This document shows, one piece after another, positions 1 to 64,000 of a DNA stretch of 64,000 nt. Within the stretch, counting starts at the first letter, position 1; each line of letters starts with the position of its first letter. A model generated the notes under the pieces. The model searched no databases and had not been told where the DNA came from. It saw only the letters and a program-made list of their open reading frames with translations. The stretch comes from Zoogloea oleivorans (GTDB lineage: Bacteria; Pseudomonadota; Gammaproteobacteria; Burkholderiales; Rhodocyclaceae), in NCBI RefSeq assembly GCF_008107625.1, contig NZ_SDKK01000003.1, positions 193,825 through 257,824 on the forward strand, in the 5' to 3' direction. The position numbers and the translations under genes were made by a program.

Positions 1-144
1 TGGGCCTTTTGCATGGTGTGACCCAGTCTTAAAGTTCCTTTGGCAAGGAGATTTGTGACTTTTCGCACATGCCAGCGGGCTGTTTCGCATCTATTGCGCG
101 TGAGACCATACGGCATAAGAATCAATCGACAGGACGCATACGCC

Positions 145-1227
145 ATGGAATTCATCGACAAGCTGAACAGCCTCGCCGCCAAGATTCGCCAGCAGAAAGC
201 GGCGATCCAGACCGAGGAGGCAACAAAGAACGCTTTCGTGATGCCGTTCATTCATTCGGTGCTGGGCTATGACGTGTTTGACCCCACCGAAGTGATTCCG
301 GAATACGTTTGCGATGTAGGCACCAAGAAGGGCGAAAAGATCGACTACGCCATTCTCAAGAATAATGAGATCCAGATTCTTGTGGAGTGCAAGAAAGTCG
401 GCGAGCCCCTCCACCTCAACCACGCTGGTCAATTGTTCCGCTACTTTCATGTGACGAACGCACGCATCGCGATCCTCACCAACGGGCAGGTCTACAAGTT
501 TTTCACGGACCTCGATGCGCCCAACAAGATGGACGAAAAGCCCTTTCTTGAACTCGACCTGCTCGACATCGACGCGCACGTCGTGCCTGAACTGGTCAAT
601 CTCACCAAGTCGGCATTCGACGTTGAATCGATCATCAGCGCCGCCGGTGAACTCAAGTACGTCAGCCAGATCAAGAAGGTGCTCGCCACCCAGTTCAGTA
701 CGCCAGAGGATGAGTTCGTCAAGTTCATCGCCTGCCGCGTCTATGAAGGCCCGATCACCCAGAAAGTCCGCGAGCAGTTTGCCGAACTGACCCGCAAAGC
801 CACCAGCCAGTTTCTCGGCGACCAAGTCAATGAACGGCTCAAATCGGCCATGAGCGGCGTTGCCGTCCCGACAGTCAGCACCGCAGCGCCGGGCGTGACG
901 GAACCCACAGAGCCGCAGGTAGAAGCGAGCGAAGACAAGGTCGTGACCACAGAGGACGAGCTGGAAGGCTTTCATATCCTCAAGGCCATCGTGCGCTCGG
1001 TCGTCGACGTAAAGCGAATCACCATGCGCGACACGCAAAGCTATTGCGGCGTCCTGCTGGACGACAACAACCGCAGACCAATCTGCCGGCTCCACTTCAA
1101 TCGCAACCAGAAATACCTCGGCGTATTTGATCAGCAGAAGAATGAAACCCGGCACCCGATTGAGTCGGTGGATGATATTTACGGATTCATGGAGCAGTTG
1201 AAGGCGACGGCGGCTTCTTACGTGTAA
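145..1227 (+). CDS. HsdR N-terminal-like restriction endonuclease domain protein
   Basis: A 360-residue protein resembling stand-alone proteins that carry the N-terminal nuclease domain of type I restriction HsdR subunits (COG4748-like). A PD-(D/E)xK core is visible: D67 in KIDYAIL, then E81-x-K83 in ILVECKK, preceded by an acidic TEEATK helix. The C-terminal third (about 275-360) looks like a small separate domain after an Ala/Thr/Glu-rich linker. There is no helicase domain, and no hsdM or hsdS is in view, so this is not a full type I system here. The ATG at 145 is chosen because the upstream in-frame extension to a TTG at 40 is low-complexity and unlike the family. The DNA target and any role in defence are unknown. 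Confidence 0.82.
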   Translation: MEFIDKLNSLAAKIRQQKAAIQTEEATKNAFVMPFIHSVLGYDVFDPTEVIPEYVCDVGTKKGEKIDYAILKNNEIQILVECKKVGEPLHLNHAGQLFRYFHVTNARIAILTNGQVYKFFTDLDAPNKMDEKPFLELDLLDIDAHVVPELVNLTKSAFDVESIISAAGELKYVSQIKKVLATQFSTPEDEFVKFIACRVYEGPITQKVREQFAELTRKATSQFLGDQVNERLKSAMSGVAVPTVSTAAPGVTEPTEPQVEASEDKVVTTEDELEGFHILKAIVRSVVDVKRITMRDTQSYCGVLLDDNNRRPICRLHFNRNQKYLGVFDQQKNETRHPIESVDDIYGFMEQLKATAASYV

Positions 1228-1366
1228 CTGAGGGTCCCGAAAGCTGCCGTAAGTACAGCCCACAGCCGTTACCCATCGCGGACTCTAAAGCTATCTGTGT
1301 GACTGGAATTAACAGAATTACCCATTTCGGTTAAAATTACGGCTCCACTTAACACAGGGAGATACC

Positions 1367-1804
1367 ATGATTCGAAAACTGTTTGCTACAGCCGTTCTTG
1401 CCGCCAGTTTGGTAGGTTGCGCATCTGTCCCGATGGGCGATGCAAAGAAAGATGCCGAACTCAAGTCCTTTTCGGTAAAGCCGGAGGTTTCCGGCCTTTA
1501 TATTTATCGCAATGAATCCATGGGGGCAGCTGTTCGAATGGATGTCGATGTCAATGGGAAGCCTTTGGGCCAAACCGCTGCAAAGACCTATTTCTACACG
1601 GAAGTTGCCCCTGGCAAACACACCATCACCTCCAAGTCAGAAAACACTGACAGCATCCAGATCGAAACAGTCGGTGGCAAGTTGTACTACGTCTGGCAGG
1701 AGGTAAAGATGGGCATTCTTTACGCTCGCACTAAGCTACATCTCGTGAGCGAGGAAGAGGGTAAAAAGGGCGTTCTTGAAACCCAATTGATTTCTGGTCA
1801 GTAA
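1367..1804 (+). CDS. DUF2846 family lipoprotein
   Basis: A 145-residue predicted lipoprotein. A lysine/arginine start and hydrophobic stretch end in the lipobox LVGC (Cys18), so it is probably acylated and anchored in the outer or inner membrane. The mature part fits the DUF2846 family: SGLYIYRNES near the start, then PGKHTI and YYVWQEVKMG. The biochemical function of the family is not known. The ATG at 1367 follows an AGGGAG ribosome binding site at proper spacing. It lies about 140 bases after the HsdR-N gene and upstream of the attI-like site, on the same strand, where an integron integrase would normally sit. Confidence 0.85.
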   Translation: MIRKLFATAVLAASLVGCASVPMGDAKKDAELKSFSVKPEVSGLYIYRNESMGAAVRMDVDVNGKPLGQTAAKTYFYTEVAPGKHTITSKSENTDSIQIETVGGKLYYVWQEVKMGILYARTKLHLVSEEEGKKGVLETQLISGQ

Positions 1805-1815
1805 CCAAAATACGG

Positions 1816-1876
1816 TTCAAGGGATGACTTGCAAGCTGTGCGTGCATTTCATCCCTGGGCTTGAAAATCTGCTTTT
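1816..1876 (+). terminator. Possible terminator or long hairpin after the lipoprotein gene
   Basis: TTCAAGGGATGA (1816-1827) pairs with TCATCC...CTTGAA (1849-1865) with a bulge and a loop of about 21 bases, followed by a T-rich stretch ending in CTTTT. It lies 12 bases after the lipoprotein stop. The loop is long for an intrinsic terminator, so this is tentative. Confidence 0.3.
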
Positions 1877-2123
1877 AAAAAGACTGGAAGTCGCGTTTGG
1901 GGCGGGAAAAGTTGGGCTGAAAGGCAGAGTCCGGCCAGAAGCCGCAAGTCGCCACCCGATACAGAAAGCGGACATCCGGGGGCATATGCTCTACTCCTTC
2001 GTACCACATGAATCGGATCGCCCCTATGCCCACGGCTGCTCCTTTTTCTTTCCTGTTATTTTTCCTTGCGCGAGGCTCCTACTTCTAAACAGTAACTTGC
2101 AGAGCCTGTTATCCGGCATTCCG
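1877..2123. other. Gene-free stretch upstream of the attI-like site
   Basis: No convincing gene is visible on either strand. In class 1-type integrons this interval and the DNA to its left would hold the start of intI reading leftward and the Pc promoter. The minus-strand frames here show no tyrosine-recombinase motif, and no promoter with good -35 and -10 boxes was recognised. The 112-residue + frame that crosses it (1824-2162) runs through the attI-like site and resembles nothing known to me. Confidence 0.5.
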
Positions 2124-2164
2124 ATGTTATGCGGCAGAACTGTCGCCCTAAAACAAAGTTAGCG
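2124..2164 (+). other. attI: attI1-like integron attachment site
   Basis: The stretch ends with GTCGCCCTAAAACAAAG (2142-2158) running into GTTAGCG (2158-2164). From memory this is the same as the end of class 1 attI1, which finishes with the same bases and then GTTAGGC. The preceding GATGTTATGCGGCAG also matches the attI1 integrase-binding repeat with a few changes. The recombination point would be between G2158 and T2159. It is placed exactly at the start of the first cassette, as expected of attI. The comparison was made from memory, not by alignment. Confidence 0.75.
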
Positions 2165-2182
2165 CCTTCAAGGTAGCTCGCA

Positions 2183-2392
2183 ATGACACCGTCAGCCGTT
2201 TCCGAGTACCAAATGAAGCGGTTCTTCATTCCGGGACCAATGCTTCTCTTCCTTGCCGGTCTCAGTGGCCGCTTTGTTTCTCCGAGCTATCTATGGGTAT
2301 CCATTTTGGTAGCAGCTATCTCCGTTCCATTCACACTCCTGTTCATTGCCGCCAGTTTCCGGGCGTTTGTCCAATCTCGGCGGGAGAAGTAG
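2183..2392 (+). CDS. Cassette 1: small two-helix membrane protein
   Basis: A 69-residue protein, the only plausible gene of the first cassette (2159-2501). Two hydrophobic segments are visible, about residues 14-30 (FIPGPMLLFLAGLSG) and 37-58 (LWVSILVAAISVPFTLLFIA), with a basic tail ending QSRREK, so it should sit in the inner membrane. I do not recognise the family. The start lies 24 bases into the cassette, a usual distance. Expression would depend on a promoter upstream of attI or inside the cassette; none is evident. Confidence 0.62.
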   Translation: MTPSAVSEYQMKRFFIPGPMLLFLAGLSGRFVSPSYLWVSILVAAISVPFTLLFIAASFRAFVQSRREK

Positions 2393-2420
2393 TGGAAACC
2401 AATTGTCTTAATAGCCCCGT

Positions 2421-2507
2421 CGCTAACACTCCGTTCGAGGCGCGGCTCCGCCGCTGGGACGCCGTGCCGGTGGGGCCGGCCCGTCGCCCCTCACCTCCAC
2501 GTTAGCG
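2421..2507 (+). repeat. attC: attC site of cassette 1
   Basis: R'' CGCTAAC (2421-2427) and R' GTTAGCG (2501-2507) bound an 87-base imperfect palindrome rich in GC. R'' is the exact reverse complement of GTTAGCG at 2158, the 5' end of the same cassette, as the cassette model requires. Cleavage would be between G2501 and T2502. Confidence 0.88.
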
Positions 2508-2521
2508 CTCAAGGAGAGCCC

Positions 2522-2953
2522 ATGTCCAACACGCAGTTCGCCTTTCTAAAGAAGTCACAGGCTCCGAGCAGAGCGGCGCTTCAAGCATCTATCGACGCGC
2601 TCGGCTTCGACTTGAAACTCGATCCCACTCTCAACCTTCTAGAAGACTCTGGCTTTTCGCCATGTGTATTGGCAGGAATCTCTGATGTTGGGTTCGAATT
2701 GTTCACAGAACCAGCCAAGGATCTCATTGGCGACAACGACGAATTCCTAGAGTCAATCGGGGATAGTGACTTGGCCGTAAACATGATTTGGCGTGGCAGC
2801 ATGAAGGACTGCGCATCCGTGCTAATCGTTAGTTGCGCGCTGGCAAAAGACTTCGGTGCGGTCATTTCATACGAAGGAGAGCCTCCTGAGCCGTTCGAAA
2901 ATCTGCTGGAGGCTACACGTGAAGCCATTGCCGAAGCCAAGAAAGAGCGCTAA
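2522..2953 (+). CDS. Cassette 2: hypothetical cytosolic protein
   Basis: A 143-residue acidic protein with no signal peptide or membrane segment, of unrecognised family. The middle is hydrophobic and beta-like (CASVLIVSCALAKDFGAVISYEGE), and the C-terminal helix ends EAIAEAKKER. The size and character recall small immunity or antitoxin-like cassette proteins, but no specific family can be named. The ATG at 2522 follows AAGGAG with good spacing, only 15 bases after the cassette boundary. The TAA stop lies inside the attC R'' heptamer (2948-2954), so gene and recombination site overlap. Confidence 0.8.
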   Translation: MSNTQFAFLKKSQAPSRAALQASIDALGFDLKLDPTLNLLEDSGFSPCVLAGISDVGFELFTEPAKDLIGDNDEFLESIGDSDLAVNMIWRGSMKDCASVLIVSCALAKDFGAVISYEGEPPEPFENLLEATREAIAEAKKER

Positions 2954-2996
2954 CAAATCGGTCAAGGCCGCTCCCTCCCTACCTGCAACAGCAGAC
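2948..2996 (+). repeat. attC: Decayed attC site of cassette 2
   Basis: R'' CGCTAAC (2948-2954) is intact and is the exact complement of the cassette's own 5' heptamer GTTAGCG at 2501. The expected R' is present only as AGCAGAC (2990-2996), where the downstream cassette's R'' (GTCTAAC at 3837) predicts GTTAGAC. The GTT needed for recombination is lost. The whole site is 49 bases, shorter than its neighbours; compared with the split site at 5413/6918, which shares TCGGTCAAGG, the central part looks deleted. Cassettes 2 and 3 are probably locked together. Confidence 0.65.
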
Positions 2997-3016
2997 ACTC
3001 CCACTCTTCTTACTCC

Positions 3017-3520
3017 ATGAACGCATACCACCTTGCCCAAGTTAATGTCGCCTTGGCGCGTGCCGAGATGACTTCCGAGATCATGAGCGGCTTTGTCTCA
3101 CGCCTAGATAAAATCAATCGCCTCGCAGAGAATTCAAAAGGTTTCGTTTGGCGCCTCATCGGCGATGGCTCCGATGCAAGCAGTATCAGGGTGTTTGAAA
3201 ACCCATTGCTCCTCGTAAACATGAGTGTCTGGGAAGACTTGGAGTCGCTGAAGATCTACGCCTACAAGTCCGCCCATGTCGAACTCATTCGGGATCGAGA
3301 CGCCTGGTTTCACAAGCTGCCCGAGGCACACCAAGCGCTCTGGTGGGTCCCCGCTGGTCATATCCCGACCGTTTTCGAAGCCAAGCTCCAGCTTGAGCAC
3401 ATCAGGGCGCACGGGCCTTCGCCTAAGGCATTTACATTCGCAAAGCCTTTTCCGCATCCAACCGCGCGCCCCTTCCCCTGCATGTCAGACATTGTCTGCC
3501 ACCAGTCTAGTAACCAATAA
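3017..3520 (+). CDS. Cassette 3: DUF3291 family protein
   Basis: A 167-residue protein matching DUF3291, small proteins related to the dimeric alpha-beta barrel of antibiotic-biosynthesis monooxygenases. The family signatures MNAYHLAQVNVA at the start, GFVWRL, NMSVWEDLESL and the WWVPAGHIPT segment are visible. No catalytic function is established for the family. It is soluble, with no signal peptide. The ATG at 3017 lacks a clear Shine-Dalgarno sequence. It shares the cassette with the YciI-like gene 16 bases downstream. Confidence 0.85.
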   Translation: MNAYHLAQVNVALARAEMTSEIMSGFVSRLDKINRLAENSKGFVWRLIGDGSDASSIRVFENPLLLVNMSVWEDLESLKIYAYKSAHVELIRDRDAWFHKLPEAHQALWWVPAGHIPTVFEAKLQLEHIRAHGPSPKAFTFAKPFPHPTARPFPCMSDIVCHQSSNQ

Positions 3521-3536
3521 CCACTTGAGAGATGCA

Positions 3537-3842
3537 ATGCACTATCTAATGTTTTACGACTTTGCACCAGACTATCTCGAACGCAGAACCCCGTATCGAA
3601 ACGAACATCTCCAACATGCTTGGCAAGCGCATGCCAGAGGAGAGCTTATTCTCGGTGGTCCATTGGCCGACCCAACGGATCGTGGCGTCTTGCTGTTTGA
3701 ATGCGATTCACCTGATATTCCGTCGCGGTTTGCGGATGCCGATCCTTATGTAAAGCGCGGTGTCGTCACGCGTTACCAAGTGCGTCCATGGACGACAGTC
3801 ATAGGCGAAGACGCGTTTTCCCCCGTGAAGCCCAATGTCTAA
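3537..3842 (+). CDS. Cassette 3: YciI-like protein
   Basis: A 101-residue protein of the YciI-like family (small ferredoxin-fold, dimeric alpha-beta barrel). It has the typical opening MHYLMFYDFAPDY, a conserved His in RNEHLQHAW, LILGGPLADP, and the closing DADPYVKRGVVTRYQVRPW. The family is linked to small-molecule turnover, but this member's substrate is unknown. The ATG at 3537 is chosen because the family starts at this methionine; the longer open frame runs back through DUF3291 in another frame. The TAA lies within the R'' heptamer of the next attC. Both proteins of this cassette have the same overall fold class. Confidence 0.85.
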   Translation: MHYLMFYDFAPDYLERRTPYRNEHLQHAWQAHARGELILGGPLADPTDRGVLLFECDSPDIPSRFADADPYVKRGVVTRYQVRPWTTVIGEDAFSPVKPNV

Positions 3843-3908
3843 CATCACAATCCACCGGACCTCCGGCAAGCTGCGCTTGCCTACGTCCGGTGATTTGCAA
3901 CGTTGGGC
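3837..3908 (+). repeat. attC: attC site of cassette 3
   Basis: R'' GTCTAAC (3837-3843) and R' GTTGGGC (3902-3908) enclose a 72-base palindrome with the arms CACCGGAC and GTCCGGTG. R'' contains the stop codon of the YciI-like gene. R'' implies that the cassette once began GTTAGAC, which fits the degenerate AGCAGAC at 2990. Confidence 0.92.
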
Positions 3909-3926
3909 ATCAAACCTCCTGATTCC

Positions 3927-4505
3927 ATGAACCCATTCATTCAATTAGCACAGTGGATTAGCGAAGAACGACTCGCCGGCATTCCCTTTAGTCATGGGGC
4001 CGTGCTTGGTACTGTTGGGCATGATGGCATCCCAAGAACACGTATGTTGGGCGTGCATTTCGATGAAGAGAGCATTCCCAGGTTCCATACTTCGCCCACT
4101 AGTCGGAAGGTCACCGATATTGGAATCAATCAAAATGCATCGATCACCTTTGCTTTTCAGAGAAGCCTTCGTTCGGTGTCTATCGAGGGCGTTCTTGAGG
4201 TGATTCCTCACGGACAGCTCGTATCTGACTGGCTAGCCCTCGATCAAAAATTCAGGCGTAGTTATCTTGTTTTTGGCCACCGCTCCGGGCAACCTGCTGA
4301 CTCAGACGTATCCCTCGAGCACTTACTTAAAGAACTTTCCCCAGGTTCCGAAAACGAAATGCCCCCAAGCTTTATTGGGTATCGCTTTTCGCACGTCAGC
4401 AGGATTGCCTTCTATTCAGTAGGCAGCGGGAATTTTGCCGAGCATGTCGTATTTTCCCGAGATGGCGGCGGAGAAAACTGGCTTTATTCAAGAGTGGTTC
4501 CATGA
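3927..4505 (+). CDS. Cassette 4: pyridoxamine 5'-phosphate oxidase-like flavoprotein
   Basis: A 192-residue protein resembling the PNPOx-like split-barrel FMN-binding family. Visible family features are PRTRMLGVHFDEE (the FMN phosphate-binding strand in PdxH), the SRKVTDIGINQNASITFAF strand-helix-strand, and a C-terminal YRFSHVSRIAFY. It is not a clear PdxH, since the PdxH C-terminal WRLxP signature is absent; other FMN or heme-linked reductases share the fold. The ATG at 3927 is preferred over the TTG at 3903, which lies inside the attC core. No convincing ribosome binding site precedes it. Soluble. Confidence 0.8.
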   Translation: MNPFIQLAQWISEERLAGIPFSHGAVLGTVGHDGIPRTRMLGVHFDEESIPRFHTSPTSRKVTDIGINQNASITFAFQRSLRSVSIEGVLEVIPHGQLVSDWLALDQKFRRSYLVFGHRSGQPADSDVSLEHLLKELSPGSENEMPPSFIGYRFSHVSRIAFYSVGSGNFAEHVVFSRDGGGENWLYSRVVP

Positions 4506-4511
4506 AACCAT

Positions 4512-4578
4512 GCCCAACCAATCATTCCACCGGACCTGCGCAAAAAGCCGCGCAGGCCGGTGAATTAACACGTTATGT
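4512..4578 (+). repeat. attC: attC site of cassette 4
   Basis: R'' GCCCAAC (4512-4518) and R' GTTATGT (4572-4578) enclose a 67-base site with a strong stem, CACCGGACCTGCGC against GCGCAGGCCGGTG. R'' is the exact reverse complement of GTTGGGC at 3902, the 5' end of this cassette. Confidence 0.93.
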
Positions 4579-4593
4579 TGCAACAAAGGACTC

Positions 4594-5028
4594 ATGCGCT
4601 ACGTCGCCATTCTTTTCATCCTAGCCCTCGTAGGGTGCTCGAGGTCGAACACGGATGCCAAGATGCAAAGCCACTACGAGAAAAAGAAAGAATACTTCTC
4701 TGCGCTTGTTTCGGGCACTGACTGTCATTTCGACAAGGACAAAATATTGTTTCGGTCGGAGGTCACCAAGGAGAATAGTGCTTGTTTGAAGCTAATGGCT
4801 GAAGTAGAAGCAAACGGCGTTGATATCGATCCTTTTTCGGGTGGAGTAGTGGTGTACCCATTTTGGCTTAACTTCTCTAGCAAGCAAAAAGGATATGTTT
4901 ATTCGGCAGAAGAGTTAACCCCGCTATACCCTTCACTCGACGAGCATCCAGAAGATTTGCACCCGTACGAGAGGGGGTACAAAAAGATAGCCGACAAATG
5001 GTACATCTATTACGAATATGTCAATTAG
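4594..5028 (+). CDS. Cassette 5: hypothetical lipoprotein
   Basis: A 144-residue predicted lipoprotein. The start MRYVAILFILALVGC has a lipobox with Cys15, so the mature protein should be acylated and periplasm-facing. The rest is polar and rich in Lys, Glu and Tyr, with two further cysteines (SGTDC and NSACL) that could form a disulfide. The family is not recognised. The start is 22 bases after the cassette boundary. The base composition is visibly more AT-rich than the core genome later in the window, in keeping with an acquired cassette. Confidence 0.8.
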   Translation: MRYVAILFILALVGCSRSNTDAKMQSHYEKKKEYFSALVSGTDCHFDKDKILFRSEVTKENSACLKLMAEVEANGVDIDPFSGGVVVYPFWLNFSSKQKGYVYSAEELTPLYPSLDEHPEDLHPYERGYKKIADKWYIYYEYVN

Positions 5029-5036
5029 CAAATGCT

Positions 5037-5106
5037 ACATAACCCGACAGTCAACGCGGACGCTGCGCGATAGAGCCGCGCAGCGCCGGTCACTTCTACG
5101 TTAGAC
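5037..5106 (+). repeat. attC: attC site of cassette 5
   Basis: R'' ACATAAC (5037-5043) and R' GTTAGAC (5100-5106) bound a 70-base site with the stem GCTGCGCG against CGCGCAGC. R'' is the exact reverse complement of GTTATGT at 4572, the 5' end of this cassette. Confidence 0.93.
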
Positions 5107-5118
5107 ACATCCGAATTT

Positions 5119-5418
5119 ATGGCCCAAGAAATCGACGAACAGTTTTACGAGAGAGCAGATGCGCACATTCACTTATCGAATGAGCAGGCTCAAAGTATTG
5201 GCCGAGGAAAAGTTAGCGCCTCGATGATGTATGCCACTGCAAGATTCAATGCGTGGGTGAGCGCCACAGGCTTTTCTGAAAAGGAGCAAATGGCTTCCAC
5301 TCGCCAAGAAACAATCGAGTATTTCGTCGAGCAATACCGGTCAATGCTCGAAAGCAATCTCGATGATTACATTTCAAACTTTGAGAGTTACATGCAGGTA
5401 GGCGATACCAATGTCTAA
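5119..5418 (+). CDS. Cassette 6: DUF3144 family protein
   Basis: A 99-residue protein fitting DUF3144. The family pattern is visible: FYERADAHIHLSNEQ, then GKVSASMMYATARFNAWV, then a helix with YFVEQYRSMLESNLDDYI. The family is small, soluble and helical, of unknown function, and is usually found on proteobacterial chromosomes as well as in cassettes. The start is 13 bases after the boundary. The TAA stop (5416-5418) lies inside the R'' heptamer GTCTAAC, which is also where the IS is inserted, so the coding region itself is intact. Confidence 0.87.
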   Translation: MAQEIDEQFYERADAHIHLSNEQAQSIGRGKVSASMMYATARFNAWVSATGFSEKEQMASTRQETIEYFVEQYRSMLESNLDDYISNFESYMQVGDTNV

Positions 5419-5419
5419 C
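5413..5419 (+). repeat. attC: Left part (R'') of the attC split by the IS1111-group element
   Basis: GTCTAAC is the exact reverse complement of GTTAGAC at 5100, the 5' end of this cassette. The rest of the attC resumes at 6918, after the insertion. Rejoining the two parts gives a normal attC of about 82 bases. Confidence 0.88.
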
Positions 5420-5459
5420 ATCTCTAAGGACTTCCCCGTCAAGTACCGTTTTTCAATGA

Positions 5460-5480
5460 CCGGCCGGCAGGCCGGTTTTT
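5460..5480 (+). terminator. Intrinsic terminator inside the left end of the IS
   Basis: CCGGCC (5460-5465), a GGCA loop, GGCCGG (5470-5475), then TTTTT and a pyrimidine tract. It is oriented to stop transcription running rightward from the cassette array into the IS, which should isolate the last cassette from upstream promoters. Confidence 0.7.
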
Positions 5481-5757
5481 CTTTCCTGCGCTCCCTTCCT
5501 GACCTCTGCACACACGCGACGGATCGGACAGACAGACTGCCTCTCTCTAATCGGCCTTGATCGGGTCTCGCCCGGGGCCATGCGACTAACCGCACCAGCA
5601 GGCCTCAATCGTTCGTCGGCGGGATCAGGGAAGAGGGGATCAGCCACGTCCCTTGTTGATCCGCCATCAGGTTAGCCACTCATTTGCCAACTGAGTCTGC
5701 TGGTCGGTCTGACCTGTTCTCTATCGCTGACGTGCAGTTGCCATTGCTCGGTTGTGC
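5481..5757 (-). ncRNA. Candidate guide (bridge/seek) RNA region of the IS1111-group element
   Basis: The roughly 280 non-coding bases downstream of the transposase stop occupy the place where IS1111-type elements encode their target-guiding RNA. On the - strand a stem pairs GGCGGATCA (complement of 5657-5665) with TGATCCCGCC (complement of 5618-5627) around an unpaired interior. Two short matches to attC cores lie here: GACTAAC (5584-5590), 6 of 7 to RYYYAAC, and GTTAGCC (5671-5677), 6 of 7 to GTTRRRY. They could be the target-recognition strands. Position and family knowledge support the call; the exact RNA ends and guide assignment are inference. Confidence 0.5.
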
Positions 5758-6813
5758 TCAGCCCCGTTGCCAGGCCTGTGGGTTGTAGGACTCGCCTTTC
5801 GCCAGCACCGCCCACAGTTGCCGGGCGTGCTTGTTGGCGATGGCGACCAAGGTCTTGTGATAGCCGATCCGTCCGTTGAGCACGACGATCCACTGCTGCA
5901 GACGAGTCAGCTTCTCGGGGGATTCACGCCGCTGTTTTCGGAGCGTCGCGGCCAGCACGCTGCGCGCGCCTTGCACGAGCAAGGTCCGCAGATAGTCGTC
6001 GCCTCGCCGGGTGATGCGTCCAAGCTTCGTCTTGCCCCCGCTGCCCGACTGGCTGGGCGTGAGGCCGAGCCACGCGGCGAACTGGCGGCCATTGCGGAAC
6101 ATTGATGCGTCGCCCACGCTGGCGGTCACCGCATCGGCGGTGATGAGCCCGACGCCGGGCAGATCCCGCGCCCGTTTCGCCAGCGGATCGTTCGCCTGCT
6201 GGGCGGTGATCTGCCGGTCGCATTCGCCGATCCGGGCGTCCAGCGCATCGAGTTGGTCGCGTACGCTCTGGATCAATCCGCGCAGGGCTGGCGACAAGGC
6301 GGTGTCGAATTCCCGCTCGGCCAGCAGCGCACGCAAATGCTTTGGACCGGGATCGACAATCATCCCGAATTCGGCGAGCAGCCCGCGGACACGGTTAAGG
6401 AGCGCGGTGCGTTCTTCCACCCAACCGACCCGCAGGCTGTGCCAGGCCAGGCGCTGCTGCTGGGCTTCGGTCTTGACCGGGATGAAGCGCATGCCGGGCG
6501 AAAGCAAGGCCACGAGGATTGCCTCGGCGTCAGCCCGGTCATTCTTGACCGACTGGCGCTTGCGATAGGGTCGGACAAACTCGGCGGCCATCAGGCGCGG
6601 CGCCAGGCCCAGACGCTGTGCCGTGCGGCCCCAGTGGTGGGCGCTGCCACAGGCTTCCATGCCGATCACTGTGCCAGCCGGCAACGTGCCAAGCCAGGTC
6701 ATAAAGCCCTCCCGGTTGAACTCCTGCCGCGCCACGATCCGCCCGGCGCAGTCTGCCACGCAGGCCACGAAGACGTTCTTTGCCAGATCCACACCAACCG
6801 TCGTAGTATCCAT
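5758..6813 (-). CDS. IS110-family transposase (IS1111 group)
   Basis: A 351-residue DEDD recombinase that moves the element by RNA-guided recombination. The N-terminal RuvC-like domain shows D9 in VGVDLAKN, E53 in GMEACGSAHHW, and D92 and D95 in KNDRADAEA. A coiled helical linker follows (about 130-200). The C-terminal Transposase_20 domain has the LPGVG helix-hairpin motif near 215 and SGSGGKTKLGRITRRGDDYLR near 255-275, which carries the region of the catalytic serine. The length is normal for the family and the frame is intact, so the element may be active. It is transcribed against the cassette genes. Confidence 0.95.
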   Translation of the reverse strand: MDTTTVGVDLAKNVFVACVADCAGRIVARQEFNREGFMTWLGTLPAGTVIGMEACGSAHHWGRTAQRLGLAPRLMAAEFVRPYRKRQSVKNDRADAEAILVALLSPGMRFIPVKTEAQQQRLAWHSLRVGWVEERTALLNRVRGLLAEFGMIVDPGPKHLRALLAEREFDTALSPALRGLIQSVRDQLDALDARIGECDRQITAQQANDPLAKRARDLPGVGLITADAVTASVGDASMFRNGRQFAAWLGLTPSQSGSGGKTKLGRITRRGDDYLRTLLVQGARSVLAATLRKQRRESPEKLTRLQQWIVVLNGRIGYHKTLVAIANKHARQLWAVLAKGESYNPQAWQRG

Positions 6814-6917
6814 TTTGACTTCCCTCCTCGCCGTTTCAGATTGAGCCTGAGAAATTCAATCTTGGCACTTGGATGCCAGGTGGCAAGCCCACCGGGTGGG
6901 TGGGGGAAGTCCTTTTG

Positions 6918-6992
6918 TAGTCGGTCAAGGCGCTCTCTTCGGTCGCTGGGACGTCCCGCAAGCGGGCCGCCCCTTACCTAGCACAGTTGGGC
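6918..6992 (+). repeat. attC: Right part of the attC split by the IS
   Basis: AGTCGGTCAAGG continues through an imperfect palindrome (GGGACGTCCC, then AAGCGGGCCGCCC) to R' GTTGGGC (6986-6992). It forms a complete attC when joined to GTCTAAC at 5413. The opening resembles that of the decayed attC at 2948, which has AAATCGGTCAAGG. Confidence 0.85.
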
Positions 6993-6998
6993 GTCACG

Positions 6999-7454
6999 AT
7001 GAAGGTACCTGCTGCTATTTTCGCGTTGCTACTAATGGCCTTTAATGCGTCTGCCTCTGAGGAAGGGAAATCTTGGCTGTCAGCTCCAGCCGGAATGAAC
7101 GAAGAGTCGGGGACTCCAATCCCGACCGAGGATAGCTGCGAAGTCCCAGCATCAAAACTTACCAATGCTCTCTCTCAATTAGCCGAAAAAACGCTTATCG
7201 CGCTTGATCCAACTACGGTGAAGAGTCTCGTAGGTGAGTGCATCAAGATCGCGGCGAACAAGACTCCCTACTTAGTCAGGGCCGTTTATGGGCATCGGGG
7301 AACAGGCCATTATTTCGTGCGCCGTGTAGGTGACGATCTTCTCGTCGCCCATGGATCATTAGGCCGTTACACCACTTATTCAAAATCTGCACTTGTTGTG
7401 AATCTGTCTTTCGCTCCAAAGAGTGAGTTCATCATGGTGGTCATTGACCAATGA
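6999..7454 (+). CDS. Cassette 7: hypothetical secreted protein
   Basis: A 151-residue protein with a Sec signal peptide (MKVPAAIFALLLMAFNASA, cleavage probably after ASA near residue 19). The mature domain has two cysteines (EDSCEV and VGECI) that could pair, and a beta-rich second half with HRGTGHYFVRRVGDDLLVAHGS. I do not recognise the family. The ATG at 6999 lies only 6 bases after the R' core, and no ribosome binding site can be seen, since the upstream bases belong to attC. The IS terminator upstream probably removes it from array transcription. Confidence 0.75.
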   Translation: MKVPAAIFALLLMAFNASASEEGKSWLSAPAGMNEESGTPIPTEDSCEVPASKLTNALSQLAEKTLIALDPTTVKSLVGECIKIAANKTPYLVRAVYGHRGTGHYFVRRVGDDLLVAHGSLGRYTTYSKSALVVNLSFAPKSEFIMVVIDQ

Positions 7455-7455
7455 C

Positions 7456-7526
7456 GCCCAACAATCCGGTCCAGCGGCAGTCGGCCAGCTGCGCTGTCCG
7501 ACTGCCGCTGACCTACAACGTTGAGC
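7456..7526 (+). repeat. attC: attC site of cassette 7, last in the array
   Basis: R'' GCCCAAC (7456-7462) and R' GTTGAGC (7520-7526) enclose a 71-base site with a strong stem, CAGCGGCAGTCGG against CCGACTGCCGCTG. R'' is the exact reverse complement of GTTGGGC at 6986, the cassette's own 5' end. No GCTCAAC was noticed downstream, so the array appears to end here. Confidence 0.93.
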
Positions 7527-7723
7527 GACTGCTTTCCTCACCGTTCAACGGCCGCATTGGGTCGCAAACAGCCACTCCACGCGATCCACTTGCGGTGCAA
7601 GACCAATAGACGAAACCACGGCCATGCAAAGACCCAGCGCTACCCTTTCTGCATCCATTACGGTCCCGTTGTTTTGAGCCATTCATACATCTCTCTGCGC
7701 CTCCACTTTCACCCCCGACTTTT

Positions 7724-8200
7724 ATGTCACGACAACTTCGCTGCCTCACCGCATTCATCCTGCTGATCCCCGCCGTCGATTACGTCTGCGCCCAATCCCT
7801 CCCGCCGCCGTCCCGCACGGTCTTTCGGTGCGAGGAGGGCGGTAAGGTGGTCTATTCGGATTCGCCTTGTGTGGGGGCGAAGAAGATTGATGTGGAGCCG
7901 ACGCGGGGTGTCAGCAAGTTGTCGGGCCGGGAGCGGGTGGGGCGGGATGTGCAGCACGAGCAGTTTCGGGAGCAGCTTGCCGAGGCGATTCGGCCTATTA
8001 GCGGGATGGATGCGCGGCAGTTTGCGGTGCATGAGCGTCGCATTCACTTGAGTGCCGAGGCGCAGCAGGAGTGCCGGCGTCTGGATGCGCAGCTGCCACT
8101 TGTTGAACGGGAGGAGCGGCAGGCCAGCACGGCGTCTTTGGGCGATGTTCAGAGCCGCTTGTTTCGCTTGCGAAAACGCTTTCGCGAGCTTGGTTGTTAG
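7724..8200 (+). CDS. DUF4124-like secreted protein
   Basis: A 158-residue protein with a signal peptide (MSRQLRCLTAFILLIPAVDYVCAQS, cut near 24) and a short DUF4124-like segment (FRCEEGGKVVYSDSPC, residues about 34-50) in which two cysteines frame a small beta domain. The rest is charged and helical (HEQFREQLAEAI, EERQASTASLGDVQSRLFRLRKRF). Such periplasmic proteins are common in betaproteobacteria; their role is unclear. The 197 bases between the last attC and this gene hold no recognisable gene. It may be the chromosomal flank of the array or an end cassette without attC. Confidence 0.75.
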   Translation: MSRQLRCLTAFILLIPAVDYVCAQSLPPPSRTVFRCEEGGKVVYSDSPCVGAKKIDVEPTRGVSKLSGRERVGRDVQHEQFREQLAEAIRPISGMDARQFAVHERRIHLSAEAQQECRRLDAQLPLVEREERQASTASLGDVQSRLFRLRKRFRELGC

Positions 8201-8214
8201 TTCTTTCCCTGTCA

Positions 8215-8338
8215 GCGCGTCCCTCACCCTGCCAGCCGCAGCGCCGGGGCCGGCGATGACCAGCAGGTTGCCGGCGGCGAGGCCCCTGAGCCTCGGATTG
8301 GCGGCAAGGGCGACCAGCAAGCGGTATTTGATTAGCGT
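8215..8338 (-). pseudogene. Fragment of a paralogue of the gene at 8869-9186
   Basis: Read on the - strand this gives RLLVALAANPRLRGLAAGNLL then VIAGPGA, closely resembling RFLLLAMLRSLAAGNLLVISGPGA in the 105-residue protein encoded at 8869-9186. The rest of that protein (the YYRISPRGYDFW part) is missing, and the fragment runs into the 3' end of the DUF4124-like gene. It looks like a truncated duplicate. Confidence 0.55.
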
Positions 8339-8352
8339 GAGGTGCTGTGCTG

Positions 8353-8375
8353 TGTCGGACTGAAGTCCGACCCAC
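8353..8375. repeat. REP-like palindrome, single copy
   Basis: GTCGGACTGAAGTCCGAC with a CCAC tail: the core GTCGGACT-GA-AGTCCGAC is a perfect palindrome apart from the centre. The same unit occurs at 9781, 13183, 13229, 16082, 16125 and 32682, with a variant at 32726, always between genes. Confidence 0.85.
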
Positions 8376-8460
8376 CGTACGCCAAAGTCCGAGCTGCTGC
8401 GTGATTTGTCCCGTTTGATTGAGCGGCTGCCCCCGGCTTATCCGCTTCACGCCATCCTCA

Positions 8461-8736
8461 TCACCGCACCAGATGCGCGTCGAAGGCGGCCTTGGCGTTG
8501 CCTGAGAAATGGTATCTGGCAAACAGGCGCTGCAATTTGTCGGAGTTGGTTCTGGCGGTGGCGGTGAACCAGATGCCGATCCGTTTGCCTTCGCGGGCGA
8601 GGGTGGTGAAGGCGTAGTGCCATTCACGGGCTTCTTCGAGGCGTTCGATGACTTCGCGTTCGTTGTTGATCGCCACGCCTGCGCGTTTGAGCGAGTTGAT
8701 GAACTGGGTGGATTCCTTGCTGGGGCTGGTCGTCAT
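8461..8736 (-). CDS. Hypothetical protein
   Basis: A 91-residue basic, soluble protein (MTTSPSKESTQFINSLKRAG...). It is probably helical, with NNEREVIERLEEAREWHYAF near 27-46 and a C-terminal LQRLFARYHFSGNAKAAFDAHL. The family is not recognised. The start at 8736 is preferred over one 14 codons upstream because GGAGAG lies at good spacing before it. It is one of a run of small - strand genes between the cassette array and fic. Confidence 0.6.
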   Translation of the reverse strand: MTTSPSKESTQFINSLKRAGVAINNEREVIERLEEAREWHYAFTTLAREGKRIGIWFTATARTNSDKLQRLFARYHFSGNAKAAFDAHLVR

Positions 8737-8868
8737 GTTGCTCTCCGGGTTTTTGTGTCTATGCGCAACTAACGACAAGCCCGGGGTTTGGATGACGGCG
8801 CTGCTGTTTCAGCATGTAAGGGCGCTTCGCGCTGGCTGTTAGTCGCGGTCTTTCCCTGTGAGCGCCCC

Positions 8869-9186
8869 TCACCCGGCCAAGCGCACAAAAAACTGCTCAC
8901 GCCAACTCAACGACGCCCACCATTTCTCGCCGCTTTGCCAGAAGTCGTAGCCGCGCGGGGATATTCGGTAGTACTGGATGCCATTCAGTGAATTGGCTTC
9001 AGCAATCCATTCGTGGGCCAGGATGTAGTTGAAGAGTGTGGCGACGTGGGGGAGGCCGTCGAGAAAGCATTCGAAAGCGCCGGGGCCGGAGATGACCAGC
9101 AGGTTGCCGGCGGCGAGGGAGCGCAGCATGGCGAGCAGCAAGAAGCGGTGGGGAATGCCGCTTGGCGTCGATTCTCTGGAAGTCAT
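8869..9186 (-). CDS. Hypothetical protein, paralogue of the fragment at 8215
   Basis: A 105-residue protein. The N-terminal half has the hydrophobic LRSLAAGNLLVISGPGAF segment that recurs in the nearby fragment. The C-terminal half reads GIQYYRISPRGYDFWQSGEKWW, which resembles the wing and tail of a small winged-helix or phage-like domain, but no family can be named. The start at 9186 follows GGGTGGAG. Soluble. Function unknown. Confidence 0.55.
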   Translation of the reverse strand: MTSRESTPSGIPHRFLLLAMLRSLAAGNLLVISGPGAFECFLDGLPHVATLFNYILAHEWIAEANSLNGIQYYRISPRGYDFWQSGEKWWASLSWREQFFVRLAG

Positions 9187-9283
9187 GACTCCACCCCCCC
9201 TCCCGCATTCTTGCTGTCGGTAGTGTGGTTGACAGTGGAATCGGGGGTGGAATTCCCGCGGTGAATCGCTGGTCTTTGGGGGC

Positions 9284-9481
9284 TTACGCGGCCTTTCTCA
9301 GATACCCCAACGCATCGACCACTCTGGCGGAGTGCTCAAGCCGTTCGACCACTTCATAGCGCGCCAGGGCTTGTTCTTCGGTGAAGTGATAGGCGGTGAC
9401 GAAGAGTCGTCTTGTTACGGCTTGCCCTTGCTGCGCGGGTTTTTCCCTGACAAAAAAGCGGTAGCGGGTTTCTGTTGCCAT
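9284..9481 (-). CDS. Small hypothetical protein
   Basis: A 65-residue basic protein (MATETRYRFFVREKPAQ...). A beta-like N-terminus is followed by a helix HFTEEQALARYEVVERLEHSARVV. The start at 9481 is preceded by GGAGAT at short spacing. The family is not recognised. It lies 10 bases after the next gene upstream (9492-9686), so the two may be co-transcribed. Confidence 0.55.
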   Translation of the reverse strand: MATETRYRFFVREKPAQQGQAVTRRLFVTAYHFTEEQALARYEVVERLEHSARVVDALGYLRKAA

Positions 9482-9491
9482 GACATCTCCT

Positions 9492-9686
9492 TCATGTGTG
9501 GTGAGACTGTGCATCGGGCGAGACGCCCTCGCGCCAGTGATCCACGTTGGGTTCCCGGTGGCTGGCGACTTGCAGCCCGGCTGTTGCCAGCCTGGCAAGG
9601 CGTGACTCGTTGCTGGTTTCCATTGCCCAGAGGGAGGCGGAGTCAAGCAGGGTGAGCGCAGCGGCCACCAGCACTTTGTACTTCAT
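9492..9686 (-). CDS. Small hypothetical protein with hydrophobic N-terminus
   Basis: A 64-residue protein. MKYKVLVAAALTLLDSASLWAM looks like a signal peptide or a membrane anchor; the rest is polar and ends in an Asp/His-rich tail. A clean AAGGAG lies 9 bases before the ATG, which is the main support. Homology is not recognised. It probably forms a pair with 9284-9481. Confidence 0.5.
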   Translation of the reverse strand: MKYKVLVAAALTLLDSASLWAMETSNESRLARLATAGLQVASHREPNVDHWREGVSPDAQSHHT

Positions 9687-9780
9687 TCTTTGCGACTCCT
9701 TGAGGGTGGGCTGCCGTGTGTGACTGCAGGTCAGGGTGACAGAACTTCATTGCAGTCTTGCGTGGGTTGCGCGGGGGCTG

Positions 9781-9803
9781 TGTCGGACTGAAGTCCGACC
9801 CAC
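9781..9803. repeat. REP-like palindrome, single copy
   Basis: TGTCGGACTGAAGTCCGACC with ACCAC-type tail, identical in core to the copies at 13229 and 16125. It sits just downstream of the truncated open frame that follows fic. Confidence 0.85.
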
Positions 9804-9906
9804 GGAAGGGGGTAGGGCGTCCGGGAATGATGTCGGTATTTTTGTGAGTGTGGGGCCAGCTCACCTTTGACGTGATCGTGCAGATTGAGACCGTAAGGCT
9901 TGCCAT

Positions 9907-9996
9907 TTACAGCAGCTTCGACGCGTCCACCTTGTAACCTGCGTCCTTGAGCACATTGCGGTCTGCTTTCCAGCCGCCCTGAAAGAGAATCTTCAT
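9907..9996 (-). pseudogene. Truncated gene translationally coupled to fic
   Basis: A 29-codon frame starts at an ATG that overlaps the fic stop as ATGA, has AAGGAG at proper spacing inside the end of fic, and begins MKILFQGGWKADRNVLKDAG before a stop. The start looks like the beginning of a real protein (a short beta strand and glycine turn), but the frame ends too soon. Downstream there is only a REP palindrome and non-coding sequence. The likely reading is a gene cut off by deletion; it may instead be a genuine micro-protein. Confidence 0.5.
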
Positions 9997-11261
9997 GGGT
10001 GTTTCTCCTTTGAGACAACATTGCCCGGCACGCTCACAATTCCCTCTGCTTCAGGCCACAGCCCGGGAAACAGGAAGCGGAAACTGAAGAACGGAAACCC
10101 CGGTTCGAGGTGTCCCGCCCTCGACGGCGAGACGACGAGCCTTTGTTCAAGCAGGCTGCTGATGACGCGAGAGGCTGTTCGATCTGAACTATCGATCATT
10201 GCCTTGAATTCTCCGCGATCGAGCCGGCCTTCGACGAACAATCTATGCAGTGCGCGGCCGAGCAGTTCGGGGCGCAGCTTGCTGCGGTGATGCAGTAAGG
10301 GGCCGCGCCCGTAATCGTGCAGGAACTGCAGGGCAAGGCTGACGTATCGGGCCTGCATGGTGTCGAGAGACAGTAGCTTGTCCATGAACTGGACCTGGTC
10401 GAGGCAGGTTTCCAGCCAGAAGCCGATGAATTCGGCCAGACCTTTGGAGCTTAGGTTTCCGCGACCGTCGGTGTCGTTACGTCTTGGCAGGTCGGCCTGG
10501 TGCAGGGCGCCGTAATAGTCTTGCTGGCGACGGGCGAGACCGCGCATGGGGGACCAAAGCCCTTCGGTCAAGCCCATATGGTGCAGAAGCAGGTGGTTCT
10601 GCAGGCGGCTGACTCGGCCGTTGCCGTCAGGGAAGGGATGAATCCATGACAGGCGGTGCAGGGCTGCGCCTGCCACCACCAGCTTCATGGAGTCGCTGTA
10701 TTTCGGGACGCCGTATCGGAAGTGGAAGTGCGCTAGGAGTTGGGGGAGATCGGCGGGGTCGGGGGCTGCATGGGAGCCGACCTTTACCCAGCCTGCCCGG
10801 ATTTCTCCGGGTTCCATGAGCCCGCGTTTGTTGCCATCCTGGTCGACGATGACCCGGCAGTCGTCACCGAGTCTGGAATAGAGCGCACGGTGGATGCCGG
10901 CAATCCACTCGGGCTGGAACATTTCGGCCCACGTCTGGCTCCTGGTGTTTTTTTCCAGTTCCTCTTCGACTTCCATGTGCGCCAGGGCCAATTGTTGACG
11001 CCGCTTGATTTCGTGGTCCTGCGAGAAGTGATTGGAGAGTGCCTCTTCCAGGTCGGACGGGTAGGTGTGCTGCCCTTCAATCTTGTTGGTGTAGTACGAG
11101 TTCATCGCACGCAGGATTCTGGCCAGTGACTGGCGAGCTTCCTTGCCGATCCGGGGCATGAGGCGGGCGCATTCAGTGCGCACGTCGGCGACTTGCTCAA
11201 GCAGGGGCACTAAATCAATGTCACTGGGAACGACGGGCTCGATCAGGCCTACGACTAGCAT
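9993..11261 (-). CDS. Fic family protein with N-terminal autoinhibitory motif
   Basis: A 422-residue Fic-domain enzyme, expected to transfer AMP (or another nucleotide moiety) from a nucleoside triphosphate to a hydroxyl on a target protein. The catalytic motif HPFPDGNGR lies at 208-216, with His208 as the base. An inhibitory motif of the (S/T)xxxE(G/N) type is present as TNKIEG at 58-63, so Glu62 should hold the enzyme off by the class II arrangement. A C-terminal winged-helix-like segment (about 320-390: GEFKAMIDSSDRTASRVISSL) is common in this group. The target is unknown. The stop overlaps a following ATG. It has its own start region, downstream of the lldP terminator. Confidence 0.9.
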   Translation of the reverse strand: MLVVGLIEPVVPSDIDLVPLLEQVADVRTECARLMPRIGKEARQSLARILRAMNSYYTNKIEGQHTYPSDLEEALSNHFSQDHEIKRRQQLALAHMEVEEELEKNTRSQTWAEMFQPEWIAGIHRALYSRLGDDCRVIVDQDGNKRGLMEPGEIRAGWVKVGSHAAPDPADLPQLLAHFHFRYGVPKYSDSMKLVVAGAALHRLSWIHPFPDGNGRVSRLQNHLLLHHMGLTEGLWSPMRGLARRQQDYYGALHQADLPRRNDTDGRGNLSSKGLAEFIGFWLETCLDQVQFMDKLLSLDTMQARYVSLALQFLHDYGRGPLLHHRSKLRPELLGRALHRLFVEGRLDRGEFKAMIDSSDRTASRVISSLLEQRLVVSPSRAGHLEPGFPFFSFRFLFPGLWPEAEGIVSVPGNVVSKEKHP

Positions 11262-11388
11262 TTGGCGACTCTTCTTTGTTTGTATGAATAGAAAATTGCT
11301 TACTAAACAGTTGCTTGTTGCTTGCTGTTTTGTTTATTGGCGACCTTTTGACGAATCCTAGCACCGCAATTGCACGTGCGTCACGCCA

Positions 11389-11421
11389 CAAAAAAACGGC
11401 GACCGTTTTATCGGTCGCCGT
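11389..11421 (-). terminator. Intrinsic terminator after lldP
   Basis: Read on the - strand: ACGGCGACCG, an ATAAAA loop, CGGTCGCCGT, then seven T. A classic rho-independent terminator about 50 bases after the permease stop, ending the lactate operon and separating it from fic. Confidence 0.93.
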
Positions 11422-11472
11422 TCAAACTCCCAGGGGACGCATCATCCCCGGTCATGCCGCAAACTCAGCCGC

Positions 11473-13122
11473 TTACGGGATCATCCACGGGAAGACATAG
11501 GCCTGCAGCGTGGTGATGATGCCGACCATGCCGGCGAACATCAGGCTGTGCTTGAGGGTGAAGCGGAACAGGTCCGATTCCTTGCCAACCAGGCCGACTG
11601 CGGCGCAGGCGACGGCGATGGATTGCGGGGAGATCATCTTGCCGGTGACGCCGCCGGTGGTGTTGGCGGCCACGAGCAGGGTGTCCGGTACGCCGATCTG
11701 GTGGGCCGTGGTGGCTTGCAGCGAGCAGAACAGGGCGTTCGACGAGGTGTCGGAGCCGGTGAGGAACACGCCCAGCCAGCCCAGGAAGGGCGAGAAGAAC
11801 GGGAACAGCACGCCGGTGCCGGCCAGCAGCAGGGCCAGGGTGGCGGACAGGCCGGAGTAGTTGGCGACGAAGGCGAAGGCCAGTACCATGCCGATGGAGT
11901 AGATCGGGCGCTTCAGCTCGATCACGGTTTCCTTCAGGGTCTTGGCGGCTTCGCCCGACTTCATGCCCAGCACGAACATGCTGATGATGGCGGCCAGGAA
12001 GATGGCGGTGCCGGTGGCGGAGACGACGTCGAACTTGTACACCGCGGCGTAGGGCGTGGCTTTGGCAACGATGGGTTCCATCTTGATGACCAGCTTGTCG
12101 AGCATGGGCATCGGGAACTGGAAGACCAGTGCGTACAGCGGGCCGTCCTTGGCGAACAGGGCCTTGAAGGGCTTGAGACTCCAGATGGTGACCATGACGG
12201 TCAGGATCAGGAAGGGCGACCAGGCCTTGGCGATCTGGCCAAAGTTGTACACCTTGCTGGTGTCGATGGCCTTGGTTTCGTGCTGGGTTTCAAAGCGGAA
12301 GATGCGCTTCGGCTTCCAGTTCTTCAGGAAGATGGTCAGGCAGACGAGGCTGACGAGGGCCGAGGTGATGTCCGGCAGTTCGGGGCCGATGTAGTTGGCG
12401 GTGAGGAACTGGGTGATGGCGAAGCTCAGGCCGGCGACGAGGATGGCGGGCCAGGTTTCCTTGATGCCACGCCAGCCGTCCATCATGGCGACGAGCCAGA
12501 AGGGCACGATCACCGACAGCAGCGGGAGCTGACGACCGGCCATCTGGCCGATCTTGAAGGGGTCGATGCCGGTAACCTGGCCGCCGACGATGATGGGGAT
12601 GCCCATGGCGCCGAAGGCGACCGGGGCGGTGTTGGCGATCAGGCACAGGCCAGCGGCGTACAGGGGGTTGAAGCCCAGGCCGACGAGCAGGGCGGCGGTG
12701 ATGGCCACCGGTGCGCCGAAGCCCGCTGCACCTTCCAGGAAGGCGCCAAACGAGAAGCCGACGAGCAACATCTGCAGGCGCTGGTCATCGGTGATCGAGA
12801 TGACGGAGGCGCGAATGATGTCGAACTGGCCGGTCTTGACCGTGATCTTGTAGAGGAACACGGCGGCGATGATGATCCAGGCAATCGGCCACAGACCGTA
12901 CATGAAGCCGTAACCGGCCGAGGCCAGGGCCATGGGCACCGGCATCTTGTAGAAGAAGATGGCCACGGCCAGGGCGATGGCGACGGTGATGGTGCCGGCT
13001 ACGTGCCCCTTCATGCGCAATACGGCGAGCGCGATGAAGAAGAAGAAAATCGGCAGGGCGGCGATCAGTGACGACAGCCACAGGTTGCCCAGTGGGTCGT
13101 ATATCTGCATCCAGGGTTGCAT
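11473..13122 (-). CDS. lldP: L-lactate permease
   Basis: A 549-residue inner-membrane proton-lactate symporter of the LctP family, taking up L- and D-lactate and probably glycolate. About 13-14 hydrophobic segments cover the length. Typical blocks are visible: [22 protein letters not shown] near 125-145, [14 protein letters not shown] near 165-180, and the C-terminal [17 protein letters not shown] with [15 protein letters not shown]. It is the last gene of the module, behind the dehydrogenases, with a REP pair in the gap upstream and a strong terminator downstream. Confidence 0.95.
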
Positions 13123-13182
13123 GGGTAAATCCTCCTTTGGTGAATACGGTGAATCGTTGTGCGCGGCGTAAAAAAGTGCCCC

Positions 13183-13250
13183 GTGGGTCGGACTTCAGTC
13201 CGACAGCTCGCATGGATTAGCGGACTGAGTCGGACTGAAGTCCGACCCAC
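13183..13250. repeat. Paired REP palindromes (BIME) between dld and lldP
   Basis: Two copies of the 22-23 base unit in opposite orientation, 13183-13205 (GTGGGTCGGACTTCAGTCCG...) and 13229-13250, with 23 bases between them. Each unit is itself palindromic, and the pair can form one long stem. It begins 9 bases after the dld stop on the - strand. Confidence 0.9.
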
Positions 13251-13259
13251 GGGGTGTTG

Positions 13260-16073
13260 TTAACAGGTGGCCAGGCGGGCGGCCTCGGCGCTGCATTCGT
13301 CGAGCAGATGGACGATGGATTGGTAGGGCACGCCGGTGGTGGCGGTGAGGCCGATCTCGCAGGTCTTGTTGCTCGAGTAGCCGCCGCAGCAGTTGGCGGG
13401 CACGTCGGCGTGGATCTTGCGCAGGGCGTGGGCGTTGAGTTCGGGGACGACGAAGCCGCGGTCGCCGCCAAAGCCGCAGCACTTCACTTCGGCGGGCATC
13501 ACCACCTGGGTGGCGCAGGCCTGGGCGAGCTGCTTGAGCTTGCCTTCGAAGCCCATGCGGCGGGCGCTGCAGTTGAGGTGCACCAGTACCGGCGCTTCCT
13601 TCTTTTGCAGCATCAGGCGCGGCAGCAGGGCGTCGTGGGCAAACTCCACCAGATCAAACACCGGCAGGCGTTCGGCGAGGTAAGCCTTCATGCGCATGGA
13701 GCAGGCGCTGGCGTCGAGCAGGATGGGGTACTGGCCGTTGTTGCTGGCCTTGCGCAAGGCGGCTTCGACTTCGGCCGACTTCTGGTCGGCTTCCGCTTCC
13801 ATGCCCTTGCTGGCGAAGGACTGGCCGCAGCACAGGGAGTCGACGCCTTCGGGGATGATCGGGGCGTAGCCGGCGCGTTCGAGCACGCGGATGACGGTGG
13901 TGGAGAGGGCGTGTTCCGGGGTGTCGGCGCCGAACATGCGGCCGGCGCAGGTGGGGAAGTACACCACCTTGTCGCCGTTGGTTACCGTGGCCCGGCCGGC
14001 CGGCTGGGGCTTGGGCATGCCTTCTTTCCACGCGCCACCGGTAAGGCGGCTGAGCAGACTGGTGCCAACAATCGATTCGGCGATGTGGCCGGCCTTGAGG
14101 GCGGTGCGGGCCAGGGCCTGGGTGGCGCCAAAGTGATTGGCGGCAACCTGGCCGAGGCTGCGGGCCACGCTGGAGAGGTTCTCGCCACGCACGGCGCGGG
14201 TCAGGGCGCCGGTTTCGATGCCGACCGGACAGGCCGTGGAACACAGGCCGCAGGTGGCGCAGGTGTCGAGGCCCATGTAGAGGTAGTCCTCGCCAAGCTG
14301 TCCGGGCGCTTCGCCGGCCGCCTTGCGGCGCGACAGCTCACGCCAGCCGACGATGCGTTGGCGCGGCGACAGGGTGAGGCCGTGGGACGGGCATTGCGGC
14401 TCGCAAAAGCCGCACTCGATGCAGCGATCCACCGGGGCGTAAAGCTCGCCGGCGGCGGGCATCGGCTTGAGGTTCTTGAGGTGGGCGGAGGGGTCGTCGT
14501 TGATGATGACGCCCGGGTTGAGCAGACCTTCCGGGTCGAAGATCTGCTTGATGTCCTTCATCAGGCCGTAGGCCTTGGTGCCCCATTCCAGCTCGACAAA
14601 CGGCGCCATGTTGCGGCCGGTGCCGTGTTCGGCCTTCAGCGAGCCGTCGTACTTTTCCACCAGTACGGCGCACACGTCGTCCATGAAGGCGGCGTAGCGG
14701 GCGACTTCGGCGTCGATGCCGAAATCCTGGGTGAATACGAAGTGCACGTTGCCTTCAAGCGCGTGGCCAAAAATGATGGCCTCGGTGTAGCCGTGCTTGG
14801 CGAACAGCTTTTGCAGGTCGAGGCAGCAGGCGGCCAGATCGGGTACGGCCACCGCCACGTCTTCGATGATGACTGTGGTGCCGGGTTTGCGCACTGCGCC
14901 GACGGCCGGGAAGGTGCCCTTGCGGACGTTCCACAGGCGCTCGATTTCGGCGGCGTTGGTGGTGAAGGCGGGGGCTTCGATGAGCGGGTAGGGAGCCAGC
15001 TCTTCGAGCACCGAGGCGATGCGCACGTGCAGTTCGGTGGCCGACGGGGCACGCGTTTCGATGAGCAGCGCGGTGGCGCCGTCGGCCAGCGTCTTGAGCA
15101 GCGGCGGCATGCCGGGCTTGTCGGCGACGGCGCGCAGCGAGGCGCGATCGAGCAGTTCGACCGCATCCACCGGCCGCGTCTTGAGGCCGACGACGGCGCG
15201 GCAGGCCGTTTCCATGTCCACAAAGAACACCAGGGCGCTGGCCTTGTGGGCGTACTCGGGCACCGTGTTGTAGGTGACTTGCGAGATGAAGCCCAGGGTG
15301 CCCTCGGAGCCGATCATCAGGTGAGCCAGGATGTCGATCGGGTCGGTGAAGTCCACCAGCGCGTTGAGGCTGTAGCCGGTGGTGTTCTTGATCTTGTACT
15401 TGCTGCGGATGCGCGCGGCGAGGGCCTCGTCGGCATGCACTTCGGCGGACAGCGCGGCGATGCGTTCGAGCAGCCAGCCGTGGGTCTGGCAGAAGGCGGC
15501 CACGCTGGCGGCATCACCGGTGTCGAGAAGGGTGCCGTCGGCCATCAGCACGCGGATCGAGGCCAGCGTGTTGTAGCTGTTCTGGGCGGTGCCGCAGCAC
15601 ATGCCGCTGCTGTTGTTGGCGGCAATGCCGCCGATCTTGGCGGCGTTGATGGAGGCCGGATCGGGGCCGATCTTGCGGCCCAGTGGGGCGAGGCGACGAT
15701 TCACCTCGGCGCCGATGATGGCTGGGCCGACTTGTACGGTGCCGCCGTCGGCGCTGATCTTGCAGGTGGCCAGCCCTTCGCCGAGCAGAACCAGCACGCC
15801 GTCGGTGACGGCCTGGCCGCACAGGCTGGTGCCGGCGGCGCGGAAGGTGACCGGACGCTGGTGCTGGCGGGCCACGTCGACCACGTCGCGTACCTGGTCC
15901 TCGTCGTTCACCACGGCGACGACTTCGGGAATGAGGCGGTAGAAGCTGCCGTCGGTGCCATAGGCCAGGCGGCGCAGTTCGTCGGTAATCACGCGCTCGG
16001 CAGGCAGCAGGCGGCGCAGGGCTTCGATCAGTGCGGACACGGGGGGTACTCCCGGTAAGGATTCGGTGGTCAC
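13260..16073 (-). CDS. dld: FAD and iron-sulfur D-lactate dehydrogenase (Dld-II type)
   Basis: A 937-residue respiratory oxidase of D-2-hydroxy acids, most like the Dld-II D-lactate dehydrogenases that turn D-lactate into pyruvate. Domains in order: FAD-binding PCMH fold (about 40-270, with GTSLCGQA and GGIAANNSSGM), FAD-oxidase C-terminal domain (about 270-530, with FGHALEGNVHFV), two 4Fe-4S motifs (CIECGFCEPQC near 550, CATCGLCSTAC near 606) and a CCG-type redox region (CCGQSF near 748, CCGFGGDRG near 868, CCGGYSS near 894). It is probably peripheral on the inner membrane, feeding quinone. It follows lutB across a REP pair; a weak ribosome binding site lies between that repeat and the ATG. 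Confidence 0.9.
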   Translation of the reverse strand: MTTESLPGVPPVSALIEALRRLLPAERVITDELRRLAYGTDGSFYRLIPEVVAVVNDEDQVRDVVDVARQHQRPVTFRAAGTSLCGQAVTDGVLVLLGEGLATCKISADGGTVQVGPAIIGAEVNRRLAPLGRKIGPDPASINAAKIGGIAANNSSGMCCGTAQNSYNTLASIRVLMADGTLLDTGDAASVAAFCQTHGWLLERIAALSAEVHADEALAARIRSKYKIKNTTGYSLNALVDFTDPIDILAHLMIGSEGTLGFISQVTYNTVPEYAHKASALVFFVDMETACRAVVGLKTRPVDAVELLDRASLRAVADKPGMPPLLKTLADGATALLIETRAPSATELHVRIASVLEELAPYPLIEAPAFTTNAAEIERLWNVRKGTFPAVGAVRKPGTTVIIEDVAVAVPDLAACCLDLQKLFAKHGYTEAIIFGHALEGNVHFVFTQDFGIDAEVARYAAFMDDVCAVLVEKYDGSLKAEHGTGRNMAPFVELEWGTKAYGLMKDIKQIFDPEGLLNPGVIINDDPSAHLKNLKPMPAAGELYAPVDRCIECGFCEPQCPSHGLTLSPRQRIVGWRELSRRKAAGEAPGQLGEDYLYMGLDTCATCGLCSTACPVGIETGALTRAVRGENLSSVARSLGQVAANHFGATQALARTALKAGHIAESIVGTSLLSRLTGGAWKEGMPKPQPAGRATVTNGDKVVYFPTCAGRMFGADTPEHALSTTVIRVLERAGYAPIIPEGVDSLCCGQSFASKGMEAEADQKSAEVEAALRKASNNGQYPILLDASACSMRMKAYLAERLPVFDLVEFAHDALLPRLMLQKKEAPVLVHLNCSARRMGFEGKLKQLAQACATQVVMPAEVKCCGFGGDRGFVVPELNAHALRKIHADVPANCCGGYSSNKTCEIGLTATTGVPYQSIVHLLDECSAEAARLATC

Positions 16074-16081
16074 GTTCTTTC

Positions 16082-16146
16082 GTGGGTCGGACTTCAGTCC
16101 GACAGCGGGGGCTGGGCGAGTGGAGTCGGACTGAAGTCCGACCCAC
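16082..16146. repeat. Paired REP palindromes (BIME) between lutB and dld
   Basis: Units at 16082-16104 and 16125-16146 in opposite orientation fill nearly the whole 78-base gap between the lutB stop and the dld start. The structure could act on mRNA stability or on ribosome access to dld. Confidence 0.9.
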
Positions 16147-16151
16147 AGGGC

Positions 16152-17612
16152 CTAGCGGCGGTCTTTGACCATGTCCCTGAGCCTTCGCGGGGCGGGTTTG
16201 AGCGGTGTGCGGGCGGCGGTCCAGCCGCTCTGGCTCGACGGTGTGAGCACGCGCAAGCGCGTGGCCAGCCAGCTGAAAGTCCGGTATATGCCGGGGCGGG
16301 CGTAGATGCGCGCCCAGCTCTTCCACACGAAAGTCATCAGCGGGCTGTAGCCGGCGCCCTGGCCGACCATCGCCGGGTTGGCGTGAGGGGCGGTGTTGGC
16401 TTCTTCGCGCAGGCGGATCAGCAGTTCGGGGATGGGGATCTTCACCGGGCACACTTCACCGCAGGCGCCGCACAGGCTGGAAACCGTGGGCAGCAGGTGG
16501 GTTTGCTCGAGGCCCATCATGTGCGGGGAGATGATCTTGCCGATGGGGCCGGGGTAGGTGGTGCCGTAGGCGTGGCCGCCGACGCGGGTGTACACCGGGC
16601 AATGGTTCATGCAGGCGCCGCAGCGGATGCATTGCAGGGTCTTGCGCAACTGCTCGTCGGCGTAGGCCTGGCTGCGGCCGTTGTCGAGGAGGATGAGGTG
16701 CACTTCCTCGGGGCCGTCTTTCTCGTAGGCCTTGCGCGGGCCGGAGATCATGTTGAAGTAGGTGGACACGGCCTGGCCGGTGGCCGAGCGGGTGAGGATG
16801 GAGAACAGCGGGGCGACGTGCTCCAGCTTCTCGACGATCTTCTCGATGCCGGTGATGGCGACGTGGACCTTGGGCACGGTGGTGCACATGCGGCCGTTGC
16901 CTTCGTTCTCGACGAGGCACAGGGTGCCGGTTTCGGCGACGGCGAAGTTGACGCCGGAGAGACCGATCTCGGCTTCCTCGAACTTCTCGCGCAACACGTC
17001 GCGGCCGATGCGGATGAGGGCGTCCACGTTGTCGGTGTAGTCGACGCCGGGTACCTTGTCGGCAAACAGGCGGGCGATCTGTTCCTTGGTCTTGTGGATC
17101 GCCGGCATGATGATGTGCGAGGGCTTTTCACCGGCGAGCTGGACGATGTATTCGCCCATGTCGGATTCGAGCGCCCCGACGCCGGCGGCTTCCATGGCGT
17201 GGTTGAACTCGATCTCCTCGCTGACCATCGACTTGCCCTTGACGATCAGCTTGGCCTCATGACGGCGGGCGATGCCCAGCATGATGGCGTTGGCTTCGTC
17301 GGGGGTTTCGGCCCAGTGCACCTGAACGCCGTTGCGGGTCAGGTTGGTTTCGAGCTGTTCAAGCAGATCGGGCAGTCTGGCCAGGCTGTACTGACGGATG
17401 CCTTCGGACAGGGTACGCAGGGAGGCCAGCTCGGATTCATCCGGAAACTGGGCGGCCCGCTTGGCCATCAGGAAATCCATGGCGCCGCGGAAGCTGGAGC
17501 GCAGGTGCGGGTCATTCACCGCGTCGTGCATGCGCTCGCGCAGGGCCTGCGCCGAGACGAAGGCGATGGGTTTGCCGGCGTCCTTTTCGGCGGAACTGGT
17601 GTGGGCGCTCAT
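16152..17612 (-). CDS. lutB: L-lactate utilization iron-sulfur protein LutB
   Basis: A 486-residue component of the LutABC complex, which oxidises L-lactate to pyruvate in the cytoplasm or at the membrane. The N-terminal LUD domain (about 60-300) includes KGKSMVSEEIEFNHA and VAETGTLCLVENEGNGR. Two 4Fe-4S motifs follow, CIRCGACMNHCP near 328 and CGACGEVCPV near 380, then a basic C-terminal tail. The start at 17612 overlaps the lutC stop by 4 bases (ATGA), so translation is coupled; the longer open frame upstream is the lutC region in another frame. Confidence 0.95.
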   Translation of the reverse strand: MSAHTSSAEKDAGKPIAFVSAQALRERMHDAVNDPHLRSSFRGAMDFLMAKRAAQFPDESELASLRTLSEGIRQYSLARLPDLLEQLETNLTRNGVQVHWAETPDEANAIMLGIARRHEAKLIVKGKSMVSEEIEFNHAMEAAGVGALESDMGEYIVQLAGEKPSHIIMPAIHKTKEQIARLFADKVPGVDYTDNVDALIRIGRDVLREKFEEAEIGLSGVNFAVAETGTLCLVENEGNGRMCTTVPKVHVAITGIEKIVEKLEHVAPLFSILTRSATGQAVSTYFNMISGPRKAYEKDGPEEVHLILLDNGRSQAYADEQLRKTLQCIRCGACMNHCPVYTRVGGHAYGTTYPGPIGKIISPHMMGLEQTHLLPTVSSLCGACGEVCPVKIPIPELLIRLREEANTAPHANPAMVGQGAGYSPLMTFVWKSWARIYARPGIYRTFSWLATRLRVLTPSSQSGWTAARTPLKPAPRRLRDMVKDRR

Positions 17613-18283
17613 TGCTGGGCTCCTTCGGCGTTGATGACCAGCACGATCAGTTCCTTCGGGCCGTGGGCGCCGTAGGCCAGGGTTTGCTGGATGTCGGCGG
17701 TTTTCGATGGGCCGGAGATCAGCAGGGCGTTGGTGGGCAGTCCGGCGGCCCAGTTTTCGGTACGCAGGGCGTCGAAGAAGGTGGGGTGGATGCTGCGCGC
17801 GTCGAGCAGCGCAAAGTGGATCGGCGGCACCAGCGACAGGGTGCGCGGCTCGGCTTCGGACGGCCAGACGATCAGCGTGCCGGTTTCGGCGATGGCGCCG
17901 CGCGCCTGGGTGAAGCCGGCGTCGACGCGGTGGAACAGGTCGGCCTTGATCTCTTCGACCTGGCCGATCCACGGGCGCAGGGTGGTTCCGGTAAACACCG
18001 CGGGGTCGAGGCGGCGGCCGGCCGGGGTGTCAGCCCCGAAAAGCAGTGTGCCGATGCCCTTGTCTGCGCACAGGTGGGCCAGCAGTTCGGGCCAGTCGGC
18101 GTTGCTGGTGAGGTGAACTTCGGCGTGGAAGCCTTCGATGCCGGTACGAAAGCGGGCCAGGCGCTCGGCGCTGGATTCGTCACGGGCGCGGGGGCTGTAG
18201 TGGGCGTCAAGCACCGGGGCGCTGACGGGGGCCTGCGGCTGGGTGGCGCGCAGCTTGGCGAGGATGCGGTCGCGGGCGCTCAT
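17609..18283 (-). CDS. lutC: L-lactate utilization protein LutC
   Basis: A 224-residue LUD-domain protein, the third part of the LutABC L-lactate oxidation system. The family features visible are the MSARDRILAKLRA start, ADTPAGRRLDP mid-protein, GAIAETGTLIVWPSEAEPRTLSLVPP and the closing GAHGPKELIVLVIN. It has no iron-sulfur cysteine motifs, as expected of LutC. It begins 1 base after the lutA stop and overlaps lutB, so lutA-lutC-lutB form one tightly packed transcript. Confidence 0.95.
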   Translation of the reverse strand: MSARDRILAKLRATQPQAPVSAPVLDAHYSPRARDESSAERLARFRTGIEGFHAEVHLTSNADWPELLAHLCADKGIGTLLFGADTPAGRRLDPAVFTGTTLRPWIGQVEEIKADLFHRVDAGFTQARGAIAETGTLIVWPSEAEPRTLSLVPPIHFALLDARSIHPTFFDALRTENWAAGLPTNALLISGPSKTADIQQTLAYGAHGPKELIVLVINAEGAQQ

Positions 18284-18284
18284 G

Positions 18285-19115
18285 TCAGTTGCTCCCCGCG
18301 GTTTGCCCGCCGGTACGACGGAGCAGGAAGGTGGCCAGGTGGTCGCCGGGCAGTGAGGCTTTCACACGGCGGGCTTCGAGGTCTTCCTTGGCGGCGCGCT
18401 TGGTGATGTTGAGCAGGCAGCCGCAGTCGGCGGTAACCACTTCGCGGGCACCGGTAGCCTTCAGCGAGGCAACCTTGTCGCTGACCATGGCAGTGGAAAT
18501 GTCCGGGTGCTTGAGGGAGAAGCTGCCGCCGAAGCCACAGCATTCCGATTCGTGGTCGTGGTGGGCGAGGGTCACGTTGCCGAGGCGGGCCAGCAGTTCG
18601 CGCCCGACCAGATGGGTGCCCATCTCGCGGCGTGCCGAGCAGGACGTGTGCAGCGTCACGGTGGTCGGTTCGCCTTCGTCCTTGCGGTTGAAGCCGACGA
18701 CGTGGAGCAGGAACTCGGCGAACTCGTAGGTGCGCGCGCCGATCGCCGCAGCACGGGCCTTGAGGGCCGGATCGTTCGCGCAGACCTTCTCCCAGTGCCA
18801 GCGGATCATGCCGCCGCAGGAGCCGGAGGGCACCACAATGGGGTAGTCGCCGGGGAACAGGTCGAGTTGCGATTCGACGACCTGGCGGGCTTCGTCGGGG
18901 AAGCCGCTGGTGAAGGCGGGCTGACCGCAGCAGGTCTGGTTGTCGGGGAAAATCACCCGGATGCCTTCCCGCTCGAGCAGGGTAATGGCGTCCATGCCGG
19001 CCTCGGGGACGAACATGTCCACCAGGCAGGTGCCGTAGAAATACACCGCCTCGGGGCGAGGCGGGTAGCTGCGAGCCGTGTCTTCGGCTCCCGTGCTGTT
19101 CAAGGGCTTGCTCAT
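18285..19115 (-). CDS. lutA: L-lactate utilization Fe-S oxidoreductase LutA
   Basis: A 276-residue protein with two CCG domains, as in LutA/YkgE and the GlpC/HdrB family: CCGQPAFTSG near 62 and CCGFGGSF near 192, each expected to help bind an iron-sulfur cluster. It is the electron-transfer partner of LutB and LutC in L-lactate oxidation. The ATG follows GGAGGAG at good spacing. It is the first gene of the operon, and the operators at 19201 and 19364 lie upstream of it, shared with the divergent regulator gene. Confidence 0.95.
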   Translation of the reverse strand: MSKPLNSTGAEDTARSYPPRPEAVYFYGTCLVDMFVPEAGMDAITLLEREGIRVIFPDNQTCCGQPAFTSGFPDEARQVVESQLDLFPGDYPIVVPSGSCGGMIRWHWEKVCANDPALKARAAAIGARTYEFAEFLLHVVGFNRKDEGEPTTVTLHTSCSARREMGTHLVGRELLARLGNVTLAHHDHESECCGFGGSFSLKHPDISTAMVSDKVASLKATGAREVVTADCGCLLNITKRAAKEDLEARRVKASLPGDHLATFLLRRTGGQTAGSN

Positions 19116-19200
19116 GTCTCCTCCAGTCCTGCCGGTTGGCGACGGGAATGAACCCGCGCTACGGCTATTTGGCTATCCGGTTTAAAGCTGAACGGTAAAG

Positions 19201-19211
19201 TGGTAAGACCA
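19201..19211. promoter_or_regulatory. Operator for the FadR-type lactate regulator, lutA-proximal
   Basis: TGGTAAGACCA, of the TNGTNNNACNA form bound by LldR/FadR-type regulators. It is the exact reverse complement of the second site at 19364 and lies about 85 bases before the lutA start. Confidence 0.75.
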
Positions 19212-19331
19212 ATTTATCGGCTTGGGAGAAAATTTACGCGGAGCCCAAAACGAAGTCAATTATCCAAAACCCTGATGCCTACAATTTCTTTGTTTATAGC
19301 TCGAAAGTGGTGCTTTGCCCGCAGGCGAAGG

Positions 19332-19361
19332 TTGTTGCGGGCTATATCCAGGTCGTATTAT
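19332..19361 (+). promoter_or_regulatory. Candidate promoter of the regulator gene
   Basis: TTGTTG (19332-19337) and TATTAT (19356-19361) with 18 bases between. The operator at 19364-19374 begins two bases after the -10 box, so bound regulator would block its own promoter. Confidence 0.5.
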
Positions 19362-19363
19362 TC

Positions 19364-19374
19364 TGGTCTTACCA
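19364..19374. promoter_or_regulatory. Operator for the FadR-type lactate regulator, regulator-proximal
   Basis: TGGTCTTACCA, an inverted copy of the site at 19201. It sits 16 bases before the regulator start codon and just after the candidate -10 box. Confidence 0.75.
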
Positions 19375-19390
19375 ATTTTTAGAGGCAGGC

Positions 19391-20185
19391 ATGAACACCG
19401 GCAAGATTGCAGTCCAGCGACTCTCCGACACCATCGCTCACGAGCTTGAAAGGCGCATCCTGGAAGGCGCGCTGAAGCCCGGCGACCGCCTGCAGCCCGA
19501 GCGTGAGTTGTCGGTCGAGCTGGGCGTGTCGCGGCCGTCCCTGCGCGAAGCAATCCAGAAGCTGGTCTCCAAGGGCCTGCTGCACAGCCGCCAGGGCGGC
19601 GGTACCTACGTTACCGATCAGCTCGATGCCGGCTTCACCGACCCGTGGCAGCAGATGTTGCGCCAGCATCCGAACCTCCAGTCCGACATGCTCGAATTCC
19701 GTGCCATGCTCGAATCGGAAGCTGCCGCGCTGGCCGCTCGCCGCGCCACCGATGCCGACATGCAGCGCATCGGCGACGCTTACGCGCGCGTCGAGGCGCT
19801 GTTTGCCGAAGGGCCCTCGGCGGCGGTTTTTGAAGAGCAGGTGGTGGCTGATCTGGCCTTCCATCAGGCGATTGCCGAAGCGGCTCACAACGTCATGTTC
19901 GGCCACCTGACGGCCAGCCTGTTTCGTGTGACTCACGACCACATCGACCGCAATCTGCGCCACCTGCGCCGGCTAGAGGAGGACTGGCAGGAGCTGCGCG
20001 CCCAGCACGCCGCCATCTGGGAAGGCGTGCGCACCCGCAACGCCGCCGCCGCCCAGAGCGCCGTGCGGCGGCACATGGATTTTGTGCAGGAAAGCATGCT
20101 GGCCAGCGCCCGCCACGAAGAGCGTGAATCCCGCGCGGTGCTGACGCGCAAGCTGAAAAAGCCTGAAGCCCAGTCGGCAGAGTAG
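19391..20185 (+). CDS. lldR: FadR/GntR-family lactate-responsive regulator (LldR/LutR-like)
   Basis: A 264-residue one-component regulator. A GntR winged helix occupies about 10-80 (DTIAHELERRILEG, then LSVELGVSRPSLREAIQKL), followed by an all-helical FCD ligand domain (about 95-235) with the metal-site pattern VADLAFHQAIAEAAHN. Family knowledge and divergence from lutACB-dld-lldP suggest it represses the lactate operon until lactate binds. The ATG at 19391 is chosen over a frame extension to 19307 because the latter runs through the operator and the GntR fold begins just after 19391. Confidence 0.9.
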   Translation: MNTGKIAVQRLSDTIAHELERRILEGALKPGDRLQPERELSVELGVSRPSLREAIQKLVSKGLLHSRQGGGTYVTDQLDAGFTDPWQQMLRQHPNLQSDMLEFRAMLESEAAALAARRATDADMQRIGDAYARVEALFAEGPSAAVFEEQVVADLAFHQAIAEAAHNVMFGHLTASLFRVTHDHIDRNLRHLRRLEEDWQELRAQHAAIWEGVRTRNAAAAQSAVRRHMDFVQESMLASARHEERESRAVLTRKLKKPEAQSAE

Positions 20186-20194
20186 GCGATCGTC

Positions 20195-21538
20195 ATGCAT
20201 TCACTGGAAGATTTGCGCGCCGGCAAGCTGGCCGGCAGCCGGCGGCTGAAGCTGGCTTGCGGCCTCGAGGCTTTTCCGCCGGAGATCTTTGATCTGGCCG
20301 ATACGCTGGAAGTGCTCGACCTGTCGGGCAATGCCCTGTCATCGCTGCCCGACGATCTGCCGCGGCTGCACAAGCTGCGCATCCTGTTCTGCTCGGACAA
20401 CCGCTTCACCGTTTTGCCGGAAGTGCTCGGGTGCTGTCCGCGGCTCGATATGGTGGGTTTCAAGGCCAACCGGATCCACACCGTGCCGGCCGCGTCCCTG
20501 CCGCCCGGTCTGCGCTGGCTGATTCTCACCGACAACGAAATCGGTGCACTTCCAGCCTCGATTGGGCAATGTAGCGGCATGCAGAAGCTGATGCTGGCCG
20601 GCAACCAGTTGCAGGCGCTACCGCCGGAAATGGCAGCGTGCACCCGGCTGGAACTGCTGCGCATCGCCGCCAATCGCCTGAACGAATTGCCGGACTGGTT
20701 GCTTGGATTGCCGCGTCTGTCCTGGCTGGCCTACGCCGGCAACCCGTTTTGTGAGGCGGCCGAGCTGGCGCAGCAGGCCGGAGTGTCGGTCGCCGGCATC
20801 CCGTGGAATGACCTCGACATGCAGCACAAGCTGGGTGAAGGCGCTTCCGGCGTGATTCACCAAGCCACATGGCAGAACGGCGAGGCGGTGCAGGATGTGG
20901 CCGTGAAGCTGTTCAAGGGTGCCGTCACCAGTGACGGCTTGCCGCACAATGAGATGAATGCCTGCATCGGCGCCGGCGAGCATCCCGGGCTGATCCCGGT
21001 TCTCGGCCGTCTGGACGCTCATCCGGACGGAACGAGCGGGCTCGTGCTGGCACTGATCGACACCGGCTTTCGTAACCTGGCCGGCCCGCCGAGCCTCGAT
21101 TCATGCACGCGTGATGTCTATCCGGCCGATCTGGTCCTGACACCTGAAAACGCCATTCGGATTGCTCTCGGAATCGCCGCCGCAGCCTGTCATTTGCACG
21201 AACGCGGCATCGCTCACGGTGATTTGTACGCTCATAACATCCTGCACTGCGGGGAGGGGCGTGCCTTGCTGGGTGATTTTGGTGCTGCATCCTTTCATCC
21301 GCCGGATGACCGGCAGACGGCAGAGGCACTTGAGCGCATCGAGGTGCGGGCGTTCGGGTGTTTGCTGGAGGAGTTGATCGAACGGTGCCCGGCGCTGCCG
21401 GAGTTTGCCGGTGCAACGCTGGTTCAACTGCAGGGCCGCTGCGTAGGCGACAAGCCGGCGCAGCGGCCCTTGTTTGCCGAAGTGGCGCAGGTGCTGGCCG
21501 GGCTGTCTGCGCCATTTTTCAATGGATTGAGCGCTTGA
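20195..21538 (+). CDS. Leucine-rich-repeat protein kinase
   Basis: A 447-residue protein joining LRRs to a Ser/Thr-type kinase. About six LRR units cover residues 35-185 (LEVLDLSGNALSSLP, LRWLILTDNEIGALP, MQKLMLAGNQLQALP). The kinase domain (about 205-440) keeps its key residues: glycine loop GEGASG at 214, Lys238 in VAVKLF, HGDLYAHN at 341-348 in place of the usual HRDLKPEN, and DFG at 361. No membrane segment or signal is present, so it is cytosolic. It starts 9 bases after lldR and may be co-transcribed with it. Substrates are unknown; LRR-kinase fusions are sporadic in proteobacteria. Confidence 0.9.
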   Translation: MHSLEDLRAGKLAGSRRLKLACGLEAFPPEIFDLADTLEVLDLSGNALSSLPDDLPRLHKLRILFCSDNRFTVLPEVLGCCPRLDMVGFKANRIHTVPAASLPPGLRWLILTDNEIGALPASIGQCSGMQKLMLAGNQLQALPPEMAACTRLELLRIAANRLNELPDWLLGLPRLSWLAYAGNPFCEAAELAQQAGVSVAGIPWNDLDMQHKLGEGASGVIHQATWQNGEAVQDVAVKLFKGAVTSDGLPHNEMNACIGAGEHPGLIPVLGRLDAHPDGTSGLVLALIDTGFRNLAGPPSLDSCTRDVYPADLVLTPENAIRIALGIAAAACHLHERGIAHGDLYAHNILHCGEGRALLGDFGAASFHPPDDRQTAEALERIEVRAFGCLLEELIERCPALPEFAGATLVQLQGRCVGDKPAQRPLFAEVAQVLAGLSAPFFNGLSA

Positions 21539-22627
21539 TTATTGCGTGTTGTGATTGCGCAGTATCGCCTGAAACTTTTTGAGGCTGGCGTCAGATGCCG
21601 TCAAGGGCTGCGTCTGGGCTTCAATGGAATTCGGACGCGCTGCAATTGCTTTCGATTTAATGACTTCCAGTGCCTGCAACTCAGCCTGGATTGCGCTGAA
21701 TTGCTCATGTTCAGCGTTTCTCGGTTCGAACAAGTCTGTTGCAAACCTGTCGGCCTGGGCTGGCGCTGCGGTGCGATACCCCTGCATGAGATAAGGGGTG
21801 CTTAGCAAGCCAGTGAAGTGAGATTTCTGATAGTAATCACCCGATATTGCATCGGATCCGTTCATCTCGAATGTGAAAGCCTGATCCATTAAAATCAGGC
21901 CATAGTCATACAAAATCCACTTGTTCAATGCAGGGAAGTACCCAACAGAGGCATCAAAGTTGCCATACTGATCATGCCCCAGCATTATGCAGGGCATGCT
22001 GGAGTCATTGGTGGTGGTGAGGTCTTTAAGGGAAAAAGTGAACTTGTCTGTAAACGTTGTGAGGATCGTATAAGAAAGTGACCAGGCTCCCGCCATTGCG
22101 GCAGTCTTGCCACACGGAGAGTTCGGATCGTAGCCTCCAGAAGATGGGGGGCTTGATATATCTGTTACAACGAAACTCTGCTTTGCCTGGTTCCACTCTA
22201 CGGTGGCGTTTTGCCCAACCGAGGGGAAGTCTGAAACTATGTCACTCCTGGTCGTACCGGAGAGGAACGGGACTCCGCCCGAGCGTCGACTGGAGAAAGA
22301 GCGAGTTTCAATCAAATTCCCGTCAGCAAACACTTGAATCGTGTGCGGCCCCGGTTCAAGTTTGTTGTAGTTGTAAAGCAGTGAATATCCCCCGTTGGCA
22401 TGCCCGCATATGCTCGCGGTGTCATTGCGAATGCTGCCGACTCCGGACTTTCCCAAAGAAACGCCATCAATGCTGACGGTAATTTGATTTGCCGTGCAGT
22501 GCCAGCCCGAGACAAGCCCTATGCCTGACTCTACTGAGTCAACGGCCGGGTTTTCTAAGTAGCCTTCTGTTGCGAGTGCCGCGCTGGCAGGCAGGAGCAT
22601 GGCAAGGATAGCTGACGCTTTCAGCAT
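21539..22627 (-). CDS. Hypothetical secreted protein
   Basis: A 362-residue protein with a signal peptide (MLKASAILAMLLPASAALA, cut near 19). The N-terminal 120 residues form a repeat-like beta domain (GIGLVSGWHC, VSIDGVSLGKSG, GPHTIQVFADG) of a kind seen in several exported betaproteobacterial proteins. The middle has a lipocalin-like or barrel-like run of strands (WSLSYTILTTFTDKFTF), and the last 60 residues are a charged helix (HEQFSAIQAELQALEVIKSKA). Function unknown. It is convergent with the kinase gene, with no gap between the stop codons. Confidence 0.75.
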   Translation of the reverse strand: MLKASAILAMLLPASAALATEGYLENPAVDSVESGIGLVSGWHCTANQITVSIDGVSLGKSGVGSIRNDTASICGHANGGYSLLYNYNKLEPGPHTIQVFADGNLIETRSFSSRRSGGVPFLSGTTRSDIVSDFPSVGQNATVEWNQAKQSFVVTDISSPPSSGGYDPNSPCGKTAAMAGAWSLSYTILTTFTDKFTFSLKDLTTTNDSSMPCIMLGHDQYGNFDASVGYFPALNKWILYDYGLILMDQAFTFEMNGSDAISGDYYQKSHFTGLLSTPYLMQGYRTAAPAQADRFATDLFEPRNAEHEQFSAIQAELQALEVIKSKAIAARPNSIEAQTQPLTASDASLKKFQAILRNHNTQ

Positions 22628-22724
22628 GGAAACCTCTTTTGTTCTTGAGTGAAAAATGCAAAATACATGTAATTTTTCCTGAAGAAAAGGGCTTCTGCAT
22701 ACTGCGCATAGCGAAAAAAGTCAC

Positions 22725-22834
22725 TTGTGCAGGAAGGCGTGTTGGTCGGCGCCTGCCACGAAGGACGTGAATCCCGGGCGCTGATCGACACTGCCGGCGC
22801 AGCGGCCCTTGTTTGCCGAAGTGGCGCAGGTGCT
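22725..22834 (+). pseudogene. Scar holding 3' pieces of lldR and the LRR-kinase gene
   Basis: Bases 22725-22783 match the 3' part of lldR (20082-20140) at roughly five bases in six. Bases 22793-22834 match the 3' part of the kinase gene (21454-21495) without a mismatch over 42 bases. Order and orientation are the same as in the intact pair, but about 1.3 kb between the two pieces is missing. It reads as the remains of a duplicated lldR-kinase pair after deletion. Confidence 0.75.
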
Positions 22835-22854
22835 TGATGCTTTGGCGGTGAAAC

Positions 22855-23535
22855 TCAGTCCTTGCGACGGCGTGCGGCCAGCCCTGCCAGTCCGAGGCCA
22901 AGCAAGGCTAGCGTAGCCGGTTCGGGAACGACGTTTGTCGTCGATGCTTCATCGTAAGTGTAGGTGATCTCGCCGCCACAGCCTGCGGTGGTGGTCTGGC
23001 CTGCTTGAATGTTGCCGCCCCCTCCATGCAGGGTGAGTGTTGTATCGGATGTGCAGGTCACATCGAAAGTGCGATCGCCCACCGTTTGCAGGCTCAGCAA
23101 TCCGCTGTACAGGGCGGAATCGAGTGACTGGCTGTCGGAAGCGACTGTGGGACTGGTGTTTGCCGTTCCTCCGGCTGGAATCGAGAAATTGGGACTGGCA
23201 TCGAAAGACAGGGTCAGGAAGGGGTTGTCGGCATTGAAGATGCCGCGTAGTGCCAGGTCGGAACTGAAGAAGTTCAGGAATACGCTGGACTCGGCGCTGG
23301 CGGTTTGTTCCTGAATTGTGTTGTTGGTTAACGTGATGCTTGTCGTGCCTCTGCCGAAAGCGGTGAACTCGACGCCGGTCAGTGTGCCGAGGTTCGAGTT
23401 GAAGAAGCCAAGCGTGCCCGTCTGGTTGAGTTCGGTGGCCTCTTCGGGGTTGCTGTAAACGTAGGAGATGGTTGCTGCGCTGGCGTTCGCTGTGGAAAGG
23501 GCTGCCAAGGCAGTGGCAATGAACAGTTTTTTCAT
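22855..23535 (-). CDS. PEP-CTERM sorted exported protein
   Basis: A 226-residue exported protein. It has a signal peptide (MKKLFIATALAALSTANASA), a beta-rich middle resembling the choice-of-anchor domains (GVEFTAFGRGTTSITL...), two cysteines (FDVTC and AGCGG), and a C-terminal sorting signal VPEPATLALLGLGLAGL followed by ARRRK. By family knowledge it would be processed by exosortase EpsH/XrtA and displayed or released with exopolysaccharide. The exosortase locus is not in the window. Confidence 0.92.
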   Translation of the reverse strand: MKKLFIATALAALSTANASAATISYVYSNPEEATELNQTGTLGFFNSNLGTLTGVEFTAFGRGTTSITLTNNTIQEQTASAESSVFLNFFSSDLALRGIFNADNPFLTLSFDASPNFSIPAGGTANTSPTVASDSQSLDSALYSGLLSLQTVGDRTFDVTCTSDTTLTLHGGGGNIQAGQTTTAGCGGEITYTYDEASTTNVVPEPATLALLGLGLAGLAARRRKD

Positions 23536-23593
23536 CTTTTGGCTCCGGGGCTGGTGGTCTGATCGTGTTGGGGGACGTCAACGCGAAGACTAG

Positions 23594-23626
23594 GTGCCGT
23601 GCCAGTTAAAGTCTGTGCCCTGCCAG
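23594..23626. promoter_or_regulatory. Tandem 12-base repeats upstream of the PEP-CTERM gene
   Basis: GTGCCGTGCCAG (23594-23605) and GTGCCCTGCCAG (23615-23626), one mismatch apart and 21 bases from start to start, two helical turns. They lie 60-90 bases upstream of the start and could be a tandem binding site. Read on the - strand each contains TGGCA, but neither is followed by TTGC at sigma54 spacing. Confidence 0.4.
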
Positions 23627-23732
23627 ACATAGAGCGGTTCGGGCTGCCGGTCCATTGCTTGAGGGGTGTTTCGAGAGTTCGGGGTGACCCGTCCTAACCC
23701 AGGTTGACACCTGTTGTGACGGATAAGCAGGC

Positions 23733-24569
23733 CTAACGGTTGGCCTGCAAAGACGCCCGATGAACTTCATCGGGCGTCTTCAATTGTAGCGAGCAATGCG
23801 GTCGCTCCGTGTTGTAGATGGCGATCGACTGACGAACCATGTGCCGGGCCTGATTCAGATCGTCGGGCAGTTGGAGCAGAAACTCGTGCTTGAGAATGCC
23901 ATTGACCCGTTCCGCCAAGGCATTCTGATAGCAGTCGTAGCCGTCGGTCATCGAACAGATCAGTCCGTGTTTCTGGTGAATGGCCTGGTACTCATGGGCG
24001 CAGTATTGGATGCCGCGATCGGAATGATGAACCAGCGGCTGCTGTCCCTGGCGCCCCTTGAGGGCCATCTTCAAGGCCTGGCTGACCTCGGCTGTGTGCA
24101 GGCTGTCATGGACGTGGTAACCGACGATCTTGCGGGAGTAGGCATCGGTGACCAGGCTCAGGTAGGCGCAGCGCTCCCGGGTCGGCAGATAGGTGATGTC
24201 GGCGACCCAGACCTGCTCGCTGGCTTCGGCCTGAACCTGTTCCGGCCCCGCCTTAAGTAAATTCGGGTGGCGCCGGAAACGATGGTGACTGTCCGTCGTC
24301 TTGTGATACGCCCGCCGGGGCCGGACCAGCAGACGATTCCCGCGCAAGAGATCGAACAAGGCATCACGCCCGATGCCCAGGCCTTCGGCCATCAGCGCCG
24401 GGCGAATCAGGTGGTGCAGCTTGCGCGTGCCTAAGCGGGGCTGGCGCAAGCGCTTCTCCTTCACCAGGCCCACAATCCGTTCGTGCCGGGCTTCGTCGCA
24501 CGCCCGACGGCGCTGCCATTGGTAGTGCGCCTGCCGGCTGATGCCCATGTAGCGGCAAGCCCTCGACAC
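23733..24569 (-). CDS. IS3-family transposase OrfB
   Basis: A 278-residue rve-type integrase core. The DDE triad is visible: D in VWVADITYLPT (near 120), D in HHSDRGIQY (near 184) and E in NALAERVNGILKHE (near 220). An HTH_21 segment precedes it (KEKRLRQPRLGTRKLHHLI). The GTG at 24569 is the first usable start, but the frame stays open upstream into orfA, so the working product is probably an OrfAB fusion made by -1 frameshifting at 24614-24620. Confidence 0.93.
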   Translation of the reverse strand: MSRACRYMGISRQAHYQWQRRRACDEARHERIVGLVKEKRLRQPRLGTRKLHHLIRPALMAEGLGIGRDALFDLLRGNRLLVRPRRAYHKTTDSHHRFRRHPNLLKAGPEQVQAEASEQVWVADITYLPTRERCAYLSLVTDAYSRKIVGYHVHDSLHTAEVSQALKMALKGRQGQQPLVHHSDRGIQYCAHEYQAIHQKHGLICSMTDGYDCYQNALAERVNGILKHEFLLQLPDDLNQARHMVRQSIAIYNTERPHCSLQLKTPDEVHRASLQANR

Positions 24570-24571
24570 CT

Positions 24572-24973
24572 TCAGCCCTTCGACGGACTTTTGCGCGAGG
24601 ACTTGCCCACAGGCTTTTTTACGACGTGCACCCCATAGTCCGTCTTCAGCACCTCGATCACCGCTTCAAAGAACCGGGATTTCTCCCGGGCCTCCTTGAG
24701 CTGGACTTCCAGTTCCTTGATCCGCTGCTCGGGCGTGAGCGTCGGGCTGTTCGGGCTTGGGTTCGGCTTACTCATGCGGCCGTAGTGTGCCATCGGCCCC
24801 CAGTTCTGGCGACCGTGCTTGCGTAGCCAGACCAGCACCGTTGATCGACCCTGGATGCCGTACCGGTCCTGCGCCTGCTTGTAGGTCAGTTCGCCTTTTT
24901 CCACTTGCTCGACCACCGCCAGTTTAAAAGCCAGCGTGTAGTCCTTCTGCGTCCTCTTGATCCCTGAGTCCAT
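24572..24973 (-). CDS. IS3-family transposase OrfA
   Basis: A 133-residue DNA-binding protein with an HTH_8/HTH_29-like N-terminus (YTLAFKLAVVEQVEKGELTY, then RYGIQGRSTVLVWLRKHG) and a leucine-zipper-like coiled coil near 80-110 (TPEQRIKELEVQLKEAREKSRFFEAVI) for multimer formation. It carries the frameshift site near its end, and it probably also acts alone as a regulator of transposition. Confidence 0.92.
   Translation of the reverse strand: MDSGIKRTQKDYTLAFKLAVVEQVEKGELTYKQAQDRYGIQGRSTVLVWLRKHGRQNWGPMAHYGRMSKPNPSPNSPTLTPEQRIKELEVQLKEAREKSRFFEAVIEVLKTDYGVHVVKKPVGKSSRKSPSKG
24614..24620 (-). promoter_or_regulatory. Programmed -1 frameshift site of the IS3 element
   Basis: On the - strand the heptamer A-AAA-AAG lies in the correct phase of orfA (GTA AAA AAG). 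A -1 slip continues as an open frame through the orfA stop into orfB, giving the OrfAB transposase. Confidence 0.8.
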
Positions 24974-25034
24974 CTGACTTCCCCTCTCTTGACAGAAAAG
25001 GTGTCAACTTCTTTCAGGACGGGTCAGGGGCAAT

Positions 25035-25063
25035 AAAAAAGCGCCCTTGGAGGCGCTTTTTTA
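25035..25063. terminator. Bidirectional terminator after the tRNA cluster
   Basis: AAAAAAGCGCC, a CTTGG-type loop, then GGCGCTTTTTT: a symmetrical hairpin with A and T tracts on both sides, 10 bases beyond the 3' end of tRNA-Asp. It ends the tRNA transcript on the - strand. Confidence 0.9.
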
Positions 25064-25072
25064 TTGATGACT

Positions 25073-25149
25073 TGGCGGAGTGGACGGGACTCGAACCCGC
25101 GACCCCCGGCGTGACAGGCCGGTATTCTAACCAACTGAACTACCACTCC
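25073..25149 (-). tRNA. tRNA-Asp (GTC)
   Basis: A 77-base cloverleaf: acceptor GGAGTGG with CCACTCC, D arm GTTCAGTTGGTTAGAAT, anticodon loop CTGTCAC, T arm with GGTTCGAGTCC, and encoded CCA. Nearly identical to enterobacterial tRNA-Asp. Last of four genes on one transcript. Confidence 0.97.
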
Positions 25150-25174
25150 ACGGCTACTGCGAAGACTGAAAGGC

Positions 25175-25244
25175 TGGAGCGGCAGAAGAGTCTCGAACTC
25201 TCGACCTTGGCAAGGTTGCGCTCTACCAACTGAGCTACTGCCGC
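25175..25244 (-). tRNA. tRNA-Gly (GCC), six bases short in the anticodon-variable region
   Basis: A 70-base gene. Acceptor GCGGCAG/CTGCCGC, D arm GCTCAGTTGGTAGAGC, anticodon loop TTGCCAA and T arm GAGAG-TTCGAGA-CTCTT are all intact, and TCCA is encoded. Between the anticodon loop and the T arm only GGTC remains, where a normal tRNA-Gly has about ten bases (the 3' anticodon strand plus variable loop). The loss fits deletion between two GGT repeats. The 5' anticodon strand CAACC keeps at most three partners. It may be a non-functional gene. Confidence 0.8.
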
Positions 25245-25252
25245 CTGTAGTC

Positions 25253-25328
25253 TGGCTCCTCGACCTGGGCTCGAACCAGGGACCTACGGATTAACAGTCC
25301 GGCGCTCTACCGACTGAGCTATCGAGGA
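25253..25328 (-). tRNA. tRNA-Asn (GTT)
   Basis: A 76-base cloverleaf: acceptor TCCTCGA/TCGAGGA, D arm GCTCAGTCGGTAGAGC, anticodon loop CTGTTAA, variable TAGGT, T arm CTGGTTCGAGCCCAG, encoded GCCA. Second gene of the cluster from the promoter. Confidence 0.97.
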
Positions 25329-25401
25329 ATAAATCTTTGCTGCTTTTGTCTCTGAGCAAAAAGGCCAACCCTTGCGGATTGGCCAAAGTGCTTGAATCTG
25401 T

Positions 25402-25478
25402 TGGTGGTGATGGGCGGAGTCGAACCGCCGACCTATGGGTTATGAATCCATCGCTCTAACCATCTGAGCTACATCACC
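25402..25478 (-). tRNA. tRNA-Met (CAT)
   Basis: A 77-base cloverleaf: acceptor GGTGATG/CATCACC, D arm GCTCAGATGGTTAGAGC, anticodon loop TTCATAA, T arm GGCGGTTCGACTCCGCC, encoded ACCA. The first acceptor pair is G-C and the features are those of an elongator tRNA. First gene of the cluster. Confidence 0.96.
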
Positions 25479-25492
25479 GTCGAGAGGCCGCT

Positions 25493-25521
25493 ATAATAGT
25501 CACTTGATGGTTAGAGGTCAA
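25493..25521 (-). promoter_or_regulatory. Sigma70 promoter of the tRNA cluster
   Basis: On the - strand: TTGACC (complement of 25516-25521), 17 bases, TATTAT (complement of 25493-25498). About 15 bases separate the -10 box from the 5' end of tRNA-Met. The -10 overlaps a + strand TATAAT (25492-25497) that could serve miaB, so the two directions share DNA. Confidence 0.75.
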
Positions 25522-25528
25522 GAATCAG

Positions 25529-26863
25529 ATGAAAAAGCTTTATATCCGCACGTTCGGTTGCCAGATGAACGAGTACGACTCGGACAAAATGGCGGATGTG
25601 CTCGGGGCGGCCGACGGGCTGGAGAAGACGGACAACCCGGAAGAGGCGGATGTGATCCTCTTCAATACCTGCTCCGTGCGCGAAAAGGCGCAGGAGAAGG
25701 TCTTCCACGATCTGGGTCGGGTCAAGCACCTGAAGCAGCTCAATCCCAACCTGATCATCGGGGTGGGCGGCTGCGTGGCGAGTCAGGAAGGCGCGGCCAT
25801 CGTGGCTCGTGCGCCGTACGTGGATCTGGTGTTCGGGCCGCAAACCCTGCATCGCCTGCCCAAGCTGATTGCCGAACGCCGGGCGTCGGGCCGTTCGCAG
25901 GTGGACATTTCCTTCCCGGAGATCGAAAAGTTCGACAACCTGCCGCCGGCCCGCGTGGAAGGGGCCAGCGCTTTCGTGTCGATCATGGAGGGCTGTTCCA
26001 AGTACTGCACCTTCTGCATCGTGCCCTACACCCGTGGTGACGAAATCTATCGTCCGCTCGGCGATGTGCTGGCCGAGGTGGCCGGGCTGGCGGCGCAGGG
26101 CGTCAAGGAGGTCACCCTGCTGGGCCAGAACGTGAATGCCTGGCGTGCGCCGGTGGACGGTGAGGACGGCGAGATGGCCGACTTTGCCTACATGCTCGAA
26201 TGCGTACACGAGATTCCCGGCATCGAGCGCCTGCGCTATACCACCTCGCACCCGCGGGAAATGACCCAGCGCGTGGTCGAGGCCTACGCCAAGCTGCCCA
26301 AGCTGGTGTCGCACCTGCATCTGCCGGTGCAGGCCGGTTCCGACCGGGTGCTGGCGGCGATGAAGCGCGGCTATACGGTGCTGGAGTACAAGTCGCTGGT
26401 GCGCAAGCTGCGTGCGGCGCGGCCCGACATTTCCCTGTCGTCCGACTTCATCATCGGTTTCCCCGGCGAGACCGAGGCGGACTTCGAGGCGACCATGAAA
26501 CTGATCGACGATCTGGGTTTCGACAACTCCTTCAGCTTCATTTACAGCTCGCGCCCGGGCACGCCGGCGGCCGATCTGGCTGACGATACGCCCGCGGATG
26601 TGAAGCTGGCGCGCCTGTCGCGTTTGCAAAAGCGTATCGAGGAGCAGGCCGCGAAGATCAGCGAAAGCATGGTCGGTTCGGTGCAGCGCATCCTGGTGGA
26701 AGCGCCGTCGAAGAAGGACCCGAACGAGATGGCCGGGCGCACCGACAACAACCGGGTGGTTAACTTCGCCGGCAACCCGCGTCTGATCGGAAGTTTCGTG
26801 GATGTGACCATCGTTTCGGCGCTGCCGCACTCGCTGCGCGGCGAAATCGTGGTGGCGGACTGA
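25529..26863 (+). CDS. miaB: tRNA-2-methylthio-N6-dimethylallyladenosine synthase MiaB
   Basis: A 444-residue radical-SAM methylthiotransferase that adds the 2-methylthio group to i6A37 of tRNAs reading UNN codons. In order: the MTTase domain with three cluster cysteines ([12 protein letters not shown] near 11, FNTCSVRE near 48, GVGGCVAS near 82), the radical-SAM core with CxxxCxxC as CSKYCTFC near 156-163, and a C-terminal TRAM domain ([11 protein letters not shown]). Normal length. It heads the conserved miaB-phoH-ybeY-corC-lnt order and starts almost on top of the divergent tRNA promoter. Confidence 0.97.
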
Positions 26864-26910
26864 CGGTTTTTGATGGTGGTGTCTTCCCCCGCGGGCGCGG
26901 CTCTGGCAGC

Positions 26911-27885
26911 ATGCGCTCGATGAAACCCACCGAAATCACGCTGCATCCCCTCGACAACGTGCGCCTCGCCAATCTGTGCGGGGCGCTCGATGAAAACATC
27001 CGCCAGATCGAGACGGCCTTTGACGTGACCATCGCCCGCCGGGGCGAGCACTTCACGCTTCACGGCAGTGTGCCCCAGGCACAGGCCGCTGTGCGGGCCC
27101 TGCGGCATTTCTACGAGTGTGCGGATGTCAGCCTGTCGGTGGATGACCTGCAACTGGGTTTGATCGAGTTGTCCAACCTGTCCCAGGCCGTGCCGCTGGC
27201 GCCGGTGCTGATGACCCGCAAGAGCGAGCTGCACGGCCGTACGCCGCGCCAGGTCGAATACCTGCGCCAGATCCAGGAGCATGACATCACTTTCGGTATC
27301 GGCCCGGCCGGTACCGGCAAGACCTACCTGGCGGTGGCCAGTGCGGTGGATGCTTTCGAGCGCGAGCACGTGGAGCGCATCATCCTGACCCGTCCGGCGG
27401 TAGAGGCGGGTGAGCGTCTCGGCTTTCTGCCCGGCGATCTGGCCCAGAAGGTGGACCCGTATCTGCGCCCACTCTACGACGCGCTCTACGACCTGATGGG
27501 CTTCGAGCGGGTGACCAAGCTTTTCGAGCGCGGCTGCATCGAGATTGCTCCGCTGGCCTTTATGCGCGGGCGTACCTTGTCGCGCGCCTTCATCATCCTC
27601 GACGAGGCCCAGAACACCACGCCGGAGCAGATGAAAATGTTCCTCACCCGCATCGGCATCGGCTCGCGGGCGGTCATTACCGGCGACCTGACCCAGGTGG
27701 ATCTGCCCCGCGGCCACAAGAGCGGCCTTGCCGAAGCGGCTCAGGTGCTCTCCGAAGTGCGGGGCGTGGCCTTCACCCACTTCCTCAAAGAGGATGTGGT
27801 GCGGCATCCGCTGGTGGCACGCATCGTCGCCGCCTACGAAAGCCACACCCTGGCCCGTAACCAGCAGCAACAGAACCAGCAATGA
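26911..27885 (+). CDS. ybeZ: PhoH-like ATPase (YbeZ)
   Basis: A 324-residue PhoH family NTPase. An N-terminal KH-like segment (about 20-90: [23 protein letters not shown]) precedes the ATPase core with Walker A GPAGTGKT near 131 and Walker [17 protein letters not shown] near 228. YbeZ works with the YbeY endoribonuclease in rRNA and RNA quality control. The gene overlaps ybeY by 4 bases (ATGA), in keeping with a shared role. Another in-frame ATG at 26920 is possible; neither has a strong ribosome binding site. Confidence 0.95.
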
Positions 27886-28364
27886 GCGACATCAAGCTAG
27901 CCCGCCGCCTCGATCTTTCCGTGCAATATGCCTGCAACAGGGAGGGCGTACCCTTGCGCACCGACTTCCGCCGCTGGCTGCGTGCGGCGGAGCCAGGCGC
28001 AGCGCGAATTACCGTACGCATCGTGGATGAGGATGAAGGGCGCGAACTGAACCGCGATTACCGCGGCAAGGATTACGCTACCAACGTGCTGACCTTCGCC
28101 TATGGTGAAGGGGAAGACATGCCCCTGCCCGAAGGCCTCCCGTTAATGGGTGATTTGGTGTTGTGCCGGCAAGTGGTGGAGCGCGAGGCGGCCGAGCAGG
28201 GCAAGCCACTGGATGCCCATTACGCCCACTTATCCGTGCATGGTATGCTGCATTTGCAGGGTTTCGATCACGAAGAGGATGCCGAAGCCGAGGAGATGGA
28301 GGCGCAGGAGCGCGCCATTCTCGCCAGCCTTGGCATCGCCGACCCCTACGCTGGAGAGCGATGA
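27882..28364 (+). CDS. ybeY: Endoribonuclease YbeY
   Basis: A 160-residue single-strand endoribonuclease required for 16S rRNA 3' maturation and ribosome quality control. The zinc-binding signature HxxxHxxxxxH is present as [11 protein letters not shown] near 120-130, and the family TNVLTFAY motif lies near 65. The acidic tail after the motif ([13 protein letters not shown]) is typical. Cytosolic. Coupled to phoH by an ATGA overlap. Confidence 0.97.
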
Positions 28365-28382
28365 CTGTGGTGTGAGCAATGC

Positions 28383-28430
28383 GCCATGGGCGATGGAATG
28401 ATTCGTTGAGGATATTCCATCGTCCATGGC
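28383..28430. repeat. 17-base inverted repeat before corC
   Basis: GCCATGGGCGATGGAAT (28383-28399) and ATTCCATCGTCCATGGC (28414-28430), one mismatch in 17 pairs with a 14-base loop. It lies in the ybeY-corC gap and covers the first possible corC start at 28426. There is no T tract, so it is not a standard terminator; it could act as an mRNA processing or attenuation hairpin. Confidence 0.7.
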
Positions 28431-28452
28431 CCATTTCTCATCCACCCCCTTT

Positions 28453-29295
28453 ATGGAACCCTTTAGTAGTAAACCGTCTTTGCTTGAACGGCTTTCCGCC
28501 CTCCTTACCCGGGAGCCGGAAGACCGGGAAGAGTTGCTGCACCTTCTGCATTCCGCTCACGACCGTAACCTGTTCGATGCGGATGCCTTGGCGATCATCG
28601 AAGGCGCCCTGCAGGTTTCCGAAATGCAGGTGCGCGACGTGATGATTCCGCGGGCGCAAATGGACGTCGTCAATCTGCACGACTCCGTCGAAGACATCAC
28701 CCGTTTCGGCATCAATGCCGCCCACTCCCGCTTTCCCGTCATTGGCGAAGGCAAGGATGACGTGGTCGGCATCCTGCTCGCCAAGGATCTCCTGCGTGTT
28801 TTTGCCGGCGAAGCCTTCAATCTCCGCGACATGCTCCGCCCGGCGGTTTTCGTGCCCGAATCCAAGCGCCTCAACGTGTTGCTGCGGGATTTTCGCGTCA
28901 GCCGCAATCACATGGCGATCGTGGTCGACGAGTACGGTGGGGTGGCCGGGTTGGTCACCATCGAGGATGTGCTTGAGCAGATTGTCGGCGACATCGAGGA
29001 CGAATACGACTTCGACGAAACCGCTGACAACATCCGCCTCGATCAGGCGGGCCGCTACCGGGTCAAGGCCGGTACCGAAATCGAGGATTTCAACGAAGCC
29101 TTCAGCACCACCTTCAGCGACGCCGAGTACGACACCGTCGGTGGCCTGCTGATCCGCAAACTGGGGCGCCTGCCCAAGCGCAATGAAATTGTCGATCTGG
29201 AAGGCTTGCGCTTCCAGATCCTGCGTGCCGACAGCCGGCGCGTGCATTCCCTGCTCGTCGAACGCCTGCCCGACGCGGAAGCGGTCGGCGGCTGA
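28453..29295 (+). CDS. corC: CorC/HlyC family CBS-domain protein
   Basis: A 280-residue cytosolic protein linked to magnesium and cobalt efflux with CorA/CorB-type partners. It has two CBS domains (about 60-190: VRDVMIPRAQMDVV, then MAIVVDEYGGVAGLVTIEDVLE with the usual GDIEDE acidic follow-up) and a C-terminal CorC_HlyC FAD-like domain (AFSTTFSDAEYDTVGGLL). The ATG at 28453 is preferred; one 9 codons upstream lies inside the inverted repeat. The stop overlaps the lnt start (TGATG). Confidence 0.93.
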   Translation: MEPFSSKPSLLERLSALLTREPEDREELLHLLHSAHDRNLFDADALAIIEGALQVSEMQVRDVMIPRAQMDVVNLHDSVEDITRFGINAAHSRFPVIGEGKDDVVGILLAKDLLRVFAGEAFNLRDMLRPAVFVPESKRLNVLLRDFRVSRNHMAIVVDEYGGVAGLVTIEDVLEQIVGDIEDEYDFDETADNIRLDQAGRYRVKAGTEIEDFNEAFSTTFSDAEYDTVGGLLIRKLGRLPKRNEIVDLEGLRFQILRADSRRVHSLLVERLPDAEAVGG

Positions 29296-30770
29296 TGGAT
29301 TGGCGGCGTCAGGGCAGCGCCCTGCTGGCGGGGGGCGCGTCAGTCTTTGCTTACGCCCCGTTCGAGCTGTTTCCCCTTGCTGCCGTGTCCCTCGGCCTGC
29401 TGTTCTGGCTGCTGGGGCCGGGCGCGCCGGCAGGTCTGCGGGTGCGCGACGGTTTTTTCATCGGCTTTGCCTGGGGCCTTGGCGCCATGCTTGCCGGGGT
29501 GTCGTGGATTTACATCGCATTGCAGCGTTTCGGCGGCATGCCGGTGCCACTGGCGGCCTTTGCGGTGCTGCTGTTCTGCGCCTTCATGGGTCTGTATGCC
29601 GGGCTTGCGGGGGGACTTTTCGCCTGGCTGAAGCGGGGCAGGGCGGGGCTGGATGCTGCCTTGTTCGCGGCCCTGTGGCTGCTGTCCGAATGGCTGCGCG
29701 GTTGGGCCTTTACCGGCTTTCCGTGGTTGGTGAGCGGTTATAGCCAGACGCCACCGAGCCCGCTGGCAGGTTTTGCGGCGCTCTTCGGCGTATATGGCGT
29801 GGGTGGTTTGCTGGCGCTGGTGTCGGCGCTGGGCGTGGTGGCCCTGCATGGCCGCAACTGGCGGCCGGCGGCGCTGGCTGTACTCGTCCTCGGTAGCGGC
29901 TTCGGCCTGCGCCAGGTGAGCTGGACCGAGCCGGTCGGCGCGCCGGTGAGGGTTGCGCTGCTGCAGACCAACATCGAGCAAAGCCTCAAGTGGCGGCCGG
30001 AAATGCTCCAGCAGTGGCTCGACCGCAATGTGCAGATGCTGCGCGACAACCCGGCAGAACTCGTCGTGCTGCCTGAAACCACTATCCCGCTGCTCGTCGA
30101 TTACCTGCCGGCAGGCTATCTTGAGGAGGTGCGCCGTATCGCCGAGCGGAACGGCGGCGATGCCGTTCTCGGCACCTTTACCCGCGACCGGGAAGGGCAC
30201 GTATTCAACGCGGCGGTCAGCCTCGGGCGCTCCCCGTCGGGGGAATACAACAAGCAGCACCTGGTGCCATTTGGTGAGTATTCGCCGCCGTTGTTCCAGT
30301 GGTTCTACGCGCTGGTGAACATTCCGATGGCAGACCAGACTCGCGGTGCGGTCCGCCAGCCACCGCTGTTGCTGGCTGGCCAGAAGGTGGCGATCAACAT
30401 CTGCTACGAGGACGTTTTTGGCGAAGAGCTGATTCGCAGCCTGCCCGAGGCTACGCTGATGCTCAACATCTCCAATCTGGCCTGGTATGGGGATTCCTTT
30501 GCGCAGCCCCAGCATCTGCAGATTGCCCGCTTGCGGGCGCTGGAAACCGGTCGGCCGATGCTCCGCTCGACCAATACCGGCATGACCGCGCTGATCGCCC
30601 CGGATGGCGCCGTCAGTGCCGTGCTGCCGCCCTTCGAGGTGGGTGCGCTGCACTTTGCTGTGCGCGGTTATCAGGGACTGACACCCTACGCCCGCTGGGG
30701 CAACTGGCCGGCGGTGGCCCTTGCCCTGGCTGTTCTGGGCCTGGAGCTGGCCCGCAGGCGGCGCAGCTGA
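29295..30770 (+). CDS. lnt: Apolipoprotein N-acyltransferase
   Basis: A 491-residue inner-membrane enzyme that adds the third acyl chain to lipoprotein N-terminal cysteines. About six N-terminal membrane segments (residues 10-200) precede a periplasmic nitrilase-like domain. The triad is visible: Glu near 258 in VVLPETTIP, Lys near 318 in YNKQHLVPFGEY, and Cys near 369 in INICYEDVFGEE. A final hydrophobic segment (AVALALAVLGLEL) anchors the C-terminus. Translationally coupled to corC. Confidence 0.97.
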   Translation: MDWRRQGSALLAGGASVFAYAPFELFPLAAVSLGLLFWLLGPGAPAGLRVRDGFFIGFAWGLGAMLAGVSWIYIALQRFGGMPVPLAAFAVLLFCAFMGLYAGLAGGLFAWLKRGRAGLDAALFAALWLLSEWLRGWAFTGFPWLVSGYSQTPPSPLAGFAALFGVYGVGGLLALVSALGVVALHGRNWRPAALAVLVLGSGFGLRQVSWTEPVGAPVRVALLQTNIEQSLKWRPEMLQQWLDRNVQMLRDNPAELVVLPETTIPLLVDYLPAGYLEEVRRIAERNGGDAVLGTFTRDREGHVFNAAVSLGRSPSGEYNKQHLVPFGEYSPPLFQWFYALVNIPMADQTRGAVRQPPLLLAGQKVAINICYEDVFGEELIRSLPEATLMLNISNLAWYGDSFAQPQHLQIARLRALETGRPMLRSTNTGMTALIAPDGAVSAVLPPFEVGALHFAVRGYQGLTPYARWGNWPAVALALAVLGLELARRRRS

Positions 30771-30825
30771 GCGGGCCGGCGTATCATCGGGGTTCGCCCA
30801 ATTTCAATGAAAAGAACCCCGCATC

Positions 30826-31227
30826 ATGCGCACCTACGCAACAAACAGCCCTGCCGCCATTGGTCGTCTGATTGCCATGGCGATCCTTGCCGATGGTCGC
30901 CTGGACAATCGGGAAGTGGACTGGATCAAGCACAACGACACCGCTTCCCTCCTCGGCGTAGACCGGGACACCCTGATCCAGGTCCTGCTCGACTGTTGCC
31001 GTGACGTCATCACCGAAGCCGAGCAGGAGCGCGTCTTCCTGCTCGAAGATCATCGTCTGGCCCGCCTTGCCGACGACATCACCGACAAGGCCCTGCAGAA
31101 GGTGGCCCTGTCGGCGATCCTGCTCATCGCCAAGGCCGACGGCGACGTCAGCGAGGGCGAGCAGACCCTGCTGCGCTTCCTGATGAACCGCTGGCAGATC
31201 ACGCTTGAAGAGCTGACCAGCGCCTGA
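30826..31227 (+). CDS. TerB-like protein
   Basis: A 133-residue soluble, all-helical protein resembling the TerB/DjlA tellurite-resistance fold. Two acidic ADG motifs are visible, [15 protein letters not shown] near 20-33 and [16 protein letters not shown] near 103-118, of the type that binds metal in TerB. The genomic neighbours give no tellurite link. An inverted repeat, GGGGTTC with GAACCCC, lies just before the start. The precise role is unknown. Confidence 0.8.
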
Positions 31228-31285
31228 TCGGCCCACATTTTTCGCAGTAAATCAAAAGACCAATAGCAAACCGGAGGATAGCCCT

Positions 31286-32659
31286 ATGAGCGACCAGATC
31301 AAATATCTGCTCGACGAATCCCGCATGCCCAAGGCCTGGTACAACATTGCCGCGGACCTGCCGACCCCCTTGCCGCCGCCGCTTCACCCGGGCACCCTGC
31401 AGCCTCTCGGCCCGTCCGATCTGGCACCGATCTTTCCGGACGCGATCATCGCCCAGGAAATGTCCACCGAGCGCTGGATCGACATTCCCGAACCGGTCAA
31501 CGAGGTGCTGCGTCAGTGGCGCCCGAGCCCGCTGTTCCGTGCCCGCCGTCTTGAAAAGCTGCTCGGCACGCCGGCCAAGATCTACTACAAGTACGAAGGC
31601 GTGTCGCCGGCCGGCAGCCACAAGCCCAACTCGGCGATTCCCCAGGCCTGGTACAACGCCCAGGAAGGGGTCAAGCGCCTGTCCACCGAAACCGGTGCCG
31701 GCCAGTGGGGCTCGTCGCTGGCCTACGCGGGTGGCCTGTTCGGGCTGGACGTGACGGTGTTCCAGGTGCGCGTGTCCTACGACCAGAAACCCTATCGCCG
31801 GGCCCTGATGGAAACCTGGGGTGCCCGCTGCGTTGCTTCGCCGTCTGCCGAAACCGAGTACGGCCGCGCCGTGCTGGCCGAGACGCCGGACCACATCGGC
31901 TCGCTGGGCATTGCCATTTCCGAAGCGGTCGAAGTGGCCGCCAAGCACGACGACACCAAGTACGCGCTGGGTTCGGTGCTCAACCACGTGCTGCTGCACC
32001 AGACCATCGTCGGCGAGGAAGCCATCCTGCAGATGGAAATGGCCGGTGACGATCCGGATGTGATTATCAGCTGTACCGGCGGCGGTTCCAATTTTGCCGG
32101 TATCGCCTTCCCCTTCCTTGGCCTGCAACTGCGCGGCGGCCCCAACGCCAAGAAGCGCCGCATCGTCGCCGTCGAGCCGTCGGCCTGTCCGTCCCTCAGC
32201 CGCGGCCAGTACGCCTACGACTTCGGTGACACCGCCAAGCTGACCCCGCTGGTCAAGATGCACACCCTCGGCAGCACTTTCACACCGGCCGGTCTGCACG
32301 CGGGCGGCCTGCGCTATCACGGCATGGCGCCGCTGGTCAGTCACGTGAAGGAGCTGGGCCTGATCGAAGCACGCAACTACCACCAGACAGCCTGTTTCGA
32401 GGCCGGCGTGATGTTTGCGCGCAGCGAAGGCATCGTTCCCGCCCCCGAGTCCACCCATGCGATTCGCGGTGCGATCGACGAGGCCCTGCGCTGCAAGGCC
32501 GAGGGCAAGAGCGAGACCATCCTGTTCTGCCTGTCTGGCCATGGTCACTTCGACATGACGTCCTACACCAACTATCTGGCGGGAAATCTGGTGGATCAGG
32601 ATTACGACGAGAAGGAACTTGCCATGGCGTTGTCCTGTCTGCCTAAAGTGGCTGTCTGA
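31286..32659 (+). CDS. trpB2: Tryptophan synthase beta-like enzyme, TrpB2 type
   Basis: A 457-residue PLP enzyme of the TrpB2 group, larger than classical TrpB (about 400) and usually acting without TrpA; TrpB2 can make tryptophan from indole and serine. The PLP lysine is in AGSHKPNSA near 113, and the phosphate-binding loop is [11 protein letters not shown] near 265. The N-terminal [15 protein letters not shown] and the C-terminal [13 protein letters not shown] are typical TrpB2 signatures. A GGAGG-type site precedes the ATG. No trpA or trpC lies nearby. Confidence 0.93.
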
Positions 32660-32681
32660 GGCGTGTAGAGACCAAGCTGTT

Positions 32682-32748
32682 GTGGGTCGGACTTCAGTCC
32701 GACATTCCCGGGCTGAACAGCTTGCTGTCGGACTTCGGTCCGACCCAC
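32682..32748. repeat. Paired REP palindromes (BIME) between trpB2 and the ATPase gene
   Basis: Units at 32682-32704 and 32726-32748 in inverted orientation. The second unit has GGACTTCGGTCC in place of GGACTGAAGTCC, so its centre differs while its arms remain complementary, a sign that the hairpin is conserved. Confidence 0.88.
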
Positions 32749-32777
32749 AAGGATTTCTCCACGCTTTAACGCATCCC

Positions 32778-35453
<2,676 letters not shown>

Positions 35454-35459
35454 GTCCTG

Positions 35460-37085
35460 CTAGATCCGGAAGCGGCTGATCTGGTCCTTGAGGCCGACGG
35501 CGATGCGTTCGAGCCCGATGGCCGCATCCGCGGCGCCGCGAATGTTCTCCGAGGTGCTCTCCACCATGTTCGAGATTTCCTCGACCCGCTGGGCAATGGA
35601 AGTGCTGGCGGCGCTTTGTTCACGGGTCGCATCGGCAATCTCGCGCACCCGGACGAGCGTCTGGCGGGCGCCACTTTCGATCGCCTGCAGCGCTTCTGCG
35701 GCTGAGGCGGCCAGCGTTACGCCTTGATCCACCTCGGGCAAGGCGGCGTTCATGGCGCCCACGGCACTGCTGGTGTCGCTCTGGATGCCGGTGATCATCT
35801 GCTCGATTTCAGTGGTGGCCGACGAGGTGCGTTCGGCCAGCTTGCGCACTTCGTCGGCGACAACCGCAAAGCCGCGACCCTGTTCGCCGGCCCGGGCCGC
35901 TTCAATGGCTGCATTGAGGGCGAGCAAGTTGGTCTGACCGGCGATTTCCTTGATCACGTTGGCGATGGATGAAACCTGGCCGATGCGCTCTTCCAGCGCC
36001 AGGATGCGGCTGGAGGCACCGGTGACCGTTTCCGACATGCGGCGAATGGCGGTGGAGGCCTGGCCGACCCGGTCGCTGCCCTCGGCGGCGAGACGCATGG
36101 CTTCCTGGGAGTTCTGTTCGGTTTCGAGGGCACTGGCGGAAATATGGCTGGAGCTGACGGTGAGCTCTTCCATTGCCGCAGCCATTGAGGCGGTGGCGTC
36201 GGACTGGCGGAGCGCCGCGTCGGCGACTTGGCTGGACACCCGGCTGATGTGATCGGCGTTGCTGACGAGCTGGTTGGCGCCGCTGTTGATCTCGCCCATC
36301 ATCGTGCGCAGGGCGCCGATCATGCTGCCGAGGGCGGCCAGCATGCTGCCGTTCGGCGCGTTGCCCAGATGGGTGGTCAAGTCGCCTCCGGCGGCGCGCT
36401 GCATGACCGCGGTCGCTTCCCGCGGCTCACCGCCCAGCTGGCTCGTCACGCTGGCACTGACGCGCCAGCCGAACAAGCCAAGGACGAGCAGCAGGGTTGC
36501 GGAGATTCCGCCGAGGATCGTGGCGATGGAACGGAATTCCCGATCCACGTCGTCCACGTAGATGCCGGTACCCAATACCCAGCCCCAGGGGGCAAAGGGC
36601 GCCGCATAGGAGAGCTTTGGCTGGGGATCTGTTTCGCCGGCCTTGGGGTACAGGTAATCCACGAAGCCGCCACCGGCAAGGGCTGCCTTGACCAGTTCCT
36701 GGATGATGACCTTGCCGTTGCTGTCCTTGAGCCCGCTGGCGTCGGTGCCTTCCTTCTCGGGTTTGGGAGGCAGCAGTACGTAGGTGCTTTTGTTGTCTAC
36801 GACGAAAAGGTAGTTGTTGCCTGCATAGCGCATGGCCCGCAGGGTTTCGGTCGCGCCTTTGCGGGCGTCGGCCTCGGCGAGTGTGCCGGCCTGCGACTGT
36901 TTGTAGAAGTGTTCGATGACGCCCTGGGCGCTTTCGACAAGATATTTGGTCTGCAGCTTCCTGTCGTCCATCAGGCTGCTGCGCAGGTTGGCCAGGCTGA
37001 CGGCGCAGAGTGCTACCAGGCCGAGCAGGGCAAGGGCGACGAGCAGTCGCATTCGGGTTGAAACACGCAAGTTTTCCAGTTTCAT
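35460..37085 (-). CDS. Methyl-accepting chemotaxis protein with sCache_2 sensor
   Basis: A 541-residue inner-membrane chemoreceptor. TM1 is about 12-34, a periplasmic single Cache domain of sCache_2 type spans about 36-185 ([14 protein letters not shown], then [16 protein letters not shown]), TM2 is about 190-210, HAMP about 212-265, and the signalling domain about 280-541. The hairpin tip is read from [24 protein letters not shown] and the conserved [21 protein letters not shown] block. Glu/Gln methylation regions flank it. The ligand is unknown; sCache_2 receptors often bind small organic acids. It is convergent with the ATPase gene, six bases apart. Confidence 0.95.
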
Positions 37086-37324
37086 GATGTGCTAGCTCTC
37101 CTCAAGCCTGAGTTTTTCAGGGCGTTATGCCGGTCATTCATCGATGCCGGCCTTTATGTGTGTGGTTCGTATACGGCCGGGGTGTCCCGTTTCTTGACAC
37201 CTGTCCGGCGGGTGTTCGTAGCGTGTCGGGGAGACGTGGCTGCCATCAGGCATGCCCTGCCAGCAGAAACCCAGTAAAATCGGCGTTTTGCCCCAATCAG
37301 CGCGGCGGCTGCCGCGGAGCATCC

Positions 37325-38233
37325 ATGTCCGTCCAAAAACCGACTTTTCAGCAGATCATCCTGCGCCTCTCCAATTTCTGGGCCGAGCACGGTTGCACCT
37401 TGCTTCAGCCCTACGACATCGAGGTTGGAGCCGGCACTTTCCACACCGCCACCTTCCTGCGCTCCATCGGCCCGGAACACTGGAATGCCGCCTATGTGCA
37501 GCCTTCCCGCCGCCCGAAGGATGGCCGCTACGGCGAGAACCCCAACCGCCTGCAGCACTACTACCAGTACCAGGTGGTGCTCAAGCCGTCGCCGGTGAAT
37601 ATCCAGGAGCTGTACATCGACAGCCTGCGGGCGCTGGGCATCGACCCCAACGCCCACGACATCCGCTTCGTCGAGGACGACTGGGAATCCCCCACCCTCG
37701 GCGCCTGGGGCCTGGGCTGGGAAGTGTGGCTGGACGGCATGGAAGTCACCCAGTTCACTTACTTTCAGGAAGTCGGCTCGCTCAGCTGCAAGCCGGTGCT
37801 CGGCGAAATCACCTACGGCCTCGAGCGCTTGGCCATGTACCTGCAGGGCGTCGAAAACGTCTATGACCTGGTCTGGTCGATCGGCCCGGACGGTACGCCG
37901 GTGACCTACGGCAACGTCTATCACCAGAACGAAGTCGAGCAATCCACCTATAACTTCGAGCACTCGAACGTGGAATGGCTGTTCCGCCTGTTTGGCGAAT
38001 ACGAAAGCGAAGCCAAGCGCCTGCTGGCGGTGCCGCTGGTGCTGCCGGCCTTCGAGATGGTCATGAAGTGCTCGCACACTTTCAATCTGCTGGATGCACG
38101 CGGGGCCATTTCGGTGACCGAACGCGCCGCCTACATCGGCAAGGTCCGCGTGTTGGCGCGGGAAGTGGCGCAGGCCTATTACAACTCCCGTGAAGCCCTC
38201 GGCTTCCCGATGCTCAAGAAGGAGGCCGCGTGA
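37325..38233 (+). CDS. glyQ: Glycine-tRNA ligase alpha subunit
   Basis: A 302-residue catalytic alpha subunit of the bacterial alpha2beta2 glycyl-tRNA synthetase. It has the class II core with [17 protein letters not shown] at the start, [20 protein letters not shown] near 55-75 and [16 protein letters not shown] near 165. The ATG at 37325 is used because the family begins there (an upstream extension is non-homologous). It overlaps glyS by 4 bases (ATGA). A TTGACA at 37194 could be a -35 box, though the matching -10 is weak. Confidence 0.97.
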
Positions 38234-40317
38234 TGACCAGCGCGACCCTGCTCGTTGAACTGCTCACCGAAGAGCTGCCCCCCAAGGCCCTGCCGAAACT
38301 CGGCCAGGCTTTCTCCAATGGAATCGTTGCCGGCCTGCGTGCCCGTGGCCTTGTCGCCGCCGACGGTGAGTTCCGCTGGTTCGCCACCCCGCGCCGTCTG
38401 GCGGTGACCGTGGCCCACGTGCTGCCCGCAGCGGTGGCGAAGGACGTGACCGAGAAGATCATGCCGGTGTCGGTGGCCCTGGGCGCCGACGGCCAGCCCA
38501 CCGCGGCCCTGACCAAGAAGCTCGAAGCCAAGGGCATTCCCCTGTCGGCCGTGGCCGGCTTTGAGCGCCGCATGGATGGCAAGGCCGAGGCCCTGTTCTA
38601 CACCAGCACCGTGGCCGGCGCGCTGCTTGCCGAGGTGCTTGGCGGCATCGTGCAGGACGCCCTCAAGGCGTTGCCGATTCCCAAGGTGATGCGCTGGGGC
38701 GACGGTGATGCCACCTTTGTGCGTCCGGCCCACAAGCTGACCATGCTGCATGGCGCCGACGTGGTGCCGGGCAGCGTGCTCGACATCCAGTCCGGCCGTA
38801 CGACCAAGGGCCACCGCTTCATGAGCCGCGGCGATATCGACATCGTCAGTGCCGACGCCTACGAGCCGACCCTGCTGGCCGAAGGCAAGGTGATTCCCGA
38901 CTTCGCCGAACGTCGCGCCAACATCGAGAAGCAGCTCGTCACCGAAGCCGGCCTGCTGAACGCCAGCCTCGGCCAGTACGCCGACCTGCTCGACGAGGTG
39001 ACCGCGCTGGTCGAACATCCCACGGTGTACGTGGGCGAGTTCGAAGCCGAGTTCCTGTCGGTGCCGCAGGAATGCCTGATCCTGACGATGCGCGCGAACC
39101 AGAAGTATTTCCCGCTCTTCGCCGCCGACGGCAAGCTGCTCAACAGCTTCCTGATCGTCTCCAACATGCAGCTCGAAGACCCGTCGAACATCATCGCCGG
39201 TAACCAGCGCGTGGTGCGTCCGCGTCTGTCGGATGCGCGTTTCTTCTTCGAGCAGGACATCAAGGCTGGCCTCACCACTCGCGTGGTCAAGCTCGATGGC
39301 GTGGTCTATCACAACAAGCTCGGCTCCCTCGGCGACCGGGTTCAGCGCATGTCCATCGTGGCGCGCAAGATTGCCGGCCTGCTGGGCGCCGACGAGAACC
39401 TGGCCAACCGGGCCGCGCTGCTCTCCAAGGCCGACCTGCTGACCGACATGGTCGGCGAGTTTCCCGAGCTGCAGGGCACCATGGGCCGCTACTACGCCCT
39501 CGCCGAAGGTGCGTTGCCGGTGGTGGCGGAGGCCATCGAGCAGCACTACCGCCCGCGCTTTGCCGGTGATGCGCTGCCCGACAGCAACATCGGCCGCTCA
39601 CTGGCCCTGGCCGACAAGCTCGATGCGCTGGTTGGCTTCTTCGGTATCGGCCAGGTGCCCACCGGCGACCGCGACCCCTTTGGCCTGCGCCGTGCCGCCC
39701 TCGGCACGCTGCGCATCCTGATGGAAACCCCGCTGCCCCTCGATATCGCCGCGCTGATCCACGAGTCGGCCGCGAGCTTTGCCCCTGGCAAGTTGACTGC
39801 CGATGTGTCCGGCCCGCTCTACGAGTTCCTGCTCGAACGCCTGCGCAACCAGTTGCGTGATGCCGGTCATGCCCAGGATGCCGTCGATGCGGTGCTGGCC
39901 CTCAAGCCGACCCGCATGGATCTGGTGGTGCCCAAACTCGAGGCCGTCGTCGCCTTCCAGCAACTGCCCGAAGCAGCAGCTCTGGCCGCGGCCAACAAGC
40001 GGATCGTCAACATCCTCAAGAAGGCCGAGGGCGAAGTCGGCGAGCCTGACTTGGCCCTGCTTGTCGAGGACGCCGAGAAGGCGCTGTTCCACGCCATCGT
40101 CGATGTCGCCCCGCTGGCCCGCTCGCACTTCCAGAACGAAGCCTATACCGACGCGCTGAAGGTGCTGGCCGGACTGCGCGAGGCGGTGGACCGCTTCTTC
40201 GACGAAGTGATGGTGATGGCCGAGGAGCCGCTGGTGCGTCAGAACCGCCTGGCCCTGCTGGGTCAATTGGCTGGCCTGATGAACCAGGTGGCGGACATTT
40301 CCCGTCTGTCGGCTTAA
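38230..40317 (+). CDS. glyS: Glycine-tRNA ligase beta subunit
   Basis: A 695-residue beta subunit that binds tRNA-Gly and completes the alpha2beta2 enzyme. The N-terminal [19 protein letters not shown], the central tRNA_synt_2f body with [18 protein letters not shown] near 280, and a C-terminal DALR-like anticodon region ([25 protein letters not shown]) are all present. ATG ATG occurs at 38230; either could start. Normal length and intact frame. Confidence 0.97.
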
Positions 40318-40326
40318 AGGCAAACC

Positions 40327-40860
40327 ATGAAAATCATCGTGCTCGACCGGGACGGGGTCATCAATCTCGACTCTGACCAGTTCATCAAATCGCCTGACGA
40401 ATGGAAGCCGATTCCCGGTTCCCTGGAAGCCATCGCCCGGCTCAACGAAGCCAACTGGCGGGTGGTGGTGGCCTCCAACCAGTCGGGGGTCGGGCGCGGT
40501 CTTTTCGACATGGACACCCTCAACGCCATCAACGAGAAGATGGTCAAGGCCATTGGTCATGTGGGCGGCCGGCTTGACGCCATCTTCTTCTGCCCCCACG
40601 CGGCGGATTCCCCCTGCGAGTGCCGCAAGCCCAAGCCGGGCATGTTTTTGCAGATCGCTGAGCGCTTCAACGTGGACCTCGATGGCATGCCCGTGGTGGG
40701 TGACAGCCTGCGTGACCTGCAGGCCGGTGTGGCGGTGGGCTGCAAGCCCTACCTGGTGCTGACCGGCAAGGGCAAGAAAACCGTCATCGATCCGGCCTTG
40801 CCCGAAGGCACCGTGGTTTTCCCCGACCTGGCTGCGGTGGTTGCGCAGCTGACTGCCTGA
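40327..40860 (+). CDS. gmhB: D-glycero-beta-D-manno-heptose 1,7-bisphosphate 7-phosphatase
   Basis: A 177-residue HAD phosphatase in ADP-heptose synthesis for lipopolysaccharide inner core. The nucleophile motif DRDGVIN lies at 7-13, and a Cys/His zinc loop reads CPHAADSPCECRKPKPG near 92-108, which marks GmhB. The later HAD motif VVGDSLRDLQAGVAVG is near 128. It lies 9 bases after glyS and 10 before plsC, probably in one transcript; glyQS-gmhB-plsC is a common betaproteobacterial order. Confidence 0.95.
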   Translation: MKIIVLDRDGVINLDSDQFIKSPDEWKPIPGSLEAIARLNEANWRVVVASNQSGVGRGLFDMDTLNAINEKMVKAIGHVGGRLDAIFFCPHAADSPCECRKPKPGMFLQIAERFNVDLDGMPVVGDSLRDLQAGVAVGCKPYLVLTGKGKKTVIDPALPEGTVVFPDLAAVVAQLTA

Positions 40861-40870
40861 GAGTTTCCCC

Positions 40871-41623
40871 GTGGTCCTGATCCGCAACGTTCTGTTCATG
40901 CTGGCCCTTGCCGTGTTCACGCCGCTGTATGCGCTGATCGGCATGGCAACCTTTCCCTTCGGCCCGAAAACCCGTCACAAGCTGATTCGTGGCTGGCCGC
41001 GCATCATGGCCTGGGTGGTCAAGCACGTGCTGGGGATTCCCTATCGCCTGATCGGCGCCGAGAACATTCCCCAGGGGCCGGCGATCATCCTGTCCAAGCA
41101 CATGTCGGCGTGGGAAACGATCATGTTGCAGGATATTTTTCCGCCGATGGTTTTTGTCATGAAGCGGGAGATCCACAAGGTGCCTTTCTTCGGCTGGGGC
41201 ATTGCCCAGATGCCGATGATTGCCATCGACCGCGCCGCCGGCAAGGACGCTCTGGCTCAGGTGGAGGCGCAGGGGCGCGACCGGCTGGCCCATGGTTTCT
41301 GGGTCACGATCTTTCCGGAAGGTACCCGCGTGGCGCCGGGCAGCAAGAAGCGCTACAAGGCCGGCGGCTCCTGGCTGGCCGCCCAGACCGGCACGCCGGT
41401 GGTGCCGGTAGCCCACAATGCCGGTGAGTTCTGGCCGCGTAATGCGTTCTTCAAGCGTCCTGGCGAAGTGGTGGTGAGCATCGGCCCGGTGATCGAAACC
41501 GCCGGGCTCAATGCCGAGGAGATCAATACCCTCGCGCAAACCTGGATCGAAGGCGAGATGCGGCGTTTGTTCCCGAGCCACTACCGCAACGCAACTCCCC
41601 GCAAGGAGAAAGCCGAGGCGTGA
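40871..41623 (+). CDS. plsC: 1-acyl-sn-glycerol-3-phosphate acyltransferase
   Basis: A 250-residue membrane-bound acyltransferase making phosphatidate from lysophosphatidate. There is a hydrophobic N-terminus (residues 2-25). The catalytic box is SKHMSAWET near 78-83, an H-x4-E form rather than the usual H-x4-D, and the glycerophosphate-binding FPEGTR motif is near 154. The GTG start at 40871 gives the usual length. The stop overlaps the next gene (GTGA). Confidence 0.93.
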   Translation: MVLIRNVLFMLALAVFTPLYALIGMATFPFGPKTRHKLIRGWPRIMAWVVKHVLGIPYRLIGAENIPQGPAIILSKHMSAWETIMLQDIFPPMVFVMKREIHKVPFFGWGIAQMPMIAIDRAAGKDALAQVEAQGRDRLAHGFWVTIFPEGTRVAPGSKKRYKAGGSWLAAQTGTPVVPVAHNAGEFWPRNAFFKRPGEVVVSIGPVIETAGLNAEEINTLAQTWIEGEMRRLFPSHYRNATPRKEKAEA

Positions 41624-42342
41624 GCGCGTCGGTCGTCGAAACCCGCGAAATCGTCCTGCAAGGTCAGCGGGTTGCCTATACGCTCAAGCGCAGCGTTCGC
41701 AAGACGCTCGGGCTGCGCATCGACCAGCGTGGCCTGACGGTCGGCGTCCCTGTCCGGGTTGGCCTGCACGACGTCGAAGCCTTCATTCGCAGCCACGCGG
41801 CGTGGGTTGTCGAAAAACTGCATGCCCGTCCCGCGCCTGTCGTTCCGCCGGTTTTCGAGCCGGCGGAGGGCGCCATCATCCCATTCCTCGGCGAAGCCTG
41901 GCATCTGCGCATCGGGCGTGGCAACAACCGTGTGCTGTGGCACGAGAGCGGGCCCGAGCCGGTACTTGAACTGGCCTTGCGGGCTGGCGGCGATGCCCGT
42001 TTGCTGTTGTTGCGCGGCTTGCAGCAAAAAGGCCTCGAATTGTTCCGCAACCGGGTCGAGGCGTTCTGTCTGCGCATTGGGCGTCCGCTGCCTGCCGTGG
42101 GCTTGTCCAGCGCCCGCACCCGCTGGGGCAGTTGCAGTACGCGTAGCGGTATCCGCCTGCACTGGCGCCTGATTCACCTCCCGCTGGGGCTGATCGACTA
42201 CGTGGTGGCTCACGAGGTGGCGCACCTTGTCGAGATGAACCACTCGCCGCGTTTCTGGTCTGTGGTGGAGTCCCTGTATCCCGACTATTCCGCTGCCCGC
42301 AAGGCGCTTCGCCAGGCGGGGGCATCCCTTCCGCACATCTGA
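41620..42342 (+). CDS. YgjP-like (DUF45) zinc metallopeptidase
   Basis: A 240-residue soluble protein of the YgjP/SprT-like M48-related group. The zinc site HExxH is present as [18 protein letters not shown] near 195-212, with a third His in NHSP. The preceding [18 protein letters not shown] near 165-183 is the family's other conserved block. It is suggested to be a protease of unknown substrate. It starts at a GTG overlapping the plsC stop, so it is translationally coupled. Confidence 0.92.
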
Positions 42343-42356
42343 ACCGAGGAAACGCC

Positions 42357-42743
42357 ATGCGTCTTCTGCACACCATGCTTCGCGTTGTCGATCTCGACCG
42401 CTCGATCGCTTTTTACACCGAAGTGCTCGGCATGCGCCTTTTGCGCCGCCACGATTATCCGGAAGGCAAGTTCACGCTGGCCTTTGTCGGCTATCAGGAT
42501 GAGTCGGAAGGGGCAGTGCTCGAGTTGACCCACAACTGGGGTGTCGAGTCCTATGAGCTGGGGACGGCCTATGGCCACATTGCGCTGGAAGTGCCGGACG
42601 CCTATGCCGCCTGCGAGGCCATCAAGGCCCGTGGCGGCAAGGTGGTGCGCGAAGCCGGGCCGATGAAGCATGGCACGACGGTGATCGCCTTCGTGGACGA
42701 CCCGGATGGCTACAAGGTCGAACTCATCCAGGCCAAATCCTAG
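42357..42743 (+). CDS. gloA: Lactoylglutathione lyase (glyoxalase I)
   Basis: A 128-residue metalloenzyme that converts the hemithioacetal of methylglyoxal and glutathione to S-lactoylglutathione. The two beta-alpha-beta-beta-beta modules carry metal ligands: His near 5 (RLLHTMLRV), Glu near 56 ([11 protein letters not shown]), His near 74 (YGHIALEV) and Glu near 122 (GYKVELIQ). Normal length. It starts 14 bases after the metallopeptidase gene and is convergent with the kinase gene, whose stop lies 3 bases away. Confidence 0.96.
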
Positions 42744-42746
42744 TTC

Positions 42747-45700
42747 TCAGGCATCCGCCTCGATCGGGAGGCCGAAGGCTTCCCGCAGGGCGCCGAGTTC
42801 ATTACGCAATTCGGTCAGGATGGCCGGCGCATCGGCGAGATGTTTCTCCCGCCCGAGACGTTCCAGTTGCTGGGCCTTGGCCTGGGCCCGGCTGGCGCAG
42901 AAGTTGGATACCGCGCCCTTGAGGGCGTGGGCGGCACTGTGCAGGGCTTCCGCATCGCCAGTCCGGACGGCGTTGTCGATGTCGGCGAGCATGCGCGGTT
43001 CGTCTTCGCTGTACATCACGATCAGTTGGGCGAGCAGGTCTTCGTCGTCGCCCAGGTTGGCGAGCACGCTTTCCCGGTCGAATACGGGCCCGCTCGGCGG
43101 TGCCAATTCGGTGCCCGGAGGAGGGGCCGGGTCGCCATGGCCGGCGTGGTGAATCAGCACTTCCACCAGATCGGGGGCGTGCACCGGTTTGGACAGGTAG
43201 CCGTCCATGCCGGCTTTCAGGCAGCGTTCCCGGTCGCCCTTCATGGCGTGGGCCGTCATGGCGATGACGGGCGTGTGGGGCACGCCTGCAGCTTCCCGTT
43301 CGCGAATTCTGGCGGTGGCGTCGAAACCGCCCATGATCGGCATCTGCACGTCCATCAGGATGATGTCGTAGCGGTTGCGCTCGTGCAGGTCCAGGGCTTC
43401 CTGCCCGTTGTTGGCCACATCGACCTGATGACCGAGCTTGCCCAGCAGACGCAGGGCGAGGGTCTGGTTCACCACGTTGTCCTCGGCCAGCAGGATGCGC
43501 ATCTGGCGCCGTTGTTCGCGCAGGCTGTGACGGGTGATGAGCTGCCGGTCGCTGGTGTTGTCGTCCTCGATAGGAATGACGGATAGGAGAATGGCGTTGA
43601 GCAGGTCGGAGGCCTGGATCGGCATCGGCAGGTAGGCCGCCACGCCGAGTTCGCGGCAGCGGGCGCCGTCGCCGCGGCGACCCTCGCCGGCAAGCATGAT
43701 GATGCAGGGGGTGGGGTTCGTTATTTGGGGAATCGCCTCGACCAGCTGGAAGCCCTCGGAATCCGGTAGTTGGGTGCCGACGATGACGACCCGGTAAGGC
43801 CAGCCGTTGCTTGTCGCCTGGGCCAGTTCGCGGCGGCTGGTGGTGGCATCCGGGGTGGCAAAGGGGGCCATGCGCCAATGGCCGAGGAGTTCCATCAGCA
43901 TTTCCCGTTCAGCCGGGTTGTCGACGGCGACGAGGACCGGGAGCCCTTCCAGGTGGGCTTGCTCTTCGGTGGCCGGTACCGACTGGCCAAGACCGAATTG
44001 TGCGGTGAAACGGAAGGTGCTGCCTTCGCCGGGCGTGCTGTCCACGCCGATGTGTCCACCCATGGCCTGTACCAGCTGGGCACTGATGGTCAGCCCCAGC
44101 CCGGTGCCGCCGTAGCGGCGGGTGGTGGATGTGTCGGCCTGGGAGAACGCTTCGAAGATCAGTTCCTGCTTTTCGGCGGGGATGCCGACGCCGCTGTCCT
44201 CGACGCTGAAAGCCAGGCTGGCTCCGGAGGATGAGGGGGGGCCGGGCTGGACGACGACCTTGACGCCGCCCTCATTGGTGAACTTGATGCCGTTGGAGAT
44301 CAGGTTGATGAGCACCTGACGCAGCCGGTGCGGGTCGCCGATCAGGCTGTCGGGGATTTCGGGGGCGACCTGCGCGGTGAGTTGCAGATTCTTTTCTGCT
44401 GCGCGCTGTTGCAGGGTGCGCACGGCCAGGGCGACGCAGTCGCGCAGGCTGAAGTCGATGTGCTCGAAATCCAGCTTGCCGGCCTCGATTTTCGAGAAGT
44501 CGAGGATGTCGTTGATGATGTTGAGCAGCGAGTTGGCCGAGCTTTTGACGAGGGTCAGGTATTCCTTCTGTTCGTTGTCGAGCCGGGTGTCGAGGGCCAG
44601 GTCGGTCATGCCGAGGATGGCGTTCATCGGGGTGCGGATTTCGTGGCTCATGTTGGCCAGGAAATCGCTCTTCGAGCGGCTGTTGGCCTCCGCTAATTCC
44701 TTTGCCTGACGCATGTAGGTTTCCGCTGCCTTGCGGTCGCTGATGTCCCGCAAATACGCGGTGATCAGCTGGCTGCCGGCGCTCTCAACCGCCACCAGGG
44801 CAACTTCAACGGGGAATTCCTCGCCATTCGGGTGGATCGCAATGGCCTCGATGCGCTGGCCGAGTGCCTCGGGTTTGATGTCTGTGAGCAGATCGCGCAG
44901 GCCTCGGCTCTGGGCTTCGCGCAGGCGTTCCGGGAAGAACAGTTTGGCGTAGGGCTGGTGCAGGGCTTCGGCGCGGGTGATGCCAAAGGTCCGTTCTGCG
45001 GCGGGGTTGAATTCGAGGATGCAGCCTTCGCTGTCTACGGTGATGATGCAGTCGAGCGCCGCTTCGGTGATGGCGCGGTTGCGCGACTCACTGGCGGCCA
45101 GGGCCGACTGACCATCGAAAAGACGGATTGAGGTCCAGTTGAGGGCGTCCACCAGTTTGCGGATTTCAGCGGTGTCGCTGGGCTCGACGAGCAAGGCGCC
45201 GCGGCTGGCTTCGAGGCCTTCGGCGAAGGTGGTGGCGCGTCCCAGGCTGCGCAGGGTGGGGCGCAGAAAGAGCAGGATGGCGGCGGTACCGATGAGCAGG
45301 GTCAGGGCGCCGGCAAGGATGCTGTCCGTGAGAATATGGCGCAGGTCGTTGTCGGCAGCTTCCGGGCTGATTTCCACGCTAAGCCAGCCCAGCGGTGCAG
45401 CGTCGCCGATGCCGGTCCAGGCAACGATCTGTTCTTTGCCCATTCTGGGGGAGAGCCGGCTCGCGGCCTGCCGGTTTTCGCTGGGCAGCGTGATGGGCGT
45501 GGTGGCGGTTTCGGCGACGAAGGCGGTGTGTTCTGTCTGCCGGCTGACGATGGTGATGGGGATGCCCTGGCGGTCGGTTACCGTCAGGCGGCGAATGCCG
45601 GGGGTTGTCTGCAGTTCGGTGAGGTGCTTGAGGATGCCGTCGGCGTCGCCCTTGACCATGTGTGGTTCGAGCACGGCAGCAAGGTGGCGGCTCAGCTCGT

Positions 45701-45869
45701 CGGCGTGCTGGCGCTCCAGACGCTCAACGAATTCCGCTTGTTCGAGGCCGACGTAGATGGAGTAGGCGCCGATGGACAGGGTCAGGAGCAGGGCGAACAG
45801 CACGGTGAGCTGCTGTCCGAGGGAGCGCAGGCCGGCCCGGGCAGCCAGGCGGTTGAGGACTTGGTTCAT
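42747..45869 (-). CDS. Hybrid sensor histidine kinase with PAS, receiver and Hpt domains
   Basis: A 1,040-residue BarA-like membrane sensor. In order: TM near 20-42, a periplasmic loop (about 45-180), TM near 185-205, a HAMP-like linker, PAS (about 265-385), HisKA with the phosphorylated His in MSHEIRTPMNA near 408, HATPase_c (about 510-630), a degenerate receiver lacking the usual Asp (about 645-770), a full receiver with Asp in DIILMDVQMPIMGG near 845, and an Hpt domain with AHALKG near 985. The input is unknown. The start overlaps the stop of the HD-GYP regulator gene upstream (ATGA), so the two form a coupled phosphorelay pair. Confidence 0.95.
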   Translation of the reverse strand: MNQVLNRLAARAGLRSLGQQLTVLFALLLTLSIGAYSIYVGLEQAEFVERLERQHADELSRHLAAVLEPHMVKGDADGILKHLTELQTTPGIRRLTVTDRQGIPITIVSRQTEHTAFVAETATTPITLPSENRQAASRLSPRMGKEQIVAWTGIGDAAPLGWLSVEISPEAADNDLRHILTDSILAGALTLLIGTAAILLFLRPTLRSLGRATTFAEGLEASRGALLVEPSDTAEIRKLVDALNWTSIRLFDGQSALAASESRNRAITEAALDCIITVDSEGCILEFNPAAERTFGITRAEALHQPYAKLFFPERLREAQSRGLRDLLTDIKPEALGQRIEAIAIHPNGEEFPVEVALVAVESAGSQLITAYLRDISDRKAAETYMRQAKELAEANSRSKSDFLANMSHEIRTPMNAILGMTDLALDTRLDNEQKEYLTLVKSSANSLLNIINDILDFSKIEAGKLDFEHIDFSLRDCVALAVRTLQQRAAEKNLQLTAQVAPEIPDSLIGDPHRLRQVLINLISNGIKFTNEGGVKVVVQPGPPSSSGASLAFSVEDSGVGIPAEKQELIFEAFSQADTSTTRRYGGTGLGLTISAQLVQAMGGHIGVDSTPGEGSTFRFTAQFGLGQSVPATEEQAHLEGLPVLVAVDNPAEREMLMELLGHWRMAPFATPDATTSRRELAQATSNGWPYRVVIVGTQLPDSEGFQLVEAIPQITNPTPCIIMLAGEGRRGDGARCRELGVAAYLPMPIQASDLLNAILLSVIPIEDDNTSDRQLITRHSLREQRRQMRILLAEDNVVNQTLALRLLGKLGHQVDVANNGQEALDLHERNRYDIILMDVQMPIMGGFDATARIREREAAGVPHTPVIAMTAHAMKGDRERCLKAGMDGYLSKPVHAPDLVEVLIHHAGHGDPAPPPGTELAPPSGPVFDRESVLANLGDDEDLLAQLIVMYSEDEPRMLADIDNAVRTGDAEALHSAAHALKGAVSNFCASRAQAKAQQLERLGREKHLADAPAILTELRNELGALREAFGLPIEADA

Positions 45870-46909
45870 TCTTCGTCCTGGAAGCGCTCACGGATGACGA
45901 GCGCTTCCTCCCAGCGAGCGAGAAAGGCATCCACGCAGACTGGGTCGAAATGGCTGCCCCGGCCTTCCTTGAGGAGATTGACGGACCGCTCCAGATCCCA
46001 GGCGGGTTTGTAGGGGCGGGCGGAGGTGAGGGCGTCAAAGACGTCTGCAACGGCAACGATCCGGCCAGCCAGCGGGATCGCTTCGCCAACAAGACCGTTG
46101 GGGTAGCCGCTGCCGTCGAATTTTTCGTGGTGGGTGAGGGCGATCTCGGCGGCCATCTGGATCATCGGCGAGGACGAGCCATTGAGGATGTCATGCCCGA
46201 TGCTGGCGTGCTGGCGCATGACCTCCATTTCTTCGTCGGTGAGGCGGCCGGGCTTGAGCAGAATGTTGTCGGGCGTGCCGACTTTGCCGATGTCGTGCAT
46301 GGGCGCGGCGGTCAGCAGGCGATCACAGAATTCGCGTTCCAGGCCCAGGTGCTCGGCGATGAGCAGTGAGTAGTGGGCCATGCGCAGGATGTGACCGCCG
46401 GTTTCCGGGTCGCGGAACTCGGCGGCCCGGGCCAGGCGTGTGACGGTTTCCCGTTCCCGGGCCACGATCTCTGCGGTTTTGCGGACGACGGCTTCCTGCA
46501 GATCATCATTCCAGTTGCGCAGGCGCTTGTGGCTTTCCCGCAGCGACAGCATGGTGCGCACGCGGGGGTCGAATTCATGGCGGTCGATGGGCTTGGTGAG
46601 GAAGTCATTGGCGCCGGCCGTCAGGCACTGGTAGCGGACTTCCTTTTCGTGGGCGGCGGTGACCATCAGGATCGGCACGACATCGGCCGAGTGCAGTTTG
46701 CGTACGGCGCTGATGAATTCGATGCCGTTGAGGTCGGGCATCATGTAGTCGACGATCACCAGATCGGGCTCGTGGTCGCTGCACCATTGGAGACCTTCCA
46801 GCGGTGAGGTGAAGCAAACGATCTCCGTGCCGGCGGGCGTGAGCTTGCGGACCAGCGCCTGGATCAGGGTCAGGTTGATGGGGGTGTCGTCAACAATGGC
46901 TATGGCCAT
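45866..46909 (-). CDS. Response regulator with HD-GYP c-di-GMP phosphodiesterase domain
   Basis: A 347-residue RpfG-like regulator. The receiver spans residues 1-125 with phospho-acceptor Asp54 in IVDYMMPD; a coiled linker spans about 125-150. The HD-GYP domain (about 155-340) has HDIGKVGTPD near 203 and the signature HHEKFDGSGYPNGL near 265, intact for binding metal and degrading c-di-GMP. It should act in the cytosol under control of the hybrid kinase. It lies 116 bases downstream of fliR on the same strand, so a tie to motility is plausible. Confidence 0.95.
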   Translation of the reverse strand: MAIAIVDDTPINLTLIQALVRKLTPAGTEIVCFTSPLEGLQWCSDHEPDLVIVDYMMPDLNGIEFISAVRKLHSADVVPILMVTAAHEKEVRYQCLTAGANDFLTKPIDRHEFDPRVRTMLSLRESHKRLRNWNDDLQEAVVRKTAEIVARERETVTRLARAAEFRDPETGGHILRMAHYSLLIAEHLGLEREFCDRLLTAAPMHDIGKVGTPDNILLKPGRLTDEEMEVMRQHASIGHDILNGSSSPMIQMAAEIALTHHEKFDGSGYPNGLVGEAIPLAGRIVAVADVFDALTSARPYKPAWDLERSVNLLKEGRGSHFDPVCVDAFLARWEEALVIRERFQDEE

Positions 46910-47025
46910 GGGGGCTCCGGAGGGGCGGCTGGCGAGAGTCGGCCCTGATGGGCAAATTGGATGGTCAGATTATCGGCTCCCGATCCCCGAAGTTGAGTTT
47001 CTGTTTGCCGGCGTGAGGGCGTGCC

Positions 47026-47808
47026 TCAGCGTGCCGCGCGGATCACGCCGGCCATGGTGTTAAAACCTGCATCGTAGAAACCTTGAAGGATCGGCGCGAG
47101 GTGTCCCAGCGAAAGGATCAGCACGCCGAAGCCGACCGACAGGGTGATCGGAAAGCCGATGGCGAAGAGGTTCAATTGCGGCGCGGCGCGGGTCAGGATA
47201 CCCAGGGCGATGTTGGTGATGAGCAGCGCCGTGACTACCGGCAAGGCCATCAGCAGGCCGGACGCAAAGATCGTGCTGCCAAAGCGGACGAGCATCATCC
47301 AGCCCTCCTTGTGCAGGGGGGCGTCGGCGATCGGTAGCCACACGAAGCTGGCGGCCAGGGCGTCGAGCATCAGCAGATGCCCGTTGAGGGAGAGAAAGAT
47401 GAGGGTCGAGAGGAGGGTCAGGAGTTCGCCGACCACGGCAGTCTGGCCGCCGGCAATCGGGTCGAAGAAGGTGGCGAAGGACAGGCCCATCTGCAGGCTG
47501 ATGAGTTCGCCCATGACGTCGAGTGCGGCAAATACGACCCGCATGGTGAGGCCCATGGCGATGCCGATGATGGTTTGCTGCAAGAGCATCAGCATGCCGT
47601 TCCACGAACTCAGCGAAATCGGTGTGGCGGCGGGAAGCGCGGGCACCATGCCGATGGCCACCGCCAGTCCGACCATCAGTTTGATGCGCCTGGGCATGGC
47701 GTTGTTGTTGAATACCGGTGCAGAGCCCATCAGTCCGAGGATGCGGGCCAGCGGGTAAGCCATGACGGCAAGCCAGGCGTCGAGCTGGGCGGTGGTGACG
47801 GACAGCAT
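47026..47808 (-). CDS. fliR: Flagellar export apparatus protein FliR
   Basis: A 260-residue inner-membrane protein of the flagellar type III export gate, forming the FliPQR pore. Six to eight hydrophobic segments and typical FliR blocks are present: PVFNNNAMPRRIKLMVGLAVAIG near 35, GLSFATFFDPIAGGQT near 112, and RAAPQLNLFAIGFPITLSVG near 205. The ATG at 47808 is preferred; the longer frame overlaps fliQ. Last of the fliOPQR group. Confidence 0.95.
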   Translation of the reverse strand: MLSVTTAQLDAWLAVMAYPLARILGLMGSAPVFNNNAMPRRIKLMVGLAVAIGMVPALPAATPISLSSWNGMLMLLQQTIIGIAMGLTMRVVFAALDVMGELISLQMGLSFATFFDPIAGGQTAVVGELLTLLSTLIFLSLNGHLLMLDALAASFVWLPIADAPLHKEGWMMLVRFGSTIFASGLLMALPVVTALLITNIALGILTRAAPQLNLFAIGFPITLSVGFGVLILSLGHLAPILQGFYDAGFNTMAGVIRAAR

Positions 47809-47819
47809 GGGGAGCGTCG

Positions 47820-48089
47820 TCAGCCGATCATCGACGGAATGCTCTCGAAGAGGCGCCGGATGTAGTCGGTCATCATCGTGATCATCCACGGCCCGGCGAG
47901 CACCAGGGTGATGAAGGTGGCGATCAGCTTGGGCACGAAGGACAGGGTCTGTTCGTTGATCTGCGTGGCGGCCTGGAAGATGGAGATGATCAGGCCGGTG
48001 GTCAGGGCCGCGATGAAGAGGGGCGCTGATACCAGCAGGGTCAGTTCGAGGGCCTGGCGACCGAGGTCGATGACGGTGGTCGGAGTCAT
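47820..48089 (-). CDS. fliQ: Flagellar export apparatus protein FliQ
   Basis: An 89-residue two-helix membrane protein of the export gate, where four copies join FliP and FliR. Hydrophobic segments lie at about 16-38 and 50-75, with the family motif ATQINEQTLSFVPKL between them. Normal length. It sits 8 bases after fliP and 11 before fliR. Confidence 0.97.
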   Translation of the reverse strand: MTPTTVIDLGRQALELTLLVSAPLFIAALTTGLIISIFQAATQINEQTLSFVPKLIATFITLVLAGPWMITMMTDYIRRLFESIPSMIG

Positions 48090-48097
48090 GGCAGTTC

Positions 48098-48844
48098 CTA
48101 TCCGAAGCTCTGGACGAGGGAGGAAATCAGCAGGTTCCAGCCATCCACGAGCACAAAGAGCATGATCTTGAAGGGCAGCGAGACGATGGCCGGGCTCATC
48201 ATCATCATGCCCATGGACATCAGCACCGATGCGACCACCATGTCGATGATGAGGAAGGGGATGAAGACGATGAAGCCGATCTGGAAGGCGGTTTTCAGTT
48301 CGGAGGTGACGAAGGCGGGGATGACGACACGCATCGGCAGGTCGTCGGCCTTGTCAACCCGCGGTGTCTTGGCCAGCTTGGAGAACAGGTTGAGATCGGG
48401 TTCGCGGATCTGCTTGAGCATGAAGGTCTTGACTGGCACGGTGGCCCGGTCGACGGCTTCGTTGAAGGTGATGCGGTTTTCCGACAGGGGCAGCCAGGCC
48501 TCGGTGTAAACCTTGTCGGCTACCGGAGACATGATGAAGAAGGTGAGAAACAGCGACAGGCCGACGATCACCTGGTTGGGCGGTGAGGTCTGGGTGCCCA
48601 TGGCGTGACGGAGCAGCGACATGACGATGATGATCCGCGTGAAGCAGGTCATCATCAGCACCATGGCCGGCAGGAAGCTCAGGGAGGTGAGCAGCAGCAG
48701 GGTCTGGATCGACAGGCTGTACTGGGTGCCTCCCCCTCCGGCAGGGGTGCTGGTCAGGGCCGGCAGGGCCTGGGCCAGCAGCGGGAGCGGCGCCAGCAGG
48801 CACAGGGGAGCAAGGCGGCGGAGAAGAAGCTGCAACGATTTCAT
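48098..48844 (-). CDS. fliP: Flagellar export apparatus protein FliP
   Basis: A 248-residue core export-gate protein, made with a signal peptide (about 1-26: [17 protein letters not shown]). Typical FliP blocks are present: [26 protein letters not shown] near 50, [19 protein letters not shown] near 78, and [23 protein letters not shown] near 168. The start overlaps the fliO stop by 4 bases (ATGA). Confidence 0.97.
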
Positions 48845-49257
48845 CGTGGGCGCCGTTCGAGGGTCTGTTTGAGCCAGCTCTGGAAGTCCTTGCCCCCGGG
48901 TTGGGATGACGAGGCGCCAGGTGCGAGGGGCAGCTCGGCGGCATCCAGGGTGAGCAGGTTGGTCACCCGGCCGGGTGCGACGCCGAGGACCAGCACCTTG
49001 TCGGCGATTTCCACCAGGACAACCCGCTCGCGCGGGCCGACGGCGGTGGCGCCGCGGATGGTCAGCAGGTTGGCGCCCTTGCCACTGCCGGCACCGAGGC
49101 GTTTCAGAACGTGCAGGCTGACAAAAAGCAGGCCGATGATGAGTGCCAGTCCGAGAAGCATCTGGAGGACGCTGCCAGTAGCGTCAAAGTTGCCATCCGC
49201 AGAGATCGCGGAGCCCGTCAGGAGGAACAGACCGGCAGGGAGTAGCGGAAGGCGCAT
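48841..49257 (-). CDS. fliO: Flagellar biosynthesis protein FliO
   Basis: A 138-residue membrane protein that helps assemble the FliP ring. A signal-like N-terminus ([17 protein letters not shown]) and one membrane segment (about 32-52, [21 protein letters not shown]) precede a cytoplasmic domain with [26 protein letters not shown], the FliO signature. Coupled to fliP. A gap of about 425 bases separates it from fliN, which is unusual for the operon. Confidence 0.93.
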
Positions 49258-49429
49258 GGGGCGGCACGGATTGAGCGAGAGTCTGGTTTCAGCATAGCCC
49301 GGCAGCGTGCTGCCGTATGGGCCGATAAGATGGGCAAAAGCGGTATTTTTTCATGCTTTGCGGTTTCGCTGATGAACTGGATGGCGTAGTGTCACTCAAA
49401 TCACGGGTAACGTCCTGGAGGGTGTGATC

Positions 49430-49642
49430 ATGTTGCTGTGGCATCGTGAGATCCAGCCTGAGGCTGGCGCGTCTGAAGGCATTGCGGCGGTTTCGACCGA
49501 CTCCGCGGCGTATGAGGCCAAGCGCCAGCGGGCGCTACAGATACTCGGTGAACGCTGGTTGCTGCATCGGGCCAATGCGCCCGACCGGCATCCGCCGCGC
49601 TCGGTGCTGTCCAGGCCGCGCGGGGAGGCGGCATCACCCTGA
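49430..49642 (+). CDS. Small hypothetical protein in the fliN-fliO gap
   Basis: A 70-residue polar protein on the strand opposite to the flagellar genes. The N-terminus reads MLLWHREIQPEAGASEG; the middle is helical (SAAYEAKRQRALQILGERWLLHRAN) and the C-terminus basic and Pro-rich. GGAGG lies a suitable distance before the ATG at 49430. The family is not recognised. It has no membrane segment. Its presence would explain why the fliN-fliO gap is so large. Confidence 0.5.
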   Translation: MLLWHREIQPEAGASEGIAAVSTDSAAYEAKRQRALQILGERWLLHRANAPDRHPPRSVLSRPRGEAASP

Positions 49643-49683
49643 GCTGGATGGTGATGGAGGGAGTGCCGGCCGGGGCGGGCCAG

Positions 49684-50142
49684 TCAGCTGCGCAGTTTGC
49701 GGATGCGCTCGGCGGGCGTGATGATGTCCGTCAGTCGGATGCCGAACTTGTCGTTTACCACCACCACTTCGCCTTGGGCGATCAGGGTGCCGTTGACCAG
49801 TACATCCATCGGCTCGCCGGCCAGTCCTTCGAGTTCCACCACCGAGCCGTGGGCCAGCTGCAGCAGGTTGCGGATGGCGATCTTGGTTCGTCCCAGTTCC
49901 ACGGTGAGCTGCACCGGGATGTCCAGGATCATGTCGTAATCGTTGATCGACCCGCTCTTTGTGCCGGCCTGCCCGAAGTCCGGGAACAACTGGCTGGCGG
50001 GCTTGGCCTGGTATGGCGACTCTTCTTCGAGGCCGGGCAGCGCCGGATCGGTCAGGCCTTCGGAGGCTGCCTGCTCCTGCATCGCGGCGGCCCAGTCGTC
50101 GTCGCTGATCTGGTTCTCGTCGGGGTTGTCGGTTTCTGACAT
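49684..50142 (-). CDS. fliN: Flagellar motor switch protein FliN
   Basis: A 152-residue C-ring protein that binds CheY-P with FliM and helps docking of export cargo. An acidic N-terminal extension (about 1-65) precedes the SPOA domain (about 70-150) with LDIPVQLTVELGRTKIAIRNLL, GSVVELEGLAGEPMDVLVNG and GEVVVVNDKFGIRLTDI. It lies 9 bases after fliM. Confidence 0.97.
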   Translation of the reverse strand: MSETDNPDENQISDDDWAAAMQEQAASEGLTDPALPGLEEESPYQAKPASQLFPDFGQAGTKSGSINDYDMILDIPVQLTVELGRTKIAIRNLLQLAHGSVVELEGLAGEPMDVLVNGTLIAQGEVVVVNDKFGIRLTDIITPAERIRKLRS

Positions 50143-50151
50143 GCTGTGCTC

Positions 50152-51144
50152 CTAGCCCTTGGGCTGGGGTTCGTCTTCCTGGGCGAGGAAGCGTTCGACC
50201 TTCAGGGCGTATTGTCCGCGCTGGATGCCGTAACGGGCTTCCATGAACGGGATGCCGTCCACTTCGGCCTGAATGGTTTCCGGAATGTTGAGGGGGATGA
50301 CGTCACCGGGTTTCATGTTGACGATGTCCCTGAGCGTGACCTTGGCCGTGCCGAGGCGTGCCACCATCGTGACTTCGGCCGACTGCAATTGCTTGCCCAT
50401 CATGCTGACCCAGCGGTTGTCCTGGGTGATGTGGTCGCTCTGCATCGTCGAGTAGAGCGTCTCGCGGATCGGCTCCAGCATCGAGTACGGGAAGCAGAAG
50501 TGCATTTCCGCCTGCGAGCCGCCGAACTCCAGCGTGAAGGAGGCCGCGACCACGACTTCGCTGGGGGTGGCGATATTGGCAAACTGGGGGTTCATTTCCG
50601 AGCGCACGTACTCGAATTCGAGCTTTTTCACCGGCGCCCAGGCTTTTTCGTACTCTGCGAAGGTGACCTTCAGCAGGCCCTGGATGATGCGCTGTTCGGT
50701 GGGCGTGAAGTCGCGCCCCTCGACGCGGGTGTGGAAGCGCCCGTCGCCGCCGAAAAGGTTATCGACCACGAGGAAGACCAGGTTCGGGTCGAGGACGATC
50801 AGTGCCGTGCCGCGCAGGGGCTTGGCGACGAACAGGTTCAGGTTGGTCGGAACCACCAGGTTGCGCACGAACTCGCTGAACTTCTGGACCTTGATCGGCC
50901 CCACCGAGACTTCGACGTTGCGGTGCATGTAGTTGAACATGCCGATCCGCAGGTAACGGGCGAAGCGCTCGTTGATGAGCTCCATCGTGGGCATGCGCCC
51001 ACGGACGATCCGTTCCTGGGTGGCGAGGTTGTAATCCCTGACCCCGTCGGTGCTTTCCTCTGCGTGCTCGGACTCGTCACTCTCCCCGGTGACGCCCTTG
51101 AGCAGGGCATCAACCTCTTCCTGGGAGAGAAAGTCCTGGGCCAT
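50152..51144 (-). CDS. fliM: Flagellar motor switch protein FliM
   Basis: A 330-residue switch protein at the top of the C ring. The N-terminal CheY-binding segment is LSQEEVDALLKGV (5-17). A middle CheC-like domain (about 50-230) contains LVFLVVDNLFGGDGRF, and a C-terminal SPOA domain (about 250-320) contains LRDIVNMKPGDVIPL. Normal length. It lies 12 bases after fliL. Confidence 0.97.
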   Translation of the reverse strand: MAQDFLSQEEVDALLKGVTGESDESEHAEESTDGVRDYNLATQERIVRGRMPTMELINERFARYLRIGMFNYMHRNVEVSVGPIKVQKFSEFVRNLVVPTNLNLFVAKPLRGTALIVLDPNLVFLVVDNLFGGDGRFHTRVEGRDFTPTEQRIIQGLLKVTFAEYEKAWAPVKKLEFEYVRSEMNPQFANIATPSEVVVAASFTLEFGGSQAEMHFCFPYSMLEPIRETLYSTMQSDHITQDNRWVSMMGKQLQSAEVTMVARLGTAKVTLRDIVNMKPGDVIPLNIPETIQAEVDGIPFMEARYGIQRGQYALKVERFLAQEDEPQPKG

Positions 51145-51156
51145 GGTGGAATCCCG

Positions 51157-51735
51157 TTATTGCACGATGAACTGGTTGAACAGCACGGCAAGCACCGGCC
51201 CGTCGTCTTCGGGACGGTTGCGCTTGTTTTTCTTTTTCGGGTTTGGCGCGTAGCCGAGAACGTCGTTGGCTTCTTCCTTGATTTCGTCAGCGAGCGCCTC
51301 GCGTCCCTCAGCCGACACCAGGTCGGAGGGCTTCTTGGCGGACAGCAGCATGATGATCCGGTGCTTCAGCTCGGGCATGTACAGCTTGAGCGAATCCCCC
51401 ACCTTGGCATCGGCGACCCGCAGGACCATGGTCGACTGCAGGAAGTGTTCGCCTTCTTCGGGGGCGAGGTTGACGGTGAATTGCTCCAGCTGGACGAATA
51501 CAGGCGGGTGTGCGGGATCAACCTTGACCTTGGCCGGTTCGTGCTGGGCCGGTGCTTCTTCTTCAGCATCCTCGCCGTCCGCGGCATGCTTTTTCTTGCC
51601 CATCAACATGAAGGCTGCGCCACCGGCGATCGCCAGGATCAGCACGGCAACGATGATGATGATCATTTTTTTCTTGCCCCCCTTGGCGGGGGCTTCGCCT
51701 TCGGCGCTGTCTGCCTTGGCCGGTGCTTTCGACAT
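51157..51735 (-). CDS. fliL: Flagellar basal body protein FliL
   Basis: A 192-residue inner-membrane protein linked to stator stability and torque. It has a basic cytosolic N-terminus, a single membrane segment (about 24-42, MIIIIVAVLILAIAGGAAFML) and a periplasmic domain (about 85-192) with QLEQFTVNLAPEEGEHFLQ and LKHRIIMLLSAKKPSDL. The periplasmic linker carries an acidic stretch (DGEDAEEEAP), and the protein ends in VLFNQFIVQ. Confidence 0.95.
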   Translation of the reverse strand: MSKAPAKADSAEGEAPAKGGKKKMIIIIVAVLILAIAGGAAFMLMGKKKHAADGEDAEEEAPAQHEPAKVKVDPAHPPVFVQLEQFTVNLAPEEGEHFLQSTMVLRVADAKVGDSLKLYMPELKHRIIMLLSAKKPSDLVSAEGREALADEIKEEANDVLGYAPNPKKKNKRNRPEDDGPVLAVLFNQFIVQ

Positions 51736-51828
51736 GCTGGATTACTCCTTATCTCGGTTCATTGTTATCCATCACGTCTGCCCGGCAAGCCTGAAATAGG
51801 GGCATCATCGCCCATCATTTGTGGGGCC

Positions 51829-52965
51829 TCAGGCAAACGTATCTACCAGTCCTTCTCCGCGCCGTACCCACTGGGCGGGAGTCGTGCTTGCTGCAAGCTT
51901 GTCGTCCCCGCCCCGGTTGCTGCCGGCAGTGTTGCCACGGCGGCCTTCGCCGGAGCTGCCGGGTTGCCCGGAGGTGCCTACGTCAGTCTGACCCAGATTG
52001 ATACCGCTCTGTTCGAGGATCTCGCGCAGGCGCGGCAGACTTTGTTCGATCAGTTCACGGGCTGCCGGCGTGGCGGCCACGAACTGGGCGGTGGTCTGGT
52101 CGCCATTGACGGTGATCGACACCTCTACCTTGCCGAGTTGGGGAGGGGTCAGAGTCAGGTGGGCGTGGCTTTCTTCGTTGCCGACCATCCAGCTTACCCG
52201 GTTGCCGACTTCTTCCGGCCAGCCGGGGCTGCCGGCGGGGGTGGCGACGTGAAGCGGAATCGGGGAGGGCGCCGGAGGCTGACTGGCTTCGCCGCGCATG
52301 TTGGCCAGGGCTGCTGCGTGGATGTTGGCAAAACTGTTGGTCGGCGCGGCTTCGCCGATCAGCTCGGCGGCCTTGCCGGCAGGCGTTGCGCCGAGTTCGG
52401 CGGCATTGGCCCGGGTGGCCGTGCCGGCAGGATCGCTCAGGCTTGCGGCAAGGCTCTCGGCAAAATCTGCCGGACTCTGGGGGGAGGTTGCCGTCGTCGT
52501 CGGGGGCGTTGCGCTGGCGGTTGTCGTTAGCGCGCTGGCTGTCAGTGTGGCGAGGGCGGTGCTGGAAACTTCGGCAGCGCTGTCTTCAACGGGGGTGTGG
52601 CGGGTGGTGAGGTCGAGCTGTGCAGGATCGTCGCTAAGCCGGCCGGCCGGCGTGCTGGCCACAGCGGGCTGCATCATGCCGGCGAGGAGGGCTGCCAGTT
52701 CGGGCTGGACCGGTATCGCCGCCGCCGCTTGTTCGGCGCCGGGAATGGCGGCGGCGTCTGCTTCTGCAGTGGCCTTGCTGTCGGTTTCGGTGCTGTCGTC
52801 CTTCTTGGTGTCGCCGTTCATTTGCCGGTGCAGTTCGCTGGCAAAACCCTTGCCAGGTGCATCGGCCGCTTCCGGGGGGGAGGCGTCCTGACGCGTGGCC
52901 TCGGTGCCTTTGGCGGGGGCGACAGGGACGATATTCGCGATGGGGTTCAAGGCCGGTCCGGACAT
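51829..52965 (-). CDS. fliK: Flagellar hook-length control protein FliK
   Basis: A 378-residue secreted ruler and substrate-specificity switch. A long low-complexity N-terminal part (about 1-250), rich in Ala, Thr, Ser and Pro, precedes the conserved C-terminal Flg_hook domain (about 265-345) with WPEEVGNRVSWMVGNEESHAHLTL, then PPQLGKVEVSITVNGDQT and PRLREILEQSGINLGQTDV. Length and the poor N-terminal conservation fit the family. Confidence 0.92.
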   Translation of the reverse strand: MSGPALNPIANIVPVAPAKGTEATRQDASPPEAADAPGKGFASELHRQMNGDTKKDDSTETDSKATAEADAAAIPGAEQAAAAIPVQPELAALLAGMMQPAVASTPAGRLSDDPAQLDLTTRHTPVEDSAAEVSSTALATLTASALTTTASATPPTTTATSPQSPADFAESLAASLSDPAGTATRANAAELGATPAGKAAELIGEAAPTNSFANIHAAALANMRGEASQPPAPSPIPLHVATPAGSPGWPEEVGNRVSWMVGNEESHAHLTLTPPQLGKVEVSITVNGDQTTAQFVAATPAARELIEQSLPRLREILEQSGINLGQTDVGTSGQPGSSGEGRRGNTAGSNRGGDDKLAASTTPAQWVRRGEGLVDTFA

Positions 52966-53036
52966 GATGTTGTTCCTGGTGAGGATGCAGACACCAGCCG
53001 ATCAGCAAGCCACGTGCCAGCTACGCCCGGGAGCGA

Positions 53037-53492
53037 TTACTCTTCGGGGTCGCGGTCGCGGAATTGCTTGGCGGCGTGTTCGTCTGTGAGCCGTTGTTCC
53101 TGCTTGGCTTCCTTGCGGGCCTGCAGGCTCTGGTGGCGGTGCGACAGGGTGTCGAAGGCTTTTACCTTGTTGCGCTGGTCCACCCAGTTCTGCTGGCCTT
53201 GTTCTACGCGCCGTTTCGAGTCGGAGACGATACGCTGTTGGTGAGCAATCGCGTCATCAAGCTTGACGAGGAAGGCGCTGAAATTGCGCCAGGCGTCGGG
53301 GCCGATGCCATTGCGGGCCGTTTCAACGAAACGGGCCTGGTATTCCTTGCGATATTCCACCAGCAGGGCGAGCTTTTCCTCGACGGCGTGTTCGCTGGCA
53401 ATCAACTCGCCAAGCTTGCGCGCGGCGTCGTCCATTTTGTTGTTTGCCAGGTCCAGCAGAGGCTGCAGCGGGAACGGCTCAGTCATCTTCAC
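53037..53492 (-). CDS. fliJ: Flagellar export chaperone FliJ
   Basis: A 151-residue coiled-coil protein that sits in the FliI ATPase ring like the gamma stalk of F1 and helps chaperone transfer. Nearly the whole chain is charged helix with heptads (PLLDLANNKMDDAARKLGEL, VEEKLALLVEYRKEYQARF, HRHQSLQARKEAKQEQRL). Starts at 53492 and 53486 are both possible. It lies about 80 bases after fliI. Confidence 0.93.
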   Translation of the reverse strand: MKMTEPFPLQPLLDLANNKMDDAARKLGELIASEHAVEEKLALLVEYRKEYQARFVETARNGIGPDAWRNFSAFLVKLDDAIAHQQRIVSDSKRRVEQGQQNWVDQRNKVKAFDTLSHRHQSLQARKEAKQEQRLTDEHAAKQFRDRDPEE

Positions 53493-53570
53493 GTTCCTTG
53501 GGCTTTATCGGACGGGGGACGGGAATCTTTAGGGTCGGGGTATGACGAACTTGTGAGTGGGTGGCGGGGT

Positions 53571-54974
53571 TCACGGGGTTGCTCCAAAGAGCGCATGGAG
53601 CTTTTCCACTGCAGATTCGTAAGGCTCGCACTCCTCAATGCGCTGCTGCAGGAAGGCTTCGAGGCGTGGGTACATGGCAACGGCCTGGTCGAGTACGGGG
53701 TCGGAGCCGGATTGGTAAGCACCCACGGCGATGAGGTCGCGGGAGCGCTGGTAGCGGGAGAACAGCTGTTTGAAGCGGCGCACCATGTCGAAGTGCTGGC
53801 TCTTGACGAGGTTGTGCATGGCCCGCGAAATGGATTGTTCGATGTCGATGGCGGGGTAGTGGCCCTGGTCCGCCAGGTTGCGGGTCAGTACGATGTGGCC
53901 GTCGAGGATGGCTCGGGCCGAGTCGGCGATGGGGTCCTGCTGGTCGTCTCCTTCGGCGAGCACGGTGTAGAAGGCGGTGATCGAGCCGCCGCCTTCCTGC
54001 CCGTTACCGGCCCGTTCGACCAGCGCCGGCAGGCGGGCAAAGACCGACGGTGGATAGCCGCGCGTCACCGGTGGTTCGCCGATGGCCAGGGCGATTTCGC
54101 GCTGGGCCATGGCGTAGCGGGTGAGTGAGTCCATGACAAGCAGGACGTGCTTGCCCTGGTCGCGAAAGTACTCGGCTACCGTGGTGGCGTAGGAGGCCGC
54201 CTGCAGGCGCATCAGCGGGCTGGTGTCGGCCGGGGCGGCGATGACCGCCGAGCGGGCCAGGCCCTCCGGGCCGAGGTTGTGCTCGATGAATTCCTTGACC
54301 TCGCGCCCCCGTTCGCCGATCAGCCCGACGACGATCACGTCCGCTGCGGTGTAGCGGGCCATCATGCCGATGAGCACCGACTTACCCACGCCGGAGCCGG
54401 CGAACAGGCCCATCCGCTGGCCGCGGCCGACGGTGAGGAGGGCGTTGATGGCGCGGATGCCCACGTCGAGGGACTGGTTGATCGGGGCGCGCTGCAAGGG
54501 GTTGATCGGGCGAGTCTGGAGGGCGCGGGAGTGGCGGACGGTGAGGGGGCCGAGGCCATCCAGCGGGCGGCCGGCGCCATCTACCACGCGGCCGAGGAGC
54601 TCGTCGCCCATGGGTAGATGCTTGGCCCGATCAGAGGCGCGGCGACGCGGTTCGATGCGTTCGCCGGCGATCAGGGCCGGCTGGGCGGGTTCCACGGGCA
54701 ATACCTGGGCGCCGGGAGCGAGGCCGAAGACGTCGTCGGTCGGCATCAGGAAGATTTTCTCGCCGTGGAAGCCGACTACTTCGGCCTCCACCGAGGTGCC
54801 TCCGGGGATGACGATGCGACAGCCGGAGCCGAGGGGCAGCTTGAGACCGGAGGCCTCCATCACCAGCCCGTTGATGCGCGTCAGGCGGCCGGAGAGCTGG
54901 TAGGGCGGCGTGGCGCCGACCAGCTTGCGGCCGTCAGCGAGGAAGGCCTTCCAGGTTTCCGTTCCGTGTTCCAT
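53571..54974 (-). CDS. fliI: Flagellum-specific ATPase FliI
   Basis: A 467-residue ATPase of the export apparatus, related to F1 beta. Walker A is GSGVGKS near 188, the catalytic region reads [17 protein letters not shown] near 208-224, and Walker B is [15 protein letters not shown] near 280. The N-terminal beta-barrel domain and C-terminal helical domain are present and the length is normal. Its start overlaps the fliH stop by one base (TGATG). Confidence 0.97.
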
Positions 54975-55687
54975 CAGGCACCGTCTCCGTCCCAGGAGAT
55001 GTTGCGGCCCAGGTTGTCCATGATGCGCCGCCAGCGGGTTTGCACGGTGGCGTCGATCTGGCTGCCGGAGGCGTCGATGCGCACGCCGCCCCGGGTGATG
55101 GTGACGTCCTCCACCAGCCGGTGACCGGCGTGGCTGAGCTGTTCGCCCAGGTATTCCTTGACCATTTCCGCGTCCTCCGGGTTGAGGTGGATCAGGGCGT
55201 GGTTCTGCGGCAGTTGCAGGAGGGCTTCGCGGATCAGGTCTACGACGGCTTCGGGACGCCCGTTCAGGGTTTGACGGACCATCTGACGGGCCAGTTCGGT
55301 GGCCAGCGCGAGGATCTCGTCGGCGACTTCCCGGTCGAGGCTGGTCATCGAGTTCTCAAGCCCTTCCACCAGGCTGTGGAACTGCATGGCTTCCATGCGG
55401 CCGCGGGCCGTACCTTCCTCGTAGCCGGCGGCGTAGCCTTCCTTGCGGGCTTCGTCATGGATGCGCTCGATGTCATCGGCGGTGGGGAGGTGAATGTGCG
55501 CAGAGGGCTCGGGCAGCGGCAGGGGTTCTTCCGGCGTGAATACCTCTTCGATCGTCGGCTGCTCGGGCTCGGGTTCGATCTCCACGACAGGTGCGGGAGA
55601 TGGCACAGGGGATGCTGCCGGTGCGTCGAAAGACGGTGGGGCCCAGCGCTGATAGGCGCCAACGGCCTGGTGACGGTTCATCGTCAT
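54974..55687 (-). CDS. fliH: Flagellar assembly protein FliH
   Basis: A 237-residue stator-like regulator of FliI. A Pro/Glu-rich N-terminus (about 20-75) precedes a helix with AxxxG-type periodicity ([20 protein letters not shown], about 80-105) and a C-terminal domain with [23 protein letters not shown] and [12 protein letters not shown]. It binds FliI and FliN at the cytosolic face. It starts 15 bases after fliG. Confidence 0.94.
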
Positions 55688-55702
55688 GTCCGGACTCCGA
55701 GC

Positions 55703-56704
55703 TTAGACGAAGGCATCGTCGCCTCCCTTGCTGGACAGGGCAATCTGGCCTTCTTCCGCCAGTCGGCGGGCGGTCTTGAGGATTTCCTTCTGTTCGGCTT
55801 CCACTTCGGAGAGGCGTACCGGGCCGCGGGACTCGAGGTCTTCCTTGAGCATTTCAGCAGCCCGCTGGGACATGTTCTTGAAGATCTTGTCGCGCATCTC
55901 CGGCGGGGCACCCTTGAGGGCGATGACCAGCGAGTCGCTCTGCACTTCGCGCAGCAGGGTCTGGATGCCCCGGTCGTCCAGCTCCAGGAGGTTCTCGAAG
56001 ACGAACATCTCGTCGAGAATTTTCTGGGCCAGGTCCGGGTCGTATTCGCGCACGTTGTCGAGAATGGCGGTTTCAGCAGCCGAGCCGACGAAGTTGAGGA
56101 TGTCTGCAGCGTGACGGACGCCGCCCATGGCGGTTTTCTTGACCGTGGAGGCGCCGGCCAGCATGCGGGTCAGGGCCTCGTTGAGTTCCCGCAGGGCTAC
56201 CGGCTGTACGCCGTCGAGGGTGGCGATACGCAGCAGCACGTCATTGCGCAGGCGGTCGGTGAAGTGCTTGAGAATCTCGCCGGCCTGGTCGAACTCGAGG
56301 TGCACCAGGATGGTGGCGATGATCTGCGGATGCTCGTTCTTGATCATGTCGGCGGCGGTCGGAGCGTCCATCCACTTGAGGCTTTCGATGCCGGCCGTGT
56401 CGGAGCCCTGCAGCACGCGGCTGATCAGGTGGGTGGCGCGTTCGTCGCCGAGGGCCTTGGTGAGCATGGCCTTGATGTGTTCGTGGTCGGCCTCGATGGG
56501 GTTGCCCTTCTCCGAGTAGAGAATCACCTCGTCGAGGATCTCCTCCAGCTTCTCCCTCGGTTGGGATGCCATGCCGGCCATGGCGGCGCCAAGCTTCTGG
56601 ACTTCCTTGGGGCCGAGCAGCTTGAGTACCTCGGCGGCCTCGTCGGCGCCGAGGGTCATCAGGAGCAGGGCGCTCTTTTCCAGCCCCTCATCGTTGCTGC
56701 TCAT
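55703..56704 (-). CDS. fliG: Flagellar motor switch protein FliG
   Basis: A 333-residue rotor protein that contacts the stators. The N-terminal domain binds FliF (LLLMTLGADEAAEVLKLL), the middle domain has the EHPQIIATILVHLEFDQAGEIL block near 125, and the C-terminal domain carries the charged torque helix with RGIQTLLREVQSDSLVIALKG near 240 and SQRAAEMLKEDLESRGPVRLSEVE near 280. It overlaps fliF by 17 bases. Confidence 0.97.
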   Translation of the reverse strand: MSSNDEGLEKSALLLMTLGADEAAEVLKLLGPKEVQKLGAAMAGMASQPREKLEEILDEVILYSEKGNPIEADHEHIKAMLTKALGDERATHLISRVLQGSDTAGIESLKWMDAPTAADMIKNEHPQIIATILVHLEFDQAGEILKHFTDRLRNDVLLRIATLDGVQPVALRELNEALTRMLAGASTVKKTAMGGVRHAADILNFVGSAAETAILDNVREYDPDLAQKILDEMFVFENLLELDDRGIQTLLREVQSDSLVIALKGAPPEMRDKIFKNMSQRAAEMLKEDLESRGPVRLSEVEAEQKEILKTARRLAEEGQIALSSKGGDDAFV

Positions 56705-58391
56705 TGCTTCCCATCCATTCCTTGATCAAGTTGGCGACCATGCGCGGATTGCCCTTGGCCAGTTCATGCACCTTGACGAGCTTTTCGTCGTAGGCCAGGC
56801 GGGCGGCGGCTTCGGGGGAGAGGGTGACTGCGGACCCTTCTTCGCCCTCTTCACCTTCTTCGCCCTCTTCACCCTCCCTGCGTGTGCCAGTTTCGTCTTC
56901 CTCTTCGTCCTTGACCTCCGGCTGCGGCATGACCTGCTTCATCAGCGGGCGAATCACGCCGAAAGCCACAAAGGCGATGACGCCGGCAATCACCAGGTAC
57001 TTGATGAGTTCCTTGAACAGGGAGACGTTGTCCGGGTCCTTCCAGATCGGAGTTTCAGGCAACGCGTCTTGCTCGGAGGCGACGAAGGCGCTGCTGGCCA
57101 CGTTGATGCTGTCGCCCCTCTCCTTGCTATAGCCCATTGCTTCGCGGACGAGGTCCTCGATGCGCTTCATTTCGGCGTCCGGCAGCGGGGTGGTTTTCAC
57201 CGCACCGTTCTTGTCCTTTTCGGCCTTGTGGTTGACCGCCACTGCCACCGACAGGCGCTTGATCTGGCCGAGGGACTTGCGGGTGTGCTGGACGGTCTTG
57301 TCCACTTCGTAGTTGATGGTGGCGCTCTTTGTCGTGTTGAGCGGCGGCTGGCCAGTGGCCCCGGCGGCACCGGGTACGGCGGGCGTGGTGAGCGGTGCGG
57401 TGGCAGGCACCGGCGGCTGGTTGGTGAGGGCGCCGGGCACGCCCTGGGGGCCTTGCTCGCGGGTCTGGCTTTCGTTGCTTTGCTGGCTGCGGATGGCCTG
57501 CTCGGGTGACGGGTTGGGGCGATAGGTTTCGGCGGTCTGCTCGGTGACATTGAAGTCCACGTCGGCGGTGACCTGGGCGCGGAAGTTGCCGGTGCCGAGA
57601 ATGGGTTTGAGGATGCTGTTGATGCGATCGATGTAGCCTTCTTCGAGCTCCTTCACATACTTCAGCTGGGTGGGGTCCAGCGAGGCCATGCGCATGGGGT
57701 CGGGCTTCTTGGTGAGCAGGGAGCCGTCCTGGTCGATCACGCTGACGTTGTCGTTGCTCAGCTGGGGCACGCTGGAGGAAATCAGGTGCACGATGCCGGC
57801 GACCTGGGCCGCATCGAGTGTCCGCCCGGTGTGCAGGTTGACCAGTACCGACGCGGTGGGTTTTTGTTCGTCGCGCAGGAAGGCGGTTTGTTTGGGGATG
57901 GCCAGATGAACCCGGGCCCCGGCGACGGCAGCGATGGACGAAATGGTGCGCGACAGCTCGCCTTCGAGGGCGCGCTGGTAATTGACCTGTTCGTGGAACT
58001 GGGAGAGGCCGAGCTTCTGGTTTTCCATCAGCTCGAAACCGACCAGACCGCCCTTCGGAATGCCCTGGGCAGCCAAGCGCAGGCGCAGGTCATGGACCTG
58101 GGTGGCGGGGACGAGGATGGCGTTGCCGTTGTCGGAGAACTTGTAGGGGATGTTCTGCGCCTGGAGACTGGTCACCACGGCGCCACCGTCCTTCTCGGCC
58201 AGGTTGGAGAACAGCACGGAATAGTCCGGCTGGCGGCTCCACAGCATGACGCCGACGATCAGCGCAATGCCGAACGCCAGCGCGCCACCGGCAGCGAGCT
58301 TCTGGCGTTGCGACAGATTGCGGATGTTTTCCAGCACCTGCGCGAAGGGTGAGGCGGGCGGTACTGGAGCGGCGGCGTCTTCTGCTGCCAT
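56688..58391 (-). CDS. fliF: Flagellar MS-ring protein FliF
   Basis: A 567-residue membrane protein, the base of the flagellum. TM1 lies near 36-56 (KLAAGGALAFGIALIVGVMLW), the YscJ/FliF periplasmic region is about 60-240 (YSVLFSNLAEKDGGAVV), a variable linker is rich in Gln, Pro and Thr (300-350), TM2 lies near 455-475 (YLVIAGVIAFVAFGVI), and the C-terminal cytosolic FliG-binding tail ends LIKEWMGSNEQ. A run of EEGEEG units precedes the tail. First gene of the - strand operon. Confidence 0.97.
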   Translation of the reverse strand: MAAEDAAAPVPPASPFAQVLENIRNLSQRQKLAAGGALAFGIALIVGVMLWSRQPDYSVLFSNLAEKDGGAVVTSLQAQNIPYKFSDNGNAILVPATQVHDLRLRLAAQGIPKGGLVGFELMENQKLGLSQFHEQVNYQRALEGELSRTISSIAAVAGARVHLAIPKQTAFLRDEQKPTASVLVNLHTGRTLDAAQVAGIVHLISSSVPQLSNDNVSVIDQDGSLLTKKPDPMRMASLDPTQLKYVKELEEGYIDRINSILKPILGTGNFRAQVTADVDFNVTEQTAETYRPNPSPEQAIRSQQSNESQTREQGPQGVPGALTNQPPVPATAPLTTPAVPGAAGATGQPPLNTTKSATINYEVDKTVQHTRKSLGQIKRLSVAVAVNHKAEKDKNGAVKTTPLPDAEMKRIEDLVREAMGYSKERGDSINVASSAFVASEQDALPETPIWKDPDNVSLFKELIKYLVIAGVIAFVAFGVIRPLMKQVMPQPEVKDEEEDETGTRREGEEGEEGEEGEEGSAVTLSPEAAARLAYDEKLVKVHELAKGNPRMVANLIKEWMGSNEQQR

Positions 58392-58485
58392 GGAAACATT
58401 CCCCCTATTTCGGATGCTCGCATTCTGTGCGCGGCAGCCTTCTTTCTACCAGACGATTAACGGCGCTTTTTGCCGCCTATTTGCC

Positions 58486-58500
58486 GCCTTGCCGGTGCCC
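58486..58500 (-). promoter_or_regulatory. Weak candidate sigma54 promoter of fliF
   Basis: On the - strand GGGCAC-N5-AGGC keeps the invariant GG and GC of a -24/-12 promoter but departs from TGGCAC-N5-TTGC in the -12 part. It lies about 95 bases before the fliF start, in the gap shared with the divergent kinase gene. Confidence 0.3.
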
Positions 58501-58546
58501 GGGCAGGCCTAAGCTGCGAACCGGTGAAAATAGTTTCCAGTTGCTC

Positions 58547-59650
58547 ATGATCCCTCCTGTCACCGAAGACCGTCTCGATGCCCGCCAACTGGCCGATGCC
58601 TTCCGCCAGTTCAGCGAGGCATCCGAGGCCCTGACCGGCGCTTACGCCGGCCTGCAGACACAGGTCGGCCAGCTTACCGAGCGCCTGAGCGTGCTGATGG
58701 GCGCGCTGCCCGCCGGTGTTGTCGTGCTCGATCGGGATGGTCTCGTCGTGCAGGCCAACCGGGCGGTGGAAAGCATGTTCGGCGTCTCGCTGGCCGGCGT
58801 TGACTGGGCGACGTTCTCCGCCAGTCGCCTCGGTGCCACTGAAGCTCCCGGCGAATGGCAGCTTGAGTGTGCCGGCGAAGCGCGCCGTGTAACCCGCGTG
58901 GACGCTACGCTCGAATCCGGCGAGGGGCGCATCGTACTGCTTAATGACGTCACCGACGCTCATCACATGCGTCTTGCCGTGGAGCGCAACGAACGTCTTG
59001 CGGCCATGGGCGAGATGGTGGCCGGGCTGGCGCATCAGTTGCGCACGCCGCTGTCGGCCGCGCTGCTCTATACCGCCACGCTGGTGCAGCAGGAAATGGG
59101 ACAGGCGGATCGGGAGCGTATCGGCAATCGTGCCCTGGAGCGCCTGCGCCACCTGGAAAAGCTCATTCGCGACATGCTGTTGTTTGCCCGTGGCGAAACC
59201 CTCGGTCGCGAGCCCTTCGGCATCTGCGATCTGGTCGGCGAACTGGCTCACACCCTCGAACCGGTCGCCCGGGCCAGGGGACTGTTCTTCGAGTCGGCCT
59301 GCGGTTGCGGCGAGACCCGCGTGGTAGGCGATCGCAAGGCCATCGCCGGGGCCCTTACCAACCTGCTGGAGAATGCCGTGCAGGCCAGCGAAGCCGGTGC
59401 GGCGATCCGTTTTGACGCCCTGGTGGATGGCCCGGTGGTGCGTTTCAGCGTCGCCGACGCGGGGCGCGGCATCGATCCGGCGCTTCAGTCACGGCTTTTC
59501 GAGCCGTTCTTTACCACTCGGCCCGATGGAACAGGATTGGGCCTGGCGATTGCGCGAGGGGTGGCCCGTGCCCACGGTGGCGACATTGGCATCCAGTCCG
59601 AACCGGGCCGCGGCTCCACCTTCACCCTTACCCTCGCCATGGGCGGCTGA
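58547..59650 (+). CDS. flrB: Flagellar sensor histidine kinase, FlrB/FleS-like
   Basis: A 367-residue soluble kinase without membrane segments, as in FlrB/FleS. An N-terminal coiled region (about 10-50) leads to a PAS domain (about 55-145: ALPAGVVVLDRDGLVVQANRA), then HisKA with His near 163 in GLAHQLRTPLSAALLY, and HATPase_c (about 240-367) with NLLENAVQA, DAGRGID and GTGLGLAIA. By family knowledge it phosphorylates FlrC to turn on middle flagellar genes. The ATG at 58547 is chosen; the longer frame overlaps fliF. Confidence 0.92.
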   Translation: MIPPVTEDRLDARQLADAFRQFSEASEALTGAYAGLQTQVGQLTERLSVLMGALPAGVVVLDRDGLVVQANRAVESMFGVSLAGVDWATFSASRLGATEAPGEWQLECAGEARRVTRVDATLESGEGRIVLLNDVTDAHHMRLAVERNERLAAMGEMVAGLAHQLRTPLSAALLYTATLVQQEMGQADRERIGNRALERLRHLEKLIRDMLLFARGETLGREPFGICDLVGELAHTLEPVARARGLFFESACGCGETRVVGDRKAIAGALTNLLENAVQASEAGAAIRFDALVDGPVVRFSVADAGRGIDPALQSRLFEPFFTTRPDGTGLGLAIARGVARAHGGDIGIQSEPGRGSTFTLTLAMGG

Positions 59651-59684
59651 CGCCCCGTTGCACCCCAGCTTGAGAAAGACACCC

Positions 59685-61082
59685 ATGCCTGAAGCCCTCA
59701 ACATCCTGGTTGTCGAAGACGACGCCCCCCTGCGTGATGCCGTGTGCCTGACCCTCGAAATCGCCGGCCACACCGTCACCGGTGTGGGTGACGGTCCGGC
59801 GGCCCTGGCCGAAGTGGAAAGGCAGGCCTTCAACCTCGTCCTCTCCGATCTGAAGATGCAACCCATGGACGGCCTGCAACTTCTGGCCGAACTGCGCCAG
59901 CGCCTGCCCCAGTTGCCGGTGCTGCTGATGACCGCTTTCGGCGACGTGGAAAAGGCGGTGGACGCCATGCGTGGCGGTGCCTGCGACTTTCTGATGAAAC
60001 CCTTCGAACCCAATGTATTGTTAGAGCACGTGCAGCGCTACGCCGTCACCCGTCACGAGGACGGAATGATTGCCGCCGATCCGCATACCCGCAAACTGCT
60101 GGCGCTGGCCGACAAGGTGGCCGAAACCGACGCCACGGTGCTGCTGAACGGAGAGTCCGGTACCGGCAAGGAAGTCTTTGCCCGTTACCTCCACGAGCAC
60201 TCGTCGCGCAGCAAGGGGCCATTCGTGGCCATCAACTGCGCGGCGATTCCCGATTCCCTGCTGGAAGCGACCCTCTTCGGTCACGAGAAGGGGGCCTTCA
60301 CCGGTGCAGTCAACGCCCAGGCCGGCAAGTTCGAACAGGCCGAGGGCGGCACGCTGCTTCTCGATGAAATCTCCGAAATGCCTCTCGGTTTGCAGGCCAA
60401 GCTGCTGCGTGTGCTGCAGGAGCGTGAAGTGGAGCGGGTTGGCGGCAAGAAAGCCATTCCCCTCGACATTCGCGTGCTGGCCACGACCAATCGGGACATG
60501 ACCAAGGAAGTGGCGGCGGGCCGTTTTCGCGAGGATCTGTTTTACCGCTTGAATGTCTTTCCGCTGCCCATCCCGTCCCTGCGCGAGCGGCCGGGCGACA
60601 TCGTGCCGCTGGCACGGCATTTCGCGCTGATGCATGGCGTCCGCCTGAAGCGTCCGGGACGCCTGTCGCCGGAGGCCGAAGCGGTGCTGGTGACCTATCA
60701 TTGGCCGGGCAACGTCCGGGAGCTGGAAAACACCGTGCAGCGGGCCCTGATTCTCAGCGGTGGCGAAGCCGTCTCGGCCGATACCATCCGCCTGTGCCTG
60801 CCCCACTGGAATGGTGAGCCGGTACGCCTGCCCATCAGCAGTACTGCCGTTCCGGCGAACTTTGCCGTTGAGTCGGCAGATATTGCCGTTGAGCTTGCGT
60901 CTGCTGGTAATGAGGCGGGGCGCCCGGCCAACATGAAGGATCTGGAACGGGAGCACATCCTGCAGGTGCTCAAGGAGGTGGGAGGCTCACGCAAGCGCGC
61001 GGTGGCGCAGCTTGGCATCTCGGAGCGCACCCTGCGCTACAAGCTGCAGCAATACCGCCAGGAGGGGCTGTTCTCCGGTTAG
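59685..61082 (+). CDS. flrC: Sigma54-dependent flagellar response regulator, FlrC/FleR-like
   Basis: A 465-residue NtrC-type activator. The receiver (1-120) has phospho-acceptor Asp near 56 in [10 protein letters not shown]. The AAA+ domain (about 135-365) shows Walker A GESGTGKE near 155, the sigma54-contact loop GAFTGA near 204 and Walker [14 protein letters not shown] near 222. A Fis-type helix-turn-helix closes the protein ([22 protein letters not shown]). It starts 34 bases after flrB. The sigma54 promoter of fliE directly downstream is a likely target. Confidence 0.95.
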
Positions 61083-61099
61083 TGGGGCCATGTGCCGCT

Positions 61100-61115
61100 T
61101 GGCACGTGCCTTGCT
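61100..61115 (+). promoter_or_regulatory. Sigma54 promoter of fliE
   Basis: TGGCAC-GTGCC-TTGCT, an essentially perfect -24/-12 element with correct 5-base spacing, 30 bases before the fliE start. It sits just after the gene for the sigma54 activator. Confidence 0.9.
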
Positions 61116-61145
61116 CTGCTATAGTTGAGAAAAAGGAGCCGGATC

Positions 61146-61466
61146 ATGGATACCCGCGGAATCGATCAGATGTTGTCGGAGCTGCGCGCCACTTCACAGG
61201 TGGCCGCGGGCAAGCCTGCGAAAGCGCCGGGCGCTGCGGGTGAAGCCGATTTCGGTCAGGTCCTGCAGAGCGCGATTGCCGATGTGAGTTCGGCCCAGAT
61301 GCAGGCGCAGGAAATGGCCAAGGGTTTTTCGTCCGGCGATCCGAACGTCAATCTGCAGGATGTGATGGTCAATCTGCAGAAGGCCAGTCTGTCATTCCAG
61401 CAGATGGTGCAGGTGCGCAACAAGCTGGTGACGGCGTATCAGGACATCATGAACATGTCCGTCTGA
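61146..61466 (+). CDS. fliE: Flagellar hook-basal body protein FliE
   Basis: A 106-residue export substrate that joins the MS ring to the rod. The C-terminal half has the family motif PNVNLQDVMVNLQKASLSFQ and VQVRNKLVTAYQDIMNM. The ATG at 61146 lies 10 bases after AAGGAG. Its own sigma54 promoter and position on the + strand separate it from fliF, whereas in many bacteria fliE heads the fliF operon. Confidence 0.97.
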   Translation: MDTRGIDQMLSELRATSQVAAGKPAKAPGAAGEADFGQVLQSAIADVSSAQMQAQEMAKGFSSGDPNVNLQDVMVNLQKASLSFQQMVQVRNKLVTAYQDIMNMSV

Positions 61467-61486
61467 CCTGATTCAGGGGAGTCAAT

Positions 61487-61512
61487 AAAAAAGCCGGCGC
61501 TGCCGGCTTTTT
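61487..61512. terminator. Bidirectional terminator between fliE and the ycgR-like gene
   Basis: AAAAAGCCGGC, loop GCT, GCCGGCTTTTT: a strong symmetrical hairpin with A and T tracts, serving the convergent fliE and PilZ genes. Confidence 0.93.
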
Positions 61513-61524
61513 GTTTTTGCGTGT

Positions 61525-62289
61525 TCAGCGCATACGTTCGTGGGCGTTTCTTTCGCGTTCTACCTTGAGGATGTAGCGCTGGATGGTCGAGGCCACGCTG
61601 TTCGACAGGTTCAGGAACTCACAGCCGGCACGCAGCATCACGCTACCGTCCCGGTTGGTGATGCGAAACAGGTTGCGGACCCGCAGCGTGGCGGAAATCG
61701 GCCCGGTTTCCGGCAGCATCAGCCGGCAGTCGGCAAACTCCATGTCCGGTTCAAACGTTACGCCGCCGGACGGGACGGTAATGGCCAGGCCGCCGCCGCT
61801 GATGTCGAGTACGCTGGTTTCCACCGAGATCACCTTGTGTTCGCCGCCGACAGTGACGGGAATCAGGCAACTGAGCGCGTGGGAGCCGGGGGCGGTGAGG
61901 CGGTAATACTCGCGGCGCTGCAGGCGCAGCAGGACTTCCGGCAGCGGTACGCGGAAGGCTTCGTGGCCCTCGAAGGGGAAGCGTTCGATCTTGCTGGCGG
62001 CGAACTGGATCTTGATCTTGTCGAGCTGGGTCACGCAGATCAGCTGTTCGGCGGCCTCCACCCGGCGGTTGATCGTTTCATCGCTGGCGGCGTCGAGGAT
62101 CAGGTGGCGCTCGTCCGGTGTGACGGCAAGGATGGCGGTGAGGAAGGAGTCTGCGCTGGCATCGATGAAGGCACTCAGCATGGCGCGCTTCTGCATGAGG
62201 CTGCGCAGGTTGTAGAGGATGTCGGTCTTCCCCCTCAGCAGGTATTGGGAGTAGTCGTCGGCCTGCAGGAGTTCAAACTTGAGCGGCAT
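61525..62289 (-). CDS. ycgR: Flagellar brake protein, YcgR-like PilZ
   Basis: A 254-residue c-di-GMP effector that slows the motor. The N-terminal YcgR domain spans about 1-115 (TDILYNLRSLMQKRAMLSAF). A PilZ domain follows with RxxxR as RREYYR near 122-127 and D/NxSxxG as DISGGG near 163-168, both intact for c-di-GMP binding. Cytosolic. It fits the HD-GYP phosphodiesterase at the other end of the flagellar block. Confidence 0.94.
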   Translation of the reverse strand: MPLKFELLQADDYSQYLLRGKTDILYNLRSLMQKRAMLSAFIDASADSFLTAILAVTPDERHLILDAASDETINRRVEAAEQLICVTQLDKIKIQFAASKIERFPFEGHEAFRVPLPEVLLRLQRREYYRLTAPGSHALSCLIPVTVGGEHKVISVETSVLDISGGGLAITVPSGGVTFEPDMEFADCRLMLPETGPISATLRVRNLFRITNRDGSVMLRAGCEFLNLSNSVASTIQRYILKVERERNAHERMR

Positions 62290-62407
62290 GATGGAGGTGG
62301 CGTCCGGGGGGCGGAATAGGTGTGGATTCTAGCAGCCCGTCTCGGGGTGCCGTGACTCACAGCAAACCGCATCTCTGTTTCCGGTCTTGCCCTCCCCTGA
62401 AAAGCAA

Positions 62408-62431
62408 CGGGGGACGGCAAGCCGTCCCCCG
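62408..62431 (-). terminator. Terminator-like hairpin after phoU
   Basis: CGGGGGACGGC, two-base loop, GCCGTCCCCCG: a perfect 11-pair hairpin. On the - strand it is followed by TTGCTTTT. It lies 26 bases after the phoU stop. Confidence 0.65.
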
Positions 62432-62457
62432 TACCGGAGAAACTGGTCAGCCCGTGT

Positions 62458-63156
62458 TCAGCGGGTGGCTTCCCGTTCGATCTCTTCCAGGCTGGTGTGG
62501 CGCACGTCGCGGCCCTTGACCATGTACACCACGTATTCGGCGATGTTCTTGGAATGGTCGCCGATGCGCTCCACCGACTTGGCCACGAACATCAGTTCGA
62601 TGGCCTGGGAGATGGTGCGCGGATCTTCCATCATGTAGGTAATCAGCTGGCGCATGATGCCCTTGAATTCGGCATCCACTTCCTTGTCCTGGCGAACCAC
62701 CTGGGCGGCGGAAATGGTGTCGAGGCGTGCGTAGGCGTCGAGGGAGGTGCGCAGCATGTCCACCACTGCGTCAGCGATGTGGCTGAGGCGGATCTGCGGC
62801 ATGAAGGGCGACACCGCCGTGTGGATCTGTTTGGCGGTCTTGGCGATCTTCTTCGCTTCGTCGCCGATACGCTCGAGGTCGGTGATGGTCTTCTGTACGG
62901 TGCTGATCATGCGCAGGTCGACTGCGGTCGGCTGGCGCTTGGCGATGACCTGATTGCAGGCTTCGTCCAGCTCGATTTCCAGCAGATTGACCCGGTTGTC
63001 GTTTTCGATGACCTGGTCGATGAGCAGGAGGTCGCCGTCGGATAGCCCTTCCATGGCCTTCACGATCTGCAGTTCGACCATGCCTCCCATCTGAAGGACC
63101 CGGGTGCGGATACCTTCCAGTTCGGTATCAAACTTTTTGGAGGTGTGTTCGTTCAT
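62458..63156 (-). CDS. phoU: Phosphate-signalling protein PhoU
   Basis: A 232-residue all-helical protein with two PhoU repeats (about 20-105 and 120-210), each with a metal-binding ExxxD-type face: DLERIGDEAKKIAK near 95 and VERIGDHSKNIAEYVV near 195. It represses the Pho response by joining PstB and PhoR. No pst or phoBR genes are in view. The ATG at 63156 is preceded by GGGAACACC-like sequence, and the family starts here (MNEHTSKKFDTEL). Confidence 0.95.
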   Translation of the reverse strand: MNEHTSKKFDTELEGIRTRVLQMGGMVELQIVKAMEGLSDGDLLLIDQVIENDNRVNLLEIELDEACNQVIAKRQPTAVDLRMISTVQKTITDLERIGDEAKKIAKTAKQIHTAVSPFMPQIRLSHIADAVVDMLRTSLDAYARLDTISAAQVVRQDKEVDAEFKGIMRQLITYMMEDPRTISQAIELMFVAKSVERIGDHSKNIAEYVVYMVKGRDVRHTSLEEIEREATR

Positions 63157-63223
63157 GGGAAGTCCTGTGAATGAAGGCTGTGGTGAGTGTCGAAGGCTAA
63201 CAGGCCAACATGACGTTTTTGTT

Positions 63224-63886
63224 TCAAGTTCGCTCGAAGGCCTGCACGCCGTCGGGCGTGGCCAGCAGCAGCACGTCGGCACCGCGCTTGGCGAACAGGC
63301 CGCTGGTGACGACACCGACGATGCCGTCGATGGTGATTTCAAGGCTTACCGGATCGTGGATCGCCAAGCCATGTACGTCAAGAATCAAATTGCCATTATC
63401 GGTGATGAATCCTTCCCGCAGCACCGGTCGACCGCCGAGGCGGACGAGTTCCCGGGCGACCTGGGCGCGTGCCATGGGGATCACCTCCACCGGCAGCGGG
63501 AAGCGGCCCAGTTGGGCGACCTTCTTGGTGGCGTCGCAGATGCAGACGAATTTTTGTGCCACCGCGGCGACGATTTTCTCGCGGGTCTGGGCTCCGCCGC
63601 CACCCTTGATCATGGCGAGGGAGGTGTCGATTTCGTCAGCACCGTCGATATACACCGGCAGTTCTTCCACGTCGTTCATGTCGAGCAGGGGAATGCCGTG
63701 TCCGGCCAGGCGTCGTGCGGAGACTTCAGAGGAGGCGACGGCACCGGCGATGCGGTCTTTCATGGTGGCCAGCCCGTCGATGAAGAAATTGGCTGTGGAG
63801 CCGGTGCCGACGCCGACGATGGCGCCTTCGATCACGTAATCGAGCGCACGCAGTGCGGCCTGTTGCTTGAGTTCGTCCTGAGTCAT
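63224..63886 (-). CDS. rpiA: Ribose-5-phosphate isomerase A
   Basis: A 220-residue enzyme that interconverts ribose 5-phosphate and ribulose 5-phosphate in the pentose phosphate path. Signatures in order: [11 protein letters not shown] near 27, DGADEID near 84 (catalytic Asp), [14 protein letters not shown] near 97 (Lys and Glu of the active site), and GVVTSGLFA near the end. Normal length. The ATG at 63886 is the family start; a longer frame upstream is non-homologous. Confidence 0.96.
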
Positions 63887-63914
63887 GGTTTTGCAGCCAT
63901 TTGCCAAAAACCAA

Positions 63915-63943
63915 ATTCTAACCGGGACGGAGCAAGTGGTCAG
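63915..63943 (-). promoter_or_regulatory. Candidate rpiA promoter
   Basis: On the - strand CTGACC (complement of 63938-63943), 17 bases, TAGAAT (complement of 63915-63920), about 30 bases before the rpiA start. Spacing is ideal; the -35 box is two bases from consensus. Confidence 0.45.
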
Positions 63944-64000
63944 ATTCTGCAAACCGCCATCGGGGCTGCTTAAGTCGGGTTAGAGTGTTAAAACCGTGCT

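What the first reader, a model, noticed from the sequence alone, without database searches (positions are those of the whole stretch)
1805..2164. attI1-like site with a cassette array but no integrase gene
The end of this stretch (2124-2164) agrees, as I recall it, with class 1 attI1 at all but a few positions, including GTCGCCCTAAAACAAAG before the crossover. The first cassette starts exactly there. Yet the place where intI should read leftward holds a DUF2846 lipoprotein and an HsdR-N gene on the other strand. This looks like an integron that lost its integrase and promoter end but kept attI. It would be a fixed array, or one mobilised only by an integrase elsewhere.
Basis: partly seen in the sequence, partly recalled or inferred. 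Interest (0 to 1): 0.75.

Follow-up and report, generated by a model that had tools for sequence, protein, structure and literature searches.

The report
Dispersed integron units without integrase
This Zoogloea-type bacterium carries at least five copies of a small DNA unit that has the docking site for mobile genes of a class 1 integron but no enzyme of its own, and the same unit, with the same ends, also heads antibiotic-resistance arrays on a few plasmids.

Summary
The attI1-like site is real: window 2122-2160 is 34/39 identical to R751 attI1 (score 53; best of 200 shuffles 24), and a cassette array starts at its crossover. No integron integrase was found in the genome (5.68 Mb, Zoogloea by inference). 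But this is not a one-off decayed integron. Window 1932-2162 is a discrete ~231-bp element, in 9 of 23 Zoogloea genomes (five copies here), in related genera and on 4 of 72,556 plasmid records, with no intI seen between its left end and attI. Arrays end in a conserved 45-bp module (window 7520-7564). The two ends are imperfect inverted repeats. Class 1 integrons with intI1, in single-contig genome G158 and in Tn402 of R751, have the same ends with unrelated flanks. Identical elements carry different first cassettes, so the attI has been used, presumably by IntI1 in trans. What moves the units is unknown; a tyrosine recombinase whose gene is often flanked by a similar repeat is a candidate. I call it a new variant of a known kind. 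Two key papers (Stokes 2006, Gillings 2008) could not be read and may already describe the ends.

The parts
1932..1957 (+). Left end of the unit (CGGCCAGAAGCCGC...), left half of an imperfect terminal inverted repeat
   Evidence: Left boundary recognisable in 28 of 34 aligned copies; best weight-matrix hit in the window, 31.7, but this copy is among those the matrix was built from
1932..2162 (+). Discrete ~231-bp 5' element ending in attI; dispersed, without intI
   Evidence: (13 of 23 genus genomes match; 9 of 23 with the non-attI part, my count)
2122..2162 (+). attI1-type recombination site; crossover G2158|T2159 (position of the crossover recalled from attI1)
2108..2136 (+). Two direct repeats GTTAT(C/G)CGGCA at 2108 and 2126, placed like the DR sites of attI1 (that role is recalled, not tested)
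   Evidence: read directly
2159..2507 (+). First cassette (69-aa ORF 2183-2392, no Pfam match) with attC 2421-2507
2522..5106 (+). Further cassettes: 143-aa ORF, DUF3291, YCII-related, PNPOx_N, 144-aa ORF; attC sites 3837-3908, 4512-4578, 5037-5106
5119..6991 (+). DUF3144 cassette whose attC (R'' about 5413, R' about 6985) seems interrupted by an IS110-family element (transposase 5758-6813, - strand)
   Evidence: the split attC is my reading of the sequence
6999..7526 (+). Last cassette (151-aa ORF, no Pfam match) with attC 7456-7526
7520..7564 (+). Conserved right-end module (GTTGAGCGACTGCTTTCC...GGGTCG), starts with the R' box of the last attC and ends in the inverted counterpart of the left end
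1367..1804 (+). DUF2846 lipoprotein gene left of the unit; possibly the last cassette of a decayed upstream array (weak)
   Evidence: left-flank similarity to C38b 32 against shuffled maximum 27; to C37 28 against 29; no right-module hit upstream

Best explanation
The window array is one copy of a mobile, integrase-less integron unit of class 1 type: left terminal repeat, ~231-bp 5' element ending in an attI1-type site, cassettes, 45-bp right module ending in the inverted terminal repeat. Shown: the attI1 identity, the repeated anatomy, the shared ends, absence of intI from the element and, as far as searched, from this genome, an IntI1 99.7% identical to R751's in a single-contig genome of the same family that also holds intI-less elements, and different first cassettes behind identical elements. 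Inferred: cassettes enter and leave at G|TT by IntI1 supplied in trans from an intI1-bearing unit in the same cell or lineage; the 5' element or the DNA just outside it supplies a promoter; the unit moves as a block by an enzyme acting at the terminal repeats, perhaps the small tyrosine recombinase (YR) whose gene is often flanked by a similar repeat. In this genome no IntI was found, so the arrays are probably static for now.
For: attI1 match; no IntI in G000. Dispersed element: five matches in G000, 9 of 23 genus genomes with the non-attI part; 34 copies aligned, 28 with a recognisable left end. Family survey: attI half of the element (model R2) in 25 of 150 genomes, 17 of 68 genera (R2 also detects some intI1-adjacent attI sites); right module (R1) in 34 of 150, 22 of 68 genera, five in G000. 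Right ends fit the inverted left-end matrix best at the boundary in 19 of 23, and 13 of 23 exceed the 99th percentile of shuffles. intI1 units have the same ends: G021; G158 and R751 agree at 60/60 bp inward on the left (1297/1400 ungapped over 1400 bp) and in the 45-bp right module, but at 19/60 bp outward. G158: IntI1 99.7% identical to R751's, intI-less elements about 1 kb and 1.1 Mb away. Same element, other cassettes: pMRCP1333 and pYKBR041 231/231, Diaphorobacter and WAS 231/231, T. propionica 229/231 to pMRCP1333; other left flanks: T. propionica, REEB364 (228/231). Expression: pYKBR041, whose only listed accessory gene is aac(6')-31, goes with kanamycin resistance of its host (PMC9499019, passages).
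Against: No convincing target-site duplication in 17 units: the best of 5766 offset and length combinations gave 35% against 27% in permuted pairs. No empty site: window flanks are not conserved in the genus; the G004 site holds other DNA in its close relative G008; for the G001 site the right flank was not found beside the left gene in the DNA fetched. No empty unit (attI joined to the right module, up to 1 mismatch) in 399 order genomes. Repeats are imperfect: 10 of 23 right ends do not pass the 99th percentile, and the left ends of intI1 units score low on the matrix (R751 17.9, G158 14.8; best of 3 shuffled windows 17.4), so their likeness rests on the first bases and on position. No promoter passed the scan at 1800-2300. 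Many element-bearing genomes have only other IntI types or none. REEB364 carries nearly the same first cassette as pMRCP1333, so not every pair differs. YR is linked by position only: of 9 plasmid YR genes scored, 4 had an outward repeat above every shuffle, and repeats facing the wrong way also did so in 2. No experiment shows movement of the unit.
Confidence: 0.75

Rival explanations
1. One-off decay: an ordinary chromosomal integron at this place lost intI and its promoter by deletion, leaving attI and a fixed array.
For: attI kept, intI absent, array kept; a broken intI1-like gene does occur in G003.
Against: The same element with the same boundaries recurs in many places and genera; about 150 bp of it are not in the five intI loci compared.
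Confidence: 0.08
2. The units did not transpose as blocks. The ends are breakpoints in a common intergenic repeat (left behind by YR recombinase genes), and arrays with attI spread by homologous recombination, tandem duplication and lateral transfer of larger pieces.
For: No target-site duplication; tandem units joined by a similar ~27-bp linker in C37, C38b and G001:C21; a repeat like the left end flanks several YR genes; Diaphorobacter shares a left flank with one Azoarcus copy and a right flank with another.
Against: R751/G158 and pMRCP1333/REEB364 show near-identical ends with unrelated flanks, the change falling at the same bases on both sides; T. propionica shows it on the left.
Confidence: 0.2
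3. Chance cassette insertions (attG-type sites) made arrays lacking an integrase; the attI likeness is incidental.
For: Arrays without integrase (CALINs) are common and off-target insertion is one proposed origin (PMC8618304, passages).
Against: 34/39 identity to attI1, far beyond shuffles, conserved with ~190 bp upstream in many copies.
Confidence: 0.02
4. The cassettes were put in by a Zoogloea integrase of another class rather than by IntI1.
For: Non-class-1 IntI genes occur in the genus (G006's is 57% identical to IntI1).
Against: DNA upstream of eight such genes does not resemble this site beyond chance, whereas two IntI1-adjacent attI sites do (36/42 and 37/41).
Confidence: 0.12

Closest known systems
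Class 1 integron in Tn402 (plasmid R751, NC_001735)
   Same: attI1-type site, attC cassettes, the right module (R751's is a 45-bp exact match to pMRCP1333's), same kind of left end
   Different: Has intI1 between left end and attI1; sits in Tn402 next to tniR
CALIN (cluster of attC sites lacking an integrase)
   Same: attC array without intI
   Different: Here there is a true attI1-type site, and both ends of the unit are conserved and repeated
Chromosomal class 1 integrons of Betaproteobacteria (Stokes 2006, Gillings 2008: recalled, not readable here; titles seen in a reference list)
   Same: Host group, attI1-type site; the intI1-bearing G021 and G158 units are of this kind
   Different: The window type lacks intI1
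MITE-like elements flanking a Tn402-like class 1 integron (Gillings 2009, title seen in a reference list)
   Same: Short terminal-repeat DNA associated with a class 1 integron
   Different: There, by the title, MITE-like copies flank the integron; here the repeats are the ends of the integron unit. Sequences not compared
delta-attI-type gene cassettes (PMC12901181; abstract and two passages read)
   Same: attI-derived site used in an unusual place by IntI1
   Different: There a cassette has an attI-type site where attC is usual; here attI heads an array without intI

Membership tests
Class 1 integron | intI1 gene adjacent to attI | tested here: not met
   No IntI over the cut-off in the genome; no true IntI in the DNA held around the 34 aligned copies, though 0 to 14 kb were held per side
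Class 1 integron | attI1-type site | tested here: met
   34/39 to R751 attI1, score 53 against shuffled maximum 24
Class 1 integron | Cassettes with attC sites inserted at the attI crossover | tested here: met
   (own attC heuristic; no recombination tested)
Class 1 integron | Pc promoter driving cassettes | tested here: inconclusive
   No promoter match at 1800-2300; a cassette behind a related element goes with resistance on pYKBR041
CALIN | At least two attC sites without a nearby integrase | tested here: met
   Five attC sites accepted, no IntI
Transposable unit with terminal inverted repeats | Inverted repeats at both ends | tested here: met
   Imperfect: best at the boundary in 19 of 23 right ends, 13 of 23 above the 99th percentile
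Transposable unit with terminal inverted repeats | Target-site duplication | tested here: not met
   17 units, best 35% against 27% in permuted pairs over 5766 combinations
Transposable unit with terminal inverted repeats | Near-identical unit at different sites with the change at the ends | tested here: met
Transposable unit with terminal inverted repeats | Mobilising enzyme | not testable with these tools
   YR is a candidate by position only

The most novel reading that the evidence does not exclude
Class 1 integrons and their intI-less kin are one family of discrete mobile units with shared terminal repeats, moved by a small tyrosine recombinase (YR) that recombines at the CGGCCA end. The intI-less form is a non-autonomous tier that scatters attI docking sites around Rhodocyclales genomes for IntI1 to fill in trans. 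The clinical class 1 integron entered Tn402 when one such unit inserted beside IRi.
Probability: 0.4. Interest if true: 0.87.

Novelty: new variant of a known kind. Interest (0 to 1): 0.7.

Why it matters
Two papers say a chromosomal class 1 integron was 'captured' by a Tn402-type transposon, and the passages I read give no mechanism (PMC8618304; PMC5460862). Exact ends shared between a chromosomal unit and the Tn402 integron make that step testable. An integron split into many attI platforms and one integrase elsewhere also changes how arrays without integrase should be read. Finally, resistance arrays behind an intI-less element (pMRCP1333 with blaIMP-1, pYKBR041; pN260-3 has a partial element) could be missed by surveys that use intI1 as the marker, if the cell has no other intI1. 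I saw no intI1 in the plasmid stretches read, which are not the whole plasmids.

Tried and rejected
Rejected: chance resemblance; one-off intI loss; an intI outside the window; an Rfam family over window 1-20000 (none at gathering threshold); a covarying hairpin in the right module (no support: 1 pair with a double change, reached by 104 of 500 shuffles); promoter consensus at 1800-2300 (none). Led nowhere: target-site duplication (33); empty sites (53-60); empty units (95, 0 of 399); a search of five right modules in G158 for a left end upstream that would mark an autonomous transposon (82: none found).

Rows dropped; 9 of the 31 matches were left out (short pieces and intI-adjacent attI: G003:C73, G016:C171 twice, G001:C21, G015 twice, G020, G021:C154, G021:C86); of the 18 stretches, 7 are the same places as genus copies and were not added twice; the left-end matrix uses 28 of 34 copies (12-of-16 filter); the right-module profile was built from 7 seeds and searched on loci that include them; 4 of the 25 right modules printed were left out (THA1a, Azo_a, C37_up, C38b_up), R751 and pTha01 added. 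Models R1 and R2 were built partly from genomes that they later scanned, so hits in G000, G004, G013 and other seed genomes are partly by construction; 3 of 8 attC-like hits (3278, 4809, 7297) lie inside ORFs and were discarded; in shuffles of 64 kb the finder gives 4-7 hits at 17 or more and 0-1 at 19 or more, so sites scoring about 17 are not significant alone; 9 of the 15 listed hits were used; H104 was looked at apart, H106, H109, H114, H116 and H117 were left out.

Full report
What was claimed and what is there. The motif is there once in 64 kb. Alignment to attI1 of R751 gives 34/39 identities at 2122-2160, score 53 against at most 24 in 200 shuffles. IntI1-adjacent attI sites of G021 and G003 score 54 and 62, while the DNA upstream of eight other Zoogloea integrase genes scores 15-23, within its shuffles. 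The array follows: attC sites at 2421-2507, 3837-3908, 4512-4578, 5037-5106, 7456-7526, plus one that seems split by an IS110-family element. The attC finder is my own heuristic; in shuffles it gives 0-1 hits per 64 kb at a score of 19 or more and 4-7 at 17 or more. Three of the five sites score 17-18 and rest on their place between ORFs, and three further hits inside ORFs were discarded. The genome (G000, 5.68 Mb, 107 contigs, 100% complete) has no integron integrase above the cut-off.

It is not a single decayed integron. A DNA search with 1805-2182 found matches in 13 of 23 genus genomes, 9 of 23 including the part upstream of attI (my count from the table), with five matches in G000. A 21-base scan of the species collection found the site in 18 stretches: Zoogloea, Thauera, Azoarcus, Azonexus, Diaphorobacter, one Pseudomonas and several MAGs. 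Two contigs of equal length (G004:C2 = Zoogloea ramigera, G001:C7 = Zoogloea dura) tell me that the genus is Zoogloea; that is inference. Aligning 34 copies shows a discrete element, window 1932-2162, that begins at CGGCCA and ends at the attI crossover, with mostly unrelated flanks; 28 of 34 have a recognisable left end, the others are cut or diverged. A few copies share left flanks pairwise. No true IntI lies in the DNA held around these copies; three loci have distant (29-31%) recombinase hits. The DNA held per side varies from 0 to 14 kb. The part shared with intI1 integrons is attI (63-67 columns) and, weakly, the left end; the ~150 bp between are not found in the five intI loci compared.

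The right end. After the last attC the arrays share a 45-bp module, GTTGAACGACAGCTTTCCTCAAAGCTCAACGGCNGCANTGGGTCG, at window 7520-7564. In the family survey (150 genomes, 68 genera) the module is in 34 genomes (five in G000), the attI half of the 5' element in 25 (five in G000), and an integron integrase in 92 but not in G000 or G004. The right ends, reverse-complemented, fit the left-end weight matrix best at the boundary in 19 of 23 cases; 13 of 23 exceed the 99th percentile of shuffles. So the unit has imperfect terminal inverted repeats, roughly CGGCC...GCGGCCG. No convincing target-site duplication appears in 17 units.

The same ends bound class 1 integrons. In G021 an IntI1 95% identical to R751's (300/315) lies between a left end (22.6 on the matrix) and the right module. 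In R751 the 45-bp module lies between the last cassette and tniR, and the left end (17.9, not above the best of the shuffled windows by much) abuts the Tn402 part. In the single-contig genome G158 an integron with an IntI1 99.7% identical to R751's has the same first 60 bp on the left (1297/1400 ungapped over 1400 bp) and the same 45-bp right module, but its left flank agrees in only 19/60 bp and its right flank differs. Two near-identical integrase genes thus sit in units that begin and stop at the same bases in different surroundings. This supports insertion of a discrete unit as the way in which Tn402 obtained its integron; that step is inference.

The attI has been used. On plasmids pMRCP1333 and pYKBR041 the elements are 231/231 identical, yet the first cassettes differ after the shared TTAG. 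Diaphorobacter and WAS_Bin_15 (231/231) differ after TTA. T. propionica (229/231 to pMRCP1333) has another first cassette and another left flank; REEB364 (228/231) has another left flank but nearly the same first cassette as pMRCP1333. pMRCP1333 carries qacF, aac(6')-31 and blaIMP-1 behind the element; pYKBR041 carries aac(6')-31; pN260-3 has a partial element next to IS26, with aac(6')-Il, fosI and blaIMP-1. The element is in 4 of 72,556 plasmid records at E<=1e-8. pYKBR041 came from activated sludge, aac(6')-31 is its only listed accessory gene, and its host is listed as kanamycin resistant (PMC9499019, table passage), so that cassette seems to be expressed. Where the promoter lies is open: none passed the scan.

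Who supplies the integrase and who moves the unit. G158 holds IntI1 together with intI-less elements about 1 kb and 1.1 Mb away, so a supply in trans exists in the family. In G000 none was found. A 237-aa tyrosine recombinase (PF00589) lies between divergent left ends in L191, L194 and G000's L083, and between two divergent elements in G013, where the gene is in two pieces and only one of the two left ends scores on the matrix. These loci were chosen for holding elements. A second G000 copy, found only by the recombinase search, has a left-end-like repeat just upstream but none downstream. Of 9 plasmid genes of this family picked from the 15 best-listed hits of 442 records, 4 have an outward repeat downstream that scores above all 800 shuffles, and one further gene passes the 99th percentile upstream; repeats facing inward beat all shuffles in 2. 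This makes the recombinase a candidate, no more.

Against: no empty site was found, no empty unit in 399 genomes, no duplication, and tandem copies with similar linkers leave room for homologous recombination.

Novelty. Searches of the held papers (listings only) showed no title or abstract that describes an intI-less attI element with these ends. I opened passages of PMC5460862, PMC8618304, PMC9499019 and PMC10469963, and the abstract plus two passages of PMC12901181. The primary papers on chromosomal class 1 integrons (Stokes 2006, Gillings 2008) and on MITE-like flanks (Gillings 2009) were not held, so the ends may already be known to specialists. I therefore rate it a new variant of a known kind.

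Noticed in passing
window 5413-6991: An IS110-family element (transposase 5758-6813, - strand) appears to split an attC site; the same element end occurs in front of attC-like DNA left of the C38b unit (L083; read).
   Followed up: partly
window 7724-8200 and G000:C38:2940-3173: The units at C8 and C38a are both followed by a related gene of about 158 aa (no Pfam match for the window copy); matches to this stretch occur in 8 other Zoogloea genomes.
   Followed up: no
window 8345-8386 and 9777-9803: A short repeat (about 27-30 bp, around CGGACTGAAGTCCGACCCAC) recurs in many contigs of G000, REP-like.
   Followed up: no
G000:C38:260476-261300 and 277237-278061: Two 302-aa Xer-like recombinase genes with equal family scores, in opposite orientation 17 kb apart near a contig end.
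   Followed up: no
L191, L111, L107: Right flanks of the G158 class 1 unit, the Diaphorobacter unit and an Azoarcus unit begin with nearly the same sequence, as if they had one preferred target.
   Followed up: no
L105 and L113: A second type of right end (GTTGAACTAAACCGCTGA(A/C)GCGGTGGCC) follows the last attC in L105 and directly follows a 53-bp identical attI in a contig binned as Chloroflexota (L113): possibly an empty unit of another subtype.
   Followed up: partly
L089:10442-11331: A broken intI1-like gene in G003 with attI and right module still in place.
   Followed up: no
L196, L197, L192: A repeated tyrosine recombinase (33% to IntI1; 295 aa in L196 and L197) lies in three stretches of G158, two of which (L196, L197) also hold right modules.
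   Followed up: no
L202 (plasmid pRSB223): A class 1 integron with Tn402-type left part but a right flank that is not tniR, on a plasmid that also holds a recombinase identical to YR of G158.
   Followed up: partly
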